Shown: in pieces, positions 1-64,000 of the stretch
How the letters are laid out: every line of letters begins with the position of its first letter
Numbering within the stretch: the stretch's first letter is position 1
Assembly: GCF_029626025.1 (NCBI RefSeq)
Contig: NZ_JARUBF010000001.1
Location: 2,046,001 to 2,110,000 of the forward strand
Length of the DNA: 64,000 bases
Origin: Solwaraspora sp. WMMD406
GTDB taxonomy: Bacteria; Actinomycetota; Actinomycetes; Mycobacteriales; Micromonosporaceae
Reading direction: 5' to 3'
Position numbers and translations under genes: made by a program
The notes under the pieces: generated by a model
The model's database searches: none
Seen by the model: the letters and a program-made list of their open reading frames with translations, nothing else
Told to the model about the DNA's origin: nothing

Positions 1-603
1 TGGTCGTACGGCGCCCAGCTGGACTCGGTACGTCGGTTCGTCCAGGCGATCTACGACCACACCGTACCGGGCGGGGTGTGGATCAACAGCGACGTCTGCG
101 GACCGGACGGCCGGGACCGTCCGGTGCTGCTCGACCTCTGCCGTACCGACGGGGCGAATCCGGCGGCTCCCCGTACCGACCTGGCCGCGCTACCGGCGGC
201 GCGGGTGGCGCAGCACGTTCGTGTCCTGTCCACCCGGGCCCGGCTCGACCAGTTCGCGGTCGACTTCGCCTTCCCGACGCCCTATCAGCCGGTGCCCGAC
301 CGGCCCGGCGTGGTCGAGACGACGCTCGGGGCGGCGATGGACTTCCTGACCCGCAAGGACTATCCGGACAACTGGCTGTCGGAGACCCGTGAGCAGTTCT
401 GCGGGCTGGAGTACGCCGACTGGAAGGCGCTGCTGGCCGACGTCGGCTTCGAGGTGGAGGCGGCGAGCGGGCCGTGGCGTAACGACTGGATCGTCACCAA
501 CCGGCTCGACCCGGTGGCCACACTCCGCACCCTGGACGGGGCGGCGATGGAGTGGCCGGTCACTCACGTGTTGCTGGTGGCCCGCCGACCGGTGAACAGC
601 TGA
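1..603 (+). CDS. Class I SAM-dependent methyltransferase-like protein, C-terminal part
   Basis: The frame is open from the first base of the window and closes with TGA at 601-603, so the gene begins upstream and only about 200 C-terminal residues are seen. The stretch WINSDVCGPDGRDRP, preceded by IYDHTVPGG, resembles the late Rossmann strands of class I methyltransferases, where a catalytic-core strand is followed by a loop. The end WPVTHVLLVARRP resembles the final beta strand of the same fold. The SAM-binding motif itself lies outside the window, so the assignment is an inference from the C-terminal fold pattern. The gene converges on the acetyltransferase that follows, with only 18 bases between the stops. 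The substrate cannot be told. Confidence 0.6.
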   Translation, partial: WSYGAQLDSVRRFVQAIYDHTVPGGVWINSDVCGPDGRDRPVLLDLCRTDGANPAAPRTDLAALPAARVAQHVRVLSTRARLDQFAVDFAFPTPYQPVPDRPGVVETTLGAAMDFLTRKDYPDNWLSETREQFCGLEYADWKALLADVGFEVEAASGPWRNDWIVTNRLDPVATLRTLDGAAMEWPVTHVLLVARRPVNS

Positions 604-621
604 GCCGGACGAGGGCGGCGG

Positions 622-1221
622 TCACAGCTGGTTGAACGGCTCGGCGTAGCGGAACGTCCCCGGCGTCGGTGGGTCGGTGCCGAGCACCCGGACCTGGAAG
701 TACCTGCCCCACCGCGGGTCGGGCGCGACGACGCCCAGCGGTTGGCTGGGCCGTAGGCCGAACCGTTGGTAGTAGGCGGGGTCGCCGAGCAGCGCCACCA
801 ACGGCTCGTCCAGGGCTTCGGCCGCGCCGAGAACCGCGTGCATCAGCGCCGTACCGACGCCGCGACCGTGCCGGTCCGGACGTACGGCGAGTGGGCCGAG
901 GCCCAGCACCGGCAGGTCGTCGAGGTACGCCCGGGTGCAGACGACGTGCCCGACGACGTCACCGCCGCCCCCGCTGTCACTCCCGTCTCCGCCGTCACTG
1001 CCGCCTCTGCCTTGGCTGTCGGTGTCGCCGCCGTCGGCACGGTGCTCGACGGCGACCAGGGACAGCGCGGGCAGCCACGACTCGTCGCCCCGTAACTCGT
1101 CCAGCAGGCGCACCTCGATCGGTGGATCCGGCTGCCCCGCCCGCGCGAACGCGGCGGCCACCACCGCACGGACCACCGGCACGTCGGCCGGGCGTTCCCG
1201 TCTGACCAGCATGGTCACCAT
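622..1221 (-). CDS. GNAT family N-acetyltransferase with a low-complexity insert
   Basis: A 199-residue protein of the Gcn5-related acetyltransferase family. The acetyl-CoA pyrophosphate-binding segment is visible as RPDRHGRGVG (about residues 114-123), followed by GTALMHAVLGAAE, and the later ALLGDPAYYQRFGL is the usual GNAT motif B region. It should transfer acetyl from acetyl-CoA to an amine; the acceptor is unknown. Residues 62-88 are an Asp/Gly/Ser-rich stretch absent from typical GNATs, placed between two core strands, probably a surface loop grown from short DNA repeats. Two ATGs nine bases apart (1221 and 1212) could serve as start; longer frames upstream overlap the divergent oxidoreductase and are unlikely. 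It is a single-gene unit. Confidence 0.85.
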   Translation of the reverse strand: MVTMLVRRERPADVPVVRAVVAAAFARAGQPDPPIEVRLLDELRGDESWLPALSLVAVEHRADGGDTDSQGRGGSDGGDGSDSGGGGDVVGHVVCTRAYLDDLPVLGLGPLAVRPDRHGRGVGTALMHAVLGAAEALDEPLVALLGDPAYYQRFGLRPSQPLGVVAPDPRWGRYFQVRVLGTDPPTPGTFRYAEPFNQL

Positions 1222-1338
1222 TAGGCCGACCGGACGCCAACCAGGCAACCGAATTGGCCCCCACCATCGGTCGACACCAGCTGTTTTGCCGGATCGGCAA
1301 CAACGTTTGCCGGTACGGTCGGGGTAGGCGCATCGTGG

Positions 1339-3027
1339 GTGCCGGAGGTGGTCGACGTGACCGACAACAGAGCGGGGGGACCCGCGTACCGCGTCGCCGT
1401 GGCGGTGATCGGCGGCGGTGCCGCCGGGTTGAGCGCGGCGCTGACCCTGGCGCGGGCGCGCCGGTCGGTGATCGTGATCGACGCGGGTGAGCCCCGCAAC
1501 GCGCCGTCGCCCGGCGTACACGGATTCCTGACCCGCGATGGAATGAGCCCGGCCGACCTGGTGGCGACCGGCCGGCGCGAGATCGAGCGGTACGGCGGCG
1601 TCGTGCTGCCCGGCCGGGCGGAGACGGCCGAGCGGGTCGGCGACGGATTCGAGGTCCGGCTCGCCGACGGCCGGCTGGTCGCCGCCCGGCGCCTGCTGCT
1701 GGCCACCGGGGTGGTCGACGAACTACCGGACATCCCGGGGCTGCGGGACCGCTGGGGCCGCGACGTGGTGCACTGCCCCTACTGCCACGGCTGGGAGGTC
1801 CGCGACCAACCGATCGGTGTGCTCGCCACCAGCGCCATGGCACTGCACCAGGTGCAGCTGTTCCGCCAGTGGACCGCCGACCTGATCCTGTTCACCCACA
1901 CCGGCCTGGACCTCACCGACGAGCAGGCCGAGCAGCTGGCGGCGCGCGGCGTACGGGTGGTGGCCGGGGAGGTGACCGGCCTGGAGGCCACCGAGGACCG
2001 GCTCACCGGGGTCCGGCTCGCCGACGGGATCGTGGTGCCTCGTACGGCGGTGACGGTCGCCTCCCGGCTGCGGATCGCCGACGCGCTGCGCGGACCGGAC
2101 GGGCTACTGACCCGACTGGGCGTGCCGGTGATCGACCTGCCCAACGGAATGGGCGAGCAGGTCGAGGCCGATCCGACCGGGCGTACCGCAGTGCCGGGTG
2201 TCTGGGCCGCCGGCAACCTGACCAGCCCGTTGGGGCAGGTGATGGCGGCGGCGTCGGCCGGGTCGATGGCGGCGGCGGCGATCAACGCCGACCTCGCGCT
2301 GGCCGACACCACCGCAGCCGTACGCCGACACCGGGCCGAGATCGCCGGCGAGGAGCCGCCGGCCGAGCCGGAGCACCACGGACCGGCCGACGTCGCCGCC
2401 ATGATCAGCCAAGGCTTCTGGGACGAGCGGTACGGCTCCGTCGAGCGGGTGTGGAGCGGCAATCCGAACCCGCACCTGGTCTCGGTCGTCGAAGGTCTGG
2501 CGGCCGGCACCGCCTGCGACGTCGGGGCCGGTGAAGGTGCCGACGCGATCTGGCTAGCCGGCCGAGGCTGGGAGGTCACGGCGGTCGACGTCTCCGAGGT
2601 GGCGTTGCGCCGCGGCGCCGACCAGGCGGCGGCGGCCGGGGACGACGTGGCGAAACGGCTCACCTGGCAGCAGGCCGACATCCGTACCTGGGATCCGGGC
2701 CTGTCCCGGTTCGACCTGGTCACCGCCCAGTTCATGCACCTGCCGGACCCGGACCGGGCGATGCTGCACCGCCGGCTCGCGGCGGCGGTCCGCCCCGGCG
2801 GCACCCTGTTGATCGTCGGCCATCATCCGTCCGACCTGGACATCGTCGGAATCCGCCGACCGCGCATGCCGGATCTGATGTTCACCGCCGAGCAGGTCGC
2901 GGCGGTGCTGGATCCACAGGAGTGGGCCAGCGTCCGGGTCGAGACGGTGCCCCGGTCGGTCACCGACCCGGACGGGGACCCGCTGACGATCCACGACGCG
3001 GTGCTGCACGCCGTCCGCCGCCGGTGA
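1339..3027 (+). CDS. Fused thioredoxin-reductase-like NAD(P)/FAD oxidoreductase and class I methyltransferase
   Basis: A 562-residue two-domain enzyme. Residues 19-340 form a thioredoxin-reductase-like flavoprotein: the FAD dinucleotide motif GGGAAG is at 25-30, ATGVVDELPD follows, and a redox-type CPYC lies at 146-149 in the position of the TrxR CxxC. Residues from about 350 form a SAM methyltransferase with CDVGAGEGADA near 395 and an acidic VTAVDVS strand. This fusion architecture is known in actinobacterial genomes, but I know of no defined substrate. CPYC suggests disulfide exchange or a derivative of it, with methylation possibly acting on the same thiol product; that coupling is inference. 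The start is GTG 1339; an in-frame GTG at 1357 is an alternative. Confidence 0.85.
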   Translation: MPEVVDVTDNRAGGPAYRVAVAVIGGGAAGLSAALTLARARRSVIVIDAGEPRNAPSPGVHGFLTRDGMSPADLVATGRREIERYGGVVLPGRAETAERVGDGFEVRLADGRLVAARRLLLATGVVDELPDIPGLRDRWGRDVVHCPYCHGWEVRDQPIGVLATSAMALHQVQLFRQWTADLILFTHTGLDLTDEQAEQLAARGVRVVAGEVTGLEATEDRLTGVRLADGIVVPRTAVTVASRLRIADALRGPDGLLTRLGVPVIDLPNGMGEQVEADPTGRTAVPGVWAAGNLTSPLGQVMAAASAGSMAAAAINADLALADTTAAVRRHRAEIAGEEPPAEPEHHGPADVAAMISQGFWDERYGSVERVWSGNPNPHLVSVVEGLAAGTACDVGAGEGADAIWLAGRGWEVTAVDVSEVALRRGADQAAAAGDDVAKRLTWQQADIRTWDPGLSRFDLVTAQFMHLPDPDRAMLHRRLAAAVRPGGTLLIVGHHPSDLDIVGIRRPRMPDLMFTAEQVAAVLDPQEWASVRVETVPRSVTDPDGDPLTIHDAVLHAVRRR

Positions 3028-3046
3028 CGGACGGACGGCACGCGAC

Positions 3047-3074
3047 GGGGCGCCGGGCAACTGCCCGGCGCCCC
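3047..3074. terminator. Bidirectional hairpin terminator between convergent genes
   Basis: A perfect 12-bp G/C stem (GGGGCGCCGGGC and its complement) with a four-base AACT loop sits between the convergent stop codons of the oxidoreductase-methyltransferase and the metallopeptidase. No T tract follows, as is common for actinobacterial terminators. Confidence 0.7.
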
Positions 3075-3102
3075 GCACGTCGGCCGCTGACGCGGCCTGC
3101 GG

Positions 3103-6100
3103 TCATCCGATGACGAGGTCACCGCCGGAGGCGGTCAGGTTGACCTCTTCGGTCGCGGTGCCGGTCCAGCTCGACGAGAACATCAACGTGTCGCCGTCCC
3201 AGACAGTGATCCCGATGGTGTCCCGCCGGCCCGGTCCGCCGGCGTCGGTCGCGGTCACCCGCATGGTCAGCCCGGTCGCCACCGGCACCGGCTGCTGCGG
3301 GGTGGACAGGTCGAACAGCGTCACCTGGTAGCGCAGCTGCGCCACCGGCACGCCGCCGACCGTGGTCGCGCCGTACGACTCCAGGGTGGCGCCCTGGAAC
3401 TTGTACCGCTGGTCCCCGGAGCGGTAGCCGACCAGCACCTTGCCGGCCAGCTCACCGGCGTTGGTGATCCGGCCGTCGAGGCTCACCTCGACCCGGTGCT
3501 CGGGGTCCAGCGGGTACGCGCCGGCGGTCGACTCGCTGCGGAGATAGCCGTCGCCGCTGATCCGCAGCCCGGTCGACGGGGCGACCGTCACCGTGGCCGT
3601 GACGGATCCGAGGTAGCGACCGTCGACCGTGGCGGTCACCGGGTGGTTGCCGACCGGCAGGGTCGCCGTACAGCTGGCCACGCCGCCGGTGACGTCGCCG
3701 CCCCAGAGCTTCACCTCGGTGGTACACAGCGTGGTGTCCCCGGTGGTGAAGGCGAACGGGGCACCTCGGACGTCGCCGGCATCGGCACCGACCGCCGCCC
3801 GCAGCAGGACCTGCGCCGAGTCCGCGCCGGCCACCGGGTGCACCAGCGTGTCCCCGGTGTACGCCAGCTCGGCCGGGCGGACCTGGTCGATGCGGATGTC
3901 GGCGTCGTTGAGGTCGAAGAAGACGTTACCGATCGCTTCGATCTTGATCCGACCGGTGGTGGTGTCGATGTTCGGCAGGGTGATCGTGGCGTTGCCGGTG
4001 TTCGGCACCGCCTCGGCCAGCACGTACGGGAACGTCTTCGCCCCGTCCGTCGACAGTGAGATCGTGACCTGCGTGGCGTTCACCGGCGCCGCGTCGGTGC
4101 CGGCCACGTCCCAGGTGATCTCCTGGCTGGAGCCGCCGAGGTAGAACGACGGCACCGGCTGCGAGGTGACCAGGAACGGGCCGGCGTCCGGGGCCAGCAC
4201 GACCGCGGTCTCGGCGTTGCCGACCCCGCCGCCGCCGACCCGCCCGTCGCGGGCGGTCAGCTTGAAGTGCATGGTCCGATCGTTGTCGTAGCCCACCCAG
4301 TCGGCGGTCGGCAGGAACTCCGAGTAGCAGTCCACCAGGGCCTGGGTCAGGTTGGAGGCGCTGCCGCTGGCCGGCGGCTCCGGGGCGGCCGGGCAGGCAC
4401 CGGTCTTGGCGTTGGTGTTGCCCGCCAGGATCTGTGCCATGTCCGGGAAGACCCGGGTCGGGTTGTCGTCGACCGCGTTCAACCCGGGGGAGTAGTACTG
4501 CTGGGTGTCCTGCGGGCTGACCAGCGCTGACGTGCCGAAGACCCGGAACAGTGGGCCGTTGGTCTTGATGTTGCTGGTCAACGCGGTACCGGCGGTGCTG
4601 CCGCCGGAGATGCCACCACGGTCGTTCTGCTCCCACATGTACGTCAGCGGGTCGCCGTCGGCGTCGGTGGCGCTGCCGGTCAACGCGAACGGGGTCCGGA
4701 CCGGGATGGTGAACTGGTCCGGCACGGTCACCACCGGGGCGTGATTGGTGGTTTCGGTGACCTGCCAGCCACCGTTGTCGACCGGTCCGCCCTTGGCGGT
4801 CTCGCCGACGAAGCCGTCCGCGCCGACGAAACCGGTCAACCCCAGCGCCGGTACGTTGGTCTGGGCCACCGGGCCGCCGTTGAACGTCACCTGGAAACCG
4901 GTGTCGTTGATGGCACCGAGTCCGCCGAACGCCGCCACGGTCACCGTCGCGCCGGCCGGCCAACCGGTGATCGCCTCGATCGCCGCCTTGACGTCGGCGG
5001 TGGTGTAGTTGACCCCACGGGTGATCGGCGCCGACGACTGCCCGGCGTAGCTGATCGTGAACGAGTCACCGTCGGTGTCGAAGTCGCGCAGCGACACCGT
5101 CTGCACCTCGTTGATCGCCGGCCGCGACGAGTTCACGAACGTGGTGATCTCGTAGTAGCTGCGCTGCGACCAGTACGGATCGGAGTGCGGCTGCAGGTTG
5201 TCCTGCTGGCAGATGCCCGCGTACGCCATGATCGACGACCCGCTGCCCGGCTCGTACGAGTTGGTGGCGCTGCGGTTGCCGCCGGAGCAGTTCCACTGGG
5301 TGCCGTTGAAGGTGTGGTTGCCGGCGAACTGGTGGCCGATCTCGTGCGCCACGTAGTCGACGGCGTAGAAGTCACCGATCGGGTTCGGCAGGCCGGTGCA
5401 GCCCCGCGCCTTGCCGTCGCCGCCGACCACGCCGAGTCCGGCGACGCCGCCACCGGGCAGGCCGAAGCCGATGTGCCCGACGTCGAAGGCGCTGGCCCCG
5501 ACGAGCTGACCGAGGACGATCCGGTTGCGGTTGAGCGTGGCACCGGAGCAGCCGGTCAGGTTGGCCTCGGTGAAGCAGGGGGCCGCGCCGCACGGGCCGT
5601 TCGGCCCGGCGGCCGCCTCGACGGTGTTCAGGTTGGTCTTGTCGGTGTCGTTGATCAGCACGAGCCGGATCGCGGTCTCGTCTTCGTAGACCTGGGTCAC
5701 CCGGTTGATCAGCGTCACCTTGGCGGCGGTGACGTTCTCCGCGCCGAAGTAGTTCGCGTACGACGGGTCGGTCAGGAACGCCAGGCGGTAGGTCCGCAGC
5801 TTCACCAGCGGTCCGGCCGCCTCGTCGGCCTGGGCCTGGTCGATCTCCTCGCCGATCTGCTCGGCGGCGGCCCCGACGTCCGCACGTTCGATCAGCTCAC
5901 CGTGCCGGTTGACCAGGTCGTGGGCGTAGTAGCTGGCGTACACGCTCTGGTCCCGGAAGTACGGGTCGACGTACCAGGAGCCGTTGGCCGAGCGCACCGA
6001 GGCGTGGAAGCCCAGCGGGGTCAGGTCGGCCCGGATCGTCGCGGTCGGGTCGTCGACACCGGTGCCGGCGTACGTCTGGATCTCCGGGTGCCGGGCGGCG

Positions 6101-6522
6101 AGCCCGTCCTGCATCACCGGCGAGTTGACGACCTCGAAGCGCTGCAGGTCACCGTCGGGGGTGGGCACGGTCAGCACCAGCGGCGCCGACCGCGCCGCGC
6201 GGGCCGATTCGGCCGGGGCCCGGTCGAGCTGCGTGGAGATGGCGTCCCGGTCCAGGGTGTACGCGGCCAGTCGACGGGCGTCGATGTCTGCCGGGGCGGC
6301 CGACCGGCGCGCCGCCGGTATGCCGTCGAGCGTGGACCACGGCGAGTCGGCGATCGGCGTACCGCCCTCGGGGGCGGCACTGGCCGCTCCGGACGGGCCG
6401 ACCGCCGGCAGCAACGCCGCCGCGACCACGGCGACGAGCAGGGCGACCAGTCGCCGGTTACGGGACCGGCCGGTCCCGGGCGGGGGCGGTGACTGGCCGC
6501 TCGGTGTCGAGGGGTTGCTCAA
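3103..6522 (-). CDS. Secreted reprolysin-like zinc metallopeptidase with adhesive C-terminal domains
   Basis: A protein of about 1,139 residues exported by a long signal peptide: an Arg-rich n-region (GRSRNRR), a hydrophobic VALLVAVVAAALLPAV core and an Ala-rich cleavage region. The zinc site HEIGHQFAGNH (near residue 390) is the extended HExxHxxxxxH metzincin signature, with the Met-turn candidate SSIMAYAGIC some 50 residues later. The N-terminal third looks like a propeptide. After the catalytic domain, DADGDPLTYMWEQND resembles a cadherin/PKD-like repeat, and several beta-sandwich-like segments follow. It probably degrades extracellular protein. The start is taken at TTG 6522 because AAGGAG lies six bases upstream; the in-frame codons further out lack a ribosome site. 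It is monocistronic. Confidence 0.88.
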   Translation of the reverse strand: MSNPSTPSGQSPPPPGTGRSRNRRLVALLVAVVAAALLPAVGPSGAASAAPEGGTPIADSPWSTLDGIPAARRSAAPADIDARRLAAYTLDRDAISTQLDRAPAESARAARSAPLVLTVPTPDGDLQRFEVVNSPVMQDGLAARHPEIQTYAGTGVDDPTATIRADLTPLGFHASVRSANGSWYVDPYFRDQSVYASYYAHDLVNRHGELIERADVGAAAEQIGEEIDQAQADEAAGPLVKLRTYRLAFLTDPSYANYFGAENVTAAKVTLINRVTQVYEDETAIRLVLINDTDKTNLNTVEAAAGPNGPCGAAPCFTEANLTGCSGATLNRNRIVLGQLVGASAFDVGHIGFGLPGGGVAGLGVVGGDGKARGCTGLPNPIGDFYAVDYVAHEIGHQFAGNHTFNGTQWNCSGGNRSATNSYEPGSGSSIMAYAGICQQDNLQPHSDPYWSQRSYYEITTFVNSSRPAINEVQTVSLRDFDTDGDSFTISYAGQSSAPITRGVNYTTADVKAAIEAITGWPAGATVTVAAFGGLGAINDTGFQVTFNGGPVAQTNVPALGLTGFVGADGFVGETAKGGPVDNGGWQVTETTNHAPVVTVPDQFTIPVRTPFALTGSATDADGDPLTYMWEQNDRGGISGGSTAGTALTSNIKTNGPLFRVFGTSALVSPQDTQQYYSPGLNAVDDNPTRVFPDMAQILAGNTNAKTGACPAAPEPPASGSASNLTQALVDCYSEFLPTADWVGYDNDRTMHFKLTARDGRVGGGGVGNAETAVVLAPDAGPFLVTSQPVPSFYLGGSSQEITWDVAGTDAAPVNATQVTISLSTDGAKTFPYVLAEAVPNTGNATITLPNIDTTTGRIKIEAIGNVFFDLNDADIRIDQVRPAELAYTGDTLVHPVAGADSAQVLLRAAVGADAGDVRGAPFAFTTGDTTLCTTEVKLWGGDVTGGVASCTATLPVGNHPVTATVDGRYLGSVTATVTVAPSTGLRISGDGYLRSESTAGAYPLDPEHRVEVSLDGRITNAGELAGKVLVGYRSGDQRYKFQGATLESYGATTVGGVPVAQLRYQVTLFDLSTPQQPVPVATGLTMRVTATDAGGPGRRDTIGITVWDGDTLMFSSSWTGTATEEVNLTASGGDLVIG

Positions 6523-6717
6523 GTCGTCTCCTTGGGTTCCGATCAGAACCACGACCCGACCAGCCAGGGGTGAGGCGGCCGGCGCGCCGAGGATCTTGGG
6601 GGGTCGAGCATCGACGCTAGGCCCGCCCGCCGGGCGCGGGCATCATCCGTAGGGATGAGTCGGCGCAGGTCCGCGCCGGGATGTGACGTCGGCTCCGACG
6701 ATCGGCCGTACGGTTGC

Positions 6718-6732
6718 TATGGATGCTCCATA
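6718..6732. promoter_or_regulatory. Inverted repeat TATGGA-N3-TCCATA upstream of the metallopeptidase gene
   Basis: A perfect six-base palindrome with a TGC centre lies about 200 bases upstream of the metallopeptidase start and just beyond the stop of the sulfatase-like gene. It is unusually AT-rich for this genome, so it may be an operator or promoter element. The rest of 6523-6795 holds no gene that I can support. Confidence 0.3.
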
Positions 6733-6795
6733 ACGGATCCGCCCGGAAACCGCGATGCAACGCGGGGACGCTAAGGACGTGCGCGAACGGGTCGG

Positions 6796-8622
6796 TCAGC
6801 TGAACGCGGTCAGGAACCGGTCCCGGAACGAGTCCATCGGCCACACCGGTGCTTGCGGGTCCGGGCGCAACCCGTCCGGCCAGTCCCACCCGGCGATCTG
6901 GTCCAGCACGGCCTGGTCGCGGGTCACGATGGTGATCGGCACGTCGTGGCTGGCCCCCGGACCGGTCACCACCGGCGCGGGCTGGTGATCGCCGAGGAAG
7001 ACCAGCACCAGATCGTCGTCGTCCTGCGACTCCAGATAGGAGATGATCGTGCTCAGCGAGTAGCCGATCGCCTTCGGGTAGTCCTCCCGTAGCCCGTCCT
7101 CCGCCGACCGGTCGGCCTGGCCGACGGCCATCGCCGTACGGTCGAAGACCGACCCGTCGCGCACCGTGTTCCAGTTGACCAGCTGCGGGATCGGGGTCCA
7201 CGGTGCGTGGCTGGACAGCAACGCCACCTCCGCCATCACCGGCCCGTCGGTGGCCTCCCGCTCGAACCGGTCGAACGCCGACAGGACGTACTGGTCCGGG
7301 ATCGAGGCGAAAGTGAACTTGTCGCCGGCGTACCCCATGTTGCGCGAGTCGTAGACCTGGTCGTAGCCGAAAAACGACCCTTCCGGCCAGGCCCGCGAGT
7401 TGCCGGGGAAGAAACCGGACACCCGCCAGCCGGCGTCGCCGAACGCCCGGGTCAGGGTCAGCCGGTCACTGGCGACCAGGCTGCGGTAGCGCTGCTGGTT
7501 GTCCACCCACAGCCCGGACAGAGTGCTGGCGTGCGCCAGCCAACTGCTGCCGCCCACCGTCGACGAGGTGAGGAAGGCGCTGCGGGACCCGTACCCCTGG
7601 GCGGACAGCCGTCGCGTGCCGTCGTCGAGGACGTCGGCGACGTACGGGGCGAACTCCGGGGCGGTGACCGAGTCGCGGCCGTAGCTTTCGACGAACGCCA
7701 GCAGCACGTCCTTGCCGCGCAGCGCGGTCAGCAGCTCGTCGCCCGGCACGTCGCGGAACGCGTCCACCTCCGCCACCTCGGCGAACTCGTGCCGGTCGTG
7801 CAGGCTGGCGCTGACCTGCAGCGTGTGATCGTAGGCGAGTCGGGCGGTGGCCCGGTCCGCCACCGGCAGCGCGAACGTGAGCGTCCCGTTGTCGTAGACG
7901 GTCACCGTGGTGCCGAGCAGCGCGAACGCCAGCCAGCCGGCGGCCAACGCGCCCACCACGCCCCCGCCGACCCGCCGCCGCTCGGCCAGCAGCCGGGCCA
8001 CCCGCAGCACCGCCAGCACCGCTAGGACCAGCACGGCGACGGTGAGCAGCGCGGCACCGACCGCGGCGGCGACCGCCGCCGGCCGGCCGTAGGAGGCGTC
8101 GACGAACCGGTACGCGTCGGCCAGCAGCCCCACGTCCATCACCGGGTCGAACGGGCGGCCCAGTACGGAGAAGAAGCCCATGTCGGCGACCTTGAACACG
8201 GTCAGCACCCCGAGTACGACGCCGAGGGCGGCCGCCACCGGGACGCGTACCCGGTGCGGCAGCACCAGCAGCACCGCTCCGGCAAGCACCGCCTCCAGTG
8301 GGATCCGGGCGAACACCTGCGGGACCACGAACTCCACCTGGTACGGCAGTGTCAACGCGGCGAGCACGCCGGCCACTGCCAGCACACTGGCCGCCCAGCC
8401 GGCGGTACGGCGTACCCGTGGCCGCCAGCCGCCACCCGGTGGTGTCGGCTCGCTCTCGGTCGTCTCTGGTTCGCTCTCGCTGGTCTGTGGCGGCTTCGCC
8501 TCGCTGGTCTGCGGCTCGTCCCCCGTCGTGTCCGTCTTGCCGGGGTTTTCCGCGTCCGGATCGGTCGTACCCAGGTCCGTCGCGTCAGTGGCGGGCGGGG
8601 CGGGATGCGTCGCGGAGGACAA
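6796..8622 (-). CDS. Membrane sulfatase / LTA synthase-like phosphotransferase
   Basis: About 608 residues. A Thr/Glu/Pro-rich cytoplasmic N-terminus of roughly 75 residues is followed by several hydrophobic segments (WAASVLAVAGVLAALTL, VLAGAVLLVLP, AAVGAALLTVAVLVLAVLAV and WLAFALLG). A periplasmic sulfatase-fold domain begins near LLAFVESYGRDS. The segment SFLTSSTVGGSSWLAHASTLSG fits the nucleophile Ser/Thr region of the alkaline phosphatase superfamily, and LVLVFLGDHQPAP carries the late metal-binding Asp-His pair. Family members transfer phosphoglycerol or phosphoethanolamine, or cleave sulfate esters; the exact reaction cannot be told. TTG 8622 is chosen because GGGAAGG lies about eight bases upstream; TTG 8628 is too close to it. 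Confidence 0.78.
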   Translation of the reverse strand: MSSATHPAPPATDATDLGTTDPDAENPGKTDTTGDEPQTSEAKPPQTSESEPETTESEPTPPGGGWRPRVRRTAGWAASVLAVAGVLAALTLPYQVEFVVPQVFARIPLEAVLAGAVLLVLPHRVRVPVAAALGVVLGVLTVFKVADMGFFSVLGRPFDPVMDVGLLADAYRFVDASYGRPAAVAAAVGAALLTVAVLVLAVLAVLRVARLLAERRRVGGGVVGALAAGWLAFALLGTTVTVYDNGTLTFALPVADRATARLAYDHTLQVSASLHDRHEFAEVAEVDAFRDVPGDELLTALRGKDVLLAFVESYGRDSVTAPEFAPYVADVLDDGTRRLSAQGYGSRSAFLTSSTVGGSSWLAHASTLSGLWVDNQQRYRSLVASDRLTLTRAFGDAGWRVSGFFPGNSRAWPEGSFFGYDQVYDSRNMGYAGDKFTFASIPDQYVLSAFDRFEREATDGPVMAEVALLSSHAPWTPIPQLVNWNTVRDGSVFDRTAMAVGQADRSAEDGLREDYPKAIGYSLSTIISYLESQDDDDLVLVFLGDHQPAPVVTGPGASHDVPITIVTRDQAVLDQIAGWDWPDGLRPDPQAPVWPMDSFRDRFLTAFS

Positions 8623-8638
8623 GATCAAGACCTTCCCT

Positions 8639-8692
8639 GGTACGTCGAGCCTGGTACGTCGAGCCTGGTCGTCGAGCCTGGTCGTCGAGCCA
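8639..8692. repeat. Four short tandem repeats upstream of the sulfatase-like gene
   Basis: Two copies of GGTACGTCGAGCCT are followed by two copies of GGTCGTCGAGCC plus one base, so a 14-bp unit and a 13-bp derivative are each doubled. The array ends about 17 bases upstream of the TTG start of the sulfatase-like gene, in its 5' leader. Confidence 0.8.
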
Positions 8693-8886
8693 GCGGTGCG
8701 CCCGGCCGGGCCGGACTCAGCACGATATCCACACCATCGGACACCTAACAACACGCACGGACCGGCTGGTCAGATCGATCCGCCCGGAGCCGGCCGTACG
8801 GGAGCTGGCGGTGTGCGGGTGACGGACGGAGAACCAGGCATGATGTTGGCAATTCTCAAGCGGGGCATACGGTATCCGGAGGGGCG

Positions 8887-9108
8887 ATGTCGGTGAGCCA
8901 GATCGATGTTGATGACGAGGCGCTGGCCGAGGCAATGCGGCTGTCCGGGGCCAGGAGCGAGAAGGAAACCGTGAACCTCGCGTTGCGGGAGTACGCAGCC
9001 CGACACCGGCGGATCGCCGTACTCCAACACCATGCCGGGGTCGCGCAGGGTTGGGACTACGAAGGCTGGCAGGAGATGCGGGCAGCGGGCAAAGCGCTGG
9101 CTGCGTGA
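8887..9108 (+). CDS. VapB-type ribbon-helix-helix antitoxin (toxin partner truncated)
   Basis: A 73-residue protein with the N-terminal pattern of the VapB / DUF2191 antitoxins: IDVDDEALAEAMRLSGARSEKETVNLALREYAAR is a short strand followed by two helices (the ribbon-helix-helix DNA-binding fold). The C-terminal YEGWQEMRAAG is the region that normally wraps the PIN toxin. GGAGGGG directly precedes the ATG. The family represses its own operon and neutralises VapC. Its stop overlaps a GTG that opens the first codons of a vapC gene, but that gene is cut short, so the antitoxin is an orphan here. Confidence 0.8.
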   Translation: MSVSQIDVDDEALAEAMRLSGARSEKETVNLALREYAARHRRIAVLQHHAGVAQGWDYEGWQEMRAAGKALAA

Positions 9109-9153
9109 CCCGATACCGAGCCGACTCGTCGGCGCTCTGGCACATGCCGCGCG
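9105..9153 (+). pseudogene. N-terminal remnant of a VapC PIN-domain toxin
   Basis: A GTG overlapping the antitoxin stop (GTGA) begins VTRYRADSSALWHM. This matches the opening of VapC toxins, in which the Asp of (A)DSSAL is the first metal-binding residue of the PIN ribonuclease. Similarity stops after about 15 codons and the rest of the PIN domain is absent, so the toxin was deleted while its antitoxin stayed. The remainder to 9288 is non-coding. Confidence 0.6.
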
Positions 9154-9288
9154 CATCGACGTGCCGTACCGTTGGCGATCACCGCGACAGCCGGGTTGCC
9201 GCCGGCCCTGCGGGCCGCCCGGGTCAGCCCGGTTGCCGCGAGCGGCGTCCCGGACTGACCGGTGCGAGTCCCGTCACCCCGCGACCCG

Positions 9289-11526
9289 TCACCCCGCGAC
9301 CCGTACCACCTCGCAGTGGTAGCCCGCCGAGTCACCCGCGACCAGCTCCACGGTGGCCGTTCCGTCCTGGTGGTACACCTCGAACTCCGCGCCGGGGCCG
9401 TCGTCGGGAGCGGGCACCCGTACCCGGGTCCGCTGGCCCGGCGCCGGCGCGTACAGCCGCAGCCGCACGCCGTCGGCCCAGAGATAGTCGGGCCGGTCGG
9501 TGACCGTCCCGAACGGGATGACCGCGCCGGGCCGGGCCAGCACGGGTACGCTGTCGAACCCGTGCTTCTCGGTGATCCACCCCGGGCCGGTGACCTGCGC
9601 ACCGGTCATCAGGTGGGTCCAGGTGCCGGCGGGCAGGTAGTAGGTGACCTCGCCGTCCGCGCTCATCACCGGGGCGACGAGCAGGTCCGGGCCGAGCATG
9701 TACTGCCGGTCGAGGTACGCGGTGGCCGGGTCGTCCGGGAACTCCACGATCATCGGCCGCATCACCGGTACGCCGTCGCGGTGGGCCTCCTCGGCCGCCG
9801 CCGCCAGGTACGGGATGAGGCTCAGCTTGAGCCGGGTGAAGCGACGCAGCACGTCGACCGCTTCGTCGTCGTACGCCCACGGCACCCGGTACGAGCCGGA
9901 GCCGTGCAGCCGTGAGTGTGAAGAGAGCAGCCCGAAGGCGATCCAGCGTTTGAAGACGGCCGGGTCCGGTGTGCCCTCGAAGCCGCCGATGTCGTGGCTC
10001 CAGTAGCCGAAGCCGGACGCGGCCAAGGACAGGCCGCCGCGCAGCGACTCGGCCATCGCCACGAAGGTGGACTCGCAGTCGCCGCCCCAGTGCACCGGGA
10101 ACTGCTGGCCGCCGGCGGTCGCCGAGCGGGCGAAGAGCACCGCCTCGCCCGGTCCGCGCTCGGCCTCCAGCAGCTCGAAGACCGTCTTGTTGTAAAGGTA
10201 CGAGTAGTAGTTGTGCATCCGTTGCGGGTCGGATCCGTCGTGCCAGACGACCTCGGTCGGGATACGTTCGCCGAAGTCGGTCTTGAAACAGTCCACTCCC
10301 ATGTCGAGCAGGACTTTCAGCTTGCCCGCGTACCACCGCACCGCCGCCGGGTTGGTGAAGTCGACGAGCGCCATCCCGGCCTGCCACTTGTCCCACTGCC
10401 AGATGGAACCGTCCGGGTTGCGGACCAGGTAGCCGGCCTGCCGGCCCTCCTCGAACAGGTACGACCGCTGGGCGATGTACGGGTTGATCCAGACGCAGAC
10501 CTTCAGGCCGCGTTCGTGCAGCCGGCGCAGCATCCCCTCGGGGTCCGGGAAGGTCGCCGGGTCCCAGATGAAGTCGACCCAGTGGAACTGCCGCATCCAG
10601 AAGCAGTCGAAGTGGAACACCGACAGCGGCAGGTCCCGTTCGGACATCCCGTCGATGAACTCGGTGACCGTCTTCTCGTCGTACGAGGTGGTGAACGAGG
10701 TGGACAGCCAGAGCCCGTACGACCAGGCCGGCACCCGGGCCGGTCGGCCGGTCAGCGCGGTGTAGCGGCGCAGCACGTCCTTGGGGGTCGGCCCGTCGAA
10801 CAGGTAGTAGGTGAGCGACTGGCCGGGCACGCTGAACTGGGTCTGCGACACCACCTCCGAGCCGACCTCGAACGACACGTGTTCGGGGTGGTCGACGAAC
10901 ACCCCGTAGCCGGCGCCGCTGAGATAGAACGGCACGTTCTTGTACGCCTGTTCGCTGGCGGTGCCGCCGTCGGCGTTCCAGATGTCGACGGTCTGGCCGT
11001 TCTTGACGTACGCCCCGAAGCGCTCGCCCAGTCCGTAGATGGTCTCGCCGACGCCCAGGGCCAGCCGTTCGTGCACGAACGTGTGCCCTTCGGCGTCGGT
11101 CACCGCGCCGATGCTGCGTTCGGAGGAGGAGGTGACCAGCCGGTCGCCGCGCAGGAAGTCGACCCGCCACGGCCCGGTCAACGCCACCCGTACGGTCAAC
11201 TCGCCGGTGGTCAGCCGCGCGCTGAGCCCGGTGACGGTCACCCGCACCGGGTGGTCGGTACGGTCGGCGATCGCGAACCGGGGCTGTTTGGGCAGGCCGC
11301 CGGAGTGGTGTCCGATGGTCACCCCGGCCACCCCGGGGGCGGGGGAGAAGAACCGTACGGTGATCACCGGCCGGTTGAGGGTGTCCCCGCGTCCGGTGAT
11401 CCTGCCGATCGGCGCGAAGACGGTCAGCGCGCGTCCGTCCGGTTCCACCTCCACCGACTCGACCGTGCCGGGGCGCAGCACGCTGACCCCGGGACGTAAC
11501 TGCCAGTATCCGTCGGTGAACTTCAC
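9289..11526 (-). CDS. yicI: GH31 alpha-xylosidase / alpha-glucosidase (YicI-like)
   Basis: A 745-residue glycoside hydrolase family 31 enzyme. The catalytic nucleophile is in VDCFKTDFGERIPTEVVWHD (Asp near residue 414), the motif of E. coli YicI alpha-xylosidase. Upstream WSYGLWLSTSFTTSYDE and FHFDCFWMR match the substrate-binding loops of the same subfamily. It should release alpha-linked xylose (or glucose) from oligosaccharides in the cytoplasm, because no signal peptide is present. Its GTG start overlaps the permease stop (GTGA), so it is translationally coupled and the last gene of the lacI operon. The likely diet is xyloglucan fragments such as isoprimeverose, imported by the preceding transporter; this is inference from the enzyme class. 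Confidence 0.92.
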   Translation of the reverse strand: MKFTDGYWQLRPGVSVLRPGTVESVEVEPDGRALTVFAPIGRITGRGDTLNRPVITVRFFSPAPGVAGVTIGHHSGGLPKQPRFAIADRTDHPVRVTVTGLSARLTTGELTVRVALTGPWRVDFLRGDRLVTSSSERSIGAVTDAEGHTFVHERLALGVGETIYGLGERFGAYVKNGQTVDIWNADGGTASEQAYKNVPFYLSGAGYGVFVDHPEHVSFEVGSEVVSQTQFSVPGQSLTYYLFDGPTPKDVLRRYTALTGRPARVPAWSYGLWLSTSFTTSYDEKTVTEFIDGMSERDLPLSVFHFDCFWMRQFHWVDFIWDPATFPDPEGMLRRLHERGLKVCVWINPYIAQRSYLFEEGRQAGYLVRNPDGSIWQWDKWQAGMALVDFTNPAAVRWYAGKLKVLLDMGVDCFKTDFGERIPTEVVWHDGSDPQRMHNYYSYLYNKTVFELLEAERGPGEAVLFARSATAGGQQFPVHWGGDCESTFVAMAESLRGGLSLAASGFGYWSHDIGGFEGTPDPAVFKRWIAFGLLSSHSRLHGSGSYRVPWAYDDEAVDVLRRFTRLKLSLIPYLAAAAEEAHRDGVPVMRPMIVEFPDDPATAYLDRQYMLGPDLLVAPVMSADGEVTYYLPAGTWTHLMTGAQVTGPGWITEKHGFDSVPVLARPGAVIPFGTVTDRPDYLWADGVRLRLYAPAPGQRTRVRVPAPDDGPGAEFEVYHQDGTATVELVAGDSAGYHCEVVRVAG

Positions 11527-12362
11527 TTGTCGGCTCCTGCCGTGACGCCGCGCGCGAGGGTGCGCTGGAAGATGACGAAGAAGATGATCGCCGGGAGGAT
11601 GCTCAGCAGCGCTCCGGCGTTGGTGGTGGGCGCGTCCATCAGCCGGTCGCCCTGTAACGAGGCGAGCGCGACCGGGACGGTCTGGGTCTGGTTGTCGATC
11701 AGCATGACCAGCGGGATGAGGAACTCGTTCCAGGTCCAGATGAAGAAGAAGACCAGCAGCACCGAGATAGTGGAGCGGATGTTGGGCAGCACCACCCGCC
11801 AGAGGATCCGCCAGGTGCCGGCGCCGTCGAGCGCGGCGGCCTCCAGCAGTTGGCGGGGGAAGGTGCCGAGCACCGAGGAGAGCAGGTAGGTGCCGAAGGC
11901 GGCCTGGATGACGGTGAAGATGATGATCACCGCCAGGCGGGTGTTGTAGAGCCCCGCCTCCTTGGCGAAGTGGTAGAGCGGGTAGACCAGCGCCTCCTGC
12001 GGAAGCATGTTGGCCAGCAGGAAGACGCCGACGATCCAGAGCCGGCCACGGACCCGGCCGATTCCGAGCGCGTACGCGCTGAGCAGCGAGACGAGTACGG
12101 CGAGGACCGCGACCGAGCCGGAAATGAGGATCGAGTTCCACAATTTGACCGGGTAGTCGACCTGCTCCCAGTAGGTGCGCAGTCCGGTGGTGTAGAACTC
12201 GGTCGGCCAGGACAGCGGCCCGTTGGTGGAGTAGTCGCCCGGCGCCTTGAAGGCGTTGAGCAGCATGAACACGAACGGCACCAGCATGACGAGCGCGGCT
12301 GCGGTGACCAGGGCGAGCACGATCCAACGGCTGACCCCTCGGTGGTGCCGGTCGGCGGCCAT
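11523..12362 (-). CDS. Carbohydrate ABC transporter permease, MalG type
   Basis: A 279-residue inner-membrane subunit with six predicted hydrophobic helices. The EAA loop that docks the ATPase is visible as EAAALDGAGTWRILWRVVLPNIR, in the form typical of family CUT1 importers. The N-terminal segment VLALVTAAALVMLVPFVFMLLNAFK and the AFGTYLLSSVLG segment also match MalG proteins. The start ATG shares one base with the stop of the upstream permease (TGATG). No ATPase gene occurs in the operon, so the transporter presumably uses a shared MsiK-type ATPase, as is known for actinobacterial CUT1 systems. Confidence 0.92.
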   Translation of the reverse strand: MAADRHHRGVSRWIVLALVTAAALVMLVPFVFMLLNAFKAPGDYSTNGPLSWPTEFYTTGLRTYWEQVDYPVKLWNSILISGSVAVLAVLVSLLSAYALGIGRVRGRLWIVGVFLLANMLPQEALVYPLYHFAKEAGLYNTRLAVIIIFTVIQAAFGTYLLSSVLGTFPRQLLEAAALDGAGTWRILWRVVLPNIRSTISVLLVFFFIWTWNEFLIPLVMLIDNQTQTVPVALASLQGDRLMDAPTTNAGALLSILPAIIFFVIFQRTLARGVTAGADK

Positions 12363-13381
12363 CACAGACCTCCCCGGCGTTCGGCGCGCTGCTGCGCCAC
12401 GAGGAAGCCCACCGCTATCAGGACGATGATCAGGGTCAGCACCATCGAGATCGCCGAGCCATAGCCGACCTCCAGCCGTTTGAAGAACGTGTAGTACGCG
12501 AAGTAGGACGGCACGTTCGTGGCGTTCTCCGGGCCGCCACGGGTCAGCGCGTAGATCGGGCCGAACACCTTCATCGCGGCGATGGTGCAGGTGAGGCCGA
12601 CCACGAAAGTCTCCGGGCGGATCTGCGCCAGGGTGATCGACCGGAACCGCTGCCACCAGCCGGCGCCGTCGATCTCGGCCGCCTCGTACAGCTCCGGGTT
12701 GACCCGCTCCAACGCCGCCATGAACACGACCACCGGGTAGCCGAGCTGCACCCAGATCATCACGGCCATCACCACCGGCAGCGCGCTGTCCGGGTCGCCG
12801 AGCCAGTCATGGCCCAACGCGCCGAGCCCGACCGCGTCGAGCAGCCCGTTGAGTGCCCCGTCGGGGCGCAGGATCCAGCCCCAGATGATGCCGGCCACCA
12901 CGACCGGGAGCACCTGCGGCAGGTAGAAGGCGGCGCGCAGCGCGGCGGCGGTACGGGGACGGAACCGGCGTCCGATGGTGTCGAACAGCACCGCGGCGAG
13001 CACCAGCCCGATCAGGGTGGGCAGCACCACCATCGCGATGATCATCGCCACGGTGTTCTGGAACGAGGTCCAGAAGACGTCGTCGGTGAGCAGGTTCCGA
13101 TAGTTGTCCAGGCCGGTGAACCGGGGCTCACCAACACCGGACCACCGGGTCAGCGAGAGGTAGCCGGTGTAGCCGAGCGGGCCGCCGATGACGAGCAGGA
13201 ACAGCAGCACGCCGGGCAGCAGGTAGAGCCAGTACACGGCGTTGCGCCGGTCGGCCCGGCGCGCGGACCGGCCGGCCCGGGTCGATCTGGTCGGGGCCGG
13301 GGTCGACGAGGCCGGGTTGGTCGGGGCCGGGGGTGACGCCGTCGTCCGCCCGGCGGCGGGGACGGTCTCGGGAACTGCCAT
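12362..13381 (-). CDS. Carbohydrate ABC transporter permease, MalF type
   Basis: A 339-residue CUT1 permease. After a Pro/Thr/Ala-rich cytoplasmic tail of about 45 residues, the first helix is YLLPGVLLFLLVIGGPLGYTGYLSLTRW. The EAA loop is EAAEIDGAGWWQRFRSITLAQIR. ATG 13381 is chosen because GGAGGGA lies eight bases upstream; longer in-frame readings reach GTGs without a ribosome site. It forms the heteromeric channel with the next permease and receives sugar from the preceding lipoprotein. Confidence 0.9.
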   Translation of the reverse strand: MAVPETVPAAGRTTASPPAPTNPASSTPAPTRSTRAGRSARRADRRNAVYWLYLLPGVLLFLLVIGGPLGYTGYLSLTRWSGVGEPRFTGLDNYRNLLTDDVFWTSFQNTVAMIIAMVVLPTLIGLVLAAVLFDTIGRRFRPRTAAALRAAFYLPQVLPVVVAGIIWGWILRPDGALNGLLDAVGLGALGHDWLGDPDSALPVVMAVMIWVQLGYPVVVFMAALERVNPELYEAAEIDGAGWWQRFRSITLAQIRPETFVVGLTCTIAAMKVFGPIYALTRGGPENATNVPSYFAYYTFFKRLEVGYGSAISMVLTLIIVLIAVGFLVAQQRAERRGGL

Positions 13382-13464
13382 GGGGGTCCCTCCACGGCGG
13401 GACGGGCGCACGGTGACCGGATCGACCGGAGTGCGTCGGGGCGCGCGCCCGTCCCGACCGCCGC

Positions 13465-14760
13465 TCAGTCGCGCGTGATCTCCGCGACGCCGTCCTGATA
13501 GGGCTTGGCGATCGCGTCGAGGACCTCCTCGGGCGACCTGGACTGGTTGATCAGCCCCTGAATGCCGGAGACGAGCACGTCGTAGTAGCCGGGCACCGGC
13601 CAGTCCGGGTAGAAGGCGAGGCCGTCCTGGGCGCTGATGGTGTTGAAGTCCTCGACCAGCTTGCGGTCCTTCTCGTCGCTGATCGTCGCCGGGTCACCGG
13701 CCACCGGCACCCCGCCGTTGTTGCCGATCAACGCCTGGATCTCCGGCCGCAGGGTGATGTCGATGAAGTCGTACGCCAGGGTCTTGGCCTCGCTGGACTC
13801 CGGGACGACCCAGATGTTGCCCGACGAGCCGGGGTGCAGGCTGGTGCCCGGGAAGAGGAAGGTGTCCCAGTCATAGCTGATCTCGTCTTTGAACCGGCCG
13901 AACCACCAGCTACCGGAGACGATCATCGGTACGTCGCCGGCGATGAACGCGGTGCCCATGTCCTCGGCCTTGAGGCTGGCCGAGTCGCTGGCGATGTAGC
14001 CCTTCTCGACCCATTCGGCGAAGGTCTCGGCGCCGTAACGCAGCGGGTCGGCCTGGAAGTCGACCGGGTTCTCGTACAGCTGGTAGTCGTTGACGAAGTC
14101 TCGGTCGGCGCGGGAGAGGGCAAGCAGGTAGAAAAGCTGCCCGGCCGGGTACTCGGCGCCGGACATGCCCAGCGGGGTGATGCCCGCGTCGACGAAGGTG
14201 TCCATCGCGGCGGTCATCTCGGCCAGGGTGGTCGGGACGCTCACCCCGTGCTCGGCAAAAAGCTCCGTGTTGTAGTAGACCATCACGTACTCGCCATAGT
14301 TGGGTACGCCGTACCAGGCGCCCGAACCCATCACCCCGTTGTCGTACCGGGCGGTGGTCTGCAGGCTGGGGCTGAGCGCGGTGTCCCAGCCGCGTGCGGT
14401 CGCCTCCTCGGTGAGGTCGGCGAGCAGCCCCTGCGAGGAGAGCAGGCCGGCGGTGGCGTTGCCCTTGTTGTACTCCATGATGTCCGGGCCCTCATCGGAG
14501 TTGATGATCATGCCCGCGTTCTGCTGGATCTGCTCGAACGCCTTGCGTTCGAAGCGCACCTCCACCCCCGGGTGCTCTTCCTCGAAGATCTCGATCGCCC
14601 GGTCCCAGCCGATGCCCATCGCGCTGTTCTCGCTCTCGTAGTGCCAGAGCTTGAGAACGTTCGCCTCGCCGTCGGCCGTGTCGTCGCCGCAGGCGGTCAG
14701 CCCGGTCGCCGTGAGCGCGGCCACCATCACCGCCGTGGCTACTCTGTGAAATCGTCGCAT
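13465..14760 (-). CDS. Sugar-binding lipoprotein of the ABC transporter
   Basis: A 431-residue family 1 extracellular solute-binding protein. The N-terminus is a lipoprotein signal peptide with lipobox GLTAC (Cys near residue 24). The mature start VLKLWHYESEN and the segment FEEEHPGVEVRFERKAFE are typical of CUT1 sugar-binding proteins, and WYGVPNYGEYVMVYYNTELF is the hinge/binding-cleft region. AGGGAG lies eight bases upstream of the ATG. It lies between lacI and the permeases and should deliver the oligosaccharide whose processing ends with the GH31 enzyme. The 70 bases between lacI and this gene contain a GAGTA-N8-TACTC dyad of unknown meaning. Confidence 0.9.
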   Translation of the reverse strand: MRRFHRVATAVMVAALTATGLTACGDDTADGEANVLKLWHYESENSAMGIGWDRAIEIFEEEHPGVEVRFERKAFEQIQQNAGMIINSDEGPDIMEYNKGNATAGLLSSQGLLADLTEEATARGWDTALSPSLQTTARYDNGVMGSGAWYGVPNYGEYVMVYYNTELFAEHGVSVPTTLAEMTAAMDTFVDAGITPLGMSGAEYPAGQLFYLLALSRADRDFVNDYQLYENPVDFQADPLRYGAETFAEWVEKGYIASDSASLKAEDMGTAFIAGDVPMIVSGSWWFGRFKDEISYDWDTFLFPGTSLHPGSSGNIWVVPESSEAKTLAYDFIDITLRPEIQALIGNNGGVPVAGDPATISDEKDRKLVEDFNTISAQDGLAFYPDWPVPGYYDVLVSGIQGLINQSRSPEEVLDAIAKPYQDGVAEITRD

Positions 14761-14830
14761 TGCTAATCTCCCTGATGAGTATCGAGCGGTACTCGTCAAG
14801 CCCGTCGTCGCGTGCCAGCGCGGCGGCGGG

Positions 14831-15907
14831 CTACTTTGGTGTCGGGGTCGGTGGGTCGCCGCCGGCCCCGTCGCCGCGCGCGGTGTCGCTTCGGGTACGC
14901 GGGGAGCCGCTGGACCCTCGGATCTCCAACGTGCACGGCAGGAGTTGCTGGTGGACTTCGTCGCTGCCACCGTCGACGTGCCGCAGCAGCGTCTCGATGG
15001 CGATCCGGCCCAGTGCCGAACCGGGCGAGTTCATGGCGGTCAGTGCCGGCGTCGCCAGATCGGCGACCTGGGGTGAGGTGACCATGGAGACGACCGAGAC
15101 GTCGCCGGGCACGCTCCGGCCCCGGGCGGTCAGCTCGCCGAGCAGGCCGAAGACGGCACTCTCGTTCATGGCGAGAATCGCGGTCAGGTCGGGTGCCTGT
15201 CGCAGGGCGGTGGCCAGTGCGGCCCGGCCACCGGCCGCGCTGTCCTCGGCGAAGGTCGTCAGTGGCGGCAGGCCGTGGTCGGCCATCGCGGCGGTGAACG
15301 CGTCGCGGGTCCGCAACGCCGGGCCGTAGCCCGCCGCGACGGCGTCGGCGGAGTGGTTGACGTAGACGATCCGGCGGTGGCCGAGGCCGACCAGGTAGCC
15401 GACCGCGTCGCGGACCGTCCGGTCGAAATCAATATCGACGTACGACAAGCCGGTGGTGTCGGCGGTGCGGCCGATCAACACCTGCGGTACGCCGATCTCC
15501 CGCAGAACCTCCACCCGGGGATCGTGCAGTTGTACCTCCATCAGCAGCGCGCCGTCGAGCATCCGCTGGCTGGCCAGGCGGCGCAGCTCATCGAGGTCGC
15601 CCGCGCCGATGGGCGAGAGCACCAGGTGGTAGCCGGCCGTACCGGCGGCGGCTGCCGCGCCGGTGACGAACGCGGTCTCGGTGGCGCCGAGACCCCGTTC
15701 GTCCATCGGCATCAGCAGGCCGAGGATGCGGCTGCGCCGGCTGGCCAGCCCCCGGGCCATCGCGTTGGGCTGGTAGCCGAGCTGGGCCATGGCGGCCAGC
15801 ACCTTGTCCCGGGTCGCCGGGGAGATCGGCCGGGTGCCGGTGAGCACGTACGACACTGTGCTGGCCGACACCTGAGCGAGGCGTGCGACGTCCTGCATGG
15901 TGGCCAT
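14831..15907 (-). CDS. LacI family transcriptional regulator of the xyloside operon
   Basis: A 358-residue repressor. The N-terminal helix-turn-helix is MQDVARLAQVSASTVSYVLTG with the hinge segment AMARGLASRR, followed by a periplasmic-binding-protein-like effector domain (ILGLLMPMDERG, DIDFDRTVRDAVGYLVGLGHRRI). It lies directly upstream of and co-directional with the transporter and GH31 genes, so it most likely controls them with a sugar inducer. A long perfect palindrome 72 bases upstream of its start is the probable autoregulatory operator. ATG 15907 is used; an ATG three codons later also fits. Confidence 0.92.
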   Translation of the reverse strand: MATMQDVARLAQVSASTVSYVLTGTRPISPATRDKVLAAMAQLGYQPNAMARGLASRRSRILGLLMPMDERGLGATETAFVTGAAAAAGTAGYHLVLSPIGAGDLDELRRLASQRMLDGALLMEVQLHDPRVEVLREIGVPQVLIGRTADTTGLSYVDIDFDRTVRDAVGYLVGLGHRRIVYVNHSADAVAAGYGPALRTRDAFTAAMADHGLPPLTTFAEDSAAGGRAALATALRQAPDLTAILAMNESAVFGLLGELTARGRSVPGDVSVVSMVTSPQVADLATPALTAMNSPGSALGRIAIETLLRHVDGGSDEVHQQLLPCTLEIRGSSGSPRTRSDTARGDGAGGDPPTPTPK

Positions 15908-15979
15908 CGGACACCTCCCTGCGTGTCGCGTCGGGCCCGGTTCACCCGGTGGGTGGCCGGCTGGGCGGGCCCGGTGACC

Positions 15980-16014
15980 TCTGTCGAACCGCTTCGACGA
16001 AGCGGTTCGACAGA
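15980..16014. promoter_or_regulatory. LacI operator: 35-bp perfect palindrome
   Basis: TCTGTCGAACCGCTTCG, one central A, then its exact reverse complement: 17-bp arms without a mismatch. Inside it, TCGAACCGCTTCGA and its mirrored copy overlap, each resembling a LacI-family operator with a central CG. It lies upstream of the lacI start and is the clearest candidate binding site for that repressor. It could also form a hairpin in RNA. Confidence 0.7.
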
Positions 16015-16075
16015 ACGTAGGACACGTGTTACGACCACGTCAATAGGCAATGACAGGTCCGCGTCGGCAACCTCG

Positions 16076-16140
16076 GTCCGTGACGGCCGGCCGACGTCCG
16101 CCCTGGCTGGGGTGCCCCGTGCTGTACGGATGGCGGTACG
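16076..16140. repeat. Dispersed repeat, copy 1 (upstream of the 106-residue protein)
   Basis: About 65 bases, GTCCGTGACGGCCGGCC through GCTGTACGGATGGCGGTACG, recur in degenerate form at 19220-19282. By eye roughly four of five positions match. This copy ends 36 bases upstream of the small gene at 16176, so it may be a promoter or leader that was duplicated together with a lost gene. Confidence 0.5.
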
Positions 16141-16175
16141 GTGTCGTCGCTGCCGCAGCGACCGAAGGGGGTTCG

Positions 16176-16496
16176 GTGGCGATCGTCAAGCGGGGAAGTC
16201 GGCCGATCGTCGTCGACGGCTGCCACTACCGCTGGACGGTCTGCAGGAAGCCGACCTACAGCCAAGCCATGGCCTGGTCGCCGCTGACGTTCGCGGTCGA
16301 ACGAGTCGAGCCGCCGGGTCGCGCCATTCTCGTCGTACGGCTGTCGTCGGCCCATCCTGGCAACTGGGTCCACGCCGAAGCAACGCCGGTCCGGCCGGCG
16401 ATGGTCGCCGCCGCCATCCGCCAAGCGCTCGTACGCGGCTGGCAACCGGACCGACCTGGCTCGCCGTTCGTCCTCGACGCGGACTTGACCCTGTGA
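16176..16496 (+). CDS. Small conserved-looking protein of unknown function
   Basis: A 106-residue basic protein with no signal peptide or membrane segment. GTG 16176 is preceded by GAAGGGGG at good spacing; the frame is open further upstream, but that part has no coding character. Visible features are an N-terminal strand pair IVVDGCHYRWTV, the segment YSQAMAWSPLTFAVE, a central hydrophobic AILVVRL, and a C-terminal helix VAAAIRQALVRGWQPDRPGSPF. The layout (two beta hairpins, then a helix and a Pro-rich tail) resembles small actinobacterial proteins of unknown function that I cannot name. It converges on darG, so it is not in the toxin-antitoxin operon. Confidence 0.65.
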   Translation: MAIVKRGSRPIVVDGCHYRWTVCRKPTYSQAMAWSPLTFAVERVEPPGRAILVVRLSSAHPGNWVHAEATPVRPAMVAAAIRQALVRGWQPDRPGSPFVLDADLTL

Positions 16497-16561
16497 CCAC
16501 GAGCCGCACTCACGCCCGGTCGAACCGGACCGATCGAGGCTGCACCCGGGGTACAGGTCGA

Positions 16562-17626
16562 TTAATCGGGCAGGAGGCGATGCTCAGCCAGTCGTGCGGC
16601 GGCTAGCTGGACATGTGCGTCGGTGAACAGACGAGCCTTTCGTAGGCTCCATGCCGTAACGCGGCGGGTGAGCTCTGTGACGTCGCCTGTGGGTGGTGGT
16701 TGCGCTGCGGCGAAATGCACGGTGGCGAGGAGTTCGAGACTGTACGGTGATTCGAAGCCGTCGACGACATCGAGCACCAAATTTAGCTGAGAGAGGCTTT
16801 TGGGATTCGTCTTTACTGACTCGCTGGCGGCTTCGTAGCCGCCGGTTAGGGGTTTGATCGGTGCGAACTCGGTTACCCGCGCTGACCTGTCGCCGAGGCC
16901 GGTGAGGAAATGGCCTTCCAGTGTGGCCAAGACGCGCGTCAGGCTCTCTGAGTACGGTCCGTATCGTCCACGAACGAATTTCAGATTGAGCGGTGCGCCG
17001 GCGATTTGCAGGAGGTAGGCCAACTTCTGCACCTCTAGTTCGCTGATTCCATCGCGGAATTCCTGCAGCCTGGCACGGTCCAGATATGCACCGATCGCAG
17101 CCACTAGCAGGGCGCGTAGGTCGGTCAGTTTGGGGCGTGGCGTGGCGTCGGGCATGCTCTCGGGGGGAGGTGCTCCCTCCGGGGCGAATATCACGGCGCG
17201 GATCTGGGGCATTCTCCGACAGGCATCTTCGATCATTGGCCGGATCTCGGCCCAGTCCAGGCCGCCGTTGCCGCAGCCAAGCGCTGGGATCGCGATGGAG
17301 CCGATCTCGTACCGCGAGACGACATCGACGAGGTCTGCCAGGCCAGCGCGAATGTCGTCTATCTTCGAAGGGTTGCGCCAGTGCTTCTTCGTGGGGAAGT
17401 TGATGATGTATCGCCGAGGGCCGACGATTCCACGATCGACGACGAACATCCGACCCAGTCGGACCTCGCCACGCTTACAGGCAGCCTGATAAGAGCGGAA
17501 ATTCTCGGGGTACGCCCGTTTGAACTGCAGGGCGATGCCTTTGCCCATCACTCCGACCGTGTTGACCGTGTTGACGAGGGCGTCGGTGTCGGCGGTGAGA
17601 AGGTTGCCGTGGCCATCCTCGATCAT
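16562..17626 (-). CDS. darG: DarG antitoxin: DNA ADP-ribosyl glycohydrolase
   Basis: About 354 residues. The N-terminal 150 residues are a macrodomain: GNLLTADTDALVNTVNTVG and VMGKGIALQFKRAYPENF are the ADP-ribose-binding loops typical of DarG, and NFPTKKHWRNPSK contains the Lys of the DarG-type active site. The C-terminal half (from about residue 175) is the DarT-neutralising domain, with ISELEVQKLAYLLQ and RGRYGPYSESL. DarG removes ADP-ribose from thymine in DNA and binds DarT. ATG 17626 gives the family start MIEDGHGNLL; GTG 17635, overlapping the darT stop as GTGA, is the alternative. The pair is translationally coupled and looks intact. Confidence 0.93.
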   Translation of the reverse strand: MIEDGHGNLLTADTDALVNTVNTVGVMGKGIALQFKRAYPENFRSYQAACKRGEVRLGRMFVVDRGIVGPRRYIINFPTKKHWRNPSKIDDIRAGLADLVDVVSRYEIGSIAIPALGCGNGGLDWAEIRPMIEDACRRMPQIRAVIFAPEGAPPPESMPDATPRPKLTDLRALLVAAIGAYLDRARLQEFRDGISELEVQKLAYLLQIAGAPLNLKFVRGRYGPYSESLTRVLATLEGHFLTGLGDRSARVTEFAPIKPLTGGYEAASESVKTNPKSLSQLNLVLDVVDGFESPYSLELLATVHFAAAQPPPTGDVTELTRRVTAWSLRKARLFTDAHVQLAAARLAEHRLLPD

Positions 17627-17631
17627 CCCCG

Positions 17632-18318
17632 TCACCCCCTAGGCCGTTGGAACCCGTAGTACCACGTGGGTACGACAGCCACACGTGAAGTTAGGTAATG
17701 GTCACCCAGCGTGGCTCGCGCTTGGGCCGCATGCGCAGGATCGTACGCTGCTACCTGCTGGAACACAGCCAAGGGCACTTCCCTGTGTACCAGGAACTCC
17801 GCCATCCTGCGGCGCTGGCGGTCCGGGTCCTCCTCGGTGCTGTTCCAACGCTCTGCGTACATCAGCGGCCAGTCCACCATGCTGTTCAAGTCATCAAGGT
17901 TAGTCGTGAACGTGGTGGCTGCGTTGGCGGCGTTGCCGTCGGTCGCGACCCATGCCAGGCCGGCGTCGACCACGGCCCCGACTGTCGCGGCCAGGTAGAC
18001 AAGCTGACGGTCGCCGCCCGCGTACCGTCCAGGGATGCTGTCACGGTGGTCGCAGGCAATCCGATACATCATGGGCGAGCGCGGGGCGAAGTAGAACGGA
18101 ACGTAGTCCCCAACGTAGCCGCGCGGACCGATCGGAATTTGTCGCCGGCGGCGGGAGTCCTTGATCGCTGGATCACCGACCTCTGTACGGGTGAGGCCGG
18201 CACGGGCGGACACATCGCAGGCCAACCGACCCGTCGCGGCGATGATTGGAAGGTTTTCCACGTGGGTGAAGTGCAAGATCCATCGATCTCGTACGGACGT
18301 CGATGCTGCTGAAGACAT
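17632..18318 (-). CDS. darT: DarT toxin: DNA thymine ADP-ribosyltransferase
   Basis: A 228-residue DUF4433-family enzyme. The family signatures are HFTHVENLPIIAATGRLACD at the N-terminus (the NAD-binding His region), YVPFYFAPRSPMMY in the middle and MAEFLVHREVPL towards the end, where the Glu is the expected catalytic residue. DarT transfers ADP-ribose from NAD+ to thymidine in single-stranded DNA and stalls replication; this is family knowledge. GGAGG lies about nine bases upstream of the ATG. All key motifs are present and no frameshift is seen, so the toxin should be active. It is the first gene of the darT-darG operon, which starts just downstream of two tRNA genes and may also act in phage defence. 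Confidence 0.93.
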   Translation of the reverse strand: MSSAASTSVRDRWILHFTHVENLPIIAATGRLACDVSARAGLTRTEVGDPAIKDSRRRRQIPIGPRGYVGDYVPFYFAPRSPMMYRIACDHRDSIPGRYAGGDRQLVYLAATVGAVVDAGLAWVATDGNAANAATTFTTNLDDLNSMVDWPLMYAERWNSTEEDPDRQRRRMAEFLVHREVPLAVFQQVAAYDPAHAAQARATLGDHYLTSRVAVVPTWYYGFQRPRG

Positions 18319-18409
18319 CCGTGCCGGACCTCCGCTTATGTGACTGCGAGTACGGGAGTCTATCGGAGGGTGCAGACGGTGCTTGTGCCTGAACTAGACG
18401 ATGATGGTG

Positions 18410-18482
18410 TGCCCTCGGGACGAGTCGAACGTCCGACCCCGTGATTCGTGGTCACGTGCTCTGTCCACTGAGCTACGAGGGC
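18410..18482 (-). tRNA. tRNA-Arg(ACG)-like gene with unusual C33
   Basis: Read on the minus strand it folds into a complete cloverleaf: acceptor GCCCTCG/CGAGGGC, D arm GCTC...GAGC, anticodon stem CGTGA/TCACG, T arm GGACG-TTCGACT-CGTCC. The seven-base loop CCACGAA gives anticodon ACG (arginine), but position 33 is C instead of the near-universal U. The CCA end is not encoded. It may be functional with an atypical loop or a tRNA-like gene no longer used in translation. Confidence 0.7.
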
Positions 18483-18517
18483 GTGCTGGTCGGTGCTACT
18501 GGCACTGACCAGTGTCG

Positions 18518-18599
18518 TGTGCCCGGGGAGAGTCGAACTCCCATGCCTTGCGGCACCGCGTTCTGAGCGCGGCGTGTCTACCGGTTCCACCACGGGCAC
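18518..18599 (-). tRNA. tRNA-Leu(CAG)
   Basis: A class II tRNA with acceptor GTGCCCG/CGGGCAC, anticodon stem CCGCG/CGCGG, loop CTCAGAA (anticodon CAG), a long variable arm TGCCGCAAGGCA and T loop GTTCGACTC. All stems pair. It lies 35 bases from the neighbouring tRNA, and the spacer contains a small inverted repeat (CTGGTC/GACCAG). Confidence 0.92.
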
Positions 18600-18950
18600 G
18601 TGGCGCGTCGTTGCTGAAGGGGAGTTGCCGGGTACAGGTCCGGCGATGAGTGGCGGGACGTCATGAAGGGCGCTGGTGCAGACGGCGAGCTGGCGACCGA
18701 TGGACTCAGCGATGCGTCGCGTCGTCTCTCAGTCGGTCAACGGCGGCGGTCGGCCACGGCGGCCGACAAGGCAAGCTGGCCACGAGGGCGGTGCAGCAGA
18801 CCGAGCGACACACGTCGCCCTCGCCGCATCTCCGGCTTCCTCATGGCTGCCCCCTTTGGCGTGCTCGTCCCGATGGTCGTTGCGTGTTTGCTGACTCGAA
18901 CCGTAGGCGTCCCTGCCGGGCAGGTCCACCGATTTCCCCGCTGGGCCGCC

Positions 18951-19088
18951 TCAACTCGACCTGCGCTGCCCCGCCTGGTCGCCGCGATCGTCGGGCGGGC
19001 CGGCTACCCGAACAGGGTCACTGTCAGCCAGCATGGCGTCGAACTCGTCCTCGGTCACGTCGAACTCAGCCAGCTCATCGTGCTGCAT
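18951..19088 (-). CDS. Possible 45-residue acidic protein
   Basis: An acidic small frame MQHDELAEFDVTEDEFDAM followed by LADSDPVRVAG. This pattern resembles short acidic proteins that accompany antitoxin or regulator genes, but no partner is adjacent and the ribosome site (GGTGG) is weak. It is listed as a possibility only; it could be the stub of a larger lost gene. Confidence 0.25.
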   Translation of the reverse strand: MQHDELAEFDVTEDEFDAMLADSDPVRVAGPPDDRGDQAGQRRSS

Positions 19089-19219
19089 GCCACCAGCATC
19101 GCACTCGGCCGTCGACCAGCACAGTGCGCAACCGCCACGTGCCATCCTCGATGTCTACCTTGGGATTAGAAGAAGATCATGGATGGCTGGCCAGGAGCTT
19201 TCGCCCCTGGTGTCAGCCC

Positions 19220-19282
19220 GTCCGTGACTGTCGGCCAACGTCCGCCCCGGCCGGGTGCCTTGGCTGTACGAATGGTGTACGG
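19220..19282. repeat. Dispersed repeat, copy 2
   Basis: A degenerate second copy of the 16076-16140 sequence: GTCCGTGACTGTCGGCC through GCTGTACGAATGGTGTACGG. Unlike copy 1 it is not followed by a recognisable gene. It suggests that a segment carrying this leader was duplicated and its gene lost. Confidence 0.5.
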
Positions 19283-19390
19283 CGAGGTCTGGGCGATGGG
19301 CAGAAATCGCCACTCATCTACTCGGCGGTCGATTCGTCGCTGTTGCCGTCGTCGAACCATGACGGGGCGGTGCTGCATCCGACGTAAAGG

Positions 19391-19530
19391 GTCGACTCGT
19401 CCGTCCCACCCCGGATCAGCGCGGCGATCAAGGCGCTGATCTGCACAAACTTTCCGTCGTCGATGGTCGTTCATGGTCAACTTCTGTCGTAAACTGACGC
19501 CCTGGAGACGCCCTGACGCCCTGATCTTGG
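19391..19530. repeat. Left flanking direct repeat of the accessory element
   Basis: About 140 bases running from GTCGACTCGTCCGTCCCACC to GCCCTGATCTTGG, repeated in the same orientation at 26389-26520. The outer parts are nearly identical (CGTCCGTCCCACCCCGGATC in both; CTGGAGACGCCCTGA near the end of both), while the middle has diverged. The right copy lies just beyond a tyrosine recombinase remnant, so the two copies may be old attachment-site arms. Confidence 0.6.
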
Positions 19531-19962
19531 ATGGTCCGGGCGGTGCCGACGGCGGCCGGGGACGCAGCCGTGCGGGTACGGACCCGGCGCGATCGGTGTC
19601 GGTGGCAAGCCAGTCCGGGTTCTGGACTGGCGCGGCGGCCGGAAGCCCCAACCCCGACGGCGGCCAACCCCGCCGGTTTCCGGACCTCCTTGCCGCCGTC
19701 GACCACAGGGCGGGCGGGGCTTCGAACCCCAAACCCGCGTAAGGGCTGTGGATCGGGTCGAACCGGGTATATCGATGCGCTGACCTGCGGCGGGTTCCTT
19801 GAAGCCTCTCGGCTTCTCGCAGCCGCTTCGGCCATCGTTTGTACTGGCGTTGTCGTAGCTGATCTTCAAGTGCTCGTTTGTCGCTGTTGGACGGGCTTGA
19901 ACGATGACGTGATCCCGACTCGTAAATTCGGTGATTGTGCGCTTGTCGTCAATGATGGTGGC

Positions 19963-22611
19963 GTGACTCGGGTGTTTCCTCGTCGCCGGCGGCGGCGGAC
20001 CGTCGCGGTTGTGGTCTTAGCTGTCGCCTGTGGTCTGGCGTCGGTGATCGTTTGGTGGAATCCGTGGGGGTGGGGGCTGCCTCGGTTCGGCTGGGAGGGC
20101 ACGGAACAGGCTGGCTGGATCGCGGGGATTGCCAGCGGTGTGCTGTCGTTGGTAGCACTCGTCGACGGGTTCATGGCGCGGGGCGTCAAGCCTGGTTCAT
20201 CGTCGGTACTGGCGGGAAGCGCTGTACGAGTCGGTCGGGTCCCGGAGCGGGCGGCGTGGTTTCAGGATCGGCCTGCGCGGGTGGATCTTGCGCGCGCGGC
20301 AACAGCGGGTCGGACGGCGGTGTTGACGCAGGTGTTGTCGGGGATGGGCGGGGTGGGTAAGACCCAGTTAGCGGCGGAGTTCGCACGCCGGTTGGATCGG
20401 GATCGGGAGGTGGATGTGCTGGTGTGGGTGACGGCGTCGAGTCGTGACGCGATCGTCGCCCGCTATGCCGACGCTGCCCGCGTGGTGGGTGCCGCCGTGG
20501 CGGGGGACGGGGACGGTGAGGCTGCGGCCAGCCGGTTCGTGTCGTGGTTGGAGCGCACGTCGAAGCGGTGGCTGGTCGTGTTGGACAACCTCGACAGCCC
20601 TGGTGACGCTGCGGACTGGTGGCCGCCGAACAATCGCAGAGGTCGGACGGTGGTGACGACTCGTCGCCGTGATCCGGTGCTGCATACGGACGGTCGTGTC
20701 CTGGTCGACGTTGACGTGTTCAGCGCGGATAACGCCGTCGACTACCTCGATGGTGCGATCGGTACCAGTGGTGACCAGGATGACGACCTAACCGCGTTGG
20801 CCGCTGAGCTGGGGTATCTGCCGTTGGCGTTGGCGCAGGCGGCCGCGTTCATCCGGGACCGGGGCATCGACCCTGTCGGCTACCGGACCCGGCTCGCTGA
20901 CCGGCGCAAGAGGTTGGCTGATCTTGTCCCGCCTGATGATGCCTTACCGGATGGGCACCGGGCGACGGTCGCGGTCACCTGGTCGTTGTCGATCGACGTG
21001 GCGGACAGTCATCCGCCGGCCGGGCTGGCCCGGCATGTGCTGAACCTCGCCGCTGTGCTGGATCCGAACGGCATTCCCGAGGCCGTGTTCACCGCCGGTC
21101 CGGCCGTGGAGTATCTCGCAGACCGCAGTGGGCGGAACGATCTGGCCGTGGATGAGGTGCGAGACGCGCTGCGCAACCTGCACCGGTTGAGTCTGCTCAC
21201 CCACGATCCGCAGGCGGGTGTGGTCCGTGTCCACGCCATGGTGCAGCGGGTCACCTGCGACGCACTCGACTCGGTCCACCTCGCTGCGGTCGCCCGGAAC
21301 GTCGCTGATGCCCTTTTGGCTAGCTGGCCAGCCATCGACCGGGGCCACGGAGCTACTCAGAGCTTGCGGGCCAACTCTTCCGCTCTACGGATGGCCAGCG
21401 GTGATGCCCTACTTCGCCCCGGCGTCCACTCCCTACTGTTCCAAGCGATCAACAGCCTCGGGAACACGGGACAAGTTGAGTCCGCCGTAGCCGCGTTCGC
21501 AGAGTTGCTCACTGACTCTTTGCGGGTGCTGGGGCCGGATCATCCCGACACCCTGACCACTCGTAGCAATGTCGCCGGCTGGCGGGGTCGAGCGGGTGAT
21601 GCCGCCGGTGCGGTGACCACCTTCGAGGAGTTGCTCACTGACTCTTTGCGGGTGCTGGGGCCGGATCATCCCGACACCCTGACCACTCGGAACAACCTCG
21701 CCGGCTGGCGGGGTCGAGCGGGTGATGCCGCCGGTGCGGTGACCACCTTCGAGGAGTTGCTCAATGACTCTTTGCGGGTGCTGGGGCCGAACCATCCCGA
21801 CACCCTGACCACTCGCAACAATGTCGCCGGCTGGCGGGGGGAGTCGGGTGATGCCGCCGGTGCGGTGACCACCTTCGAGGAGTTGCTCAATGACTCTTTG
21901 CGGGTGCTGGGGCCGGATCATCCCGACACCCTGCGGGCCCGGAACAACCTCGCCGGCTGGCGGGGTCGAGCGGGTGATGCCGCCGGTGCGGTGACCACCT
22001 TCGAGAAGTTGCTCAATGACTCTTTGCGGGTGCTGGGGCCGAACCATCCCGACACCCTGACCACTCGGAACAACCTCGCCGGCTGGCGGGGTCGAGCGGG
22101 TGATGTCGCCGGCGCGGCGAGCGCGTTCGCAGAGTTGCTCAATGACTCTTTGCGGGTGCTGGGGCCGGATCATCCCGACACCCTGCGGGCCCGGAACAAC
22201 CTCGCCGGCTGGCGGGGTCGAGCGGGTGATGTCGCCGGCGCGGCGAGCGCGTTCGCAGGGTTGCTCAATGACTCTTTGCGGGTGCTGGGGCCGAACCATC
22301 CCGACACCCTGACCACTCGCAACAACCTCGCCTTCTGGCGGGGGGAGTCGGGTGATGCCGCCGGCGCGGCGAGCGCGTTCACAGGGTTGCTCAATGACTC
22401 TTTGCGGGTGCTGGGGCCGGATCATCCCGACACCCTGCGGGCCCGCAACAACCTCGCCTCCTTGCGGGGTCAAGCTGGTGATGCCGCCGGTGCGGTGACC
22501 ACCTTCGAGGAGTTGCTCACCGACTCTTTGCGGGTGCTGGGGCCGGATCATCCCGACACCCTGCGGGCCCGCAACAACCTCGCCTACTGGCAACTACAGA
22601 GCAGCCTCTGA
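19963..22611 (+). CDS. Membrane-anchored STAND (NB-ARC) NTPase with TPR repeats
   Basis: About 882 residues from GTG 19963. Two hydrophobic segments (residues about 12-31 and 50-70) suggest membrane anchoring. An NB-ARC-type ATPase follows with P-loop GMGGVGKTQ (about 127-135), Walker B WLVVLDNLD, sensor-like RGRTVVTTRRRD and the GLPLAL-like YLPLALAQAA. A winged-helix region carries VRVHAMVQRVT. The C-terminus (from residue 514) is nine 42-residue TPR units of the LRVLGPDHPDTL type. STAND proteins sense ligands with such repeats and oligomerise on NTP binding; members act as regulators or antiphage sensors. No effector gene is adjacent. The start is uncertain: no ATG is suitable, and GTG 19910 is an alternative. 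Confidence 0.82.
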   Translation: MTRVFPRRRRRRTVAVVVLAVACGLASVIVWWNPWGWGLPRFGWEGTEQAGWIAGIASGVLSLVALVDGFMARGVKPGSSSVLAGSAVRVGRVPERAAWFQDRPARVDLARAATAGRTAVLTQVLSGMGGVGKTQLAAEFARRLDRDREVDVLVWVTASSRDAIVARYADAARVVGAAVAGDGDGEAAASRFVSWLERTSKRWLVVLDNLDSPGDAADWWPPNNRRGRTVVTTRRRDPVLHTDGRVLVDVDVFSADNAVDYLDGAIGTSGDQDDDLTALAAELGYLPLALAQAAAFIRDRGIDPVGYRTRLADRRKRLADLVPPDDALPDGHRATVAVTWSLSIDVADSHPPAGLARHVLNLAAVLDPNGIPEAVFTAGPAVEYLADRSGRNDLAVDEVRDALRNLHRLSLLTHDPQAGVVRVHAMVQRVTCDALDSVHLAAVARNVADALLASWPAIDRGHGATQSLRANSSALRMASGDALLRPGVHSLLFQAINSLGNTGQVESAVAAFAELLTDSLRVLGPDHPDTLTTRSNVAGWRGRAGDAAGAVTTFEELLTDSLRVLGPDHPDTLTTRNNLAGWRGRAGDAAGAVTTFEELLNDSLRVLGPNHPDTLTTRNNVAGWRGESGDAAGAVTTFEELLNDSLRVLGPDHPDTLRARNNLAGWRGRAGDAAGAVTTFEKLLNDSLRVLGPNHPDTLTTRNNLAGWRGRAGDVAGAASAFAELLNDSLRVLGPDHPDTLRARNNLAGWRGRAGDVAGAASAFAGLLNDSLRVLGPNHPDTLTTRNNLAFWRGESGDAAGAASAFTGLLNDSLRVLGPDHPDTLRARNNLASLRGQAGDAAGAVTTFEELLTDSLRVLGPDHPDTLRARNNLAYWQLQSSL
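21502..22611 (+). repeat. Nine near-identical 126-bp tandem repeats encoding TPR units
   Basis: Eight complete 126-bp units and a ninth partial one lie head to tail in frame within the STAND gene. Long blocks, such as the DNA for DSLRVLGPDHPDTL, are identical between units. Differences alternate between a few variants (PDHPDTLTTR, PNHPDTLTTR, PDHPDTLRAR and GRAGD or GESGD). This mosaic implies recent expansion or gene conversion rather than old divergence. Confidence 0.95.
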
Positions 22612-22862
22612 TCTGCGCCGCAGACGCGTTTTATGCGACGGCAACGGTCTCTCGCCGCAGGCCGAGATAACACGGCGCGGCGCGTCCGGCGGTTGCCCGG
22701 CGGTGACGGTCGTTTCCCGCCTGGCCGCGTAGCGGTCCGTGGCGGCTTGCCGCCGGGCGGTGTTCCGCCCGTGCGTCGCGCTGGGCGCGGCGTCTTGATC
22801 CAATACAGATCTATTGGGACTGCGTGATTTCCGCGTTTGACCGTTGGGCGTGACCGAGATGG
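22612..22862. other. Non-coding stretch between the STAND gene and the IS256 remnant
   Basis: About 250 bases with high G/C and several short inverted segments (for example GGCGGCTTGCCGCC) but no gene with coding character. No clear terminator with a T tract follows the STAND gene. Confidence 0.4.
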
Positions 22863-23066
22863 TTAGATGGTGATCCGGTCGCCGTAGGCGAGGATCAGGG
22901 CGTTGAGGGCCCCGCCCCAACCGTAGACCCGGCCAGTGATGCTCCCTCCCCTGCGTTTCTGCTGGACGACGAGGTGAATGACCTTCATCGAGGCCTGCTC
23001 GGTCGGGAAGTGCCCACGTCGGCGGGCGGCCTGACGAATCCGTGCTCGGTGCGTTGGTTCGGTGGA
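22863..23066 (-). pseudogene. C-terminal remnant of an IS256 (mutator) family transposase
   Basis: About 67 codons show the conserved end of IS256-type transposases: ARIRQAARRRGHFPTEQAS, then MKVIHLVV and, after a short variable part, YGWGGALNALILAYGDR. The family end is normally of the form GHFP(N/T)E...LYL...W..ALN..A..FGDR. Everything upstream of this segment, including the DDE residues, is missing. It lies four bases from the left end of the IS21 element and overlaps the opposite strand of the interrupted recombinase. Confidence 0.75.
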
Positions 23067-23122
23067 CCGCTGTCGGGGTACTCGTTGGAGTGCAGAGGTA
23101 GGTACGGCTGATCTTGCAGAGG

Positions 23123-23383
23123 TCAGGTGCTGTGCTGGGGGCTTGGTAGGTCGTGGTGGGTTGCGTTTTGCAGGCGTAGGCGGGTGAGGCCGAGCATGTC
23201 GATCAGCCATCCGGGTCCGCCGGTGATGCCGCGGGCGCGTAGGAGGATGTCGACCTCGTGGTGGGTCGCCGGTCCGGTGTTGGCGAGGAAGTCCTCGCAG
23301 ATCTGGAGCAGGAGTTGCAGCAGGTCGCCGTGGTTGGTGTCTGTGGTGGTTGGTGAGTCGTCCGGGGTGGCCGGGGTGGGCAT
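23123..23383 (-). CDS. Small accessory protein of the IS21 element
   Basis: An 86-residue frame whose ATG overlaps the istB stop (TGATG). It is rich in Thr and Pro at the N-terminus, followed by LLQLLLQICEDFLANTGPATHHEVDILLRARG and GWLIDMLGLTRLRLQ, probably helical. Because it is coupled to istB and ends inside the terminal repeat region, it belongs to the element. I do not know its function. Confidence 0.6.
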   Translation of the reverse strand: MPTPATPDDSPTTTDTNHGDLLQLLLQICEDFLANTGPATHHEVDILLRARGITGGPGWLIDMLGLTRLRLQNATHHDLPSPQHST

Positions 23384-24144
23384 CAGGCGACGTTCTCGAT
23401 GGCGGTGAGGCGGTTCTTGAGCCGGTAGCTGGGGCCGTTGATCGGGACGACGTCGCAGTGGTGCAGGAGCCGGTCGAGGATGGCGGTGGCCAGGACCTCG
23501 TCGCCGAAGACCTGGCCCCATTCGCCGAAGCCCTTGTTCGAGGTCAGCAGGGTGGAGCCCTTTTCGTAGCGTTTGGAGATCACTTGGAAGACGAGGTTGG
23601 CCTCGGGGCGTTCGAGGGGCTGGTAGCCCACTTCGTCGATGACCAGGACGGTGGGGCGTGGGTAGGTCTGCAGCTTGCGGGCCAGCCGGCCGATCGCGTC
23701 GGCGGCGGTGAGGTGGCGGACCATGTCGTCGAGGGTGGTGAAGTAGACGGTGAATCCGGCTCGGCAGGCGGCGACCGCGAGGGCGACGGCGATGTGGGTC
23801 TTGCCGACGCCGGGCGGGCCGAGGAGAGCGACGTTGGCTTTGGCCTGCACGAACGCGAGGGTTGCGAGGTCACGGACTTTGCGGGGGTCCAGGTCGGGTT
23901 GGAAGCTGAAGTCGTAGTCGTCGAGGGTCTTGTGGTGCGGCAGCTTCGACAGGCGTAGCCCGGCGCGGAAGCGGCGTTCGTCGCGGACGGCGAGTTCCTC
24001 TTCCAGGACGAGGTCGAGGAACTCCAGGTAGCCCATGGCCTCGGTGTCGGCCCGGCCGGTGAGTTCCCGCAGCGTCTTGGCCAGGTGGGGCAGGCCGAGT
24101 TTGGTGGCGCTGGCGTGGATGCGGTTGGTGACCAGCTCACTCAC
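23383..24144 (-). CDS. istB: IS21 IstB helper ATPase
   Basis: A 253-residue AAA+ ATPase of the IstB/DnaC type. It has Walker A GPPGVGKT, Walker B TVLVIDEVGYQPL, and the typical IstB segments VYFTTLDDMVRHL and STLLTSNKGFGEWGQVF (sensor 1). IstB oligomerises on target DNA and activates the IstA transposase; this is family knowledge. Its ATG overlaps the istA stop (ATGA). The frame is complete, so this half of the transposition machinery looks functional. Confidence 0.93.
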   Translation of the reverse strand: MSELVTNRIHASATKLGLPHLAKTLRELTGRADTEAMGYLEFLDLVLEEELAVRDERRFRAGLRLSKLPHHKTLDDYDFSFQPDLDPRKVRDLATLAFVQAKANVALLGPPGVGKTHIAVALAVAACRAGFTVYFTTLDDMVRHLTAADAIGRLARKLQTYPRPTVLVIDEVGYQPLERPEANLVFQVISKRYEKGSTLLTSNKGFGEWGQVFGDEVLATAILDRLLHHCDVVPINGPSYRLKNRLTAIENVA

Positions 24145-25584
24145 TTCGAGACGTCCTTCAGGTGTGGGCGGTTGGTGAACGGGCTGGCCGCAGCGATCTG
24201 CTCGTAGACCGACAGCGGCCGGGCCTCGACGGCGATCTGGGCGGCGGCGGCCCGGTTGAGCAGGGCTTGCAGCGGTCCCTGGCCGCTGTCGTGGCGGGCC
24301 GGTCGGCGTGTGGTCGGCTGCCCGCCGTCGGGGTCGCCGGTGGTGACGGCACGGGTGTGTCCGTCGGGCAGTCCGTCCCAGTGGGCTTCGTCGACGACGC
24401 GGGCGCCTCGGCCCACGGCCCGTTGGTGCGTGGCGAGCAGGGAGGTGCCGTCCAGGCCGGGCGCGGTGGCGTGGATGGTGATGGTGGCGGCGGTCGCCCG
24501 GACCTCCACGAGCTGGCGGTGGCGGACCCGTCGGGCCGGCACGGAGTAGAGGTTGCCGGCGTAGGCGACCAGGCAGTCCTTGCCGACGTGCCGCAGATGC
24601 CGGTCGGCGACCACATACGCCCTGGCCGGGACCGGTCGCAGCGCGGCGTGGTCCCGGACCGCCCGCACGCCGATGATCTCGCCGTGGGTGCGGTGTCGCA
24701 CGGCCCGCCGCTGCGGAACCCAGGCCAGGAACGTGGCATCGAGTTCGGCCAGCGACGCAAACGCCCGTCCGGCCAGGACGTGATCACGGACGATGGTGAC
24801 CTGCCGTTCGACCCGCCCTTTGCCGGTCGGCCGGTATGCGGCAAGCACATCGATGTCGAAGTCGTAGTGTCCGGCGAAGGCGACCGCTTCCGGGTGCAGT
24901 GGAACCGCCAGGCCCGGGGCGACGTGCCGGCGGACCACGGTCTTGGTCCGGTCGTAGACGATCGCCCCGGGAACCCCGCCCGAAGTGCGCGAACGCCCGC
25001 CGGTGACACTCCCAGAACGCGGCCAGGTCCTGGCTGGTGGTGAAGCAGCAGAACGGATCCCGCGAGTACGACAGCGCCATGTGGAACGAGTACACCTTCG
25101 GAATCCCGACGTGAGCCAGGATGCCGCCCTCGTCACCCCAGTCCACCTGCGCCTGCGCACCCGGAACGACCTCGAACCGGCGATGCAGCCCCGCCAGCTG
25201 ATCCGGGCTGATCCCCAGCTCCGCGGCGATCCGGGGACGGGCCTGCTGCAGATACAGCTTCACCCGCTGGTAGTTACCGGTGAACCCGTACTGCTCGACC
25301 AGGCGTTCATGGACCACCGTGCCCTTGAGCAGCAACTCCGCCCGCAACCACGCATCGACCACATGCGCGAACACATCGATCAGCTGCCCACGAGCCGGCC
25401 GCGCCCGAACCGGCGGCACCACCTCGCCGCTGCCAGCAGCCAGGTACTTCTTCACCGTCCGCCAGTTCAGACCCGTCTCACGGGCGATCTCCGAGACACT
25501 CGCACCAGCCTCGTGCAGCGCCCGGAACCGACGCACGTCCAGCCACCGCTGCTCATCCAACGCCCTCACCGCCAGCCGTCCCAC
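24141..25584 (-). pseudogene. istA: IS21 IstA transposase, frameshifted
   Basis: The N-terminal half (about 200 codons from 25584) holds a helix-turn-helix, VSEIARETGLNWRTVKKYL, and the catalytic-core start QAQVDWGDEGG (first DDE Asp). Near 24985 the frame changes and the protein resumes as VPGAIVYDRTKTVVRRHV and continues to a normal C-terminus (LSVYEQIAAASPFTNRPHL). The joint reads CACTTCGGGCGGGGTTCC; removing one G restores AHFGGVPGAIVYDRTKTVV. The change is a single-base insertion in a G run, either a real inactivating mutation or a sequencing error. Confidence 0.85.
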
Positions 25585-25704
25585 GCCGGTCCGATCACGA
25601 CCCGGGCAGCCTCACCCCCAGCCACCCGCAGACGACGGACAAACGGTGCGCGCCTCTGCAAGATCAGCCGTACATAGCTCTGCACTCCAGGCCGTACCCC
25701 GACA

Positions 25705-26315
25705 ACCGCCGACCAGGTTTCGGCAATCCGGTCCGGTCTCGCGCCGCGTCACCGGCCGATTTTCAACCTCGGTGCCGGGTGTGGGCTGCGTCAGGGCGAG
25801 ATCTTCGGCATCGGCGTCGATGATCTCGACCTGGATGCCGGCTGGGTGCATGTCGTACGTCAGGTCAAGCGGGTCCGGTCCCGGCTGGTGTTCGGTCTTC
25901 CGAAGAACGACCGGGATCGCCGGGTGCCGCTGCCGGCGTCGGCCGTCCGGGTGCTGCGGGAGCACCTGGTCGTCTTCAAGCCGGTCACGATCACCTTGCC
26001 GTGGGAGGACCCGTTCAAGGGCGACCCGGTGGCGGTGCCGCTGGTGTTCACCACGACGCGGGGAACGCGCTGAACCGGGCGACGTTCGATGGCAAGAGCT
26101 GGCAGCCGGCGGTCGAGGCGGCGGGCATCGTGCCGACCAGGGCGACGGGGATGCACGATTTGCGGCACGCAGGCCCCAGTTCACGCTGCGGGTGTACACG
26201 CATCTGATGCCGGCCGGCGAGGAGCGGACCCGACGCGCTGTTCGAGGACGACGCAGGGAAGGGCGGCGAAGGCGACGACGGCGGGGACGTCTCGGATGAC
26301 CCGGACGCCCTGTAG
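25705..26315 (+). pseudogene. Tyrosine recombinase (integrase) interrupted by the IS21 element and decayed
   Basis: Joining 23056-23070 to 25710 onward, with one ACCGC copy, gives ALVRWTADQVSAIRSGLAP and then FNLGAGCGLRQGEIFG, the box I region of actinobacterial integrases with its catalytic Arg. It continues through VPLPASAVRVLREHL and, after a frameshift near 26070, FDGKSWQPAVEAAGI and GMHDLRHA. The segment between DLRHA and FTLRVYTHLMP, about 30 residues with the LGH motif, is deleted; the nucleophile Tyr survives in RVYTHL. Another shift precedes the end DDPDAL at TAG 26313. It cannot be active. It lies 73 bases from the right flanking repeat, as integrases lie near att sites. Confidence 0.82.
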
Positions 26316-26388
26316 ACGCCCTGAGGGGCCTCGGTGGGGGTGTTCGTGCAGCTCAGCGGGGGTGCGGGTGCGAGAATCCGGCGTACAG

Positions 26389-26520
26389 GTCGACCCCGTC
26401 CGTCCCACCCCGGATCAGTACGCCGATCAAAGCGCTGAGCTGAGCGGACTCCTGTCGTCGATGGTCATTCACAATCAATTTTCGTCGTCATCTGGCACCC
26501 TGGAGACGCCCTGATCTTGG
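26389..26520. repeat. Right flanking direct repeat of the accessory element
   Basis: About 132 bases, GTCGACCCCGTCCGTCCCACC-like start (one base longer than copy 1 here) to CCTGATCTTGG, matching 19391-19530 in the same orientation. By eye about three quarters of positions agree, with the best match at both ends. Together with the adjacent recombinase remnant this supports a bounded, now immobile element of about 7 kb. Confidence 0.6.
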
Positions 26521-26546
26521 GCCGACAACCCGGCTCGGCCGGGTAC

Positions 26547-26891
26547 TCATGAGGTGACTTGATAGCGAGCCAGCATCGACACGATGGTTTCGACGCGGGC
26601 GGTCAGGGCCTCGCCGGCCGGGTGATGGATTCGTACCGAGGTGATCGTGGAGCCGGGGTCGTTGGCCAGCTCCAGGCGGAGTGCGCTGGTGCCGATGAGC
26701 GGATAGGCGTACCACCGGTGCGGGTCGTCGGTGTCGGTGGCGTCGAGTCCGAATGCGATGGCGTCCCAGTCCCAGTCGTCGGCCTCGTAGTAAACCAGTT
26801 CGGCGAGCGACTCGATCAGGGCGCGGACATTCGTCGTGAGAACCCAGCCGTCGGTGGTGGCTGATGGGCTCAGCTCGCCGTCGGTGCTCAT
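26547..26891 (-). CDS. Hypothetical 114-residue acidic protein
   Basis: A compact acidic protein with good third-position G/C. It has an N-terminal helix TTNVRALIESLAELVYYEADDWDWD, beta-rich RWYAYPLIGTSALRLELAND and SVRIHHPAG, and a C-terminal helix LTARVETIVSMLARY. No signal peptide or membrane segment is seen. The layout resembles small immunity-like or adaptor proteins, but I do not recognise the family. It lies just outside the right flanking repeat, so it belongs either to the host flank or to a later insertion. Confidence 0.7.
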   Translation of the reverse strand: MSTDGELSPSATTDGWVLTTNVRALIESLAELVYYEADDWDWDAIAFGLDATDTDDPHRWYAYPLIGTSALRLELANDPGSTITSVRIHHPAGEALTARVETIVSMLARYQVTS

Positions 26892-27190
26892 CCGGTGAGG
26901 GTAGGCCGGGCAGTCGGAAGCTCGGACCGCGACGGCGGCCGACCCCGGAGATCGAGCGGCGGCGGTTGACGAGGCCGCACGGCACCTGCCGACTTAGACC
27001 TGATCAGCGGCGAGTGTCACTACCTGACCGGGACGATTCCCCGCCGCCGAGCTCGTCCGGGTAGCGCTGGACGTGCGGGTCGCGGCCGCCCGGCTCATCT
27101 CTTGAGATGGCCGCCCCTGCGGATCTTTGCCAGGCTGGGGTGCCAATCCATGCCGGTGGACAGGCTGCCGATACCGGCTACGGTCGTAGC
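26892..27190. other. Gap without a supported gene
   Basis: About 300 bases between the divergently oriented hypothetical gene and the phd-like antitoxin. Frames are short and lack coding bias. The last 60 bases, before ATG 27191, must hold the antitoxin promoter. Confidence 0.4.
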
Positions 27191-27454
27191 ATGTCAGCTA
27201 CAAGCGTGATTCCCTCGCGTGACCTGCGTAACCACACTGCTGAGGTCCTGCGCCGCGTCGAGGCGGGTGAGGAGATAGAGATTCTGTACAATAATCGACC
27301 AGTGGCCAGGCTCATCCCGCTGCACGCCCGCCGCCAATGGATACCGGCAACCGAAATCTTGGCGCGAATCAGCGCGCTCGGGCCTGACCACACCGGCATG
27401 AGGGACGAACTGCGCGGCACTCTGACCGACACCACCGACGACCTGCCGTGGTAG
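27191..27454 (+). CDS. Phd/YefM-type antitoxin
   Basis: An 87-residue protein with the Phd/YefM fold: SVIPSRDLRNHTAEVLRRVEAGEEIEILYNNRPVARL is the dimerising DNA-binding half, and the C-terminal RDELRGTLTDTTDDLPW is the flexible toxin-binding tail. Its stop overlaps the start of a PIN-domain toxin gene, the usual arrangement of phd-vapC modules. The antitoxin is intact while the toxin is broken, so it may now serve only as a DNA-binding protein or as an anti-addiction partner. Confidence 0.88.
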   Translation: MSATSVIPSRDLRNHTAEVLRRVEAGEEIEILYNNRPVARLIPLHARRQWIPATEILARISALGPDHTGMRDELRGTLTDTTDDLPW

Positions 27455-27855
27455 CGCCACGCCGCGCCGCCGCCGACACGTCGCTGTTCATCGGTTCGGA
27501 GGCGCGCCGCTTTGATGATCAGGCACTTGTCGGGCTGGACTTGGGCGTGTCCGTGATCACCCTCGGTGAACTCCGCCTTGGAGTCGTTAGCGCCAGCCAC
27601 AATCCCGATGCCGCCTCCCGGCGTCTGGCCACCTATGAGCTGGCTAGACAGTTGAGCTGGCTAGACAGTTCCAGCCGCTGCCCATCGACGAACGGGTCAG
27701 CGACGCCTGGGCGCTGCTGGTAGCGAAGCTGCGTGCCGAAGGCCGCAAGGCCCCGATCAACGACAGCTAGATCGCAGCCACAGCATTGGCGCACAACCTC
27801 CCGCTGGCCACCCAGGGCACCGACTACGACGTGAGAGGCCGGTTCGCTAGGTCTT
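27448..27855 (+). pseudogene. VapC PIN-domain toxin broken by a 17-bp duplication and a nonsense codon
   Basis: The start reads VAPRRAAADTSLFIGSEARR (first PIN Asp) and LDLGVSVITLGELRLGV (catalytic Glu). At 27637-27670 the 17-bp word GAGCTGGCTAGACAGTT occurs twice in tandem, throwing the frame. Removing one copy restores YELARQFQPLPIDERVSDAW, then LLVAKLRAEGRKAPINDS, a TAG where Trp is expected, and IAATALAHNLPLATQGTDYD (two more PIN residues). The 3' end runs into the IS5-type element. There are therefore three independent lesions, and the toxin is certainly dead. Confidence 0.88.
27637..27670 (+). repeat. 17-bp tandem duplication inside vapC
   Basis: Two adjacent perfect copies of GAGCTGGCTAGACAGTT (27637-27653 and 27654-27670). 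Seventeen is not a multiple of three, so this alone inactivates the toxin. It looks like a replication-slippage event. Confidence 0.95.
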
Positions 27856-27934
27856 GTCCATTGTGGGTTGGTCTGATCGTGCGAATGTGAGCGGTGGTCG
27901 TAACCGGTGAGGACGTGACCGCGTTGGGTCGATC

Positions 27935-28765
27935 ATGGGTGAACGCGCGGCGTATCCGAGTGACCTGACCGACGAACAGTGGGCGGTGATCGGACCGTTC
28001 CTGCAGGCGTGGAAGACCCGCCACCCGTCGGTGTCCGGGCATCAGGGCCGCTACGAGCTGCGGGAGATCGTCAACGCGATCTTCTACCAGAACCGGACCG
28101 GCTGCCAGTGGGCGTACCTGCCACACGACCTGCCGCCGAAGTCGGCGACGTACTACTACTTCGCCCGGTGGCGTGACGACGGCACCGACCAGGTCATCCA
28201 CGACCTGCTGCGGTGCCAGGTCAGGGAGAAGGCCGGCCGTACCGAGGACCCGAGCGCGGTGGTGCTGGACACCCAGTCGGTCCGCGTGGCCAACAATGTG
28301 CCCGCCGCGACGACCGGCAAGGACGCCGCCAAGAAGGTACCGGGGCGCAAACGGGGCCTCGCCGTGGACGCGTTGGGGCTGGTCATCGCGGTCGTGGTCA
28401 CCGCCGCGTCGGTCACCGACAACGCCATCGGCATCCGGCTGCTCGACCAGGTCGTCGCGCACACCCCCACCGTAACCCGCGCGTGGGTCGACGCAGGGTT
28501 CAAACAGGACATGGCGCTGCACGGCGCCGTCCTGGGTGTCGACGTCGAGGTCGTCAAACGCGCCGACACCCGGCCCGGGTTCGTACCGGTCCGCAGACGC
28601 TGGATCGTCGAACAGACCCTCGGCACCCTGATGCTGCACCGCCGTCTCGTCCGCGAGTACGAGAGCCGACCGGAGTCCAGCGTGTCACGCACCTGGTGGG
28701 CGTCCACCGCGAACCTGGTCCGCCGACTGACCGGCACCAGCACACCCACCTGGCGGCAGCGGTGA
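27935..28765 (+). CDS. IS5-family DDE transposase
   Basis: A 276-residue transposase. The N-terminal DUF4096-type domain is YPSDLTDEQWAVIGPFL and IVNAIFYQNRTGCQWAYLPHDLPPK. The catalytic triad is seen in VVLDTQSVR (D), AWVDAGFKQD (D) and WIVEQTLGTL (E), and the C-terminal SRTWWASTANLVRRL closes the fold. The frame is uninterrupted, so the enzyme may be active if the ends are intact. Its stop overlaps the GTG start of the next gene. Confidence 0.92.
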   Translation: MGERAAYPSDLTDEQWAVIGPFLQAWKTRHPSVSGHQGRYELREIVNAIFYQNRTGCQWAYLPHDLPPKSATYYYFARWRDDGTDQVIHDLLRCQVREKAGRTEDPSAVVLDTQSVRVANNVPAATTGKDAAKKVPGRKRGLAVDALGLVIAVVVTAASVTDNAIGIRLLDQVVAHTPTVTRAWVDAGFKQDMALHGAVLGVDVEVVKRADTRPGFVPVRRRWIVEQTLGTLMLHRRLVREYESRPESSVSRTWWASTANLVRRLTGTSTPTWRQR

Positions 28766-29169
28766 ACCTCACCACGGTCCTCGACCTGATCGCCCACCAG
28801 GAGGCCGCCGCCGGCCAGACAGCCGACCGGCTACGCGAGCAGATCGCCACCCTCACCGCCGAACTCGGCCGCGTCGACAGCGAACTGGCCGCCCTGGCGA
28901 CCACCCGCACCACCCTGCGCGCGCTCGCCGCCGCCGAGTTCACCGCCGACGACCCGACGATCGCCAGCACCCCCTACCAGCAGATCCTGGAAGTCCTCGC
29001 CGCCACACCCGCCAGGATGCGGGCGAAGGGCATCTGCCTCGCACTCGGCGTCGAGCCTTCACCGAAGCACGTCGAAGGCGCCCGCGCGAAGCTCAAACGG
29101 ATGGTCAACCGCCGGGTCCTCACCGAAGACGAACCCGGAGTGTTCACTCTCGCCCCGAAACGGACGTAA
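28762..29169 (+). CDS. Passenger protein linked to IS5 transposase (coiled coil plus winged-helix-like domain)
   Basis: A 135-residue protein that starts at GTG 28762, overlapping the transposase stop (GTGA). Residues about 15-50 are a heptad-like coiled coil (ADRLREQIATLTAELGRVDSELAAL). The C-terminal 70 residues, with QILEVLAATPARMRAKGICLALGVEP and AKLKRMVNRRVLTEDEPGVFTL, read as a winged helix. I recall similar proteins next to IS5-type transposases in actinobacteria, but no function. It may bind the IS ends or regulate transposition. Confidence 0.7.
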   Translation: MNLTTVLDLIAHQEAAAGQTADRLREQIATLTAELGRVDSELAALATTRTTLRALAAAEFTADDPTIASTPYQQILEVLAATPARMRAKGICLALGVEPSPKHVEGARAKLKRMVNRRVLTEDEPGVFTLAPKRT

Positions 29170-29299
29170 TCTTCCGAACTGCCCTCTGATACCCGGCTTG
29201 ACCGTGCTCAAATCTGAGCGACGACAGCACAGGGCCGCCGGTGACCGGAGGTTGCCCACAGCTGGATGGTGTCAAGCCCCGGGTTTGATGGAGAGTTGG

Positions 29300-30216
<917 letters not shown>

Positions 30217-30220
<4 letters not shown>

Positions 30221-30534
30221 CGCGACGGCCGGTCCAGTTCGGCCGCGAAGAAAGACGCTGCGGATTTCAGGATCTGGTTCGCCCGCCGCAGCTCACGGAC
30301 CTCCCGTTCCAGCGCGGCGATGCGGTCGGCGTCGCCGCTGGTGGTGCCCGGACGGTCGCCGGCGTCGGTCTCGGCCTGCTTCACCCAGACCCGCAGCGCC
30401 TCGGGGTGCACGCCGAGCTGGTCGGCGATCCGCCGGATCGCGCCGACAGCGGACGCCGGGTCCCGGCGCGCGTCGAGGGCCAACCGGGTCGCACGCTCAC
30501 GCAGCTCGTCGGAGTACTTCTTCGGTGCGGGCAT
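30217..30534 (-). CDS. IS3 OrfA (HTH protein)
   Basis: A 105-residue IS3 OrfA. KKYSDELRERATRLALDAR, then AIRRIADQLGVHPEALRVWVKQAE is the helix-turn-helix that recognises the IS ends, and the C-terminal DRIAALEREVRELRRANQILKSA is the leucine zipper used for dimerisation. Its stop overlaps the OrfB start (ATGA), so OrfB is made by coupling or frameshifting. The frame is intact. Confidence 0.92.
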
Positions 30535-30628
30535 CGCTGGTGTTCCTCCCAGGTTTCGATGTCTCCATCAAACCCGGTGCGGGACATGGTCTCTGACCTG
30601 CGGTTGTCAGTCCGTGTGAGAGATCAAG

Positions 30629-30701
30629 TGCGCCCGGTAGGGTTCGAACCTACGACCTTGGGATTAGAAGTCCCCTGCTCTATCCGCTGAGCTACGGGCG
30701 C
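30629..30701 (-). tRNA. tRNA-Arg(TCT)
   Basis: A cloverleaf on the minus strand: acceptor GCGCCCG/CGGGCGC, D arm GCTC...GAGC, loop CTTCTAA with anticodon TCT, T arm GTAGG-TTCGAAC-CCTAC. The first anticodon-stem pair is G-A, the rest pair. It forms the right border of the accessory region. Confidence 0.92.
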
Positions 30702-30905
30702 CTGCAGGTCGACGGGCCCGCCGTGGCCGGCTGCCGACCTGCCGGATGGATCTTCCGGTCCGGCGTGCACATAGTAGTGGCCGCTGGTTGCCGTGACGAG
30801 CGGCTAAGCCGGCCGCGTCGTGTACCGGGCCGTGTCGATGTCGTTCCAGCCGGTCGGGTGGCAGCCCTCGCGCCGGGGCCGACGCTCACACCTTGTCCGA
30901 GATCG

Positions 30906-31931
30906 TCACCCCTCCTCCGGCACGCCACGGCTGGCCGGGCGTTCCGCCGACACCCGCTGACCCGGATCCGGCCCGGCCGGCTCGCTGGTGAAGTACGCCC
31001 GTAGCCAGCGGTCCAGCTCGCTGAAGACCTGGTCACGGGCGGGTTGGCGAGACAGGGTCAGGTCGTGCATGCCGCCGTCGATGCGGACCAGGGTGACGTG
31101 CCGGCCGAGCCTCGGTGCCCAGCGGGCCATGTGTTCGACGTCGAGGACCGCGTCCGCCAGGGTCGCCGCGTCGTGCCAGCGGAGGCTGCGGAACGACCGG
31201 GTCGAGCAGGCCAGCAGGATCGGCGCGCTGATGTGCAGCCCGTGGCGGAGCTGCTTCTGTGCGCGTCGGATCGCGGTCAGCCAGCCGACCCGGACCGGAA
31301 AGCCACCCAGCGGTTTCCACGCGAGGTCGTAGTTCCATTCGCCGCGATGAGAGGCATGCACGCTCTGGCCGTACACGTGGGAGAGCCCGACCCGGACGAC
31401 GCGGTAGGGCGTCCGGGCGGCGACCCGGCAGACGGCCGCCGCCACCGGTCGGCGCATCAACCAGGGTGCGTTGATGTCGAAGAACGGGCTGTTGAGGAAC
31501 AGGCCGTCGGGCGCGAGGCCCTGGTCGGCGCGGGCGTGTGCCCAGATGGAGGCGATCAGCCCGCCGGTGGAGTGGCCGTTGACCAGCAAAGTCTCGTTGC
31601 CGTCCTGCTCACGGATGATCCGGGCGGCGGCGTCGAGTTCGGGGAAGTAGTCGCTGATGTCGCGGCAGAAGTTGGGGGTCTGGTGCGGCAGCAGGCTGCG
31701 GCCGTACTTGCGCAGGTCGAGCGCGTAGAAGTCCCAGCCGCCCCGGACGAAGTGGTCGGCCAGGTGGGTCTGGAAGAAGTAGTCGACGAAGCCGTGCAGG
31801 TAGAGCACGGCCCGGCCGCTGGGGCGGTCGGCGCGGCGGCGGATCAGGGTCGCGACGACCGGTCCCTCGTCGTCCGGGTCGAGCTCGATGACCTGCTGCT
31901 CGTACGGTGGTCCGAGGATGTCAGGCTGCAC
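30906..31931 (-). CDS. Alpha/beta hydrolase (monoacylglycerol-lipase-like)
   Basis: A 341-residue cytoplasmic hydrolase of the serine aminopeptidase S33 type. The oxyanion strand is AVLYLHGFVDYF, the nucleophile elbow is LLVNGHSTGGLIAS (GxSxG with Ser), the acid is probably in the LADAVLDVEH or LVRIDGG region, and GGMHDLTLS carries the catalytic His. DFYALDLRKYGRS matches the lysophospholipase/monoacylglycerol lipase group. It should cleave a carboxylic ester; the substrate is unknown. It is transcribed divergently from the PPOX gene, with about 50 bases between them. Confidence 0.88.
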   Translation of the reverse strand: MQPDILGPPYEQQVIELDPDDEGPVVATLIRRRADRPSGRAVLYLHGFVDYFFQTHLADHFVRGGWDFYALDLRKYGRSLLPHQTPNFCRDISDYFPELDAAARIIREQDGNETLLVNGHSTGGLIASIWAHARADQGLAPDGLFLNSPFFDINAPWLMRRPVAAAVCRVAARTPYRVVRVGLSHVYGQSVHASHRGEWNYDLAWKPLGGFPVRVGWLTAIRRAQKQLRHGLHISAPILLACSTRSFRSLRWHDAATLADAVLDVEHMARWAPRLGRHVTLVRIDGGMHDLTLSRQPARDQVFSELDRWLRAYFTSEPAGPDPGQRVSAERPASRGVPEEG

Positions 31932-31983
31932 GCCTCCGACCGTACCGCTGTCGGGTTACCTGTGGGTAGGTAAGGATGGGAAC

Positions 31984-32394
31984 ATGGACATCGAACAGGT
32001 ACGCGACTTTCTGCGGACCAATCATCGTGCCGTGATGGTGACCCGTCACCCGGACGGCGGGCTGCAGACCAGTCCCGTGTTGGCGACCGTCGACGACGAG
32101 GGCCGCGTGCTCGTCAGCACCCGTCAGACCGCCGTCAAGGTCCGCAACCTGCTGCGCGATCCTCGGGTGACGTTCTGTGTGACCACCGACCGGTTCTTCG
32201 GCGACTGGGTGCAGATCGACGGGCAGGCCGAGGTCGTACCGTTGCCGGACGCCCTCGACCCGCTGGTGGACTACTACCGGCGGATCTCCGGCGAGCATCC
32301 GGACTGGGACGACTACCGCGCGGCGATGCAGCGGGAAGGCCGGGTCGCGGTCCGCGTGACGGTCACCCACGCCGGTCCGGACCACCACGGCTGA
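31984..32394 (+). CDS. PPOX-class (probably F420- or FMN-dependent) oxidoreductase
   Basis: A 136-residue split beta-barrel protein. The family pattern is VRDFLRTNHRAVMVTRHPDGGLQTSPV, followed by VLVSTRQTAVKVRNLLRDPRVTFCV, where Ser-Thr and Lys bind the cofactor phosphate. In actinobacteria many proteins of this length use F420. AGGATGGG precedes the ATG at 31984; the open frame upstream has no ribosome site. It may reduce a small ketone or quinone. Confidence 0.88.
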   Translation: MDIEQVRDFLRTNHRAVMVTRHPDGGLQTSPVLATVDDEGRVLVSTRQTAVKVRNLLRDPRVTFCVTTDRFFGDWVQIDGQAEVVPLPDALDPLVDYYRRISGEHPDWDDYRAAMQREGRVAVRVTVTHAGPDHHG

Positions 32395-32403
32395 CCCCCA
32401 GCG

Positions 32404-32443
32404 GTACGGCTCCGTCAGGTCCCCTTCGTACGGCTCCGTCAGG
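32404..32443. repeat. Two 16-bp direct repeats between convergent genes
   Basis: GTACGGCTCCGTCAGG occurs at 32404-32419 and 32428-32443, exactly 24 bases apart, between the stops of the PPOX gene and the small operon on the other strand. No function is evident. Confidence 0.75.
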
Positions 32444-32452
32444 GTAGCCGGA

Positions 32453-32731
32453 TCAGGGCGGGTACTCGACTCCGTTGGTGTCCCGCTGGCGGTGCCGTAC
32501 GCCGGGCCGGGTCAGCGCCTCCTTGTAGACGCCGATCGCGACCATCCGGCCGTCGCGCCCGCCGAGGATGACGGTGGCCAGGACGCCGATCACCGGCGAC
32601 TGCTCCTGGTCGAGCCCGTAGCGGATGTCCGCGACACGGACACGCATCGAGCGGTCCCCGTACACCCAGTCGGCTTTGCCCAGGTGCAGCACGTCGCCGA
32701 CGCGGAGCAGTTCGTCGTCGTCACGCGCCAT
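32453..32731 (-). CDS. Hypothetical 92-residue beta-rich protein
   Basis: A small protein starting at ATG 32731 with GGAGG seven bases upstream. Its pattern LRVGDVLHLGKADWVYGDRSMRVRVADI looks like an SH3- or OB-like barrel, then VIGVLATVILGGRDGRMVAIGVYKEAL. No membrane segment is seen. It overlaps the upstream 116-residue gene by 11 bases, so the two form a coupled operon that is divergent from the XRE regulator. I do not recognise the family. Confidence 0.7.
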   Translation of the reverse strand: MARDDDELLRVGDVLHLGKADWVYGDRSMRVRVADIRYGLDQEQSPVIGVLATVILGGRDGRMVAIGVYKEALTRPGVRHRQRDTNGVEYPP

Positions 32732-33071
32732 CGGAAGCCTCCTCGTCGGACGCGCCCGCGACCGGCCACAGGCCGGCATATTGCAGTACGGCGCGAATCC
32801 GGCGTGCTTTCGCCGGTTCCCATCGGTCGAGGACGGCCATCGCCCGGTTGAACGGTTCGCAGAATGCCGCCGAGTCACATACCCGGCATTCGCCGAACCG
32901 GGTCGGCAGGTGGGTGGTGACGATTTTCCGGGCCCGCTTGAGTATCGCTGCGTCGAGCCTCGAACGGTTGATCTTGTTGCCGCGCTGCGTGCTGCCCGGT
33001 GCGGCGGCGACGCCGAGCGACGTGTACCGGGCCAGGCGTGGCGTGCCGCCGATGCCGTCGTTTCTGAGCAC
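32721..33071 (-). CDS. Hypothetical 116-residue protein with paired cysteines
   Basis: GTG 33071 follows GGGGG at good spacing; ATG 33101 is a longer option. The sequence is basic in the middle (LDAAILKRARKIVTTHL) and has RFGECRVCDSAAFCEPFNRAMAVLDRW, three Cys in twelve residues that could bind a metal, followed by two helices. The C-terminus is acidic. It lies first in a two-gene operon that diverges from the XRE/DUF397 module. The motif does not match a zinc-finger family I can name. Confidence 0.6.
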   Translation of the reverse strand: MLRNDGIGGTPRLARYTSLGVAAAPGSTQRGNKINRSRLDAAILKRARKIVTTHLPTRFGECRVCDSAAFCEPFNRAMAVLDRWEPAKARRIRAVLQYAGLWPVAGASDEEASDGA

Positions 33072-33186
33072 GTGATCCCCCTTGAAATGTCGGTGATCCA
33101 TTGGATTCCACCCTGGACTAATCGCCGCCTCGGGATGAAGATGTTGTGGTCACAGTTGCGGATCACGGACCGGCAGGAGGGCCAAG

Positions 33187-33969
33187 TTGGCTGACACGAA
33201 CGATTTTCGCCATGTGCTCCGTCGAGAGCGGATGGCGCGGGGAATCTCGCAGGACGCCCTTGGTGCCGAGGTGTACGTGACCGGCTCGCAGATCGGTAAT
33301 TACGAAGCAGGTAGATCAATTCCTCCGGACGGCGTGGCACGTGCCCTCGACGAGAAGCTCGGTGCCGAGGGCGAACTGCTCAAGCTGGTGGCCGTGGCGC
33401 GCGGCGAGGCCGTCGCCCCGTGGCTGCGCCCGTGGAAGACGACTGAGCGGCAGGCGATCCTGCTGCGCTGGTACGAGCACTCCATCATCCCGGGCCTGCT
33501 ACAGACCGAGGCGTACGCGCGGATGGTGGTCGAGGCCGGTCCCAACACCGAGGCTCAGGTTGACGGGATGACGCACGAGCGGCTGGAGCGGCAGGCCGCG
33601 ACCTTGGGCCGATCCAGCCCGGTGACCCTGAGCGCGATCGTGGGGGAGGCCGCTCTCAGGCTGGGCGATCCGACGATCATGAAGGAGCAGCTAGAACATC
33701 TGGTCGAGATCGGTGATCGCCCAAACGTCCATGTTCGCGTTGTGCCGTTCGCCGCTGGGATGCACGCTGGACTTGGCGGCGCATTCGTCCTGGCGAGCAT
33801 GCCTGATGGGTCATCGGTGGCGTACGTCGACGGCACGCTCGAAGGTGAGGTGGTGAGCAAGGCCAGGGACCTGGGCCGGCTCCTGACAGCGTGGGAATCC
33901 ATCTGTACGAAGGCGCTACCCTGTGACCAGTCCCGCGCCTTCATCCTGAAAGTAGTCGATGAGTTATGA
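33187..33969 (+). CDS. XRE-family regulator with DUF5753 domain
   Basis: A 260-residue protein. Residues 10-60 are a helix-turn-helix (LRRERMARGISQDALGAEVYVTGSQIGNYEAGRSIP). The rest is DUF5753, with the WYEHSIIPGLLQTEAYARMV segment and the VRVVPFAAGMHAGLGGAFVL segment typical of actinobacterial regulators such as BldB partners. TTG 33187 is the start, with AGGAGG eight bases upstream. It overlaps the DUF397 gene by four bases (ATGA); the pair is a known arrangement in Streptomyces and Micromonospora, where the DUF397 protein may antagonise the regulator. Confidence 0.93.
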   Translation: MADTNDFRHVLRRERMARGISQDALGAEVYVTGSQIGNYEAGRSIPPDGVARALDEKLGAEGELLKLVAVARGEAVAPWLRPWKTTERQAILLRWYEHSIIPGLLQTEAYARMVVEAGPNTEAQVDGMTHERLERQAATLGRSSPVTLSAIVGEAALRLGDPTIMKEQLEHLVEIGDRPNVHVRVVPFAAGMHAGLGGAFVLASMPDGSSVAYVDGTLEGEVVSKARDLGRLLTAWESICTKALPCDQSRAFILKVVDEL

Positions 33970-34157
33970 GTCACGAGCTGAAGTGGCGCACTAGTACCCG
34001 TAGCGGTCCCAATGGCGGCGCCTGTGTCGAGGTCGCCGACAACGTGCCGGGTCGGGTGCTGGTCCGTGACACCAAGGACCGGGCCGGCGGGGTGCTGACC
34101 TTCGCGCCGGCGTCCTGGTCGGCGTTCGTCGGCCTGGCGAAGTCGATCGAGCGCTAA
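33966..34157 (+). CDS. DUF397 protein
   Basis: A 63-residue protein with the standard DUF397 pattern: WRTSTRSGPNGGACVEVA, VLVRDTKDRAGGVLTF and a short C-terminal helix ASWSAFVGLAKS. Its ATG overlaps the stop of the XRE gene, so the two are co-translated. A strong terminator follows 26 bases after its stop. Confidence 0.95.
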   Translation: MSHELKWRTSTRSGPNGGACVEVADNVPGRVLVRDTKDRAGGVLTFAPASWSAFVGLAKSIER

Positions 34158-34183
34158 CCGACACCTACCCGTAGATCCACGAA

Positions 34184-34222
34184 GCCCTCGGCCTCCTGCT
34201 CAGCCAGGAAGCCGAGGGCTTT
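34184..34222 (+). terminator. Intrinsic terminator of the XRE-DUF397 operon
   Basis: GCCCTCGGCCTCCTG and GAAGCCGAGGGC form a stem of about 15 bp with one mismatch and a short loop, followed by TTT. It is the usual shape for termination downstream of the DUF397 gene. Confidence 0.75.
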
Positions 34223-34282
34223 CGCGTCGGGCACCTTCGCCGAGGGCTCGTCGCTGTCCGGCCATGCGTGTGGCCAGTCGAG

Positions 34283-34331
34283 GGAACCGTCATTGTTGTC
34301 AAACCGGCTGCTTGACGACAATGACGGTTCC
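34283..34331. repeat. Long hairpin-forming inverted repeat
   Basis: Twenty-base arms starting GGAACCGTCATTGTTGTCAA and the mirror TTGACGACAATGACGGTTCC, with one mismatch and a nine-base loop. It lies in the 220-base gap between the DUF397 and DUF4143 genes, about 50 bases after the latter's stop. It could be a terminator for the minus-strand gene, though no T tract is present, or a binding site. Confidence 0.6.
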
Positions 34332-34378
34332 TTCGGCGGCAGCCGAGTCTGCTGCATCGCGCGGGCGATCGAGGCCAG

Positions 34379-35641
34379 TCAGTCTGCGCCAGGTCTGGGG
34401 ACTTGCCAGAGTGCGCTGACGGGCATGGCGCGCAGTTTGGGGCCGAAGGGCAGCGTAGCGGTGCCGGTGTAGAGGACGACGCCGACGACGAAGTCGTCAC
34501 CGAGTCGATCGGCGAGCCTGCGGAGCCCGCGGAAATCGTCCGGTCCGACGGTCGAGGCAGCTTTGACCTCGACACCGACGACGTGCCCGGATCTGTTTTC
34601 CAGCACGGCGTCGACCTCGTACTGGTCGCGGTCGCGGTAGTGGGACAGCTCGGCGGGCTGGACCGACCAGGTGAGTTGGCGAGCCAGCTCGGACAGGACG
34701 AAGGACTCCAGCAGCGGGCCGAACGGCGCGCCGGGGCGCAGCAGCGCTCGGGCGTCGACGGCGATCTCGTTGGCGGCGATGCCCGAGTCGACGAAGACCA
34801 GCTTGGCGGCGGCGGTGGCTCGGGTGCCAAGGTTGCGCGACCACCCCGGGATCCGCTTGACGAGGAAGATCTCCTCCAGCGCCTGGAGGTAGCGCGAGAT
34901 CGTCGGCCGACTCAGCCCGAGTGCGGATTCGAGGGAGTTGGCGGCGATGACGGTCGCCGACCTGGCGGCGAGGAGCCGTACCAGTTGACGTAGTTGACCT
35001 TTGCGCTGGATGTCGGAGAGCTGCCGGACGTCCCGGTCGATGAGTGCCTGGACGTATGCGTCGAGGAACCGTTGACGGCGGCGGGGGTCGTCCCGGGACG
35101 TGGCCTCCGGCAGGCCGCCGCGAACGATCCTGGCGGCGTAGTCGGCGCGGGTCACGGTCGACTCGTGACGCAACTCGGGGCCGAGCGTGAAGACGGCGTC
35201 GATGAAGCCGTCCGGCTCACCGTCCAGTTCTCCCTGGGAGAACGGCCACAGCTCGATCGTCTCCATCCGGCCGGGCAGCGCGTCCGGAGCGGCGACCATG
35301 CCAAACAGGCGCGAGGACCCGGTGAGGAGATAACGGGCGGGGCGGGGATCGTCGTCCACGGACGCCTTGATAGCCAGCAGCAGCTCCGGAACTCGCTGGA
35401 TTTCGTCGATGACCAGCAGCTCCGCGGAGTCGACGAAGCCGACCGGGTCGGCGACGGCCGCAGCGCGATCCTGCGCCCGGTCAAGGTCGCGGCGTTCGAC
35501 GAGACGGTCCCCGGCGACCACGCGTACGAGGGTGCTCTTCCCCGCTTGACGTGCTCCGCTGATCAGCACGACGCGTGTGTCCGCCAACGCGGCGTTCACC
35601 TGTGCCGCCGCGTGACGTGGGATCAGGTGCTGCGTGGACAC
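34379..35641 (-). CDS. DUF4143 AAA-family ATPase
   Basis: About 420 residues. Walker A ISGARQAGKST is near residues 27-37, Walker B ELLVIDEIQRVPELLLAIK follows, and sensor-like YLLTGSSRLF is present. A winged-helix-like central part (LIAAR...NSLESALGLSRPTISRYLQALEEIFLV) precedes the DUF4143 nuclease-like C-terminus with VDAVLENRSGHVVGVEVKAAS. Such proteins are found widely; roles in defence, repair or replication have been suggested but none is settled. GTG 35641 is chosen over GTG 35680 because the latter would place the first of three promoter repeats inside the gene. Confidence 0.82.
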   Translation of the reverse strand: MSTQHLIPRHAAAQVNAALADTRVVLISGARQAGKSTLVRVVAGDRLVERRDLDRAQDRAAAVADPVGFVDSAELLVIDEIQRVPELLLAIKASVDDDPRPARYLLTGSSRLFGMVAAPDALPGRMETIELWPFSQGELDGEPDGFIDAVFTLGPELRHESTVTRADYAARIVRGGLPEATSRDDPRRRQRFLDAYVQALIDRDVRQLSDIQRKGQLRQLVRLLAARSATVIAANSLESALGLSRPTISRYLQALEEIFLVKRIPGWSRNLGTRATAAAKLVFVDSGIAANEIAVDARALLRPGAPFGPLLESFVLSELARQLTWSVQPAELSHYRDRDQYEVDAVLENRSGHVVGVEVKAASTVGPDDFRGLRRLADRLGDDFVVGVVLYTGTATLPFGPKLRAMPVSALWQVPRPGAD

Positions 35642-35660
35642 GACGTCATCGTAACCGCCC

Positions 35661-35723
35661 GACTTTCGGTCTGCGGGCACCTAGACTTTCGATTTGCGGG
35701 TCGGTCTGCTTTCGATCTGCGGA
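35661..35723 (-). promoter_or_regulatory. Three 16-bp direct repeats in the promoter of the DUF4143 ATPase gene
   Basis: GACTTTCGGTCTGCGG, GACTTTCGATTTGCGG and TGCTTTCGATCTGCGG (plus strand) start at 35661, 35684 and 35708, so they are 23 and 24 bases apart, about two helical turns. They lie just upstream of the ATPase start. Regular spacing and position suggest cooperative binding of a regulator, perhaps of the ATPase itself through its winged helix. Confidence 0.6.
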
Positions 35724-35736
35724 GTGAGAGTCAGGG

Positions 35737-37353
35737 CTATTCGAGAGACACCCGGTAGAGCCGGCCGACGGTGGCGCACGGGTCCGGGGTGACCCGGGCG
35801 GCGGTGGCGAGCAACGACAGCGGCTCGTTGTGCTGCCGTACGGTCTCCGGGTGGGCTCCCGGCGGCAGCGGCAGCAGGTAGAGCTGGCCGATTCCCCAGG
35901 TGGCGATCCAGTCGCGCCGCTGCCCCACCGAGATGTCCGCGAAGTTGTCCGGGAAGAACGCCGTTTGCCGGCCGGTCAGCGCGCTGTGCCGGCCCACCTC
36001 GGTGCTGGTGACGATGGTCAACGTGGTGTCGTCCCCGCATCGCCGTAGTTCCTGCTCCACCGCGCCGCCGGTGAGGCTCTCCGAGTCCGGCGGCGTGACG
36101 ATGAGCTGGTATCCGAGCGCCCAGCCGGCCGGTAGCGCCAGCAACAGCACCCCGATGGTGAGGCCGGCGCGCTGCCCGGTGAACCGGGCCGGGATCGGGG
36201 TCCGGAACAGCAGCACGACGGCCAACAGCAGCATCAGCAGCACGACCAGGCTGAGGTAGCGCCGGCTCAGGTAGCCGGTGCTCAGCTCGGAGAACGCGAC
36301 CTGCGCGGTGAAGGCGGCCAGCGCGGCCAGGCCGACCAGCAGCCAGCGTGGCATACGCCGGATCGGTGTCCGGCGTAGGAGCAGCAAGCCGGCGGCGACG
36401 GTGACCACGACGGTGGGCGCCCACACGGCGGCCTTGATCGCCTGCAGGGCTGCTGCGGGCGCGTTGCCGACCAGCCGGGCGAGCCAGCCGAGCGGGTCGT
36501 CGGTGACGGTGGGCACCTGATCGAGATCGATCACGTCGGTGACGTACAACTGCGGTACGGCGGTCGCGATGATGCGGTTGTCGGCGGGGAACGGCGTACC
36601 GAAGTGCGCCAGCCCGTAGACCGCCCACGGCGTCATCGTGACCGCGAAGACCAGCCCGGCGGCGACCAGCCAGCGCCAGTCCCGGCGGCGGGCCACGATC
36701 AGCAGCACCGCCAGGAGAAGTACCGCCGGGAGGGTGTCCGGTCGGGTGAGCACCAGCCCGCCGGCGGCGGCACCGGCCGCCGGCCAGGCCAGCGTTGGTC
36801 GGCGGTCCGTCGTGACCAGGGCGAGGATCAGCAGGCTGAGCAGGAGCCCGGCCAACGGGAAGGTCCGCGCGGTGAGCACCTCGTCGAGAAACGGTACGAA
36901 ACCGAGCAGGCCCACGGTCACCAACGGTCCGAGTCCCCGTACGCCGATGCGGCGGCCCAGCACCGACAGCACCGCCGCCGTGGCCAGGACACATCCCAGG
37001 GCGGCCAGCAGACCGGCCTGCGGACCGGTCCGGGTGACCGCCGCCGTGACACCGACCAGGATCGGCCAGAGCGGACCGCACCCCATCGAGTACGGCTCGG
37101 TCGACTGGTAGCTGTGCCGGGAAGCGATGCGGAAGAAGTCGCCGCCGAGGGTCTGGGACAGCTCGTAGTAGCGCCACGAGTCCGGGTTGTACGGCGGGCC
37201 GTTCCAGTAGTGCACCAGCAGGATGGCGAGCACCCCGACGAGCGACACCCAACCGGCGATGGTGACCCAGCCGGGCATCGACAAGGTCCGCGAGGTGGCG
37301 ACCGGGCTGTCGGTCGGCGGGTTCGGGTTCGTGAGCCGGGTGGCCGTACTCAT
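35737..37353 (-). CDS. Multispanning membrane protein, probable GT39/ArnT-like glycosyltransferase
   Basis: A 538-residue polytopic protein with about twelve hydrophobic segments. After the first helix, HYWNGPPYNPDSWRYYELSQTL carries the acidic residue in the first loop typical of GT-C enzymes (ArnT, PMT, GT39). GT-C enzymes use polyprenyl-phosphate sugars. The C-terminal about 140 residues (GGAVEQELRRCGDDTTLTIV) are soluble, probably extracytoplasmic. ATG 37353 overlaps the GT2 stop by four bases. With the GT2 gene beside it, the likely pathway is polyprenyl-linked sugar synthesis and transfer to an external acceptor; this is inference. Confidence 0.75.
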   Translation of the reverse strand: MSTATRLTNPNPPTDSPVATSRTLSMPGWVTIAGWVSLVGVLAILLVHYWNGPPYNPDSWRYYELSQTLGGDFFRIASRHSYQSTEPYSMGCGPLWPILVGVTAAVTRTGPQAGLLAALGCVLATAAVLSVLGRRIGVRGLGPLVTVGLLGFVPFLDEVLTARTFPLAGLLLSLLILALVTTDRRPTLAWPAAGAAAGGLVLTRPDTLPAVLLLAVLLIVARRRDWRWLVAAGLVFAVTMTPWAVYGLAHFGTPFPADNRIIATAVPQLYVTDVIDLDQVPTVTDDPLGWLARLVGNAPAAALQAIKAAVWAPTVVVTVAAGLLLLRRTPIRRMPRWLLVGLAALAAFTAQVAFSELSTGYLSRRYLSLVVLLMLLLAVVLLFRTPIPARFTGQRAGLTIGVLLLALPAGWALGYQLIVTPPDSESLTGGAVEQELRRCGDDTTLTIVTSTEVGRHSALTGRQTAFFPDNFADISVGQRRDWIATWGIGQLYLLPLPPGAHPETVRQHNEPLSLLATAARVTPDPCATVGRLYRVSLE

Positions 37354-38384
37354 GTCCCGGCCCCGATCGTCGCCGCCTGACCCTGACCCGGTACGTCGGT
37401 CAACTGTTCGCGCAGGTACGGCCCGGGTGGGCCGGCGGTGTGCCCTGTCGTGCCGGCCGACTGGCACACCGTCACGTCCCGCACCGAGTACATCGGCCGG
37501 GCCCGCACCTCGATCAGGATTCGCGCCAGGTACTCGCCGAGCACGCCGAGGATGAGGAAGAGGCCGGTGAAGCCGCCCGACACCAGGATCGCCAGCGTGG
37601 TCCACCCTTCGATGGGGTCGGACTTGAACAGGAACACCGCGATCGCGTAGCCGATCCCGGCGAGTGACAGGGCCCCGAACATCAGGGACAGCCGGTGCGC
37701 CACGCGCGGCCCGAAGTTGGAGAAGGACAGCAGGATGTCGAAGGCCAGGCTCGACGTCTCCCGGTTCTGCCGACGGCGATGGGTCGGGGTGTCCACCGTG
37801 GTCCGGGTGTAGCGCAGGTGCTCGTGCCGGTGCCCGAGGATCGCGTACAGGGCTTTGCGGTAGCGGACCTTCTCCCGCATGGCGAGCATGGCGAGCAGCG
37901 TGCGGCGCGACGTCAGCCGCAGACGTTCGGTCCGGAGCGGGGTGTCGAGGTCGCTGTACCGGTTGACCAGCCGGTAGAAGATCCGGCTGCGGAGCGGTCC
38001 GTCGTCGCCGCTGGCGGTGACGATGTCGCAGCCGCTGGTGGTGCCGATCTCGTACATCAGGGCGAGAGTGTCCAGTGGGAAGTCCACGGTGGGGCTTTCC
38101 AGCTCGAAGACCCAGTCGCCCATGGCCCGGTCGAGCCCGGCCTTGATGCCGGCCTCCACGCCGTGCCGCCGGGCCAGCCGGATCACCACCGCGTTGAGCC
38201 GGTGCCGGGTGGCGCTGGCCCGCACCAGTGGGGTGGGATCGTCCGTCGAGTTGTCGTCGACCAGCACCAGTTCATGCAGTTCGAAATGCTCGGTGAGCCA
38301 GGGTCCGATCTGTTCCAGGAACGGCTCCAGCGCCGTCTCGTCGCGGCAGTAGAGCACGAAGCTCACGAAGGTCTTGAATGCCAT
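37350..38384 (-). CDS. GT2 glycosyltransferase with C-terminal membrane anchor (GtrB/DPM1-like)
   Basis: A 344-residue protein. The N-terminal GT-A domain has ELVLVDDNSTDD (nucleotide-sugar binding), LARRHGVEAGIKAGLDRAMGDWVFELES in place of the usual DxD segment, and HEHLRYTRTTV near the active site. Two C-terminal helices (LSLAGIGYAIAVFLF and LVSGGFTGLFLILGVLGEYLARI) match polyprenyl-phosphate glycosyltransferases such as GtrB. The likely product is a lipid-phosphate sugar on the inner leaflet. It overlaps the FAD gene by 22 bases and the downstream GT-C gene by four, so all three are one operon. Confidence 0.85.
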   Translation of the reverse strand: MAFKTFVSFVLYCRDETALEPFLEQIGPWLTEHFELHELVLVDDNSTDDPTPLVRASATRHRLNAVVIRLARRHGVEAGIKAGLDRAMGDWVFELESPTVDFPLDTLALMYEIGTTSGCDIVTASGDDGPLRSRIFYRLVNRYSDLDTPLRTERLRLTSRRTLLAMLAMREKVRYRKALYAILGHRHEHLRYTRTTVDTPTHRRRQNRETSSLAFDILLSFSNFGPRVAHRLSLMFGALSLAGIGYAIAVFLFKSDPIEGWTTLAILVSGGFTGLFLILGVLGEYLARILIEVRARPMYSVRDVTVCQSAGTTGHTAGPPGPYLREQLTDVPGQGQAATIGAGT

Positions 38385-39508
38385 AGCGCCTCATCGAGGT
38401 CGTAGATCGTGTTCACCTTGCCGCTGAGCAACGTGACGAACGAGGGACGTTCGCAATCTGTCCGGATCAGGGTCGGGCGGGAATCGTCGACCTCCGCCGT
38501 ACGGAGCACGGACTTGACCGTGAACAGGCTTTCCACCTGGCGCAGCCGGCCTGCCGTGGGAAGGAACCGACGGGTGAGTGTGTGCATGTAGGGATAGCTG
38601 CTGGCCGGTCGGGCGGGACAGGTTCCGCAGTTGGCCAGGGCAGCTGGCCCGCAGTCCGCCACTTGGTCCTGACAGGAGAAGGTCGGCAGGACGTCGGGGC
38701 TGGTCACGTGGGGTGTGTAGGCGACGGCGCTGAGGCTGTGCCACGGAGTGTGTCCGAACGGCATGAGGGAGAAGAAGTCACCGTCCAGTACGGTGACGGC
38801 CACGTCCCGGTGGCCCGGGGCGTCGACCAGCACCATTTCGCAGAGTTCGTACTTGAGTGGCACCGGCGGCAGGCCGAACGCGGCGAGGAGGGCGTTGGTG
38901 CCGGCGTAGGTCGCGTTGACGACCGACTCGGATTCCACCTGGGTGCCGGATCGCAGCGTCGTCCGCCAGATCCCGCCGTCACGCCCGGCTTCGGCCACGG
39001 TGTCACCCAGATACCACCGCAGCCGGTCCGGGTATGCGTCGAGGCGGGCCAGCATCGCCGTACGCAGCGCGGGCGCGTCGAAACCGAACTCGTCGGTTTC
39101 GTACGCGGCCTCGACGCTGCCGGCGTGGAAGAACTCCGCAGAGTCGATCCGTCTGGCCGGCACCCCTACCGTGGCACAGAATTTCTCGAAATGCTCGGCA
39201 TCCACGTAGGAGTGTTCTGCGGCGATGGCGTACACGGATCGGAAGCGTTTGTTGATCGCGGCGGGGAAGTCGCGGAGGAACCGCTCGTAGTAGCTGGCTG
39301 AGCGCAGGGCCGTGTAGACGCTGCGCGGGTAGTGATAGCCGTTGTGGCCACGGGCCTGGTTGATCAGGCTGGCCCGCGCCAACGGCCGCCGGTCGATGTC
39401 GACCACCGCGACGGAATCGCCCTGGACGAGTCGCCGCCATGTGGCCCACAGGCCGAAGATGCCCGCGCCGAAGACGAGGGTATCGACGGAAACGCGATCT
39501 CTGCCCAT
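38363..39508 (-). CDS. FAD-dependent oxidoreductase of the glycan cluster
   Basis: About 381 residues from ATG 39508. The DAAO-type FAD-binding motif is LVFGAGIFGLWATWRRL near the N-terminus, followed by VAVVDIDRRPLARASLINQARGHNGYHYPRS, a variant of the substrate-side motif. Several Cys residues cluster in CQDQVADCGPAALANCGTC, unusual for the family and perhaps structural. It should oxidise an amine, alcohol or amino sugar; the substrate is unknown. It diverges from the SDR epimerase gene across about 58 bases, the shared promoter region, and starts the minus-strand operon. ATG 39538 is an alternative start. Confidence 0.8.
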   Translation of the reverse strand: MGRDRVSVDTLVFGAGIFGLWATWRRLVQGDSVAVVDIDRRPLARASLINQARGHNGYHYPRSVYTALRSASYYERFLRDFPAAINKRFRSVYAIAAEHSYVDAEHFEKFCATVGVPARRIDSAEFFHAGSVEAAYETDEFGFDAPALRTAMLARLDAYPDRLRWYLGDTVAEAGRDGGIWRTTLRSGTQVESESVVNATYAGTNALLAAFGLPPVPLKYELCEMVLVDAPGHRDVAVTVLDGDFFSLMPFGHTPWHSLSAVAYTPHVTSPDVLPTFSCQDQVADCGPAALANCGTCPARPASSYPYMHTLTRRFLPTAGRLRQVESLFTVKSVLRTAEVDDSRPTLIRTDCERPSFVTLLSGKVNTIYDLDEALWHSRPS

Positions 39509-39566
39509 GGCCAGGAGGCTAGCATCGGTCTTGTCCATATTTGTCAGCATTTTTATGAGGTGAATG

Positions 39567-40346
39567 ATGCTCACAGGCCTGGTGGGTCACACCGGATTCG
39601 TCGGCGGCAACCTCGCCCGACAACGCACCTACGACGTCGAGGTCAACCGGGCCACCGTCGACGCGATCGACGGGCACCGGTTTGCCCGGCTCGTCATCAG
39701 CGCCGCGCCCGGCGTGAAGTGGCGCGCGAACGCCGACCCGGACGCCGACAGCGACGCCATCGACACGCTGGTGACGCACCTGCGGACCACCTCGGCCGAT
39801 CAGGCCGTCCTCATCTCCACCGTCGACGTCTACCCGCAGCCGCAGGGCGTCGACGAAACCACACCTGTCGAACCGAACGACCATCCGCAGGCGTACGGCC
39901 GCAACCGGCTTCGGCTGGAAGAGTTCGTCCAACGGCACTATCCCCGCTGCCTGGTGCTCCGCCTGCCCGCCCTGTTCGGACCGGGCCTGCGCAAGAACCT
40001 CATCTACGACCTGGCCAACGGGCGTACCGAAGAGTTCTGCCACCGGGACTCGACCTTCCAGTTCTACGACCTACGGCGACTGACCGCCGACCTCGACCTG
40101 GCGGCCGCAGCGGGACTGACCGTGCTCAACCTGGCCACCGAGCCGCTCGCCGCGCAGACCGTGGCGCAGGAGGCTTTCGGCCGGACGCTGAGCTGCGACA
40201 CGGTGGCCCGGATCGACTACGACGTACGTACCCGGCACGGTGCGGTGTTCGGCGTCGAGGGGCCCTACGTCAGCGGCGGCGACGAGGTGCTGGCCCGGCT
40301 GCGGGCGTTCGCCGGGGACCTGGATCGGGACCGGGTGGCGGCATGA
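39567..40346 (+). CDS. NAD-dependent epimerase/dehydratase-like protein
   Basis: A 259-residue short-chain dehydrogenase-type protein. The N-terminal GLVGHTGFVGGNLARQ is the dinucleotide motif GxxGxxG; LISTVDVYP is the Ser-region strand, and YGRNRLRLEE is the YxxxK active-site pattern. It acts on nucleotide sugars or similar. ATG 39567 fits the GAGGTG ribosome site better than the ATG three bases earlier. It starts the plus-strand half of the glycan cluster and its stop overlaps the next start (ATGA). Confidence 0.85.
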   Translation: MLTGLVGHTGFVGGNLARQRTYDVEVNRATVDAIDGHRFARLVISAAPGVKWRANADPDADSDAIDTLVTHLRTTSADQAVLISTVDVYPQPQGVDETTPVEPNDHPQAYGRNRLRLEEFVQRHYPRCLVLRLPALFGPGLRKNLIYDLANGRTEEFCHRDSTFQFYDLRRLTADLDLAAAAGLTVLNLATEPLAAQTVAQEAFGRTLSCDTVARIDYDVRTRHGAVFGVEGPYVSGGDEVLARLRAFAGDLDRDRVAA

Positions 40347-41155
40347 AGGTGGCGGTCAGCAACATCGCATGGGAGCCCGTCGACGACGAGAAGGTCGCCG
40401 ACCTGCTGCGTCACGCCGGAGTAGCGGGCATCGAGGTGGCGCCCACGAAGATCTGGCCGGATCTGGCCGCCGCGACCCTCGACCAGGCCCGCGCGTACGG
40501 GCAGTCGTGGGCCCGTGCCGGTCTGCCGGTGGTCGCCGCCCAGTCGCTGCTGTACGGGCGCCCCGATCTCACCTTGTTCGGACCGGATCGGGAGGAGTTC
40601 GTCGCCTACCTGTGCCGGGTGATCGACCTGTGCGCGGCGATGGGCGCCACCGCGTTGGTCTTCGGCAGCCCGCGAAACCGGCAACGGCACGGCCTTCCGG
40701 TCGAGACGGCCGACGACATCGCCGCCGACGTCTTCGGCCGGTTGGCGCACCGGGCGGACGCGGCCGGGACCAGTCTCTGCCTGGAGGCCAACCCGGCGGC
40801 CTACGGCGCCGACTACCTCACGCGGGCGGAGGAAGCAGCCACGCTGGTGGCCACGGTCGACTCACCCGGGCTCCGGCTGCACCTCGACACGGCCTGCATG
40901 GCGCTGGCCGGGGACGACGCGGGGGCCTCCGTACACCGGTTCGCCCCGCTGCTGCGCCACGCGCACCTGAGCGAGCCGGACCTGGGACCGGTCGGCACCC
41001 CCGACCATCGGCACGCGGAATTCGTCGCGGCGCTGCGGACGGTGGGTTACCAGGGATACGTCAGCGTGGAGATGCGTCCGTCGGACGGTGATCGGGTGGC
41101 GGCTGTGGAACGTGCCGCACGGTACGCCGTCGCGCTCTGCGGTGACCGGCCATGA
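40343..41155 (+). CDS. Sugar phosphate isomerase/epimerase (xylose isomerase-like TIM barrel)
   Basis: A 270-residue AP-endonuclease-family-2 TIM barrel. The family segments are VAVSNIAWEP, AGVAGIEVAPTKIWP, ALVFGSPRN (strand 4), LCLEANPAAYGADYLT (metal-binding Glu) and LRLHLDTACMAL (Asp). Late HLSEPD (His and Glu) and GYVSVEMRPSD complete the metal site. Such enzymes interconvert keto and aldo sugars, for example in inositol or 2-keto sugar metabolism. Its ATG overlaps the epimerase stop and its own stop overlaps the GT2 start, so it is tightly coupled. Confidence 0.85.
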   Translation: MKVAVSNIAWEPVDDEKVADLLRHAGVAGIEVAPTKIWPDLAAATLDQARAYGQSWARAGLPVVAAQSLLYGRPDLTLFGPDREEFVAYLCRVIDLCAAMGATALVFGSPRNRQRHGLPVETADDIAADVFGRLAHRADAAGTSLCLEANPAAYGADYLTRAEEAATLVATVDSPGLRLHLDTACMALAGDDAGASVHRFAPLLRHAHLSEPDLGPVGTPDHRHAEFVAALRTVGYQGYVSVEMRPSDGDRVAAVERAARYAVALCGDRP

Positions 41156-41955
41156 CCGCCGCCACTCGACAGCTCACCCGGGACAGCGGCCGGCGGATCC
41201 CGCGCTACGAAAGGCACGACTTCGCCCCCCGGCGTAGCCGCTACGCGGTGGTGGTCCCAGTGATCAACGAGGGCGAACGGCTGCGGGCGCAGGTACGCCG
41301 AATGTACGACTGCGGTCACGGCCTGGACGTGTTGATCGCCGACGGAGGCAGCACCGACGGTTCCCTCGCCGAGGACTTCCTGGCCGCCCACGGCGTACGG
41401 TCTGTGCTGGTCAAGACCGGTCCGGGGCGGCTCAGCGCCCAACTGCGGATGGCCTTCGCGGCAGCCCTGGCCGACGGCTACCAGGGGGTGATCACCCTGG
41501 ACGGCAACGGCAAGGACGGCGTCGAGGCGATCGCGCGGTTCCGGGCCAGGCTCGACGACGGGTACGACTACGTGCAGGGTTCCCGCTTTGTTCCCGGTGG
41601 CTCGGCGGTGAACACGCCGTGGTCGCGGTATCTGGGTATCCGCCTGCTGCACGCGCCGATGCTGTCGGCCGGCGGGCGAACCTGGTACACCGACACCACC
41701 AACGGGTTCCGGGGCCACTCGGCACGGCTGTTGACCGATCCCCGGGTCGGCGTGTTCCGGGACGTGTTCGACGCGTACGAACTGTTGGCGTACCTGCCGG
41801 TGCGGGCGGCCCAGTTGGGTCTACGGGTCTGTGAGGTGCCGGTGACTCGGGCCTACCCGGCCGGGGCGGTGCCGACCAAGATCAAAGGCTGGTCCGGGAA
41901 CCTGGACCTGCTGGCCGTCGCGGCCCGCGCGGCTACCGGCCGCTACAACCCATAG
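41152..41955 (+). CDS. GT2 glycosyltransferase
   Basis: A 267-residue soluble GT-A enzyme. VVVPVINEGERLRAQVRR begins the nucleotide-binding domain, LIADGGSTDGS is the first acidic motif, and GVITLDGNGKDGVE carries the metal-binding Asp (DGN in place of DxD). The segment TTNGFRGHSARLL resembles polyprenyl-phosphate glycosyltransferases, but no membrane anchor is present. It is the last gene of the plus-strand operon in the glycan cluster and may act on a soluble or lipid-linked acceptor made by the neighbours. Confidence 0.85.
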   Translation: MTAATRQLTRDSGRRIPRYERHDFAPRRSRYAVVVPVINEGERLRAQVRRMYDCGHGLDVLIADGGSTDGSLAEDFLAAHGVRSVLVKTGPGRLSAQLRMAFAAALADGYQGVITLDGNGKDGVEAIARFRARLDDGYDYVQGSRFVPGGSAVNTPWSRYLGIRLLHAPMLSAGGRTWYTDTTNGFRGHSARLLTDPRVGVFRDVFDAYELLAYLPVRAAQLGLRVCEVPVTRAYPAGAVPTKIKGWSGNLDLLAVAARAATGRYNP

Positions 41956-41979
41956 CAGATCCGTACGGGCACGGTCGGG

Positions 41980-42006
41980 TTGTCCACAAGTCGCGCTCTG
42001 TCCACA
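41980..42006. promoter_or_regulatory. Two DnaA-box-like sites upstream of ssb
   Basis: TTGTCCACA (41980-41988) and CTGTCCACA (41998-42006) are 18 bases apart. TTGTCCACA is the preferred actinobacterial DnaA box. Their position about 115 bases upstream of ssb suggests regulation by DnaA rather than an origin. Confidence 0.4.
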
Positions 42007-42120
42007 GCCGGCGAACGCGGTGGCTGCCGCAGGGCGTCCCGCCGGGTGAGGCTGGCTCCCGAGTCGACTCGGAAGACCTCATGAGACCCAGGCCAGACCA
42101 CGAGACCGAGCGGAGATGCG

Positions 42121-43035
42121 ATGTTCGACACTTATGTAACGATTGTCGGTAACGTTCTGACGGCACCGGAGTGGCGGCGGACCACCCAGACGAACACCTT
42201 GGTCGCCAACTTCAAGGTGGCCTCCACGGCCCGGCGACTCGACCGGGAAAACAACCGGTGGGTCGACGGCAACAGCCTGCGGGTCCGCGTCAACTGCTGG
42301 CGCAAGCTCGCCGAAGGCGTCGCCTCCTCGATCATGCTCGGTGATCCGGTGGTCGTCGTCGGCCGGCTCTACACCCGCGACTGGGTGGACGGCGAGGGCA
42401 ACAACCGGATCCAGTACGAGATGGAAGCCGTCGCCGTCGGCCACGACCTCGCCCGTGGCCGGTCCAGGTTCATGCGTAACCGGCCCACCCTCGCCACCAG
42501 CGAGGTCGAGCAGGGCGACGCGGAACGCCGGGTGCACGGCGAAGCCACCACGGACGTGTCGCCCGACGAGGTGCCGCCAACCGGCAACGAACTGTTCGAC
42601 GCCGACGACGATCCCACCTTCGCGGAGCCGTCCAGGCCCTCGCCGGTCGAAGGCGCACCGCCACTCGCCGCCAACGGTCGGCCGGCGGTCACCCTCGCGA
42701 TCGACGTCCTCGCCGCCGCCGCCCGGACCACGGCCGAGCCAGCCGACACCCGAGGTGACGCGGCTGACACCCGTGCGGTCCACACGCGAGCCGGCGGCAC
42801 CGTTGGCGGTGTGGTCGAAGAGGACGTGGTGGAGGAATCAGTCGGCGGCTACGCGGACCCGTCGGCAGCGGACGACCCGGCCACCGACCCGGCCGGCGAG
42901 CAGTTCGACAGCCCGGGGGAGGAGCCGGCCGAAGAGTCGGACGCGGCCGAATCGCCGCAGCGCCCAAGCCCGAGCCCGAACACGAGCACGAGCCGGGGGC
43001 GGCGGGCACCTCGCCGTACCCCCGTCCCGGTCTGA
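42121..43035 (+). CDS. ssb: Single-stranded DNA-binding protein with extended tail
   Basis: A 304-residue SSB. The OB fold of about 115 residues is recognisable: [79 protein letters not shown], and [15 protein letters not shown] very long acidic, Ala/Pro-rich tail follows. Unlike canonical SSB, it does not end in the acidic DDDIPF tip but in a basic [11 protein letters not shown], so partner binding must differ. It is probably a second SSB rather than the essential replicative one. A perfect hairpin terminator follows. Confidence 0.88.
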
Positions 43036-43056
43036 GCGGTACGACCTCCCCGCTCG

Positions 43057-43096
43057 GGTGCGGTGGGCGGCACAGCGCGGTGCCGCCCACCGCACC
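43057..43096 (+). terminator. Hairpin terminator after ssb
   Basis: A perfect 17-bp stem, GGTGCGGTGGGCGGCAC with its exact complement, and a six-base loop AGCGCG lie 22 bases after the ssb stop. No T tract follows. Confidence 0.75.
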
Positions 43097-43187
43097 ACCC
43101 GCCGGCACCAGCTGACTCGGCAGGTTACCGACCCGTACGGCTCAGGCGGTGGCCTATCGACCGACCACGGCGACGTAAGCTGCCGAC

Positions 43188-44282
43188 GTGGCTACCCGAT
43201 CCGGCAGATACCCGGCCCTGGCCGCTACCGCCGCCACCGCCGGCGGGATGCTCGCCGGGTACGCCCTCGACGCCCTGCTCGGCGACCCGCGCCGGCTGCA
43301 CCCGGTCGCCGGCTACGGCCGGTTCGCCGGCACCCTGGAACGCCGGATGTACCGGCCGTCGCGGCGAGCGGGAGCGGCGTACACGGCGGTGGCGGTCGGC
43401 ACGCCGGTGCTGGCGGCGGCGGCCGCGTCCGCGCTGACCCGACACCGCCCGGTGGCCCGGGCCGTGCTCGTCGCCGGTGCTACCTGGGCGGTCCTGGGCG
43501 GCCGGACCCTTCGCACCGAAGCGGGCGTGATGTCCAAGGCACTGCGCCGGGGCGACGTACCGGCCGCTCGGCGGCGGCTCAGCCACCTCTGCGGCCGGGA
43601 CCCGTCGGCGCTCGACGCCCCGGAACTCGCCCGCGCCACCGTCGAATCCGTCGCCGAGAACACCTCCGACGCCGTCGTCGCCCCACTGTTCTGGGGCGCG
43701 GTCGCCGGACTGCCCGGCCTGGTCGGCTACCGGGCCGCCAACACCCTCGACGCGATGGTCGGCCACCGGTCACCCCGCTACGAACAGTTCGGCACCGCGT
43801 CGGCCCGGCTCGACGACGCACTCAACCTGGTGCCGTCCCGGCTGACCGGGCTGGCGGCGGTCACCTGGGCACCGGCCGTCAAAGGCGACCGGTCGCGGGC
43901 CTGGCACGTCTGGCGGCGCGACCGCGCCGACCATCCCAGCCCCAACGCCGGGCAGTGCGAGGCGGCGTTCGCCGGTGCGCTCGGCGTACGGCTCGGCGGC
44001 CGCAACGTCTACGCCGGCCGCACCGACGTCCGCCCCTTCCTCGGCGACGGTCCCCGCCCGTCACCCCGCCACATCAAACGGGCCGCCCGGCTGTCCGGCC
44101 TGGTCGGGCACACCGCCGCCGTACTGCCGCTGGTCCTGCCATTCGCCGGGCTCGCGGTCCGTGCCCTGGCCCGCACGGTGACCAGACGCGCCCTGGCCGG
44201 CACAGTGATCAACCGCGCCCTGGCCCGGTCGACGGCCAGACCGCCCGGCCCGCCCAGACCGCCCGGCCCGTCCAGCCGATGA
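43188..44282 (+). CDS. cobD: Adenosylcobinamide-phosphate synthase CobD
   Basis: A 364-residue membrane protein of the CobD/CbiB family. The family signatures are [52 protein letters not shown], and [30 protein letters not shown]. It joins aminopropanol (or its phosphate) to adenosylcobyric acid in the nucleotide-loop branch of cobalamin synthesis. GTG 43188 follows the family start closely. Its stop overlaps the CobQ start (ATGA). No cobalamin riboswitch is visible upstream. The C-terminus is a Pro/Arg-rich tail. Confidence 0.93.
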
Positions 44283-45868
44283 CCGGCGGCGGACTGCTCG
44301 TCGCCGGCACCACCTCCGACGCCGGCAAGAGCGTGCTCACCGCCGGCATCTGCCGCTGGTTGGCCCGCAAAGGGGTCAGAGTCGCCCCGTTCAAAGCGCA
44401 GAACATGTCCAACAACTCGGCCGTCGTACTCGGACCGGACGGCCGGGCCGGTGAGATCGGCCGCGCCCAGGCGATGCAGGCCGCCGCCTGCGGGCTGACC
44501 CCCGAGGTCCGGTTCAACCCGGTGCTGCTCAAACCCGGCAGCGACCGGTCCAGCCAGGTCGTCCTGCTCGGCGAAGCCGTCGACACCGTCACCGCGACCA
44601 ACTACCGACCGGTGCGGTCCCGCCTCGCCGCCACCGCTCACGCCATCCTCGCCGAGCTGCGCGCCGAATACGACGTGGTGATCTGCGAAGGCGCCGGCAG
44701 CCCCACCGAGATCAACCTGCGCCAGGGCGACTTCGTCAACCTCGGACTCGCCCGCCGGGCCGGCCTACCGGCGATCGTCGTCGGCGACATCGACCGGGGT
44801 GGCGTCTTCGCCGCCATGTTCGGCACCGTCGCACTGCTCAGCGCCGACGACCAGGCGCTCGTCAGCGGCTTCGTGATCAACAAGTTCCGAGGCGACCCGG
44901 GTCTGCTGGAACCCGGGCTGGACATGCTGCGGCAGGTCACCGGCCGGCCCACGTACGGCGTACTGCCCTGGGAGCCGCGCGTCTGGCTCGACGGCGAGGA
45001 CTCCCTGGCGTACGGCACGACCCTCGGCCGACCCACGCCACCGTACGGCCGGGACACGCTGCGGGTCGCGGCGATCCGGCTGCCCCGCGTCTCCAACGCC
45101 ACCGACCTGGAAGCGCTCGCCGCAGAACCCGGCGTACGGGTCCGGCTGACCGCCGACCCGGCCGAGGTGGCCGCCGCCGACCTGGTCGTACTCCCCGGAT
45201 CCAAGTCGACAGTAGACGATCTGGACTGGTTGCGGGCGACCGGTCTCGCCGACGTGGTCACCGCTCATGCCGCCGCCGGCCGCCCACTGCTCGGCATCTG
45301 CGGCGGCTATCAGATGCTCGCCCGGGTGATCCACGACGACGTGGAAAGCCGACGCGGCAGCGTACCCGGCCTCGGCCTGCTGCCGATCGAGATCCGCTTC
45401 GCCCGGCGCAAGACCCTGGCCCACGCGCGCGGCACCACCTACGGCCCTGCCGACGACACCGACACCGCCGCTGACACCGCCGACGGGCCGGTCCCGGTGC
45501 GCGGCTACGAGATCCATCACGGGTACGTCTCCCACCGTGACCCGGGGACCCGGCCGCTGTTCACCGACGCTGCCGGGCGCGGCGAAGGTGCCCGCGTCGG
45601 ATCGGTCAGCGGCACCCACTGGCACGGCGCGTTCGAGTCCGACGAGTTCCGCCGCCGCTACCTGACCGAGGCGGCCCACCAGGCCGGCCGACACGGGTTC
45701 ACCCTCGCACCGGACACCAACTTCAGCGACCTGCGTCTGCGCGGACTCGACCTGCTCGGCGACCTGGTCGAGGAACACCTGGACACCGACGCGCTGTGGC
45801 GGCTGATCACCTCCGGGCCGCCCGCCGGCCTGCCATTCCTCCCACCCGGAGCGCCAGAGCCGTACTGA
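44279..45868 (+). CDS. cobQ: Cobyric acid synthase CobQ
   Basis: A 529-residue amidotransferase. The N-terminal P-loop is GTTSDAGKS, followed by [12 protein letters not shown] and [15 protein letters not shown]. The glutamine amidotransferase domain has the nucleophile Cys in [11 protein letters not shown] (near residue 341) and His in [15 protein letters not shown]. It amidates four carboxylates of adenosylcobyrinic acid a,c-diamide using glutamine and ATP. Residues near 390-400 contain a repeated TDTA/ADTA segment, a low-complexity insert like those in other genes of this window. It is translationally coupled to cobD. Confidence 0.95.
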
Positions 45869-45883
45869 CTCACCGGGAGCTCG

Positions 45884-46082
45884 TCAGTTCGCGGGAATCA
45901 GTCCGACCAGGGTGTCGAGGATCTCGTCGGCATCGGTCTTCCACTTGTCTCGGGTGAGTTGACCGCTCGCTTCCATGCTGATGGCCCCGTGTACGCCGCT
46001 GAGCAGCACGGCTCCGAAGTGGTGGGCTTGTGCGTCACCGACCAGTTCGCTCAAGACCGCGATGAACGGGTCCTGGAATCCT
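45884..46082 (-). pseudogene. TetR-family regulator, C-terminal remnant
   Basis: About 65 codons match the ligand-domain end of TetR regulators: FIAVLSELVGDAQAHHFGAVLLSGVHGAISMEASGQ and the helix KWKTDADEILDTLVGLI. The N-terminal DNA-binding half is absent, and the frame upstream has no coding character. It lies between cobQ and the Uma2 gene and probably marks an old deletion. Confidence 0.6.
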
Positions 46083-46124
46083 CCCGTGCCACAACGGAAC
46101 CCTGACGGGTCAGCGGCCCAGCGG

Positions 46125-46679
46125 TCAGTCGAGGTCGTGCTCGACCGGACTGGTGTTGAGCACCCAAGCGAGCGGCATGCTCGCGGCCGGCCGGTATCGG
46201 TCGCCGTCGAGGCGGTACATGGTGACGGTCTGCGTCGGGTCCTGGCCGATCGTCCAGTACTGGGGGATGCCGGCATCGGCGTACTCGATCGGTTTCGCGG
46301 CGGTGTCTGTGGCCTCGGAACCGGGCGAGATGATTTCGACGACCAGAAGGACGTCGGTGACGGGTAGCCATACGCCGTCGTTCTGTGCCTTGCTCCAGAC
46401 AACCAGGTCAGGAATGCGGCCACCGACGCCGCCCGCTTTTCCGGGGATGCGCAGCCCGACGGTCTGGGCGATGCGGTCGGCCGGAATGCCGGCGGCGAGC
46501 AACCAGCCGGTGAGCCGAGTCGCGATGATCGCGTGCAGGTACCCGGCCGGTGGCATGACCGACAGCACTCCCTCGGGGCTGATCTCGTACTGATGGTGCT
46601 CGTCCTCGGCCATCATCGCGGTGAGGTCGTCGAGCGTGATCACCGAGGGCATATGCCGTCCGACGGCTTCTGCGCTCAT
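46125..46679 (-). CDS. Uma2-family (DUF820) nuclease-fold protein
   Basis: A 184-residue protein. The PD-(D/E)xK core is visible: YEISPEGVLSVMPPAG, GGRIPDLVVWSK (catalytic Asp) and VTDVLLVVEIISPGSEATD (ExI), followed by YADAGIPQYWTIGQDP. The family is abundant in cyanobacteria and actinomycetes and is thought to be a restriction-like endonuclease; biochemical roles are mostly unknown. It diverges from the kinase gene. Confidence 0.88.
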   Translation of the reverse strand: MSAEAVGRHMPSVITLDDLTAMMAEDEHHQYEISPEGVLSVMPPAGYLHAIIATRLTGWLLAAGIPADRIAQTVGLRIPGKAGGVGGRIPDLVVWSKAQNDGVWLPVTDVLLVVEIISPGSEATDTAAKPIEYADAGIPQYWTIGQDPTQTVTMYRLDGDRYRPAASMPLAWVLNTSPVEHDLD

Positions 46680-46733
46680 GCCGCCTACTGTATCGGTCGA
46701 GGCCGCTGGAACGGTACGAGAAGGGACTTCGGT

Positions 46734-47486
46734 GTGGACGAGCGTCCGGACGTGGTCGAGACCTTCGACGGCCTGGCCCGGCGGGTGTACGCCGGACCGG
46801 CCCGCCTCGGCCCGGTCCGGCTCGTCGCCGTCGACGGTCCGAGTGGTGCCGGCAAGTCGACCTTCGCCGATCGGCTCGCGGCCGCCTGCGCGGCGGTCAC
46901 CCCGACCGCACCGGTACGCCCGGAGCCCGACCCGGCAAGGCCAGCCGGGCCGGCGACCGAGCCAGCCGGGCCGACGACGACCACTGGAGTCGCTGTCGTG
47001 CGTACGGACGATCTGCTCGACGGCTGGACCGACCAGTTCACCTTCTGGCCCCGGCTGCGCGACCAGGTGCTGGACCCGTTGCGCGCCGGCCGGCCGGCCC
47101 GCTACCGACGCTACGACTGGACCGCCGGCCGGTTCGCCGACACCTGGACAACCCTCGCGCCGCCGGCCGTACTCGTGCTCGAAGGAGTCAGCGCGGCGCG
47201 GGCCGCGATCCGCCCGACGGCGACCCTGTCGGTTTTCGTCACCGCGCCGGCACCGGTACGGCTGGCCCGCTCGCTGGCCCGCGACGGCGCGGCGCTACAA
47301 CCCGTGCTAGACCGGTGGCGGCAGGCCGAGGACCGGTTCTTCACCGCCGACGGTACGGCCGCAACCGTGCACCTGCTGGTGGACGGAGCAGCGGAAACGC
47401 CGGACGGCTCGGTGCGCTGCCGGTGGCGTGGCGTCGGCGGTGACGTGGACGCCGACGGTGCCGGTGGGGCACCATCGGCGGGGTAG
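46734..47486 (+). CDS. Uridine kinase-like P-loop kinase
   Basis: A 250-residue kinase starting at GTG 46734, with AAGGGA five bases upstream. Walker A is GPSGAGKST; LVAVDG precedes it, VRTDDLLDGWTD marks the substrate loop, and VLVLEGVSAAR is the Walker-B-like strand. A Pro/Ala/Thr-rich stretch of about 25 residues (PEPDPARPAGPATEPAG) interrupts the fold after the P-loop helix. It should phosphorylate a small nucleoside or similar; the substrate is not clear. Confidence 0.82.
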   Translation: MDERPDVVETFDGLARRVYAGPARLGPVRLVAVDGPSGAGKSTFADRLAAACAAVTPTAPVRPEPDPARPAGPATEPAGPTTTTGVAVVRTDDLLDGWTDQFTFWPRLRDQVLDPLRAGRPARYRRYDWTAGRFADTWTTLAPPAVLVLEGVSAARAAIRPTATLSVFVTAPAPVRLARSLARDGAALQPVLDRWRQAEDRFFTADGTAATVHLLVDGAAETPDGSVRCRWRGVGGDVDADGAGGAPSAG

Positions 47487-47520
47487 GGCCAGGTCAGCCG
47501 ACCCCGGGGAGCGTGCCGAG

Positions 47521-48711
47521 ATGACCGCAGACAACGGTGGAGCAGCCGCAGACAGTGGTGGAGCGGCCGCCGGCAACGGCGAGACGACCGCGAGCGACGC
47601 CGGCGCGGCGACGCCGGCCAAGCGCCGGATCGTACTGACCGGGATCAGTTCCCGCGCCTGGGAGCACCCGGCCGACCGGGGCGCGTTGACCGCGCTGCGG
47701 GAACTGCGCGGCTTCGACGACGTCGTCAAGACGTTCTTCGGCATGTGGAACGAGCGGGCGTTCCGCCTGTCTTACCTGGCGTCGTCGATCCGGGTGGACC
47801 ACCGGCAGTACCCCCGGGTGTACCGGCTGTTCGCCGAGGCGGCGGCCAGCCTCGACGTGCCGGAACTGCCGGAACTGTTCGTCACCCAGTCGCCGGTGCT
47901 CGGCGCCAGGGCGATCGGGCTGGACCGCCCGTTCATCGTGCTCGACAGCGCCTGCGTGCAGCAGCTCGACGACGAGGAACTGCGCACCCTGCTCGGCCAC
48001 GAACTCGGCCACGTCCGCAGCGGCCACGCCGTCTACCAGACGATTCTCACCATTCTGACCCGCTGGGCGACGAACCTGGCCTGGCTGCCGGTCGGCGCGA
48101 TCGCGCTGCGGGCGATCATCGCGGCGATGCTCGAATGGTGGCGCAAGGCGGAGCTGTCCGCCGACCGGGCCGGCCTGCTGGCCGCCCAGGACCCGGCTGC
48201 TTCGCTGCGGCTGCTGATGAAGCTCGCCGGTGGCGGCGACCTGACCCAGATCGACACCGCAGCCTTCCTGGAGCAGGCCGCCGAGTACGACGGCGGCGGC
48301 GACCTGCGCGACAGCCTGCACAAGCTGCGGATGACGGCGTGGAGCACCCACCCGGTGCCGGTGGCCCGGGCGGCGGCACTGCGCGACTGGATCGACTCGG
48401 GCGGGTACGGCCGGGTACTGGCCGGCGACTATCCGCGCCGCGCCGACGATGCCAACGCCTCTGTGTCGGAGGAGATCAAAGCAGCTGCCCAGGCGTACCG
48501 GGAGCAGTTCAGCCGTACCCAGGATCCGCTCGCCGGGTTGCTGCGCCGTCTCGGCGGCGGCGCGGCCGACCTGGGGGAGTGGGCCAGCGGAGCGGCGGGA
48601 CGGGCGCGTTCCTGGATGGGCGCGGCCAGCGCCAGCCGTACCGAGGACAACTGGCCGGGGGCGACCGCCAGCGACCCCCGCCGCCCGTCGCCCCCACCAC
48701 CACCGGCCTGA
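47521..48711 (+). CDS. M48-family metallopeptidase
   Basis: A 396-residue protein with the zinc motif LLGHELGHVRSGHAVYQTILT (HExxH near residue 160), and a downstream RKAELSADRAGLLAAQDP that contributes the third ligand Glu. The first 30 residues are Gly/Ala/Asp/Thr-rich and poorly ordered. One hydrophobic region (WLPVGAIALRAIIAAMLEWW) may anchor it. The Pro-rich C-terminus RPSPPPPPA suggests an intracellular partner. It is likely a stress or quality-control protease. Confidence 0.88.
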   Translation: MTADNGGAAADSGGAAAGNGETTASDAGAATPAKRRIVLTGISSRAWEHPADRGALTALRELRGFDDVVKTFFGMWNERAFRLSYLASSIRVDHRQYPRVYRLFAEAAASLDVPELPELFVTQSPVLGARAIGLDRPFIVLDSACVQQLDDEELRTLLGHELGHVRSGHAVYQTILTILTRWATNLAWLPVGAIALRAIIAAMLEWWRKAELSADRAGLLAAQDPAASLRLLMKLAGGGDLTQIDTAAFLEQAAEYDGGGDLRDSLHKLRMTAWSTHPVPVARAAALRDWIDSGGYGRVLAGDYPRRADDANASVSEEIKAAAQAYREQFSRTQDPLAGLLRRLGGGAADLGEWASGAAGRARSWMGAASASRTEDNWPGATASDPRRPSPPPPPA

Positions 48712-48784
48712 CCCGCCACCGGCCCGGTGGTGTCCGGTGCGCGGTGCGGTCGTCCACCGACGATCGCGCACCTACGATCGCGCC

Positions 48785-50191
48785 ATGACGAACGATCCTG
48801 CCACGACGACTTCGATCCTGACCGAGCCGCAGTTGCGGGCCGCCATCAGCCGGGAACTGCCCGGCGTCCGGGCCGATCTGGAGCGGTTGATCCGGATTCC
48901 CGGTATCGCGTTCGACGGGTTCGACCACAGCGAGGTGCAGCGGTCCGCCGAGGCGGTCGCCGAACTGGCCCGGGGCTGCGGGCTCGACGTCCAGGTGGTC
49001 CGGGCCGGCGACGGCCAGCCGGCGGTGATCGGCCGGCGGCCCGCGCCGCCGGGAGCCCCGACCGTGCTGCTCTACGCCCACCACGACGTACAACCCGTCG
49101 GTGACCTGGCCCGGTGGGACGGCGACCCGTTCGAGCCGGTCGAGCGCGACGGGCGGCTGTACGGGCGCGGCGCCGCCGACGACAAGGCCGGCGTGATGGC
49201 GCACATCGCCGCCCTGCGCGCGTTCGGCGACGCGCTACCGGTCGGCGTGGTCTTGTTCGTCGAGGGCGAGGAGGAGTACGGCAGCGAATCGTTGTCGCAA
49301 CTGCTCGACGAGCACCGGGACACCCTCGCCGCCGACGTGATCGTGATCGCCGACTCGGCCAACTGGGACATCGGCGTGCCGGCGTTGACCACCTCGCTGC
49401 GCGGACTGGTCAACTGCTTCGTCGAGGTGCGCACCCTCGACAAGGCGGTGCACAGCGGCATGTTCGGCGGCCCGGTGCCGGACGCGCTGACCGTCCTGTG
49501 CCGGCTGCTGGCCACGTTGCACGACGACGCCGGTGACGTCGCGGTGCCGGATCTGGTCGGCCGGTCCGGCGCGGCGGTCGACCTGCCGCCGCAGCGGCTG
49601 CGCGACGAGGCCGGCCTGGTCGACGGCGTCCGGTTCACCGGCACCGGGGCGCTCACCGACCGGCTCTGGACCAAACCGGCGCTGGCGGTGCTCGGCATCG
49701 ACGCCCCGCCCACCGACGGCGCGCCGAACGCGCTGGTGCCGGCCGCCCGGGCCAAGCTGAGCCTGCGGCTGGCCCCCGGCGACGACCCGGCCAAGGCGTA
49801 CGCGGCGTTGACCACCCACCTGCGGCAGCAGGTGTCCTGGGGGGCGCAGGTCGAGGTGACGCTGGAAAGCGACGGTCAGCCGTGTCTGATCGACGCGGCC
49901 GGCCCGGTGTTCGACGCGGCGCGGGCAGCGTTCCAAGCCGCCTGGGACGGTACGGCCCCGGTCGATATCGGGGTGGGCGGGTCGATTCCGTTCATCGCCA
50001 CCTTCCAGGAGATGTTCCCGGGCGCGGCGATCCTGGTGACCGGCGTCGAGGATCCGTACGCCGGTGCGCACGGGCCGAACGAGAGCCTGCACCTGGCCGA
50101 GTTCGAGCGGGCCTGCCTGGCGGAGGCGCTGTTGCTGGCGAAGGTCGCCGAATCGGCGATTCGGCTGCGCGCGGAGGATGCCGTACGCTAG
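48785..50191 (+). CDS. M20-family dipeptidase
   Basis: A 468-residue metallopeptidase of the ArgE/DapE/CPG2 group. VLLYAHHDVQPVGDLARWDGDPF carries the first metal-binding His and Asp; GRGAADDKAGVMAHI the bridging Asp; LFVEGEEEYGSESL the catalytic Glu. The dimerisation domain includes TLDKAVHSGMFGGPVPDAL. It hydrolyses dipeptides or similar amides in the cytoplasm. The gene after it follows within ten bases. Confidence 0.93.
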   Translation: MTNDPATTTSILTEPQLRAAISRELPGVRADLERLIRIPGIAFDGFDHSEVQRSAEAVAELARGCGLDVQVVRAGDGQPAVIGRRPAPPGAPTVLLYAHHDVQPVGDLARWDGDPFEPVERDGRLYGRGAADDKAGVMAHIAALRAFGDALPVGVVLFVEGEEEYGSESLSQLLDEHRDTLAADVIVIADSANWDIGVPALTTSLRGLVNCFVEVRTLDKAVHSGMFGGPVPDALTVLCRLLATLHDDAGDVAVPDLVGRSGAAVDLPPQRLRDEAGLVDGVRFTGTGALTDRLWTKPALAVLGIDAPPTDGAPNALVPAARAKLSLRLAPGDDPAKAYAALTTHLRQQVSWGAQVEVTLESDGQPCLIDAAGPVFDAARAAFQAAWDGTAPVDIGVGGSIPFIATFQEMFPGAAILVTGVEDPYAGAHGPNESLHLAEFERACLAEALLLAKVAESAIRLRAEDAVR

Positions 50192-50200
50192 GGTTCGAAC

Positions 50201-50461
50201 ATGCGTACGAACGAGGTGATCGCGCGGCTCGACGCCGCCGTCAGTGCTCTGCGGGACGTCAGCGTCTCCGCCCTGCCCGAGGAGTCGCTGCGGGCACAGC
50301 TCGGTGAGCTCTCGGTGGCCCTCTGCGCTGTCGATTCGGCGTTGGCCCGGGTCGCCGACGAGGTCCGGGCCCGTGGCCTGCGGATCGAGGAGCCCGCCGG
50401 GGCGACCGATCCGATCCGCCGCCGATCCGACACCGATCCGGGGCTGCTGGTCACCGCCTGA
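50201..50461 (+). CDS. Hypothetical 86-residue helical protein
   Basis: A short protein starting nine bases after the dipeptidase stop. It is mostly one long helix pair: NEVIARLDAAVSALRDVSVSALPEESLRAQLGELSVAL, then ALARVADEVRARGLRIEE. The pattern resembles the N-terminus of DUF222/HNH nuclease proteins found in actinobacteria, but the nuclease half is absent. It may be a stand-alone adaptor or a truncated gene. Confidence 0.6.
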   Translation: MRTNEVIARLDAAVSALRDVSVSALPEESLRAQLGELSVALCAVDSALARVADEVRARGLRIEEPAGATDPIRRRSDTDPGLLVTA

Positions 50462-50539
50462 CCGACGGCCGGCGGACAGCGGCCGGCGCACGGCGCGGGA
50501 TCGGCGGATCTTGTCGCAGGTGGCTGCCAGGATGAGCTG

Positions 50540-52105
50540 GTGCGGTTCATCGACCTGGCGGCCACCTCGGCCGCGGTGACGACGACACCTGGCCGGCGGG
50601 CCAAAGTCGAGTTGCTTGCCGCCGCGCTGCGGGCGTTGCCCGCCGACGAGATCGCCACCGGCGCGGCGTACCTCGCCGGTGAGCTGCCCCAACGTCAGAC
50701 CGGTGTCGGCTACGCCGGTTTGCGGGACCTGCCGCCCCCGGCGCAGGTGCCGAGGCTGTCCGTCGGTGCCGTCGACGCCGCCGTGTCGGCGATCGCCGCT
50801 GTCGCCGGCGTCGGCGCGAAAGACCGCCGCCGGCACCTGCTCGGGGCGTTGTTCGCCGCTGCCACCGTCGACGAGCAGCGGCTGCTCGTCGGACTGTTCA
50901 CCGGCGAACTGCGCCAGGGCGCACAGGCCGGGCTGCTCGCCGACGCGGTCGCCCGAGCCGCCGAGGTGCCGCTCCCGCTGGTCCGCCGCACGCTGCTGCT
51001 CACTGGCGACCTGACCGTGGTCGCGTCCGCCGCGCTCACCGGCGGCGTCGCGGCACTCACCGCCTTCACCCTGTCGGTCGGCCGCCCGCTGGCCCCGATG
51101 CTGGCGAGCAGCGCCGCGTCGGTCGACGACGCGGTGACGGCGACCGGCGTCCCGGCCGTGGTGGACGTCAAACTCGACGGGATCCGGATCCAGGTGCACC
51201 GCAGCGGCGACGACGTCGCCGTGTTCAGCCGCAGCCTGGACGAGATCACCGCCCGGGTGCCGGCGGTGGTCGCCGCGGTCCGGGCGCTACCCGTACGGGA
51301 CGTGGTGCTCGACGGCGAGGCGTTGGCGCTCGACGAGACCGGCCGGCCCCGACCGTTTCAGGAGACGGCCCGTGTCGGCGTGCGACTCGCGCCGTACTTC
51401 TTCGACCTGCTGCACCTCGACGGCGTCGACCTGCTCGACGAACCCGGTGACACGCGGTGGCCGGCCCTGGCGTCGATCGTCCCGCCCACGCTGCGGGTCA
51501 CCCGGACGACAGTTACCGACACCGACACCGACAGCGACAGCGACGGGGGCGGCGACAGCGACGGGCCGGTCATCGGCGCGGCAGCCGAGCAGGCCGCCGC
51601 CGCGTTCGCCGCCGCCCTCGACGCCGGACACGAAGGAGTGGTGATCAAGTCGCCGCGCGCGCCGTACGACGCGGGTCGGCGGGGTGCCGCCTGGGTCAAG
51701 GTCAAGCCTCGGCACGTCCTCGACCTGGTGGTGCTGGCGGTGGAGTGGGGCAGCGGCCGGCGCAAGGGCTGGCTTTCCAACCTGCACCTGGGCGCCCGGG
51801 ATCCGGCCGGCGACGGGTTCGTCATGCTGGGCAAGACCTTCAAAGGGCTGACCGACGAGACGCTGCGCTGGCAGACCGACCGGTTCCAGCGGCTCGCCGT
51901 CGAGCATTCCGAATGGGTGGTCCGGGTCCGCCCGGAGCAGGTCGTGGAGATCGCGTTCGACGGGGTGCAGACCAGCCCGCGCTATCCGGGCGGGCTGGCG
52001 CTGCGGTTCGCCCGGGTGCTGCGCTACCGCGACGACAAGACGGCCGCCGAGGCGGACACCATCGAGACGGTACGGGCCATCCACGCCGGCCGGCGTACCT
52101 GGTAG
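50540..52105 (+). CDS. ligB: ATP-dependent DNA ligase, LigB type
   Basis: A 521-residue ligase resembling Mycobacterium LigB. The N-terminal DNA-binding domain has AATSAAVTTTPGRRAKVELLA, and the nucleotidyltransferase motif I is VVDVKLDGIRIQVHR (the adenylated Lys near residue 211). Motif III is PYFFDLLHLDG, motif IV HEGVVIKSP, motif V AWVKVKP, and the OB domain follows. An Asp/Ser/Thr-rich repeat (TDTDTDSDSDGGGDSD, about residues 325-345) is inserted between motifs III and IV. It seals nicks with ATP and probably serves repair. GTG 50540 is the start. Confidence 0.9.
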   Translation: MRFIDLAATSAAVTTTPGRRAKVELLAAALRALPADEIATGAAYLAGELPQRQTGVGYAGLRDLPPPAQVPRLSVGAVDAAVSAIAAVAGVGAKDRRRHLLGALFAAATVDEQRLLVGLFTGELRQGAQAGLLADAVARAAEVPLPLVRRTLLLTGDLTVVASAALTGGVAALTAFTLSVGRPLAPMLASSAASVDDAVTATGVPAVVDVKLDGIRIQVHRSGDDVAVFSRSLDEITARVPAVVAAVRALPVRDVVLDGEALALDETGRPRPFQETARVGVRLAPYFFDLLHLDGVDLLDEPGDTRWPALASIVPPTLRVTRTTVTDTDTDSDSDGGGDSDGPVIGAAAEQAAAAFAAALDAGHEGVVIKSPRAPYDAGRRGAAWVKVKPRHVLDLVVLAVEWGSGRRKGWLSNLHLGARDPAGDGFVMLGKTFKGLTDETLRWQTDRFQRLAVEHSEWVVRVRPEQVVEIAFDGVQTSPRYPGGLALRFARVLRYRDDKTAAEADTIETVRAIHAGRRTW

Positions 52106-52224
52106 TTGTCCGGCGCCCGGTCGGGCGGTGCCGGCTGGTCCGGCGGCGCTGGCGGCCGGCCCGGCCCGGCGTCGCGGAACCGCAGCAGGTCCGCTTCGGA
52201 CTCCCACCGTTCGCGCACAGACTG

Positions 52225-53250
52225 TCAGACCAGCGGATTGTGGCCGGCGGCCACGATCTCACTGGCCGGCGGCGGTGGCGGCGGTGTGCCGTCACCGAAC
52301 GGGCGTCCGCCGAGTCGCTCCCGGCCGTGCGGGCTGAGCCAGTTCGCCAGGTCCGGCCCGAGTGGCACCACCCGGGTCGGGTTGATGTCCCGGTGCACCT
52401 CGTAGTAGTGCCGCTTGATGTGATCGAAGTCGATCGTGTCGCCGAAGCCGGGCGTCTGAAACAGATCCCGGGCGTACGCCCACAGCACCGGCATCTCGGC
52501 CAGCTTCTCCCGGTTGCACTTGAAATGTCCGTGATAGACGGGGTCGAAGCGGACCAACGTCGTGAACAGCCGCACGTCGGCCTCGGTGATCGTGTCGCCG
52601 ACCAGGTAACGCTGGGTCTCCAGCCGGGTCGAGAGCCAGTCGATCCGGTCGAACAGCCGCTGGTACGCCTTGGCGTACGCCTCCTGGCTGCCGGCGAAGC
52701 CGCACCGGTAGACCCCGTTGTTGACGTCGGCGAACACGACCGCGTTGACCTCGTCGATCTCGGCGCGCAGCGGCTCGGGATACAGCTGCGGCGCCCCGGG
52801 CCGGTGGTAGGCGGTCCACTCGGTCGACATGTCCAGGGTGATCCGGGCGTAGTCGTTGGTCACCACCTGCCCGGTGGGCACGTCGACGATCGCCGGTACG
52901 GTGATCCCCCGCTCGTAGTCGGGGAACCGGGCGAAGAAGGCCTCCTGCAGCCGTTCGATGCCGAGCACCGGGTCCCGGCCGTCCGGGTCCAGGTCGAAGG
53001 TCCAGCTCCGTTTGTCGTGTGTGGGACCGGCGACCCCCATAGACAGCGCCTGCTCCAAGCCGAGCAGCCGGCGGACGATGATGGTCCGGTTCGCCCACGG
53101 GCAGGCCCGGCTGACCACCAACCGGTACCGGTCCGGTTCCACCGGGTAGCCGTCACGCCCGTCGGCGGTGATCCGGGTCGCGATGTACCGCTGGTCGCGG
53201 GTGAACTCCCCGCCAGGATTGACATAGGTGCCGTCTGCCGTCTTCGCCAT
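52225..53250 (-). CDS. Glutathionyl-hydroquinone reductase-like thiol transferase
   Basis: A 341-residue enzyme of the glutathione S-transferase superfamily (ECM4/YqjG branch). The redox motif is YRLVVSRACPWANRTIIVRRL with the active Cys in CPWA; GPTHDKRSWTF and LYPEPLRAEIDEVNAVVFADVNNGVYRCGFA are branch-specific. ADVRLFTTLVRFD is the C-terminal helical domain. Such enzymes remove thiols from quinone conjugates; in this organism the thiol would probably be mycothiol rather than glutathione. ATG 53250 is the start. The Pro-rich tail PPPPPPAS is an oddity. Confidence 0.88.
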   Translation of the reverse strand: MAKTADGTYVNPGGEFTRDQRYIATRITADGRDGYPVEPDRYRLVVSRACPWANRTIIVRRLLGLEQALSMGVAGPTHDKRSWTFDLDPDGRDPVLGIERLQEAFFARFPDYERGITVPAIVDVPTGQVVTNDYARITLDMSTEWTAYHRPGAPQLYPEPLRAEIDEVNAVVFADVNNGVYRCGFAGSQEAYAKAYQRLFDRIDWLSTRLETQRYLVGDTITEADVRLFTTLVRFDPVYHGHFKCNREKLAEMPVLWAYARDLFQTPGFGDTIDFDHIKRHYYEVHRDINPTRVVPLGPDLANWLSPHGRERLGGRPFGDGTPPPPPPASEIVAAGHNPLV

Positions 53251-53330
53251 GTCGGTACGGTACCCAGTTCGCTGTCGTCCGCATCCGCTGTCGGCCGGCT
53301 CGACCATCCGACTGAGCGGCCGTCACCCGG

Positions 53331-54320
53331 TCAGGCGCTCTCCCGGACGATCAGCTCGGAGGGGTAGACGGTGGAAGCGTGGCGCAGTGTCTGCGCCAGC
53401 ACGGCGGTGGCCGCGGCGGCGGCGATCTGGTCGACCGGGTGACTGGCGGTGGTCAACGACGGGGTGCTGAGCGCGGCGAACGGGACGTCGTCGAATCCGG
53501 CGACGGCGATGTCGCCGGGCACCGTGATGCCGCGCTGGCGCAGCACCTGCAGGGCACCCAGCGCGGTCGCGTCGCTGATCGCGAAGATCGCGTCGGTGTC
53601 CGGCCAGCGCTGGAGCAGCTTGACGGCGGCCCGGCGGCCACCGGCGGCGGAGTAGTCGCCGGCCACGAGACGGGCCGGCAGGCCGACGGTACGCATCATC
53701 GTGCGGTAGGCGGTCACCGGGCGGGCCGAGCAGAGCAACCATTCCGGACCGGTGATCATGGCGATCCGCCGCCGGCCGACCCCGTACAGGTGCCGCAGCA
53801 CCGCTTCGCTGCCTCCGGCGCTGTCGACGTCGAAGACGGGCACCGTCGCCGAGCCCACTCCGATCGCGGCGACCCGACCCCGCAGCGCCGCCGGGATGTC
53901 CGCCAGCATGGGGCCGGTCGTGTTGACCAGCACCACACCGTGCACGCTGCGGTCGTCGGCCAGCCGTTGCAGGGTCGCCGCCGAATCGATCGGCAGGTAG
54001 TAGGGCGAGACGCCGACGCCGTGCGGCGCGCAAGCGGCGGCCGCCGCACTGACGAACCGCTGGACGTACGGGTCGTCGAAGACGGTCGGCTCTTGCCCGG
54101 CGACCGCGACGGCGATCCGGTAGCCCTTTCCGGTGACCAACGCCTTGGCGACGGGGTCTGGCGTGTAGCCCAGCCGGGCGGCGGCGGCGTGGACCCGCTC
54201 GCGGGTGGCGGGGGAGGCCGGGCCGGATCCGGCGATCACCCGGGAGGCGGTCGCTCGGGACACCCCGGCGGCCCTCGCGACGTCCTGGAGAGTCACCGTA
54301 CGGGGTGCCCGCTTGCTCAT
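53331..54320 (-). CDS. LacI family regulator divergent from an MFS transporter
   Basis: A 329-residue repressor. The DNA-binding part is VTLQDVARAAGVSRATASRVIAG with the hinge VAKALVTG. The effector domain has YRIAVAVAGQEPTVFDDPYVQ and VAGFDDVPFAALSTPSLTT. It diverges from the MFS gene across a 146-base gap that holds a CRE-like operator, so it very likely controls that transporter and itself. Confidence 0.93.
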   Translation of the reverse strand: MSKRAPRTVTLQDVARAAGVSRATASRVIAGSGPASPATRERVHAAAARLGYTPDPVAKALVTGKGYRIAVAVAGQEPTVFDDPYVQRFVSAAAAACAPHGVGVSPYYLPIDSAATLQRLADDRSVHGVVLVNTTGPMLADIPAALRGRVAAIGVGSATVPVFDVDSAGGSEAVLRHLYGVGRRRIAMITGPEWLLCSARPVTAYRTMMRTVGLPARLVAGDYSAAGGRRAAVKLLQRWPDTDAIFAISDATALGALQVLRQRGITVPGDIAVAGFDDVPFAALSTPSLTTASHPVDQIAAAAATAVLAQTLRHASTVYPSELIVRESA

Positions 54321-54360
54321 CGATCCATGATGCCTCGCTGAGCTGGGTACGGGCTTGCGC

Positions 54361-54374
54361 TGGAACCGCTCTCA
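54361..54374. promoter_or_regulatory. CRE-like LacI operator in the regulator/MFS gap
   Basis: TGGAACCGCTCTCA matches the LacI-family consensus TGNAANCGNTNNCA at every fixed position. An overlapping palindrome ACCGCT-CTC-AGCGGT extends to 54379. It sits 41 bases upstream of the regulator start. Confidence 0.55.
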
Positions 54375-54466
54375 GCGGTGCGATCTCCTGGCGCCCGTAC
54401 GAGGAGGGCGACGAGCGGGACAGCGATCCGGCAGGTAAGCGATCCGGCGAGGAAAGGTGACGACCA

Positions 54467-55684
54467 GTGCGTACGGCTGATCTGGATCGATCGGTGCCGG
54501 AACCCGCCGCCGGCACCGTCCGCGCGGCGCGCAACGCGGTGGCGGTGGTGTTCGGCCTCAACGGTGTGGCGCTGGCGTCCTGGTTCGCCCGGGTGCCGGC
54601 CGCCCGTGACGGGCTCGACCTCACTCCCGGTCAGCTCGGGGTGCTGCTGCTCGCTATGTCCGCCGGGTCGCTGCTGGCACTGCCCACCGCCGGCCTGACC
54701 ACCCACCGGTTCGGGGCGGCCCGCGCCGTCGCGGTCGCGGCCGGGCTGGTCGCCGTCGGTCTGCTGCTGATCGGGGTGGCGGCCGGGGCATGGGCGGTGG
54801 TGCCGGTGGTCGCCGTCGGTCTGTTCGCCGTCGGCTACGGCTCGGGCACCTGCGAGGTGGCGATGAACGTCGAGGCGGCCTCGGTCGAGCGGCTGCTGCG
54901 CCGTACGGTCATGCCTCGCTTTCACGCGGCATGGAGTCTCGGCACGGTGACCGGTGCCGCGCTCGGGGCCGGTGCGGCGCGGATCGGGCTGCCGATCGGG
55001 ATCCACCTGGCCGCTGCCGCGCTGGTCGTCGTGACTGGTACGGCGATCGCGGTCCGGTCTTTCCTGCCGGTGCCGGCGCGGGCGGCCGACGAAGCCGGCG
55101 GGACCCGGGCGGGCGGTGGTCTGCTGGCCGCCTGGCGGGAACCTCGGATTCTGCTGATCGGTGCGCTGGTGATGGTGATGGCGTTCACCGAGGGTACGGC
55201 GAACGACTGGCTGGCCGTGGCGTTCGTCGACGGCCACGGGGTGGGCGCGGCCGCTGGCGCGCTGGCGTTCGGGGTGTTCGTGACCGCGATGACAGCGGGC
55301 CGTACCGCCGGCACGGTGGCGCTGGACCGGTGGGGCCGGGTGCCGGTGTTGTCGGTGTCGATCCTGGTGGCGGCGGTGGGTGCGGCGGTGGCCGTGTTCG
55401 CGGCGTGGGTGCCGCTGGCGCTGGCCGGTGTCGCCCTGTGGGGTCTGGGTGCGTCGCTGGGCTTCCCGGTCGGGATGAGTGCGGCCGCCGACGATCCGCA
55501 CCGGGCCGCCGCCCGGGTGAGTGTGGTGGCGGTGATCGGCTACACCGCGTTTCTGGCCGGTCCGCCGCTGGTCGGCTTCCTGGGTGACGGGGTCGGTACG
55601 TTGCGGGCGTTGCTGATCGTCCCGGTGTTGCTGCTGCCGGCGCTGCTGCTGGTGCCGGCGACCCGCCCACCGGTCCAGCGATGA
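54467..55684 (+). CDS. MFS transporter
   Basis: A 405-residue membrane protein with twelve predicted helices of the major facilitator superfamily. The N-terminus has VAVVFGLNGVALASWFARVPAARDGLDLTPGQLGVLLLAMSAGSLLAL; the loop 2-3 motif is degenerate. GYGSGTCEVAMNVEAASVERLLRR and AFTEGTANDWLAVAF resemble the family of sugar or small-molecule exporters near YbjJ. GTG 54467 follows AAAGGTGA. Its regulator is divergent, so the substrate is probably the LacI inducer or its metabolite. Confidence 0.88.
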   Translation: MRTADLDRSVPEPAAGTVRAARNAVAVVFGLNGVALASWFARVPAARDGLDLTPGQLGVLLLAMSAGSLLALPTAGLTTHRFGAARAVAVAAGLVAVGLLLIGVAAGAWAVVPVVAVGLFAVGYGSGTCEVAMNVEAASVERLLRRTVMPRFHAAWSLGTVTGAALGAGAARIGLPIGIHLAAAALVVVTGTAIAVRSFLPVPARAADEAGGTRAGGGLLAAWREPRILLIGALVMVMAFTEGTANDWLAVAFVDGHGVGAAAGALAFGVFVTAMTAGRTAGTVALDRWGRVPVLSVSILVAAVGAAVAVFAAWVPLALAGVALWGLGASLGFPVGMSAAADDPHRAAARVSVVAVIGYTAFLAGPPLVGFLGDGVGTLRALLIVPVLLLPALLLVPATRPPVQR

Positions 55685-55689
55685 GTGGC

Positions 55690-55735
55690 GTCAACTCGTG
55701 GTTGACGATTGGTCTATCGTCAACCTATGGTTGAC
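55690..55735. promoter_or_regulatory. Two identical palindromes GTCAAC-N5-GTTGAC upstream of the Clp-N gene
   Basis: Perfect 17-bp palindromes lie at 55690-55706 and 55719-55735, centres 29 bases apart, the second ending two bases before the ATG. Both have the same six-base arms and different five-base spacers. Binding there would block transcription or translation start, so autoregulation by the HTH domain of the adjacent gene is the natural reading. Confidence 0.7.
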
Positions 55736-55737
55736 GC

Positions 55738-56511
55738 ATGACTGATTCCGCGCACACCACCACCGGGCCGTCCGGCGCGGCCGGACGAACCGGCACGTCG
55801 ATCCGGCTCGACGACCTGATCGACGGCATCACCCGGGCCCACCCGGACCGGCTGACGCAGCTCACCAACGCGGTCGTCATCGCCGACCACCTCGGTGAGA
55901 TCGCCGACCACCTGATCGGACACTTCGTCGACCAGGCCCGTCGCTCCGGTGCCTCGTGGACCGACATCGGCCGCAGCATGGGCGTCAGCAAACAGGCCGC
56001 CCAGAAGCGCTTCGTGCCCAAGACGCCAAACGAGACCAACGATCTCGACCCCAGCCAGGGCTTCGGTCGGTTCACCTTCGAGGCCCGCGAGACCGTGGTC
56101 GCCGCTCAGAACGAGGCACGGTCGGCGGGCAACGACGAGATCACCACCGGGCATCTGGTGCTGGCGCTGCTCTCCGTACCCGACACCCTGGCCGCGCGGG
56201 TGATCGCCGAGCTCGGCCCGGGCGTCGAGACGGCCCGTCAGGTGGCCGCCGTGGCGTTGCCGCCGGCCGTCGACGACGTACCGCAGCTGATTCCCTTCGA
56301 CGCGCACGTCCGTAAGGTCCTGGAGTTGACCTTCCGTGAGGCGCTGCGCCTCGACGACAGCCAGGTCGACACGGAACACATCCTGCTCGCGCTGCTGGAG
56401 TTCGAGGCGGGCACCGGCTTGTTGGCGGACCTCGGCGTCACCAAGGCCGCCGCCGAGCAGCGGATCCTCGCCGGACGTACGGACACCGCCACCGCCACCG
56501 CCGACGGCTGA
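55738..56511 (+). CDS. Protein with helix-turn-helix and Clp N-terminal (double ClpA/B repeat) domains
   Basis: A 257-residue protein. Residues 74-92 (SWTDIGRSMGVSKQAAQKRF) form a helix-turn-helix. Residues about 105-245 contain two Clp N repeats: GRFTFEARETVVAAQNEARSAGNDEITTGHLVLALL and HVRKVLELTFREALRLDDSQVDTEHILLALLEFEAG. There is no ATPase part, so it is a Clp-adaptor-like regulator that may sense a substrate or protease through the Clp-N domain. The ATG follows two operator palindromes with no room for a normal leader. It converges on the BrkB gene. Confidence 0.88.
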   Translation: MTDSAHTTTGPSGAAGRTGTSIRLDDLIDGITRAHPDRLTQLTNAVVIADHLGEIADHLIGHFVDQARRSGASWTDIGRSMGVSKQAAQKRFVPKTPNETNDLDPSQGFGRFTFEARETVVAAQNEARSAGNDEITTGHLVLALLSVPDTLAARVIAELGPGVETARQVAAVALPPAVDDVPQLIPFDAHVRKVLELTFREALRLDDSQVDTEHILLALLEFEAGTGLLADLGVTKAAAEQRILAGRTDTATATADG

Positions 56512-56533
56512 GCGAGGCGCGAGCAGGCGCGCG

Positions 56534-57775
56534 TCAGGAGCCGACGCGATCGGTCTCCGCACCGACGAGCCGCTCGGGTGCCGCCGGTCGTCTCGACTCC
56601 GGGATCGTGCGGTCGTCCCGCAACCGCAGGTACGGCTCCCGGTCGTCGGGATGACCGGCGGCGATCGCCCGCCCCCGCTCCAACTCGGCGTCCAGTTCGC
56701 CGCCGAGCAGGATGGCGATGTTCGTCAACCACAACCAGATCAGAAAGACGATCACACCGGCGATCGCGCCGTACGTCTCGTTGTAGGAGCTGAAGTTGGC
56801 CACGTAGAACGCGAAACCGGCGGAGACCGCCAACCAGAGCACGACCGCCAGGATTCCACCGGGGGTGATCCACCGGAACCCGCCGTGTCGGGCGTTCGGC
56901 GACGCCCAGTACAGGGTCGAGAACATCAGGCTGACCAGGGCCACCAGCACCGGCCATTTGGCGATGTTCCAGGCGGCGACCGTGGCGGGGCCGATCCCGA
57001 GCAGGTCGCCGGCCTGCCGCGCCAGGTCGCCGGTGAACACCACGATCAACGCGCTGGCCAGCAACATCAGCCCGATGACGGCGGTCACCCCGAGCCGGAT
57101 GGGCAGGGTCTTCCAGATCGGCCGTCCTTCCGGCACGTCGTAGATCGCGTTCGACGCGCGCATGAAGGCGCCGATGTAGCCCGAGGCCGACCAGAAGGCG
57201 ACGAGCAGACCGAACAACGCCACCAGGCCGGCCGTGTCGCTGTTCTCCCTGACCTGGGTGATCGCGCGGTCGAGGAATCCCCCGATCTCTCCGGGCGCGA
57301 GTTCCTGGATTACCCCTTGGACGTCGTCGGTGGTGTCGTCACCGAGCAGCCCGAGCGCGGCGACCAGCACCAGTAGGCCGGGGAAGATGGACAGCACACC
57401 GTAGTAGGTCAGACCGGCGGCGAGGTCGGGGATGGCGTCCCTGGTGAACTCGCCGGCGGTCCGCTTCACCGCCGCCCACCACGACGAGGCGGCGAGATCG
57501 GTCGGACTGTCCGGACCCTCGTCGGGGCCGACCGGTAGACGTACCGACCGGTCGCCGGTCGCCGAGTCGCCGGTCGCCGAGTCGCCGGCCGTCGAGTCGC
57601 CGGTCGCCGAGTCGCCGGCCGTCGAGTCGCCGGCCGCCGAGTCGGTGGTCGACCTCGCGTCGGCCTGCGGTCGGTCGTTGGTTGACCCGTCGTTGGTTGA
57701 CCCTTCGCCCGCCGGCCGGTCGGCGACCGAGCCGTCCCGGGCGGGCTCCGATCCTTCGGTACGCGTCGCTGCCAT
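56534..57775 (-). CDS. YihY/BrkB family inner-membrane protein
   Basis: A 413-residue protein with a disordered, repetitive N-terminus of about 85 residues and six hydrophobic segments in the YihY pattern: LAAGLTYYGVLSIFPGLLVLVAALG, GLVALFGLLVAFWSASGYIGAFMRASNAIYDVPEGRP, and TLYWASPNARHGGFRWITPGGILAVVLWL. ATG 57775 follows GGAGG. The family was once called ribonuclease BN by mistake; its role is unknown, perhaps in transport. The N-terminus has tandem GDSTA/GDSAT units. Confidence 0.9.
   Translation of the reverse strand: MAATRTEGSEPARDGSVADRPAGEGSTNDGSTNDRPQADARSTTDSAAGDSTAGDSATGDSTAGDSATGDSATGDRSVRLPVGPDEGPDSPTDLAASSWWAAVKRTAGEFTRDAIPDLAAGLTYYGVLSIFPGLLVLVAALGLLGDDTTDDVQGVIQELAPGEIGGFLDRAITQVRENSDTAGLVALFGLLVAFWSASGYIGAFMRASNAIYDVPEGRPIWKTLPIRLGVTAVIGLMLLASALIVVFTGDLARQAGDLLGIGPATVAAWNIAKWPVLVALVSLMFSTLYWASPNARHGGFRWITPGGILAVVLWLAVSAGFAFYVANFSSYNETYGAIAGVIVFLIWLWLTNIAILLGGELDAELERGRAIAAGHPDDREPYLRLRDDRTIPESRRPAAPERLVGAETDRVGS
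57551..57642 (-). repeat. 15-bp tandem repeats in the BrkB N-terminus
   Basis: The word GTCGCCGGTCGCCGA and its GTCGAGTCGCCGGCC variant alternate about six times, encoding the GDSTA/GDSAT pattern in minus-strand frame. It keeps the frame, so copy number could vary without destroying the gene. Confidence 0.85.
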
Positions 57776-58023
57776 CAGGGGGGACCTCCAGTTCTGCTTT
57801 CCTGGAGGTCTTGCCCACTGCCCGCCCGCGTCAATCACTCGCGTCCGGCTGGCGGATCGGTCGGCGGCGTCGTCGGTGCGGCCGGGCTGGACCCATAGCG
57901 CGGTGATCCACAACTACCCGAACCCACGAGTGTCGAGCAATATGCGATCCATGTTTCGTGTTTCTTGCTGCTTACGTAGGGTAGGGTGCCGGGTGACGGA
58001 TTCGAGTCGAGCGAGGCGCTGAC

Positions 58024-58404
58024 ATGACGGAGCTGGCGAGCGGGCGGACAGCCTCGGGCCGAGGCTGGACGTTTCTCACCAACCACGCGCACGTCCTGCT
58101 CGCCATCGCGCGGGATCCGGACGCCCGGCTACGCGACGTCGCGGACAGCGTCGGCGTCACCGAGCGGGCGGCGCAGGCGATCGTCGCGGACCTCGAAGCC
58201 GGCGGCTATCTGCGGCGCAGCCGGGTCGGCCGGCGGAACCACTACACCGTCAATCCGGCCGGGCGGTTCCGCCACCCCGCCGAGGCAGACCGGCGGATCG
58301 GCGACCTGTTGGCGTTGTTCACCGGCGACCCGGCACTCGATCCGCAGACTGCCCCGGGCGGCCGGGCTGCCCCGAGCGAGCAGACGACCACGGGCGACCG
58401 GTGA
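58024..58404 (+). CDS. Winged-helix transcriptional regulator (MarR-like)
   Basis: A 126-residue protein. TFLTNHAHVLLAIARDPDARLRDVADSVGVTERAAQAIVADLEAGGYLRRSRVGRRNHYTVN is a complete winged helix, followed by a dimerisation helix RRIGDLLALF. It lacks a long N-terminal extension. An ATG at 58024 is preceded by GAGGCG. The target is unknown; it has no divergent neighbour. Confidence 0.88.
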   Translation: MTELASGRTASGRGWTFLTNHAHVLLAIARDPDARLRDVADSVGVTERAAQAIVADLEAGGYLRRSRVGRRNHYTVNPAGRFRHPAEADRRIGDLLALFTGDPALDPQTAPGGRAAPSEQTTTGDR

Positions 58405-58576
58405 CGCGGGTCACCGCGCCCGGCTGCCGATGACACATCGGCGGCATGGCCGGTTGGCCGGTCCCCGGACGGCCCCGATCGTACTGGCGTACGCCGCCGC
58501 TCGTGCCGGTTGTCGCCGGTAGCCGTGGCCGGGACCGCGTCGACGAGCCCGGCCGCACTCGGCGAGGACCGGGACG

Positions 58577-58997
58577 GTGACCGCCGCTGTCCGGGACGCC
58601 GTCACTGCCGAGCCCGCCCGCGCCTGCGTGCGCCTCGTACCACTGGCGCGCGACCGGTACACCGAGGTCTACCTTGGTGACGCACAACTCGGCCGGCACG
58701 GGCGCTGCTCCGACGAGCATGGTGCGATCGTCGTGGACGGCGTCGAGCCCGGCCGCTACAGCCCGGTGATCGCCTTCAACGCCATCACCGGTGACGTCAC
58801 TTGTCGAGTACGTCAATTCCACGTACCAGCTGTCGGTGCTGCCCGGTCAGGTGATCAAGCTGCGATGCGACTGTGGGCACGGGCCGGGCCGCTGGCATCC
58901 GGCCGGCGGCAGCTTCACCGGCGCGGAGCCGGTCTGGGTGGGCTGGACACCGGTCACCGTCGACTTCGACCTGAGCGAGGCCGCCCGTACGCCGTAG
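58577..58997 (+). pseudogene. Probable frameshifted hypothetical gene
   Basis: Two adjacent frames both show strong third-position G/C bias and join into one protein. The first, from GTG 58577, reads RLVPLARDRYTEVYLGDAQ and GRYSPVIAFNAITGD; the second, from about 58803 to TAG 58997, reads VEYVNSTYQLSVLPGQVIKL and WVGWTPVTVDFDLS. The switch near 58800 needs a one-base difference, so it may be a mutation or a sequencing error. Family unknown; a beta-rich fold is likely. Confidence 0.45.
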
Positions 58998-59020
58998 ACG
59001 TCCGAGCGGCCTCGCGGTGA

Positions 59021-59381
59021 AACCAAGCTGGCCCTGAGTACGACACCGCCGGGAGTGGCCCGGTGGCAGCACGTGGAGCCGACCAGAAGACCCGCGTACG
59101 CGGGTAGGTGGCTGCGAAAGACCCGCGTACGCGGGTAGGTGGCTGCGAAGCGTGAACCCGGCACGGCAACGCCGGCCAGACCGGGACCGTCCCATCGCAA
59201 GGCGGGACTACCCGCCGCTCGGACACGTGCGCGGCCCGTCACCACGGGCGGCCAGAGGGCCTCTGGCCTCGGCAGGTAGCCGGGCGGCAACGGCTCGCTA
59301 ACCACACCGCAACATCACGGGCGACACTGCCGTAACAACCTCTACCTACGGTTGTCTCTAGTCTATAGAGAAGGGAGTGAC
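59021..59381. promoter_or_regulatory. Long leader region of the ABC operon with two identical palindromes
   Basis: No gene is supported in these 360 bases. At 59090-59105 and 59121-59136 the perfect 16-bp palindrome ACCCGCGTACGCGGGT occurs twice, 31 bases apart, each followed by AGGTGGCTGCGAA, so the whole 31-bp unit is duplicated. G/C-rich stem candidates follow (CGGGACTACCCG, GGCCAGAGGGCCTCTGGCC). I cannot match it to a known riboswitch class. The end has AAGGGAG before ATG 59382. Confidence 0.5.
59355..59371. promoter_or_regulatory. AT-rich inverted repeat TCTCTA-N5-TAGAGA at the ribosome site
   Basis: A perfect six-base palindrome sits 11 bases upstream of the ABC ATPase start and abuts the AAGGGAG ribosome site. 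The pattern resembles GntR-type operators, but no regulator gene is in the window. Confidence 0.4.
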
Positions 59382-60605
59382 ATGACAGTGACGCATAGCG
59401 CGCCTCTCGCCGAGGTGACGGAGCCCGTCAACAAGGTGTTGACGCCGAGCGCCTCTGGGCACGCGCCGATGGTGTCGATCGTCGATCTCCACAAGCATTA
59501 CCGCACGACCGACGGTGACGTTCACGCAGTACGAGGAATCAGCTTCGATATCGCCAAGGGTGAGTTCGTCACCCTGCTCGGCCCGAGTGGTTGCGGCAAG
59601 ACCACGATCCTTCGTTCGGTCGCCGGACTGGAAACCCCCACCTCCGGTGCCATCTCCATCGGCGGCCGGGTCGTCTACTCGTCCGACCGTCGCATCCGCC
59701 TGACTCCCGCGCAACGCCAGATCGGCATGGTCTTCCAGTCGTACGCGATCTGGCCACACATGTCCGTCTTCGACAACGTCGCCTACCCGCTGCGGCGCCG
59801 GCGACTGCCGAAGGCCGAGATCCTGTCCCGGACCACCGAGGTGCTGGAGATGCTCGGGCTCGCGTACGCGGCACAGCGCCCGGCGACCAAGCTCAGCGGC
59901 GGACAACAGCAGCGCGTGGCGGTCGCCCGTGCGCTCGTGTCGCGCTCCGACCTGATCCTCTTCGACGAGCCGCTGTCGAACCTCGACGCCAAGCTGCGCA
60001 AGGAGGTCCGACAGGAGATCCGTGACCTGCAGCAGCGGCTCGGCATCACGGTCCTCTACGTGACCCACGACCAAGAGGAGGCGATGGCGGTCTCGGACCG
60101 GATCTTGGTCCTCGAGGGCGGCGATATCAAGGACCAGGGCACGCCGTCGCGGGTCTACTCGCGTCCGGCCGACGTGTTCGCGGCGAACTTCGTCGGCGAG
60201 AGCGAGACGCTCAACGGCACCGTCGTCGAATCGGACAACGACCACTGGCTGGTGCAGACCGACATCGGGCGGCTCCACGTGGCACGGCAGCCGCAAGACA
60301 CCGTACGGGTGTCCGACGCCGTCGTCCTCACCGTACGTCCGGAGCACCTGCAGTTGCGCGACCCGGTCACGGACACCGCGATCCCGACCATCGCTGGTTC
60401 GGTGCGGTCGGCGTCGTTCCTCGGCCCGTTCGCCGAACTCGTCGTCGAGCTGGAATCCGGTCACCTGGTCACGGCCCGGGTGAGCGGCGGCGCCGGTGCC
60501 GCCCCGGGGGCCCCGGTACACGTACGCATCGAGCCGCACCACGTCGTGCTGCACCCCGACCGCGCGTCGCGCGACCCCGCCGCCGAGCCGGCAACCGCCG
60601 CCTAG
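59382..60605 (+). CDS. ABC transporter ATP-binding protein, PotA/FbpC type
   Basis: A 407-residue ATPase. Walker A is GPSGCGKTT, the Q-loop MVFQSYAIWPHMSVFDNVAYPL, the signature LSGGQQQR, Walker B LILFDEPLSNLDA and the switch His in YVTHDQEEAMAVSD. A TOBE domain follows from about residue 280 (VRPEHLQLRD). It energises the importer formed by the lipoprotein and permease later in the operon. The N-terminal 30 residues are an unusual extension before MVSIVDLHKHY. Confidence 0.93.
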   Translation: MTVTHSAPLAEVTEPVNKVLTPSASGHAPMVSIVDLHKHYRTTDGDVHAVRGISFDIAKGEFVTLLGPSGCGKTTILRSVAGLETPTSGAISIGGRVVYSSDRRIRLTPAQRQIGMVFQSYAIWPHMSVFDNVAYPLRRRRLPKAEILSRTTEVLEMLGLAYAAQRPATKLSGGQQQRVAVARALVSRSDLILFDEPLSNLDAKLRKEVRQEIRDLQQRLGITVLYVTHDQEEAMAVSDRILVLEGGDIKDQGTPSRVYSRPADVFAANFVGESETLNGTVVESDNDHWLVQTDIGRLHVARQPQDTVRVSDAVVLTVRPEHLQLRDPVTDTAIPTIAGSVRSASFLGPFAELVVELESGHLVTARVSGGAGAAPGAPVHVRIEPHHVVLHPDRASRDPAAEPATAA

Positions 60606-60812
60606 CCGCCAACCACCACGCCCGCCCGGCCGCCAAGTCACCGCTGCCTAGCCGCCGACCACGACGCCGCCGAGCCGACGACCCGCTGGGTCGTTGCGCC
60701 ACCGAATCCCGGCGGCCTCCGGTGACGATCCCGTACGCCCACACCCGTGCCCGCGTCGCGCGGCGATGCCGCATGCCCGCGTCGCGCGTGTCGACGAACT
60801 CGAACAGCGAAC

Positions 60813-60840
60813 AGACGAACGCGAACAGACGAACGCGAAC
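60813..60840. repeat. 14-bp tandem repeat before the first isochorismatase-fold gene
   Basis: AGACGAACGCGAAC occurs twice head to tail, within a longer run of GAACAG/GAACGC words that ends just before the AGAGGAGAG ribosome site at 60841. No function is evident. Confidence 0.6.
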
Positions 60841-60855
60841 AGAGGAGAGACCGGC

Positions 60856-61617
60856 ATGACCTACAACCAGGTGCACCCGAAGAGCCACGCGGTCGAGGTC
60901 ATCGACCGCAGCGAGACCTTGGCCAGGATGAACGACGCCCTGGAGATCGACTTCACCAAGACCGCCGTCGTACAGATCGACATGCACGTACGGCAGATCG
61001 ACAAGGACTGGTCGTCGTTCCCGCAGAACGTGGCCGACCGGATCCTGCCGAACGCCGCCGCGTTCCTGGACGCCGGCCGCGAACTCGGGTTGCCGGTCAT
61101 CCACGTCATGGTCTACCAGCGCCTCGTCGAGCGGGGCATGCAGCCGCGCACCTCGATCGTGCAGAGCACCGGCCGGCCCGGCACGCCGTACGGCCTGGCA
61201 CCGAAGCCCGGCTACCACCCGGACGCGCCCGAGGGCTACTTCGAGTGGGACGTGATGCCGATCCTGGGGCCCAAGAAGGGCGACTACATCATCAACACCA
61301 AGCGGCAGATGACCAGCAGCTTCCTGTCGACCGACGTGGAACACCTGATCCGCTGCCTCGGTGTCGACACGTTCTTCGTCGTCGGCATCAACACCAACAA
61401 CTGCGTCTCCAACTTCTCGTTCGACGCCTACAACCGGATGTGGACGCCGATCATCGTCACCGACGCCGTGGGCTCCACACACGGCAAGGACCTGCACGAG
61501 TTCGCGCTGCAGAACTACGCCCGCACGATCGGTTTCGCGATGTCGTCCGACGAGGCCGTCGAACGGCTCTCCGCCGCCAAGGCCGCCGCCGGTGTCCCGC
61601 CGATGGCCAGCGCCTGA
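60856..61617 (+). CDS. Isochorismatase-like cysteine hydrolase, catalytic triad intact
   Basis: A 253-residue isochorismatase-fold protein. The triad of the cysteine hydrolase family is present: Asp42 in VVQIDMH, Lys149 in IINTKRQM and Cys183 in GINTNNCVSN, with the preceding non-proline cis-bond region GINTN. Family members hydrolyse amides such as N-carbamoylsarcosine, ureidoacrylate or biuret. AGGAGAG precedes the ATG. The gene lies between the ABC ATPase and a second, altered copy, so it probably processes the imported compound. Confidence 0.9.
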   Translation: MTYNQVHPKSHAVEVIDRSETLARMNDALEIDFTKTAVVQIDMHVRQIDKDWSSFPQNVADRILPNAAAFLDAGRELGLPVIHVMVYQRLVERGMQPRTSIVQSTGRPGTPYGLAPKPGYHPDAPEGYFEWDVMPILGPKKGDYIINTKRQMTSSFLSTDVEHLIRCLGVDTFFVVGINTNNCVSNFSFDAYNRMWTPIIVTDAVGSTHGKDLHEFALQNYARTIGFAMSSDEAVERLSAAKAAAGVPPMASA

Positions 61618-61629
61618 CCGCACGCTCAG

Positions 61630-61662
61630 CCGTACGCCAGCCGTACGCCAGCCGTACGCCCA
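61630..61662. repeat. Three 11-bp tandem repeats between the isochorismatase-fold genes
   Basis: AGCCGTACGCC is repeated three times without a gap immediately after the first gene's stop. It contains the CGTACG word common in this genome and may be a slippage product. Confidence 0.85.
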
Positions 61663-61697
61663 GCCGATTCCCCGACAGATCGAAGGGACCACCTCAT

Positions 61698-62420
61698 ATG
61701 CTCACCGGACCTACCATCGACGTCTACGACCGTACGGAGTTCCTCCAGGTCATCAACGACGCCGTACCGATCGTCCCGGCCACGGCCGCGGTCGTGACGG
61801 TCGAGATGACCAACCGCCGGCTCACGCCGACCGCGCCCTTTCCGCCCGGCGTACGCGACGACCTGCTCGCCAACACCGAGAAGCTGCTGACCCTGGCCCG
61901 GGAGAGCGGCACCGCGGTCATCCACGTCCTGTCGGCGCTGCGGCCGGTGGAGGCGCAGGCCAGCGCCGACACGCGGGTCAACCGGGCGTGGGCCGCCATC
62001 GGCGAGTCGCCGAGCCCGTACGGCCCGGTGCCCGACGAGTCGGTCGACGTGCAGGACGGCACGTTCCAGCCGGACTTCGCGGTCTCGGTCGCCGACAGCG
62101 ACTACATCATCAAGACCAAGAAGTCCCTGAGCGCCTTCTACCAGACCGACCTGGAGTGGCTCACCAAGGCGCTCGGCGTGGACACGCTGATCCTCGCCGG
62201 GGCGAACACCAACGCGGACATCCAGTCCACCGCCTACGACGCCAGCTGCAAGGCGTACAAGGTGATCACGGTCAGCGACTGCGTCGCGACCTGGTTCGGT
62301 GAGGACCTGCAGGAGCTGGGGCTTCAGCAGCTCGGCCGCTGCCAGGGCTGGGTGCTCAGCCTGGAGCAGCTCGCCGCCAAGCTCACCGTCACCCCGACAC
62401 CGACGGAGGCGCTGACATGA
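61698..62420 (+). CDS. Isochorismatase-fold protein lacking the catalytic Asp and Cys
   Basis: A 240-residue paralogue of the preceding gene. The fold is conserved, including Lys141 in YIIKTKKSL, but the Asp position is Glu36 (VVTVEMT) and the Cys position is Asp174 (GANTNADIQST). Without the Cys it cannot act as a cysteine hydrolase. It may be an accessory subunit in a hetero-oligomer, a binding protein, or catalyse a Cys-independent reaction as the isochorismatases EntB and PhzD do. AAGGGACC lies upstream of the ATG. Its stop overlaps the lipoprotein start (ATGA). Confidence 0.85.
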   Translation: MLTGPTIDVYDRTEFLQVINDAVPIVPATAAVVTVEMTNRRLTPTAPFPPGVRDDLLANTEKLLTLARESGTAVIHVLSALRPVEAQASADTRVNRAWAAIGESPSPYGPVPDESVDVQDGTFQPDFAVSVADSDYIIKTKKSLSAFYQTDLEWLTKALGVDTLILAGANTNADIQSTAYDASCKAYKVITVSDCVATWFGEDLQELGLQQLGRCQGWVLSLEQLAAKLTVTPTPTEALT

Positions 62421-63532
62421 GACGGACCACGATCGGGTGGCGGATCGCGGCTCCGCTGGCGGCGGTGTCGCTGACGCTGGCCGCCTGCGGTGGCGGCGGG
62501 GACGACGCCGAGGCGGCGGCACTGCCGGAAGAACTCGCCGTGGCGTCGACCGTCGACATGACCGACGAGGAGTACGCCGAGTATCTGACCAAGTTGGAGG
62601 AGGCGTCGAAGGCCGAAGGCGGTGTGCTCAGCTACTACTTCAGCGCCCCGGCGGCGGCCGCCGAGAACCAGATCAACCTGTTCATCGAGCAGTATCCGTG
62701 GGTGGAGCTGGAGTACACCTCGGGCGGCACGCTGGAGCTGATCGAACGGATCATCACCGAGAACGCCGCCGGTCGACCCAGCGCGGACGTGCTGCAGGGC
62801 GGTCCGTTGGAGGACAACACGTTGTGTCGGGACGAAGGTCTGTGCCTGGAGTACGACCCGCGTGGTGAGGCCGGTCTACCGGCGGATCGTCAGTATCCGG
62901 ACTGTGTCTGCTCGGTGGCCGACTTCTTCACCTTCCACATCGTCTACAACACCACCAAGGTGACCGCCGCCGAGGCGCCGAAGACGTACGAGGATCTGAC
63001 CGATCCGAAGTGGAAGGGCCGGTTCGGCATCAACATCGACCAGCTCGACTGGTTCGCCGGGATGCTGGCCGAGATGGGCGAGGAACCGGGGCTGGAGTTG
63101 ATGGAGGCGATCGCCGCCAACGAGCCGGTCGTGTACGCGGGCGCGGACGGGCTGGAGAAGCTCGCGGCGGGTGAGTTCGACCTCGCGCTGCCGCAGAGCG
63201 CGACCCGCACGATCCGGGACATGATCGCCGACGGGGCACCACTGGAGATCGTCACCACGCCGGTGACCATCGCCCAGCCGGACATGTACTTCGCGCTCAA
63301 GAACGCGCCGCATCCGGCCACCGCGCGGCTGTACATGGAGTGGCTGATGAGCGACGACTGGCAGAACAAGGTCGCCGAAGCCGTCGTGAAGGTGCCGATC
63401 AAGCCGGACGCGCCGATTCCCTCGTCGGCGGAGGGGATTCTGGAGGCCGAGCTGTTCTTCGAGACCACCGACAACTTCGGTGACTACGAGACCCGCGTCG
63501 AGCAGCACCAGTCGATCTTTGTGACGGGCTGA
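62417..63532 (+). CDS. ABC transporter substrate-binding lipoprotein
   Basis: A 371-residue family 1 binding protein. The lipoprotein signal is MRRTTIGWRIAAPLAAVSLT with lipobox LAAC (Cys24). Its core resembles ferric/thiamine/spermidine-type binding proteins: VLSYYFSAPAAAAENQINLFIEQYP, KTYEDLTDPKWKGRFGI and ALPQSATRTIRDMI. Three or more Cys (LCRDEGLCLEY and DCVCSVADFF) are unusual and may form disulfides. It should capture the substrate for the operon's permease and ATPase. Confidence 0.92.
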   Translation: MRRTTIGWRIAAPLAAVSLTLAACGGGGDDAEAAALPEELAVASTVDMTDEEYAEYLTKLEEASKAEGGVLSYYFSAPAAAAENQINLFIEQYPWVELEYTSGGTLELIERIITENAAGRPSADVLQGGPLEDNTLCRDEGLCLEYDPRGEAGLPADRQYPDCVCSVADFFTFHIVYNTTKVTAAEAPKTYEDLTDPKWKGRFGINIDQLDWFAGMLAEMGEEPGLELMEAIAANEPVVYAGADGLEKLAAGEFDLALPQSATRTIRDMIADGAPLEIVTTPVTIAQPDMYFALKNAPHPATARLYMEWLMSDDWQNKVAEAVVKVPIKPDAPIPSSAEGILEAELFFETTDNFGDYETRVEQHQSIFVTG

Positions 63533-63537
63533 TCGAC

Positions 63538-64000
63538 ATGACCACCCTTGTGGAAGGCCAGGCGCGATTCCTCGCTGGCCGTTTCACCCGGTTGTCCGCT
63601 CTGCGGAGGGTGCTGTCCCTCCGTGGAGCGGTCTACGGCCTGGTCCTGATCATCCTGCTGGCCCAGGTGGCGCTGCCGATCGCCATCCTGCTGTTCACCA
63701 GCTTCAAGGACGCCCGGCCCACCGACGCCGACTTCTTTTCCCTCACCTTCACCCTGGAGAACTTCCGCGACGCGTTCGCCTCCGGTCGGCTGCTGAGCGT
63801 CACCTGGACGACGGTGCAGTTCGCCGTCGGTTCCACCCTCGTGGCGCTGGTGTTGGGCACGTTCCTGGCCTGGATCGTGGCCCGGACGAACGTGCCGTTG
63901 CGCAACGTCGTGGGCGTGCTCACCATCGTTCAGATGGCGGTGCCCGGGATTCTCGTCCCGGTCGCCTGGACGTTCCTGGCCAGCCCGAACATCGGGGCGA
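63538..64000 (+). CDS. ABC transporter permease, N-terminal part (cut by the window end)
   Basis: At least 154 residues, from ATG 63538 to the end of the window. The N-terminus has a long helix LRRVLSLRGAVYGLVLIILLAQVALPIAILLFTSFK, followed by FTLENFRDAFASGRLLSVTWTTVQFAVGSTLVALVLGTFLAWIVARTNVPLRN, typical of FbpB-type permeases, which are fused double permeases. The gene continues beyond the window, so its length is unknown. Confidence 0.9.
   Translation, partial: MTTLVEGQARFLAGRFTRLSALRRVLSLRGAVYGLVLIILLAQVALPIAILLFTSFKDARPTDADFFSLTFTLENFRDAFASGRLLSVTWTTVQFAVGSTLVALVLGTFLAWIVARTNVPLRNVVGVLTIVQMAVPGILVPVAWTFLASPNIGA

Follow-up and report, generated by a model that had tools for sequence, protein, structure and literature searches.

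A probable dead rnpB-type integrative element with a STAND NTPase gene between tRNA-Arg(tct) element remnants in Solwaraspora

The window analysed here, a stretch of 64,000 nucleotides from Solwaraspora sp. WMMD406, contains what is very probably a dead rnpB-type AICE (actinomycete integrative and conjugative element) that carries a STAND NTPase gene as cargo and lies between remnants of a tRNA-Arg(tct) element. This element sits away from rnpB, whereas intact relatives dock beside rnpB in many Micromonosporaceae species. It is bounded by two direct repeats, which are very probably attachment-site modules of rnpB-type AICEs, each composed of a core from the rnpB 3' end and an element left arm. 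On a broader scale, rnpB is likely to be a general hotspot for the integration of conjugative elements in Micromonosporaceae: targeted in both polarities by integrases of two diverged clades, restored on insertion, exchanged for tRNA-Arg(tct) when a near-identical backbone changes its integrase, and occupied by stacks of up to five elements, with att modules also found elsewhere in the chromosome.

Repeats and gene content of the window element

A preliminary description had proposed a decayed integrative element with near-matching direct repeats and an integrase beside an att site. Alignment confirms the repeats and moves their bounds about 13 bp to the left: 19377-19518 and 26376-26514 are ~80% identical overall, with 81% identity between 19377-19443 and 26376-26442 and 82% between 19456-19516 and 26454-26514. 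A whole-genome search with the left repeat as query matched the right copy (E 3.7e-27, 80%) and also, at a distance of 843 kb, a third copy (E 1.4e-32, 82%), both far above chance level. This third copy is the 3' end of a full-length rnpB, the true RNase P RNA gene (RF00010, 288.7 bits); within the window, rnpB has no match at gathering score. Each repeat opens with the final ~27 nt of rnpB and a further ~15 nt, after which comes a ~100-bp left arm with GACGCCCTG boxes; between the cores of the two window copies, five alignment columns differ. Two other identities for the repeats were rejected: the right repeat folds like its shuffles (z -0.33), which speaks against a structured RNA in its own right, and ARAGORN detected no tRNA at the window repeats or in the rnpB loci scanned, which speaks against a tRNA-associated att site.

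The sequence between the repeats (Table 1) also agrees with the preliminary description. The STAND gene is a 1026-codon open frame from 19531 with NB-ARC and TPR domains, its true start probably lying at 19.9-20.2 kb; its product scores 454.7 bits against NF040586 FxSxx_TPR (cut-off 300), as a STAND/TPR protein of FxSxx-COOH systems does, and matches no PADLOC model. It is not a regular cargo of the family, as residues 226-620 have no relative in 34 other stretches (tblastn). The transposase debris is an IS21 insertion (istA/istB) in which istB is intact and istA is divided over two overlapping frames, and integrase homology begins only at its right end. The recombinase is broken: it is 93% identical to the intact integrase of a relative (G004) over residues 218-334 (tblastn), beyond which come a frameshift and a gap at the LGH box. 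Its stop lies 60 bp ahead of the right repeat with the revised bounds (from 26376), in agreement with the 73 bases given previously relative to 26389. The corresponding integrase-side copy in G004 matches the right core region, core included, at 92% over 119 bp. Among the G004 proteins searched against 13001-34000 (tblastn), rep and tra gave no match and the broken integrase was the sole one; the window element thus does not hold the intact int, rep and tra of an AICE.

Table 1. Features of the window element and its flanks
Feature	Coordinates	Strand	Support
Small chromosomal gene, 5' part and upstream region	19006..19159	-	83% over 155 bp to G004
tRNA-Arg(tct)-targeting element end, remnant: anticodon-loop core, then element arm	19157..19284	+	96% over 129 bp to outer end of 16.3-kb G001 element
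Left att core: rnpB 3' end + ~15 nt	19377..19420	+	Alignment with rnpB of G000, G004 and G009; RF00010 at third copy
Left arm of rnpB-type element, three GACGCCCTG boxes (19496, 19507, 19515)	19421..19523	+	
STAND NTPase cargo gene (NB-ARC, DUF7779, TPR array of 126-bp units)	19531..22611	+	Pfam, NCBIfam
Inner left-end segment of AICE, conserved	19598..19692	+	G009 80%; G001 tRNA-Arg element 80% over 82 bp
Second inner left-end AICE segment, conserved	22671..22818	+	G004 88%, G009 75%, G001 element 78%
IS21-family insertion	23061..25714	-	62-bp inverted ends; IstB_IS21 347 bits, rve/HTH
rnpB-type tyrosine recombinase remnant, truncated and frameshifted	25699..26315	+	DNA 94% over 465 bp
Two GACGCCCTG boxes, integrase side of core	26304..26323	+	Two at corresponding place in G004
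Right att core: rnpB 3' end + ~15 nt	26376..26418	+	Alignment with rnpB
Left arm of second rnpB-type element, probably older	26419..26514	+	Partly kept in G002
114-codon gene of unknown function	26547..26891	-	
Integrase C-terminal scrap of tRNA-Arg(tct) element	26945..26988	+	G001 integrase end next to tRNA-Arg(tct), 89% over 45 bp
tRNA-Arg(tct), hotspot gene	30628..30701	-	ARAGORN

Intact relatives beside rnpB

An empty and an occupied rnpB can be compared exactly: positions -682..17 and -28..257 of G006 match both ends of the 13,947-bp G004 element, whose direct-repeat att sites share a 30-bp identity block. This element encodes Phage_integrase, RepSA, FtsK_SpoIIIE and GntR proteins in the order att-tra-rep-int-att. 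Its recombinase (PF00589, 68.8 bits) ends within ~100 bp of the core, beside attP; its replication initiator scores 323.8 bits against PF20199 RepSA (cut-off 34) and falls below the NCBIfam equivalog cut-off (22.6 of 700); its TraB-type translocase of the FtsK/SpoIIIE family scores 35.4 bits against PF01580 (cut-off 24), likewise below the equivalog cut-off (23.9 of 800). The core is rnpB and not a tRNA gene, the target that is usual for AICEs without defining them.

Surveying 300 genomes for the integrase yielded 87 places in 75 genomes. At 66% or more identity to an intact integrase (n=36), 30 are on the rnpB strand and <27 kb downstream of that gene, five on another contig and one far from rnpB (G276, 70% identity). 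At 55-65% identity (n=31), 13 are found <100 kb downstream of rnpB (five of them in one tandem array), 13 on another contig and five far away, and at 45-54% (n=15) none lies within that distance downstream, with eight on another contig and seven far. A diverged integrase clade uses rnpB in the opposite polarity; the integrase tree, a quick one with SH-aLRT support only and a very long outgroup branch, was used solely for this tight clade.

In all 18 elements fetched, which measure 9.6-18.3 kb from core to core, the second core equals the rnpB end of its own genome (24/24 or 23/24 nt), even where rnpB differs (G079, G095, G211). One genome (G079) holds five elements in tandem with cores every ~16.0 kb. 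A left arm follows the second core in 6 of the 18, as is expected where a further element or remnant comes next. By tblastn with G004 proteins, four of the 18 give no rep match and two no tra match, and in four others the identity of the tra match is just 29-33%. Ten of 30 integrase loci have no core within 1.5 kb downstream; a pattern scan placed a core 1.5-1.9 kb downstream in seven of these ten (G233 fell outside the scan) and detected none near the integrase in G293 and G276. Of 40 named integrase loci, 17 have no core within the sequence examined.

Seven core copies lie away from rnpB in other genomes, and they bear on whether the repeats could instead be scattered pieces of rnpB pseudogenes or a small mobile repeat with no relation to the integrase. 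Two of them (G256, at 147856, and G142) have no element gene or long arm alongside, as such an origin would allow, but three carry core plus arm homology over 124-170 bp and a fourth has an integrase end 66 bp away; these copies and the linkage between core and integrase at the surveyed loci make the explanation highly improbable.

The tRNA-Arg(tct) locus and the origin of the long repeats

Remnants of a tRNA-Arg(tct) element flank the window element on both sides. To the left, a 41-bp copy of the 3' half of tRNA-Arg(tct) stands before the matching outer end in the G001 element, and the 92 bp between the tRNA-Arg arm and the left core (19285-19376) gave one 49-bp match, in G014. To the right, the 114-codon gene has no Pfam or NCBIfam match, and in G001 and G002 a paralogue of it directly adjoins the rnpB core (83% at the G002 rnpB). 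The tRNA gene itself is matched at 98.7-100% over 74-78 bp in G001, G002, G004 and G005, at 93.6% over 94 bp in G003 and at 96.6% over 119 bp in G006. The target is unexpected: the att core is the rnpB 3' end, yet the window copy lies at a tRNA-Arg(tct) hotspot.

In the comparison with empty sites called for by the preliminary description, related genomes lack the window element. In G004 and G005 the small chromosomal gene of the left flank adjoins tRNA-Arg(tct), and the ~0.3 kb that separates them is devoid of any window-element sequence. The G002 and G006 loci resemble scars left by deletion more than virgin sites, in G002 because part of the right repeat is kept there, homology starting at 26419.

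The earlier suggestion that the repeats are att arms holds in that an att core lies within each, but not in that they would be the two arms of one element. That a single element has the 130-140 bp repeats as its attL and attR would agree with an integrase that ends 60 bp short of the right repeat and with the element genes between the repeats. We nevertheless consider it unlikely: end-to-end att identity spans 16-52 bp in 12 single elements, none of which has the whole 140-bp repeat; the outer ~100 bp belongs to the element itself, as its left arm; and the window copies are closer to G004 (87% for 19377-19689 against the rnpB end of its element, 85% for 26373-26514 against its core and left arm) than to each other (80-82%). 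Given the short att identity of single relatives, two rnpB-type elements, one stacked on the other, are the most likely source of the ~140-bp length.

In live members, the tyrosine recombinase would join attP to the last ~27 nt of rnpB, and rnpB would stay whole after insertion, since its own end is part of the core; core copies and a full-length rnpB are both present. As to how two elements came to be stacked, we lean towards accretion, in which a new rnpB-type element inserted at the core of an older one. The resulting order (flank, core, left arm 1, STAND gene, integrase, core, left arm 2) would make the ~140-bp repeats the arms of two diverged elements that share a ~43-bp core. Afterwards, in the order of events that we infer, IS21 and frameshifts would have wrecked the integrase and Tra and Rep would have been lost, leaving a fossil whose cargo is an open STAND NTPase frame.

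Alternatively, a circle of an rnpB-type AICE, monomeric or dimeric, may have entered a resident tRNA-Arg(tct) AICE through homologous recombination of their common backbones, in which case the integrase-core-left-arm order at the right would be an unused attP. Such a route is suggested by the tRNA-Arg element ends on both sides and by the sister-species AICE (G001), which is located in tRNA-Arg(tct) and has a near-identical tra-rep backbone with another integrase: the G004 and G001 elements have 5,284 bp in common at 91.8% identity, whereas their integrases are 29% identical. Yet a single crossover with a monomer would give one core, not two, and the left core is not at a backbone junction but ~90 bp away from the tRNA-Arg arm, so that we hold this route to be possible but the less probable of the two, and retain accretion as the preferred reading.

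Implications and comparison with known systems

As an essential ribozyme gene, rnpB would add another structural RNA to the list of known targets and would provide vectors for antibiotic-producing Micromonosporaceae with a natural and conserved site of integration. The elements would also offer a clean case of target switching through integrase exchange, in which one genus holds both targets as well as both integrases, and would allow a test of whether integration changes RNase P RNA at its 3' end, in its expression or in its processing.

Genes for tRNA and tmRNA are known targets of integrative elements, and at the tmRNA (ssrA) sites of prophages and islands the 3' end of a structural RNA gene serves as attB and is restored by the insert. 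The rnpB sites are alike in using the 3' end of a structural RNA gene as attB and differ in that the RNA is RNase P RNA. In the portions consulted, island surveys name tRNA/tmRNA, coding and intergenic classes only; none of the matches listed presents rnpB as an attachment site in its title or the start of its abstract, although rows of supplementary tables may name it, and the consulted parts of the papers examined either do not mention rnpB or RNase P or do so in a different role. According to the sections consulted, AICEs of the pSAM2/pACPL type share with the G004 element the att-tra-rep-int-att order, a tyrosine recombinase, RepSA, an FtsK-type Tra, a GntR regulator and repeats near attP, and with the 18 fetched elements a comparable size (PMC3364876, PMC3218068). 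Unlike theirs, the attB of rnpB-type elements is the rnpB 3' end and not a tRNA gene, and the window copy is without tra and rep. Accretion and integrase swaps have been described, in the part consulted, for Streptomyces AICEs at tRNA-Arg, tRNA-Val and rlmN (PMC9513070); as here, elements are stacked at one site and the same backbone occurs with different integrases and targets, whereas in the present case one of the two targets is rnpB and the remnants of both types are interleaved at one locus.

Origin of the repeats in the 3′ end of rnpB

The direct repeats of the preliminary description exist, the two copies aligning in two segments (table), and they originate from the 3′ end of rnpB, the gene for RNase P RNA. 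A search of the whole 7.16-Mb genome with the left repeat recovered the right one (E 3.7e-27) as well as a third copy at the end of a full-length rnpB; within the window, Rfam gave no match to rnpB, of which only the last ~27 nt are present, twice. Alignment to rnpB of the same genome and of relatives divides each repeat into two parts, namely a core (the final ~27 nt of rnpB and ~15 nt further) and a left arm of ~100 bp with GACGCCCTG boxes at its end. These boxes occur 11 times in the window versus 1.96 expected, six of them at the two repeats and the recombinase end, and seven times versus 0.57 expected in a 20-kb stretch containing the intact element of a sister species, G004, where six lie at the att ends. 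The boxes are probably arm sites, comparable to those of pSAM2 and pACPL treated in passages of PMC3364876.

Coordinates of features in the window and of related rnpB copies
Feature	Position	Observation
DarTG toxin-antitoxin pair	16562-18318	DarT 219 bits, DarG 408 bits
tRNA-Arg(acg), tRNA-Leu(cag)	18409-18599	Inside inserted block
Repeats, first segment	19377-19443; 26376-26442	81% identity
Repeats, second segment	19456-19516; 26454-26514	82% identity
STAND gene	19531-22611	1026 codons, open; NF040586 (FxSxx-COOH system TPR protein), 454.7 bits (cut-off 300)
TPR array of STAND gene	21358-22665	Units exactly 126 bp
Transposase C-terminal scrap	22863-23060, - strand	Left of IS21; judged by eye
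IS21	23061-25714	
tRNA-Arg(tct)	30628-30701	Hotspot gene
Transposase-2 RNA	59147-59212	Rfam RF03015, 64.4 bits
Full-length rnpB, own genome	C1:2915133-2915550	RF00010, 288.7 bits
Third repeat copy, own genome	C1:2915525-2915665	E 1.4e-32
rnpB L040, sister species G001	C9:3713988-3714406	290 bits
rnpB L041, sister species G001	1359414-1359832	274 bits

At its native rnpB, the window's genome carries a separate element remnant, with a left arm 86% and HAD and GntR genes 92% identical in DNA to G004; a pattern scan found no second core there. Among seven core copies examined away from rnpB in other genomes, three match core and arm over 124-170 bp (G256, G014 and G153), one lies 66 bp from an integrase end (G281), another has no more than a tra homologue at a distance of 9.4 kb (G211), and the last two show the core alone, one of them with a 32-bp arm-like match. 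Both rnpB genes of G001 are full-length, one having the conserved upstream flank and the other the sequence that follows rnpB in the sister species G006.

An integrative element family at rnpB

In G004, an element of 13,947 bp separates rnpB from the sequence directly following it in G006. Positions -682..17 of G006 match one side of this element and -28..257 its other side, which makes the G006 site an exactly empty one. The predicted genes of the element, for a tyrosine recombinase, RepSA, an FtsK/SpoIIIE translocase and a GntR regulator, make it by content an actinomycete integrative and conjugative element (AICE). With its integrase as the query (E<=1e-90), 75 of 300 family genomes were matched, at 87 places, and rnpB was located in 78 genomes for the linkage count. 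The integrase family is linked to rnpB: at identities of at least 66%, 30 of 36 integrases lie <27 kb downstream of rnpB on the same strand (five are on another contig and one, in G276, is far); at 55-65%, 13 of 31 lie <100 kb downstream on the same strand, five of these forming one tandem array that reaches 79 kb and the other eight lying within 16.2 kb (a further 13 are on another contig and five far); and at 45-54%, none of 15 is near (eight on another contig, seven far). Below 45%, all five lie within 113 bp of rnpB on the opposite strand. These diverged integrases (L207-L211; 41-44% identity, 74-113 bp from the rnpB 3′ end) form one clade (SH-aLRT 100), and at three of their loci the 22-nt rnpB end recurs exactly at a distance of 13.7-16.6 kb; no such copy was found at the other two, in stretches of 12.8 and 2.2 kb.

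At a threshold of 22/27, above the 19/27 that was the best score of shuffled cores in 600 trials, 20 of 30 loci have the rnpB core no more than 1.5 kb downstream of the integrase; in seven of the remaining ten, a pattern scan placed it 1.5-1.9 kb downstream. The core was also found at 23 of 40 loci of a second genome set overlapping the first (threshold at least 21/27; maximum of 400 shuffled controls, 20), in Micromonospora, Actinoplanes, Pseudosporangium, Jidongwangia, Asanoa, Catellatospora and, with the weakest match (21/27), Actinocatenispora, all of which we take to belong to Micromonosporaceae. At three family integrase loci (L080, L081 and L129), the integrase is followed by another common sequence (AAGTCGGCGAACAGG...), perhaps a further target.

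The second core covaries with the rnpB of its host. In all 18 elements fetched, it equals the last 24 nt of rnpB of the same genome at 24 or 23 positions, and this holds for G079, G095 and G211, whose genera differ in rnpB. tblastn with the G004 proteins recovered the integrase in all 18, rep in 14 and tra in 16; of the tra matches, four reach only 29-33% identity. In a pattern scan of 52 genomes, 37 (counted by hand) had core pairs no more than ~32 kb apart on the same contig, and no pairs came from a reversed control pattern. The block of exact identity between the ends spans 16-52 bp in 12 single elements, and in G079 five elements stand head to tail, with cores 0, 16068, 32008, 48079, 64084 and 80153 bp from rnpB. 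Int probably recombines at the core, and integration would restore rnpB function.

Probable stacking of arms and the decay of the window element

The preliminary description had read the two repeats as att arms of one element. The core alone is repeated in 12 of the 18 elements; in six (G009, G079, G176, G214, G314 and G319) a left arm stands after the second core as well, as expected from stacking of another element or of its remnant. The order in the window (core, left arm, cargo, integrase, core, left arm) is the same as in those six. Its copies are 87% and 85% identical to the rnpB-side copy of G004 and 80-82% to each other; being closer to the G004 copy than to one another, they appear to be the arms of two elements rather than an identical pair that has decayed. 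Accretion, by which one element stacked on another at its core, would have produced the repeated core and left arm.

The window integrase lacks its first half (where IS21 lies), is frameshifted and has lost the LGH-box segment, and neither rep nor tra was found in the element. The predicted product of the STAND gene combines NB-ARC with the TPR array. In this array, six of eight non-reference 300-bp segments have 85-93% similarity and the outer two 66-70%, which suggests recent expansion.

The tRNA-Arg(tct) hotspot and known elements

The block after tRNA-Arg(tct) is kept in all six sister species. On the other side of the locus, window 8029-8783 is found in G001, G003, G004 and G005, and a short segment, ~9170-9263, in all six, starting a longer match in G002 and G006; the 0.6-1.1 kb examined before it in these two had no match to window 8000-9174. 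G004 and G005 have a small gene ~0.3 kb from tRNA-Arg(tct), without the window element between. G001 carries a 16.3-kb element in tRNA-Arg(tct). Window 19157-19284 shares 96% identity with its outer end and window 26945-26988 shares 89% with its integrase end, so that remnants of a tRNA-Arg(tct) element lie on both sides of the window's rnpB-type element. G002 joins ~19107 to 26419, keeping part of the right arm, and G006 joins ~19010 to 26519 at a common GGGCCG; both appear to derive from the window locus by deletion. The DarTG pair, which ends beside tRNA-Arg(acg), is missing at the corresponding place in G002 and directly adjoins tRNA-Arg(tct) in G003, and thus looks like another tenant of the hotspot. 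At the matching place, tRNA-Arg(acg) and tRNA-Leu(cag) were found in the window's own genome, G002 and G006 and not in G001, G003, G004 or G005.

The tRNA-Arg(tct) element of G001 and the rnpB element of G004 have 5,284 bp of the tra-rep region in common (91.8%), with Rep and Tra proteins 94-96% and integrases 29% identical. They share a backbone with different integrases and, judged from these sequences, are one backbone in which integrase and target were exchanged. Limited searches of the open-access literature, at the level of titles, abstract openings and passages, found no rnpB attachment site. AICEs, accretion and integrase swaps are already known, as passages of PMC3218068, PMC3364876 and PMC9513070 describe, and the part that appears to be new is rnpB as the target.
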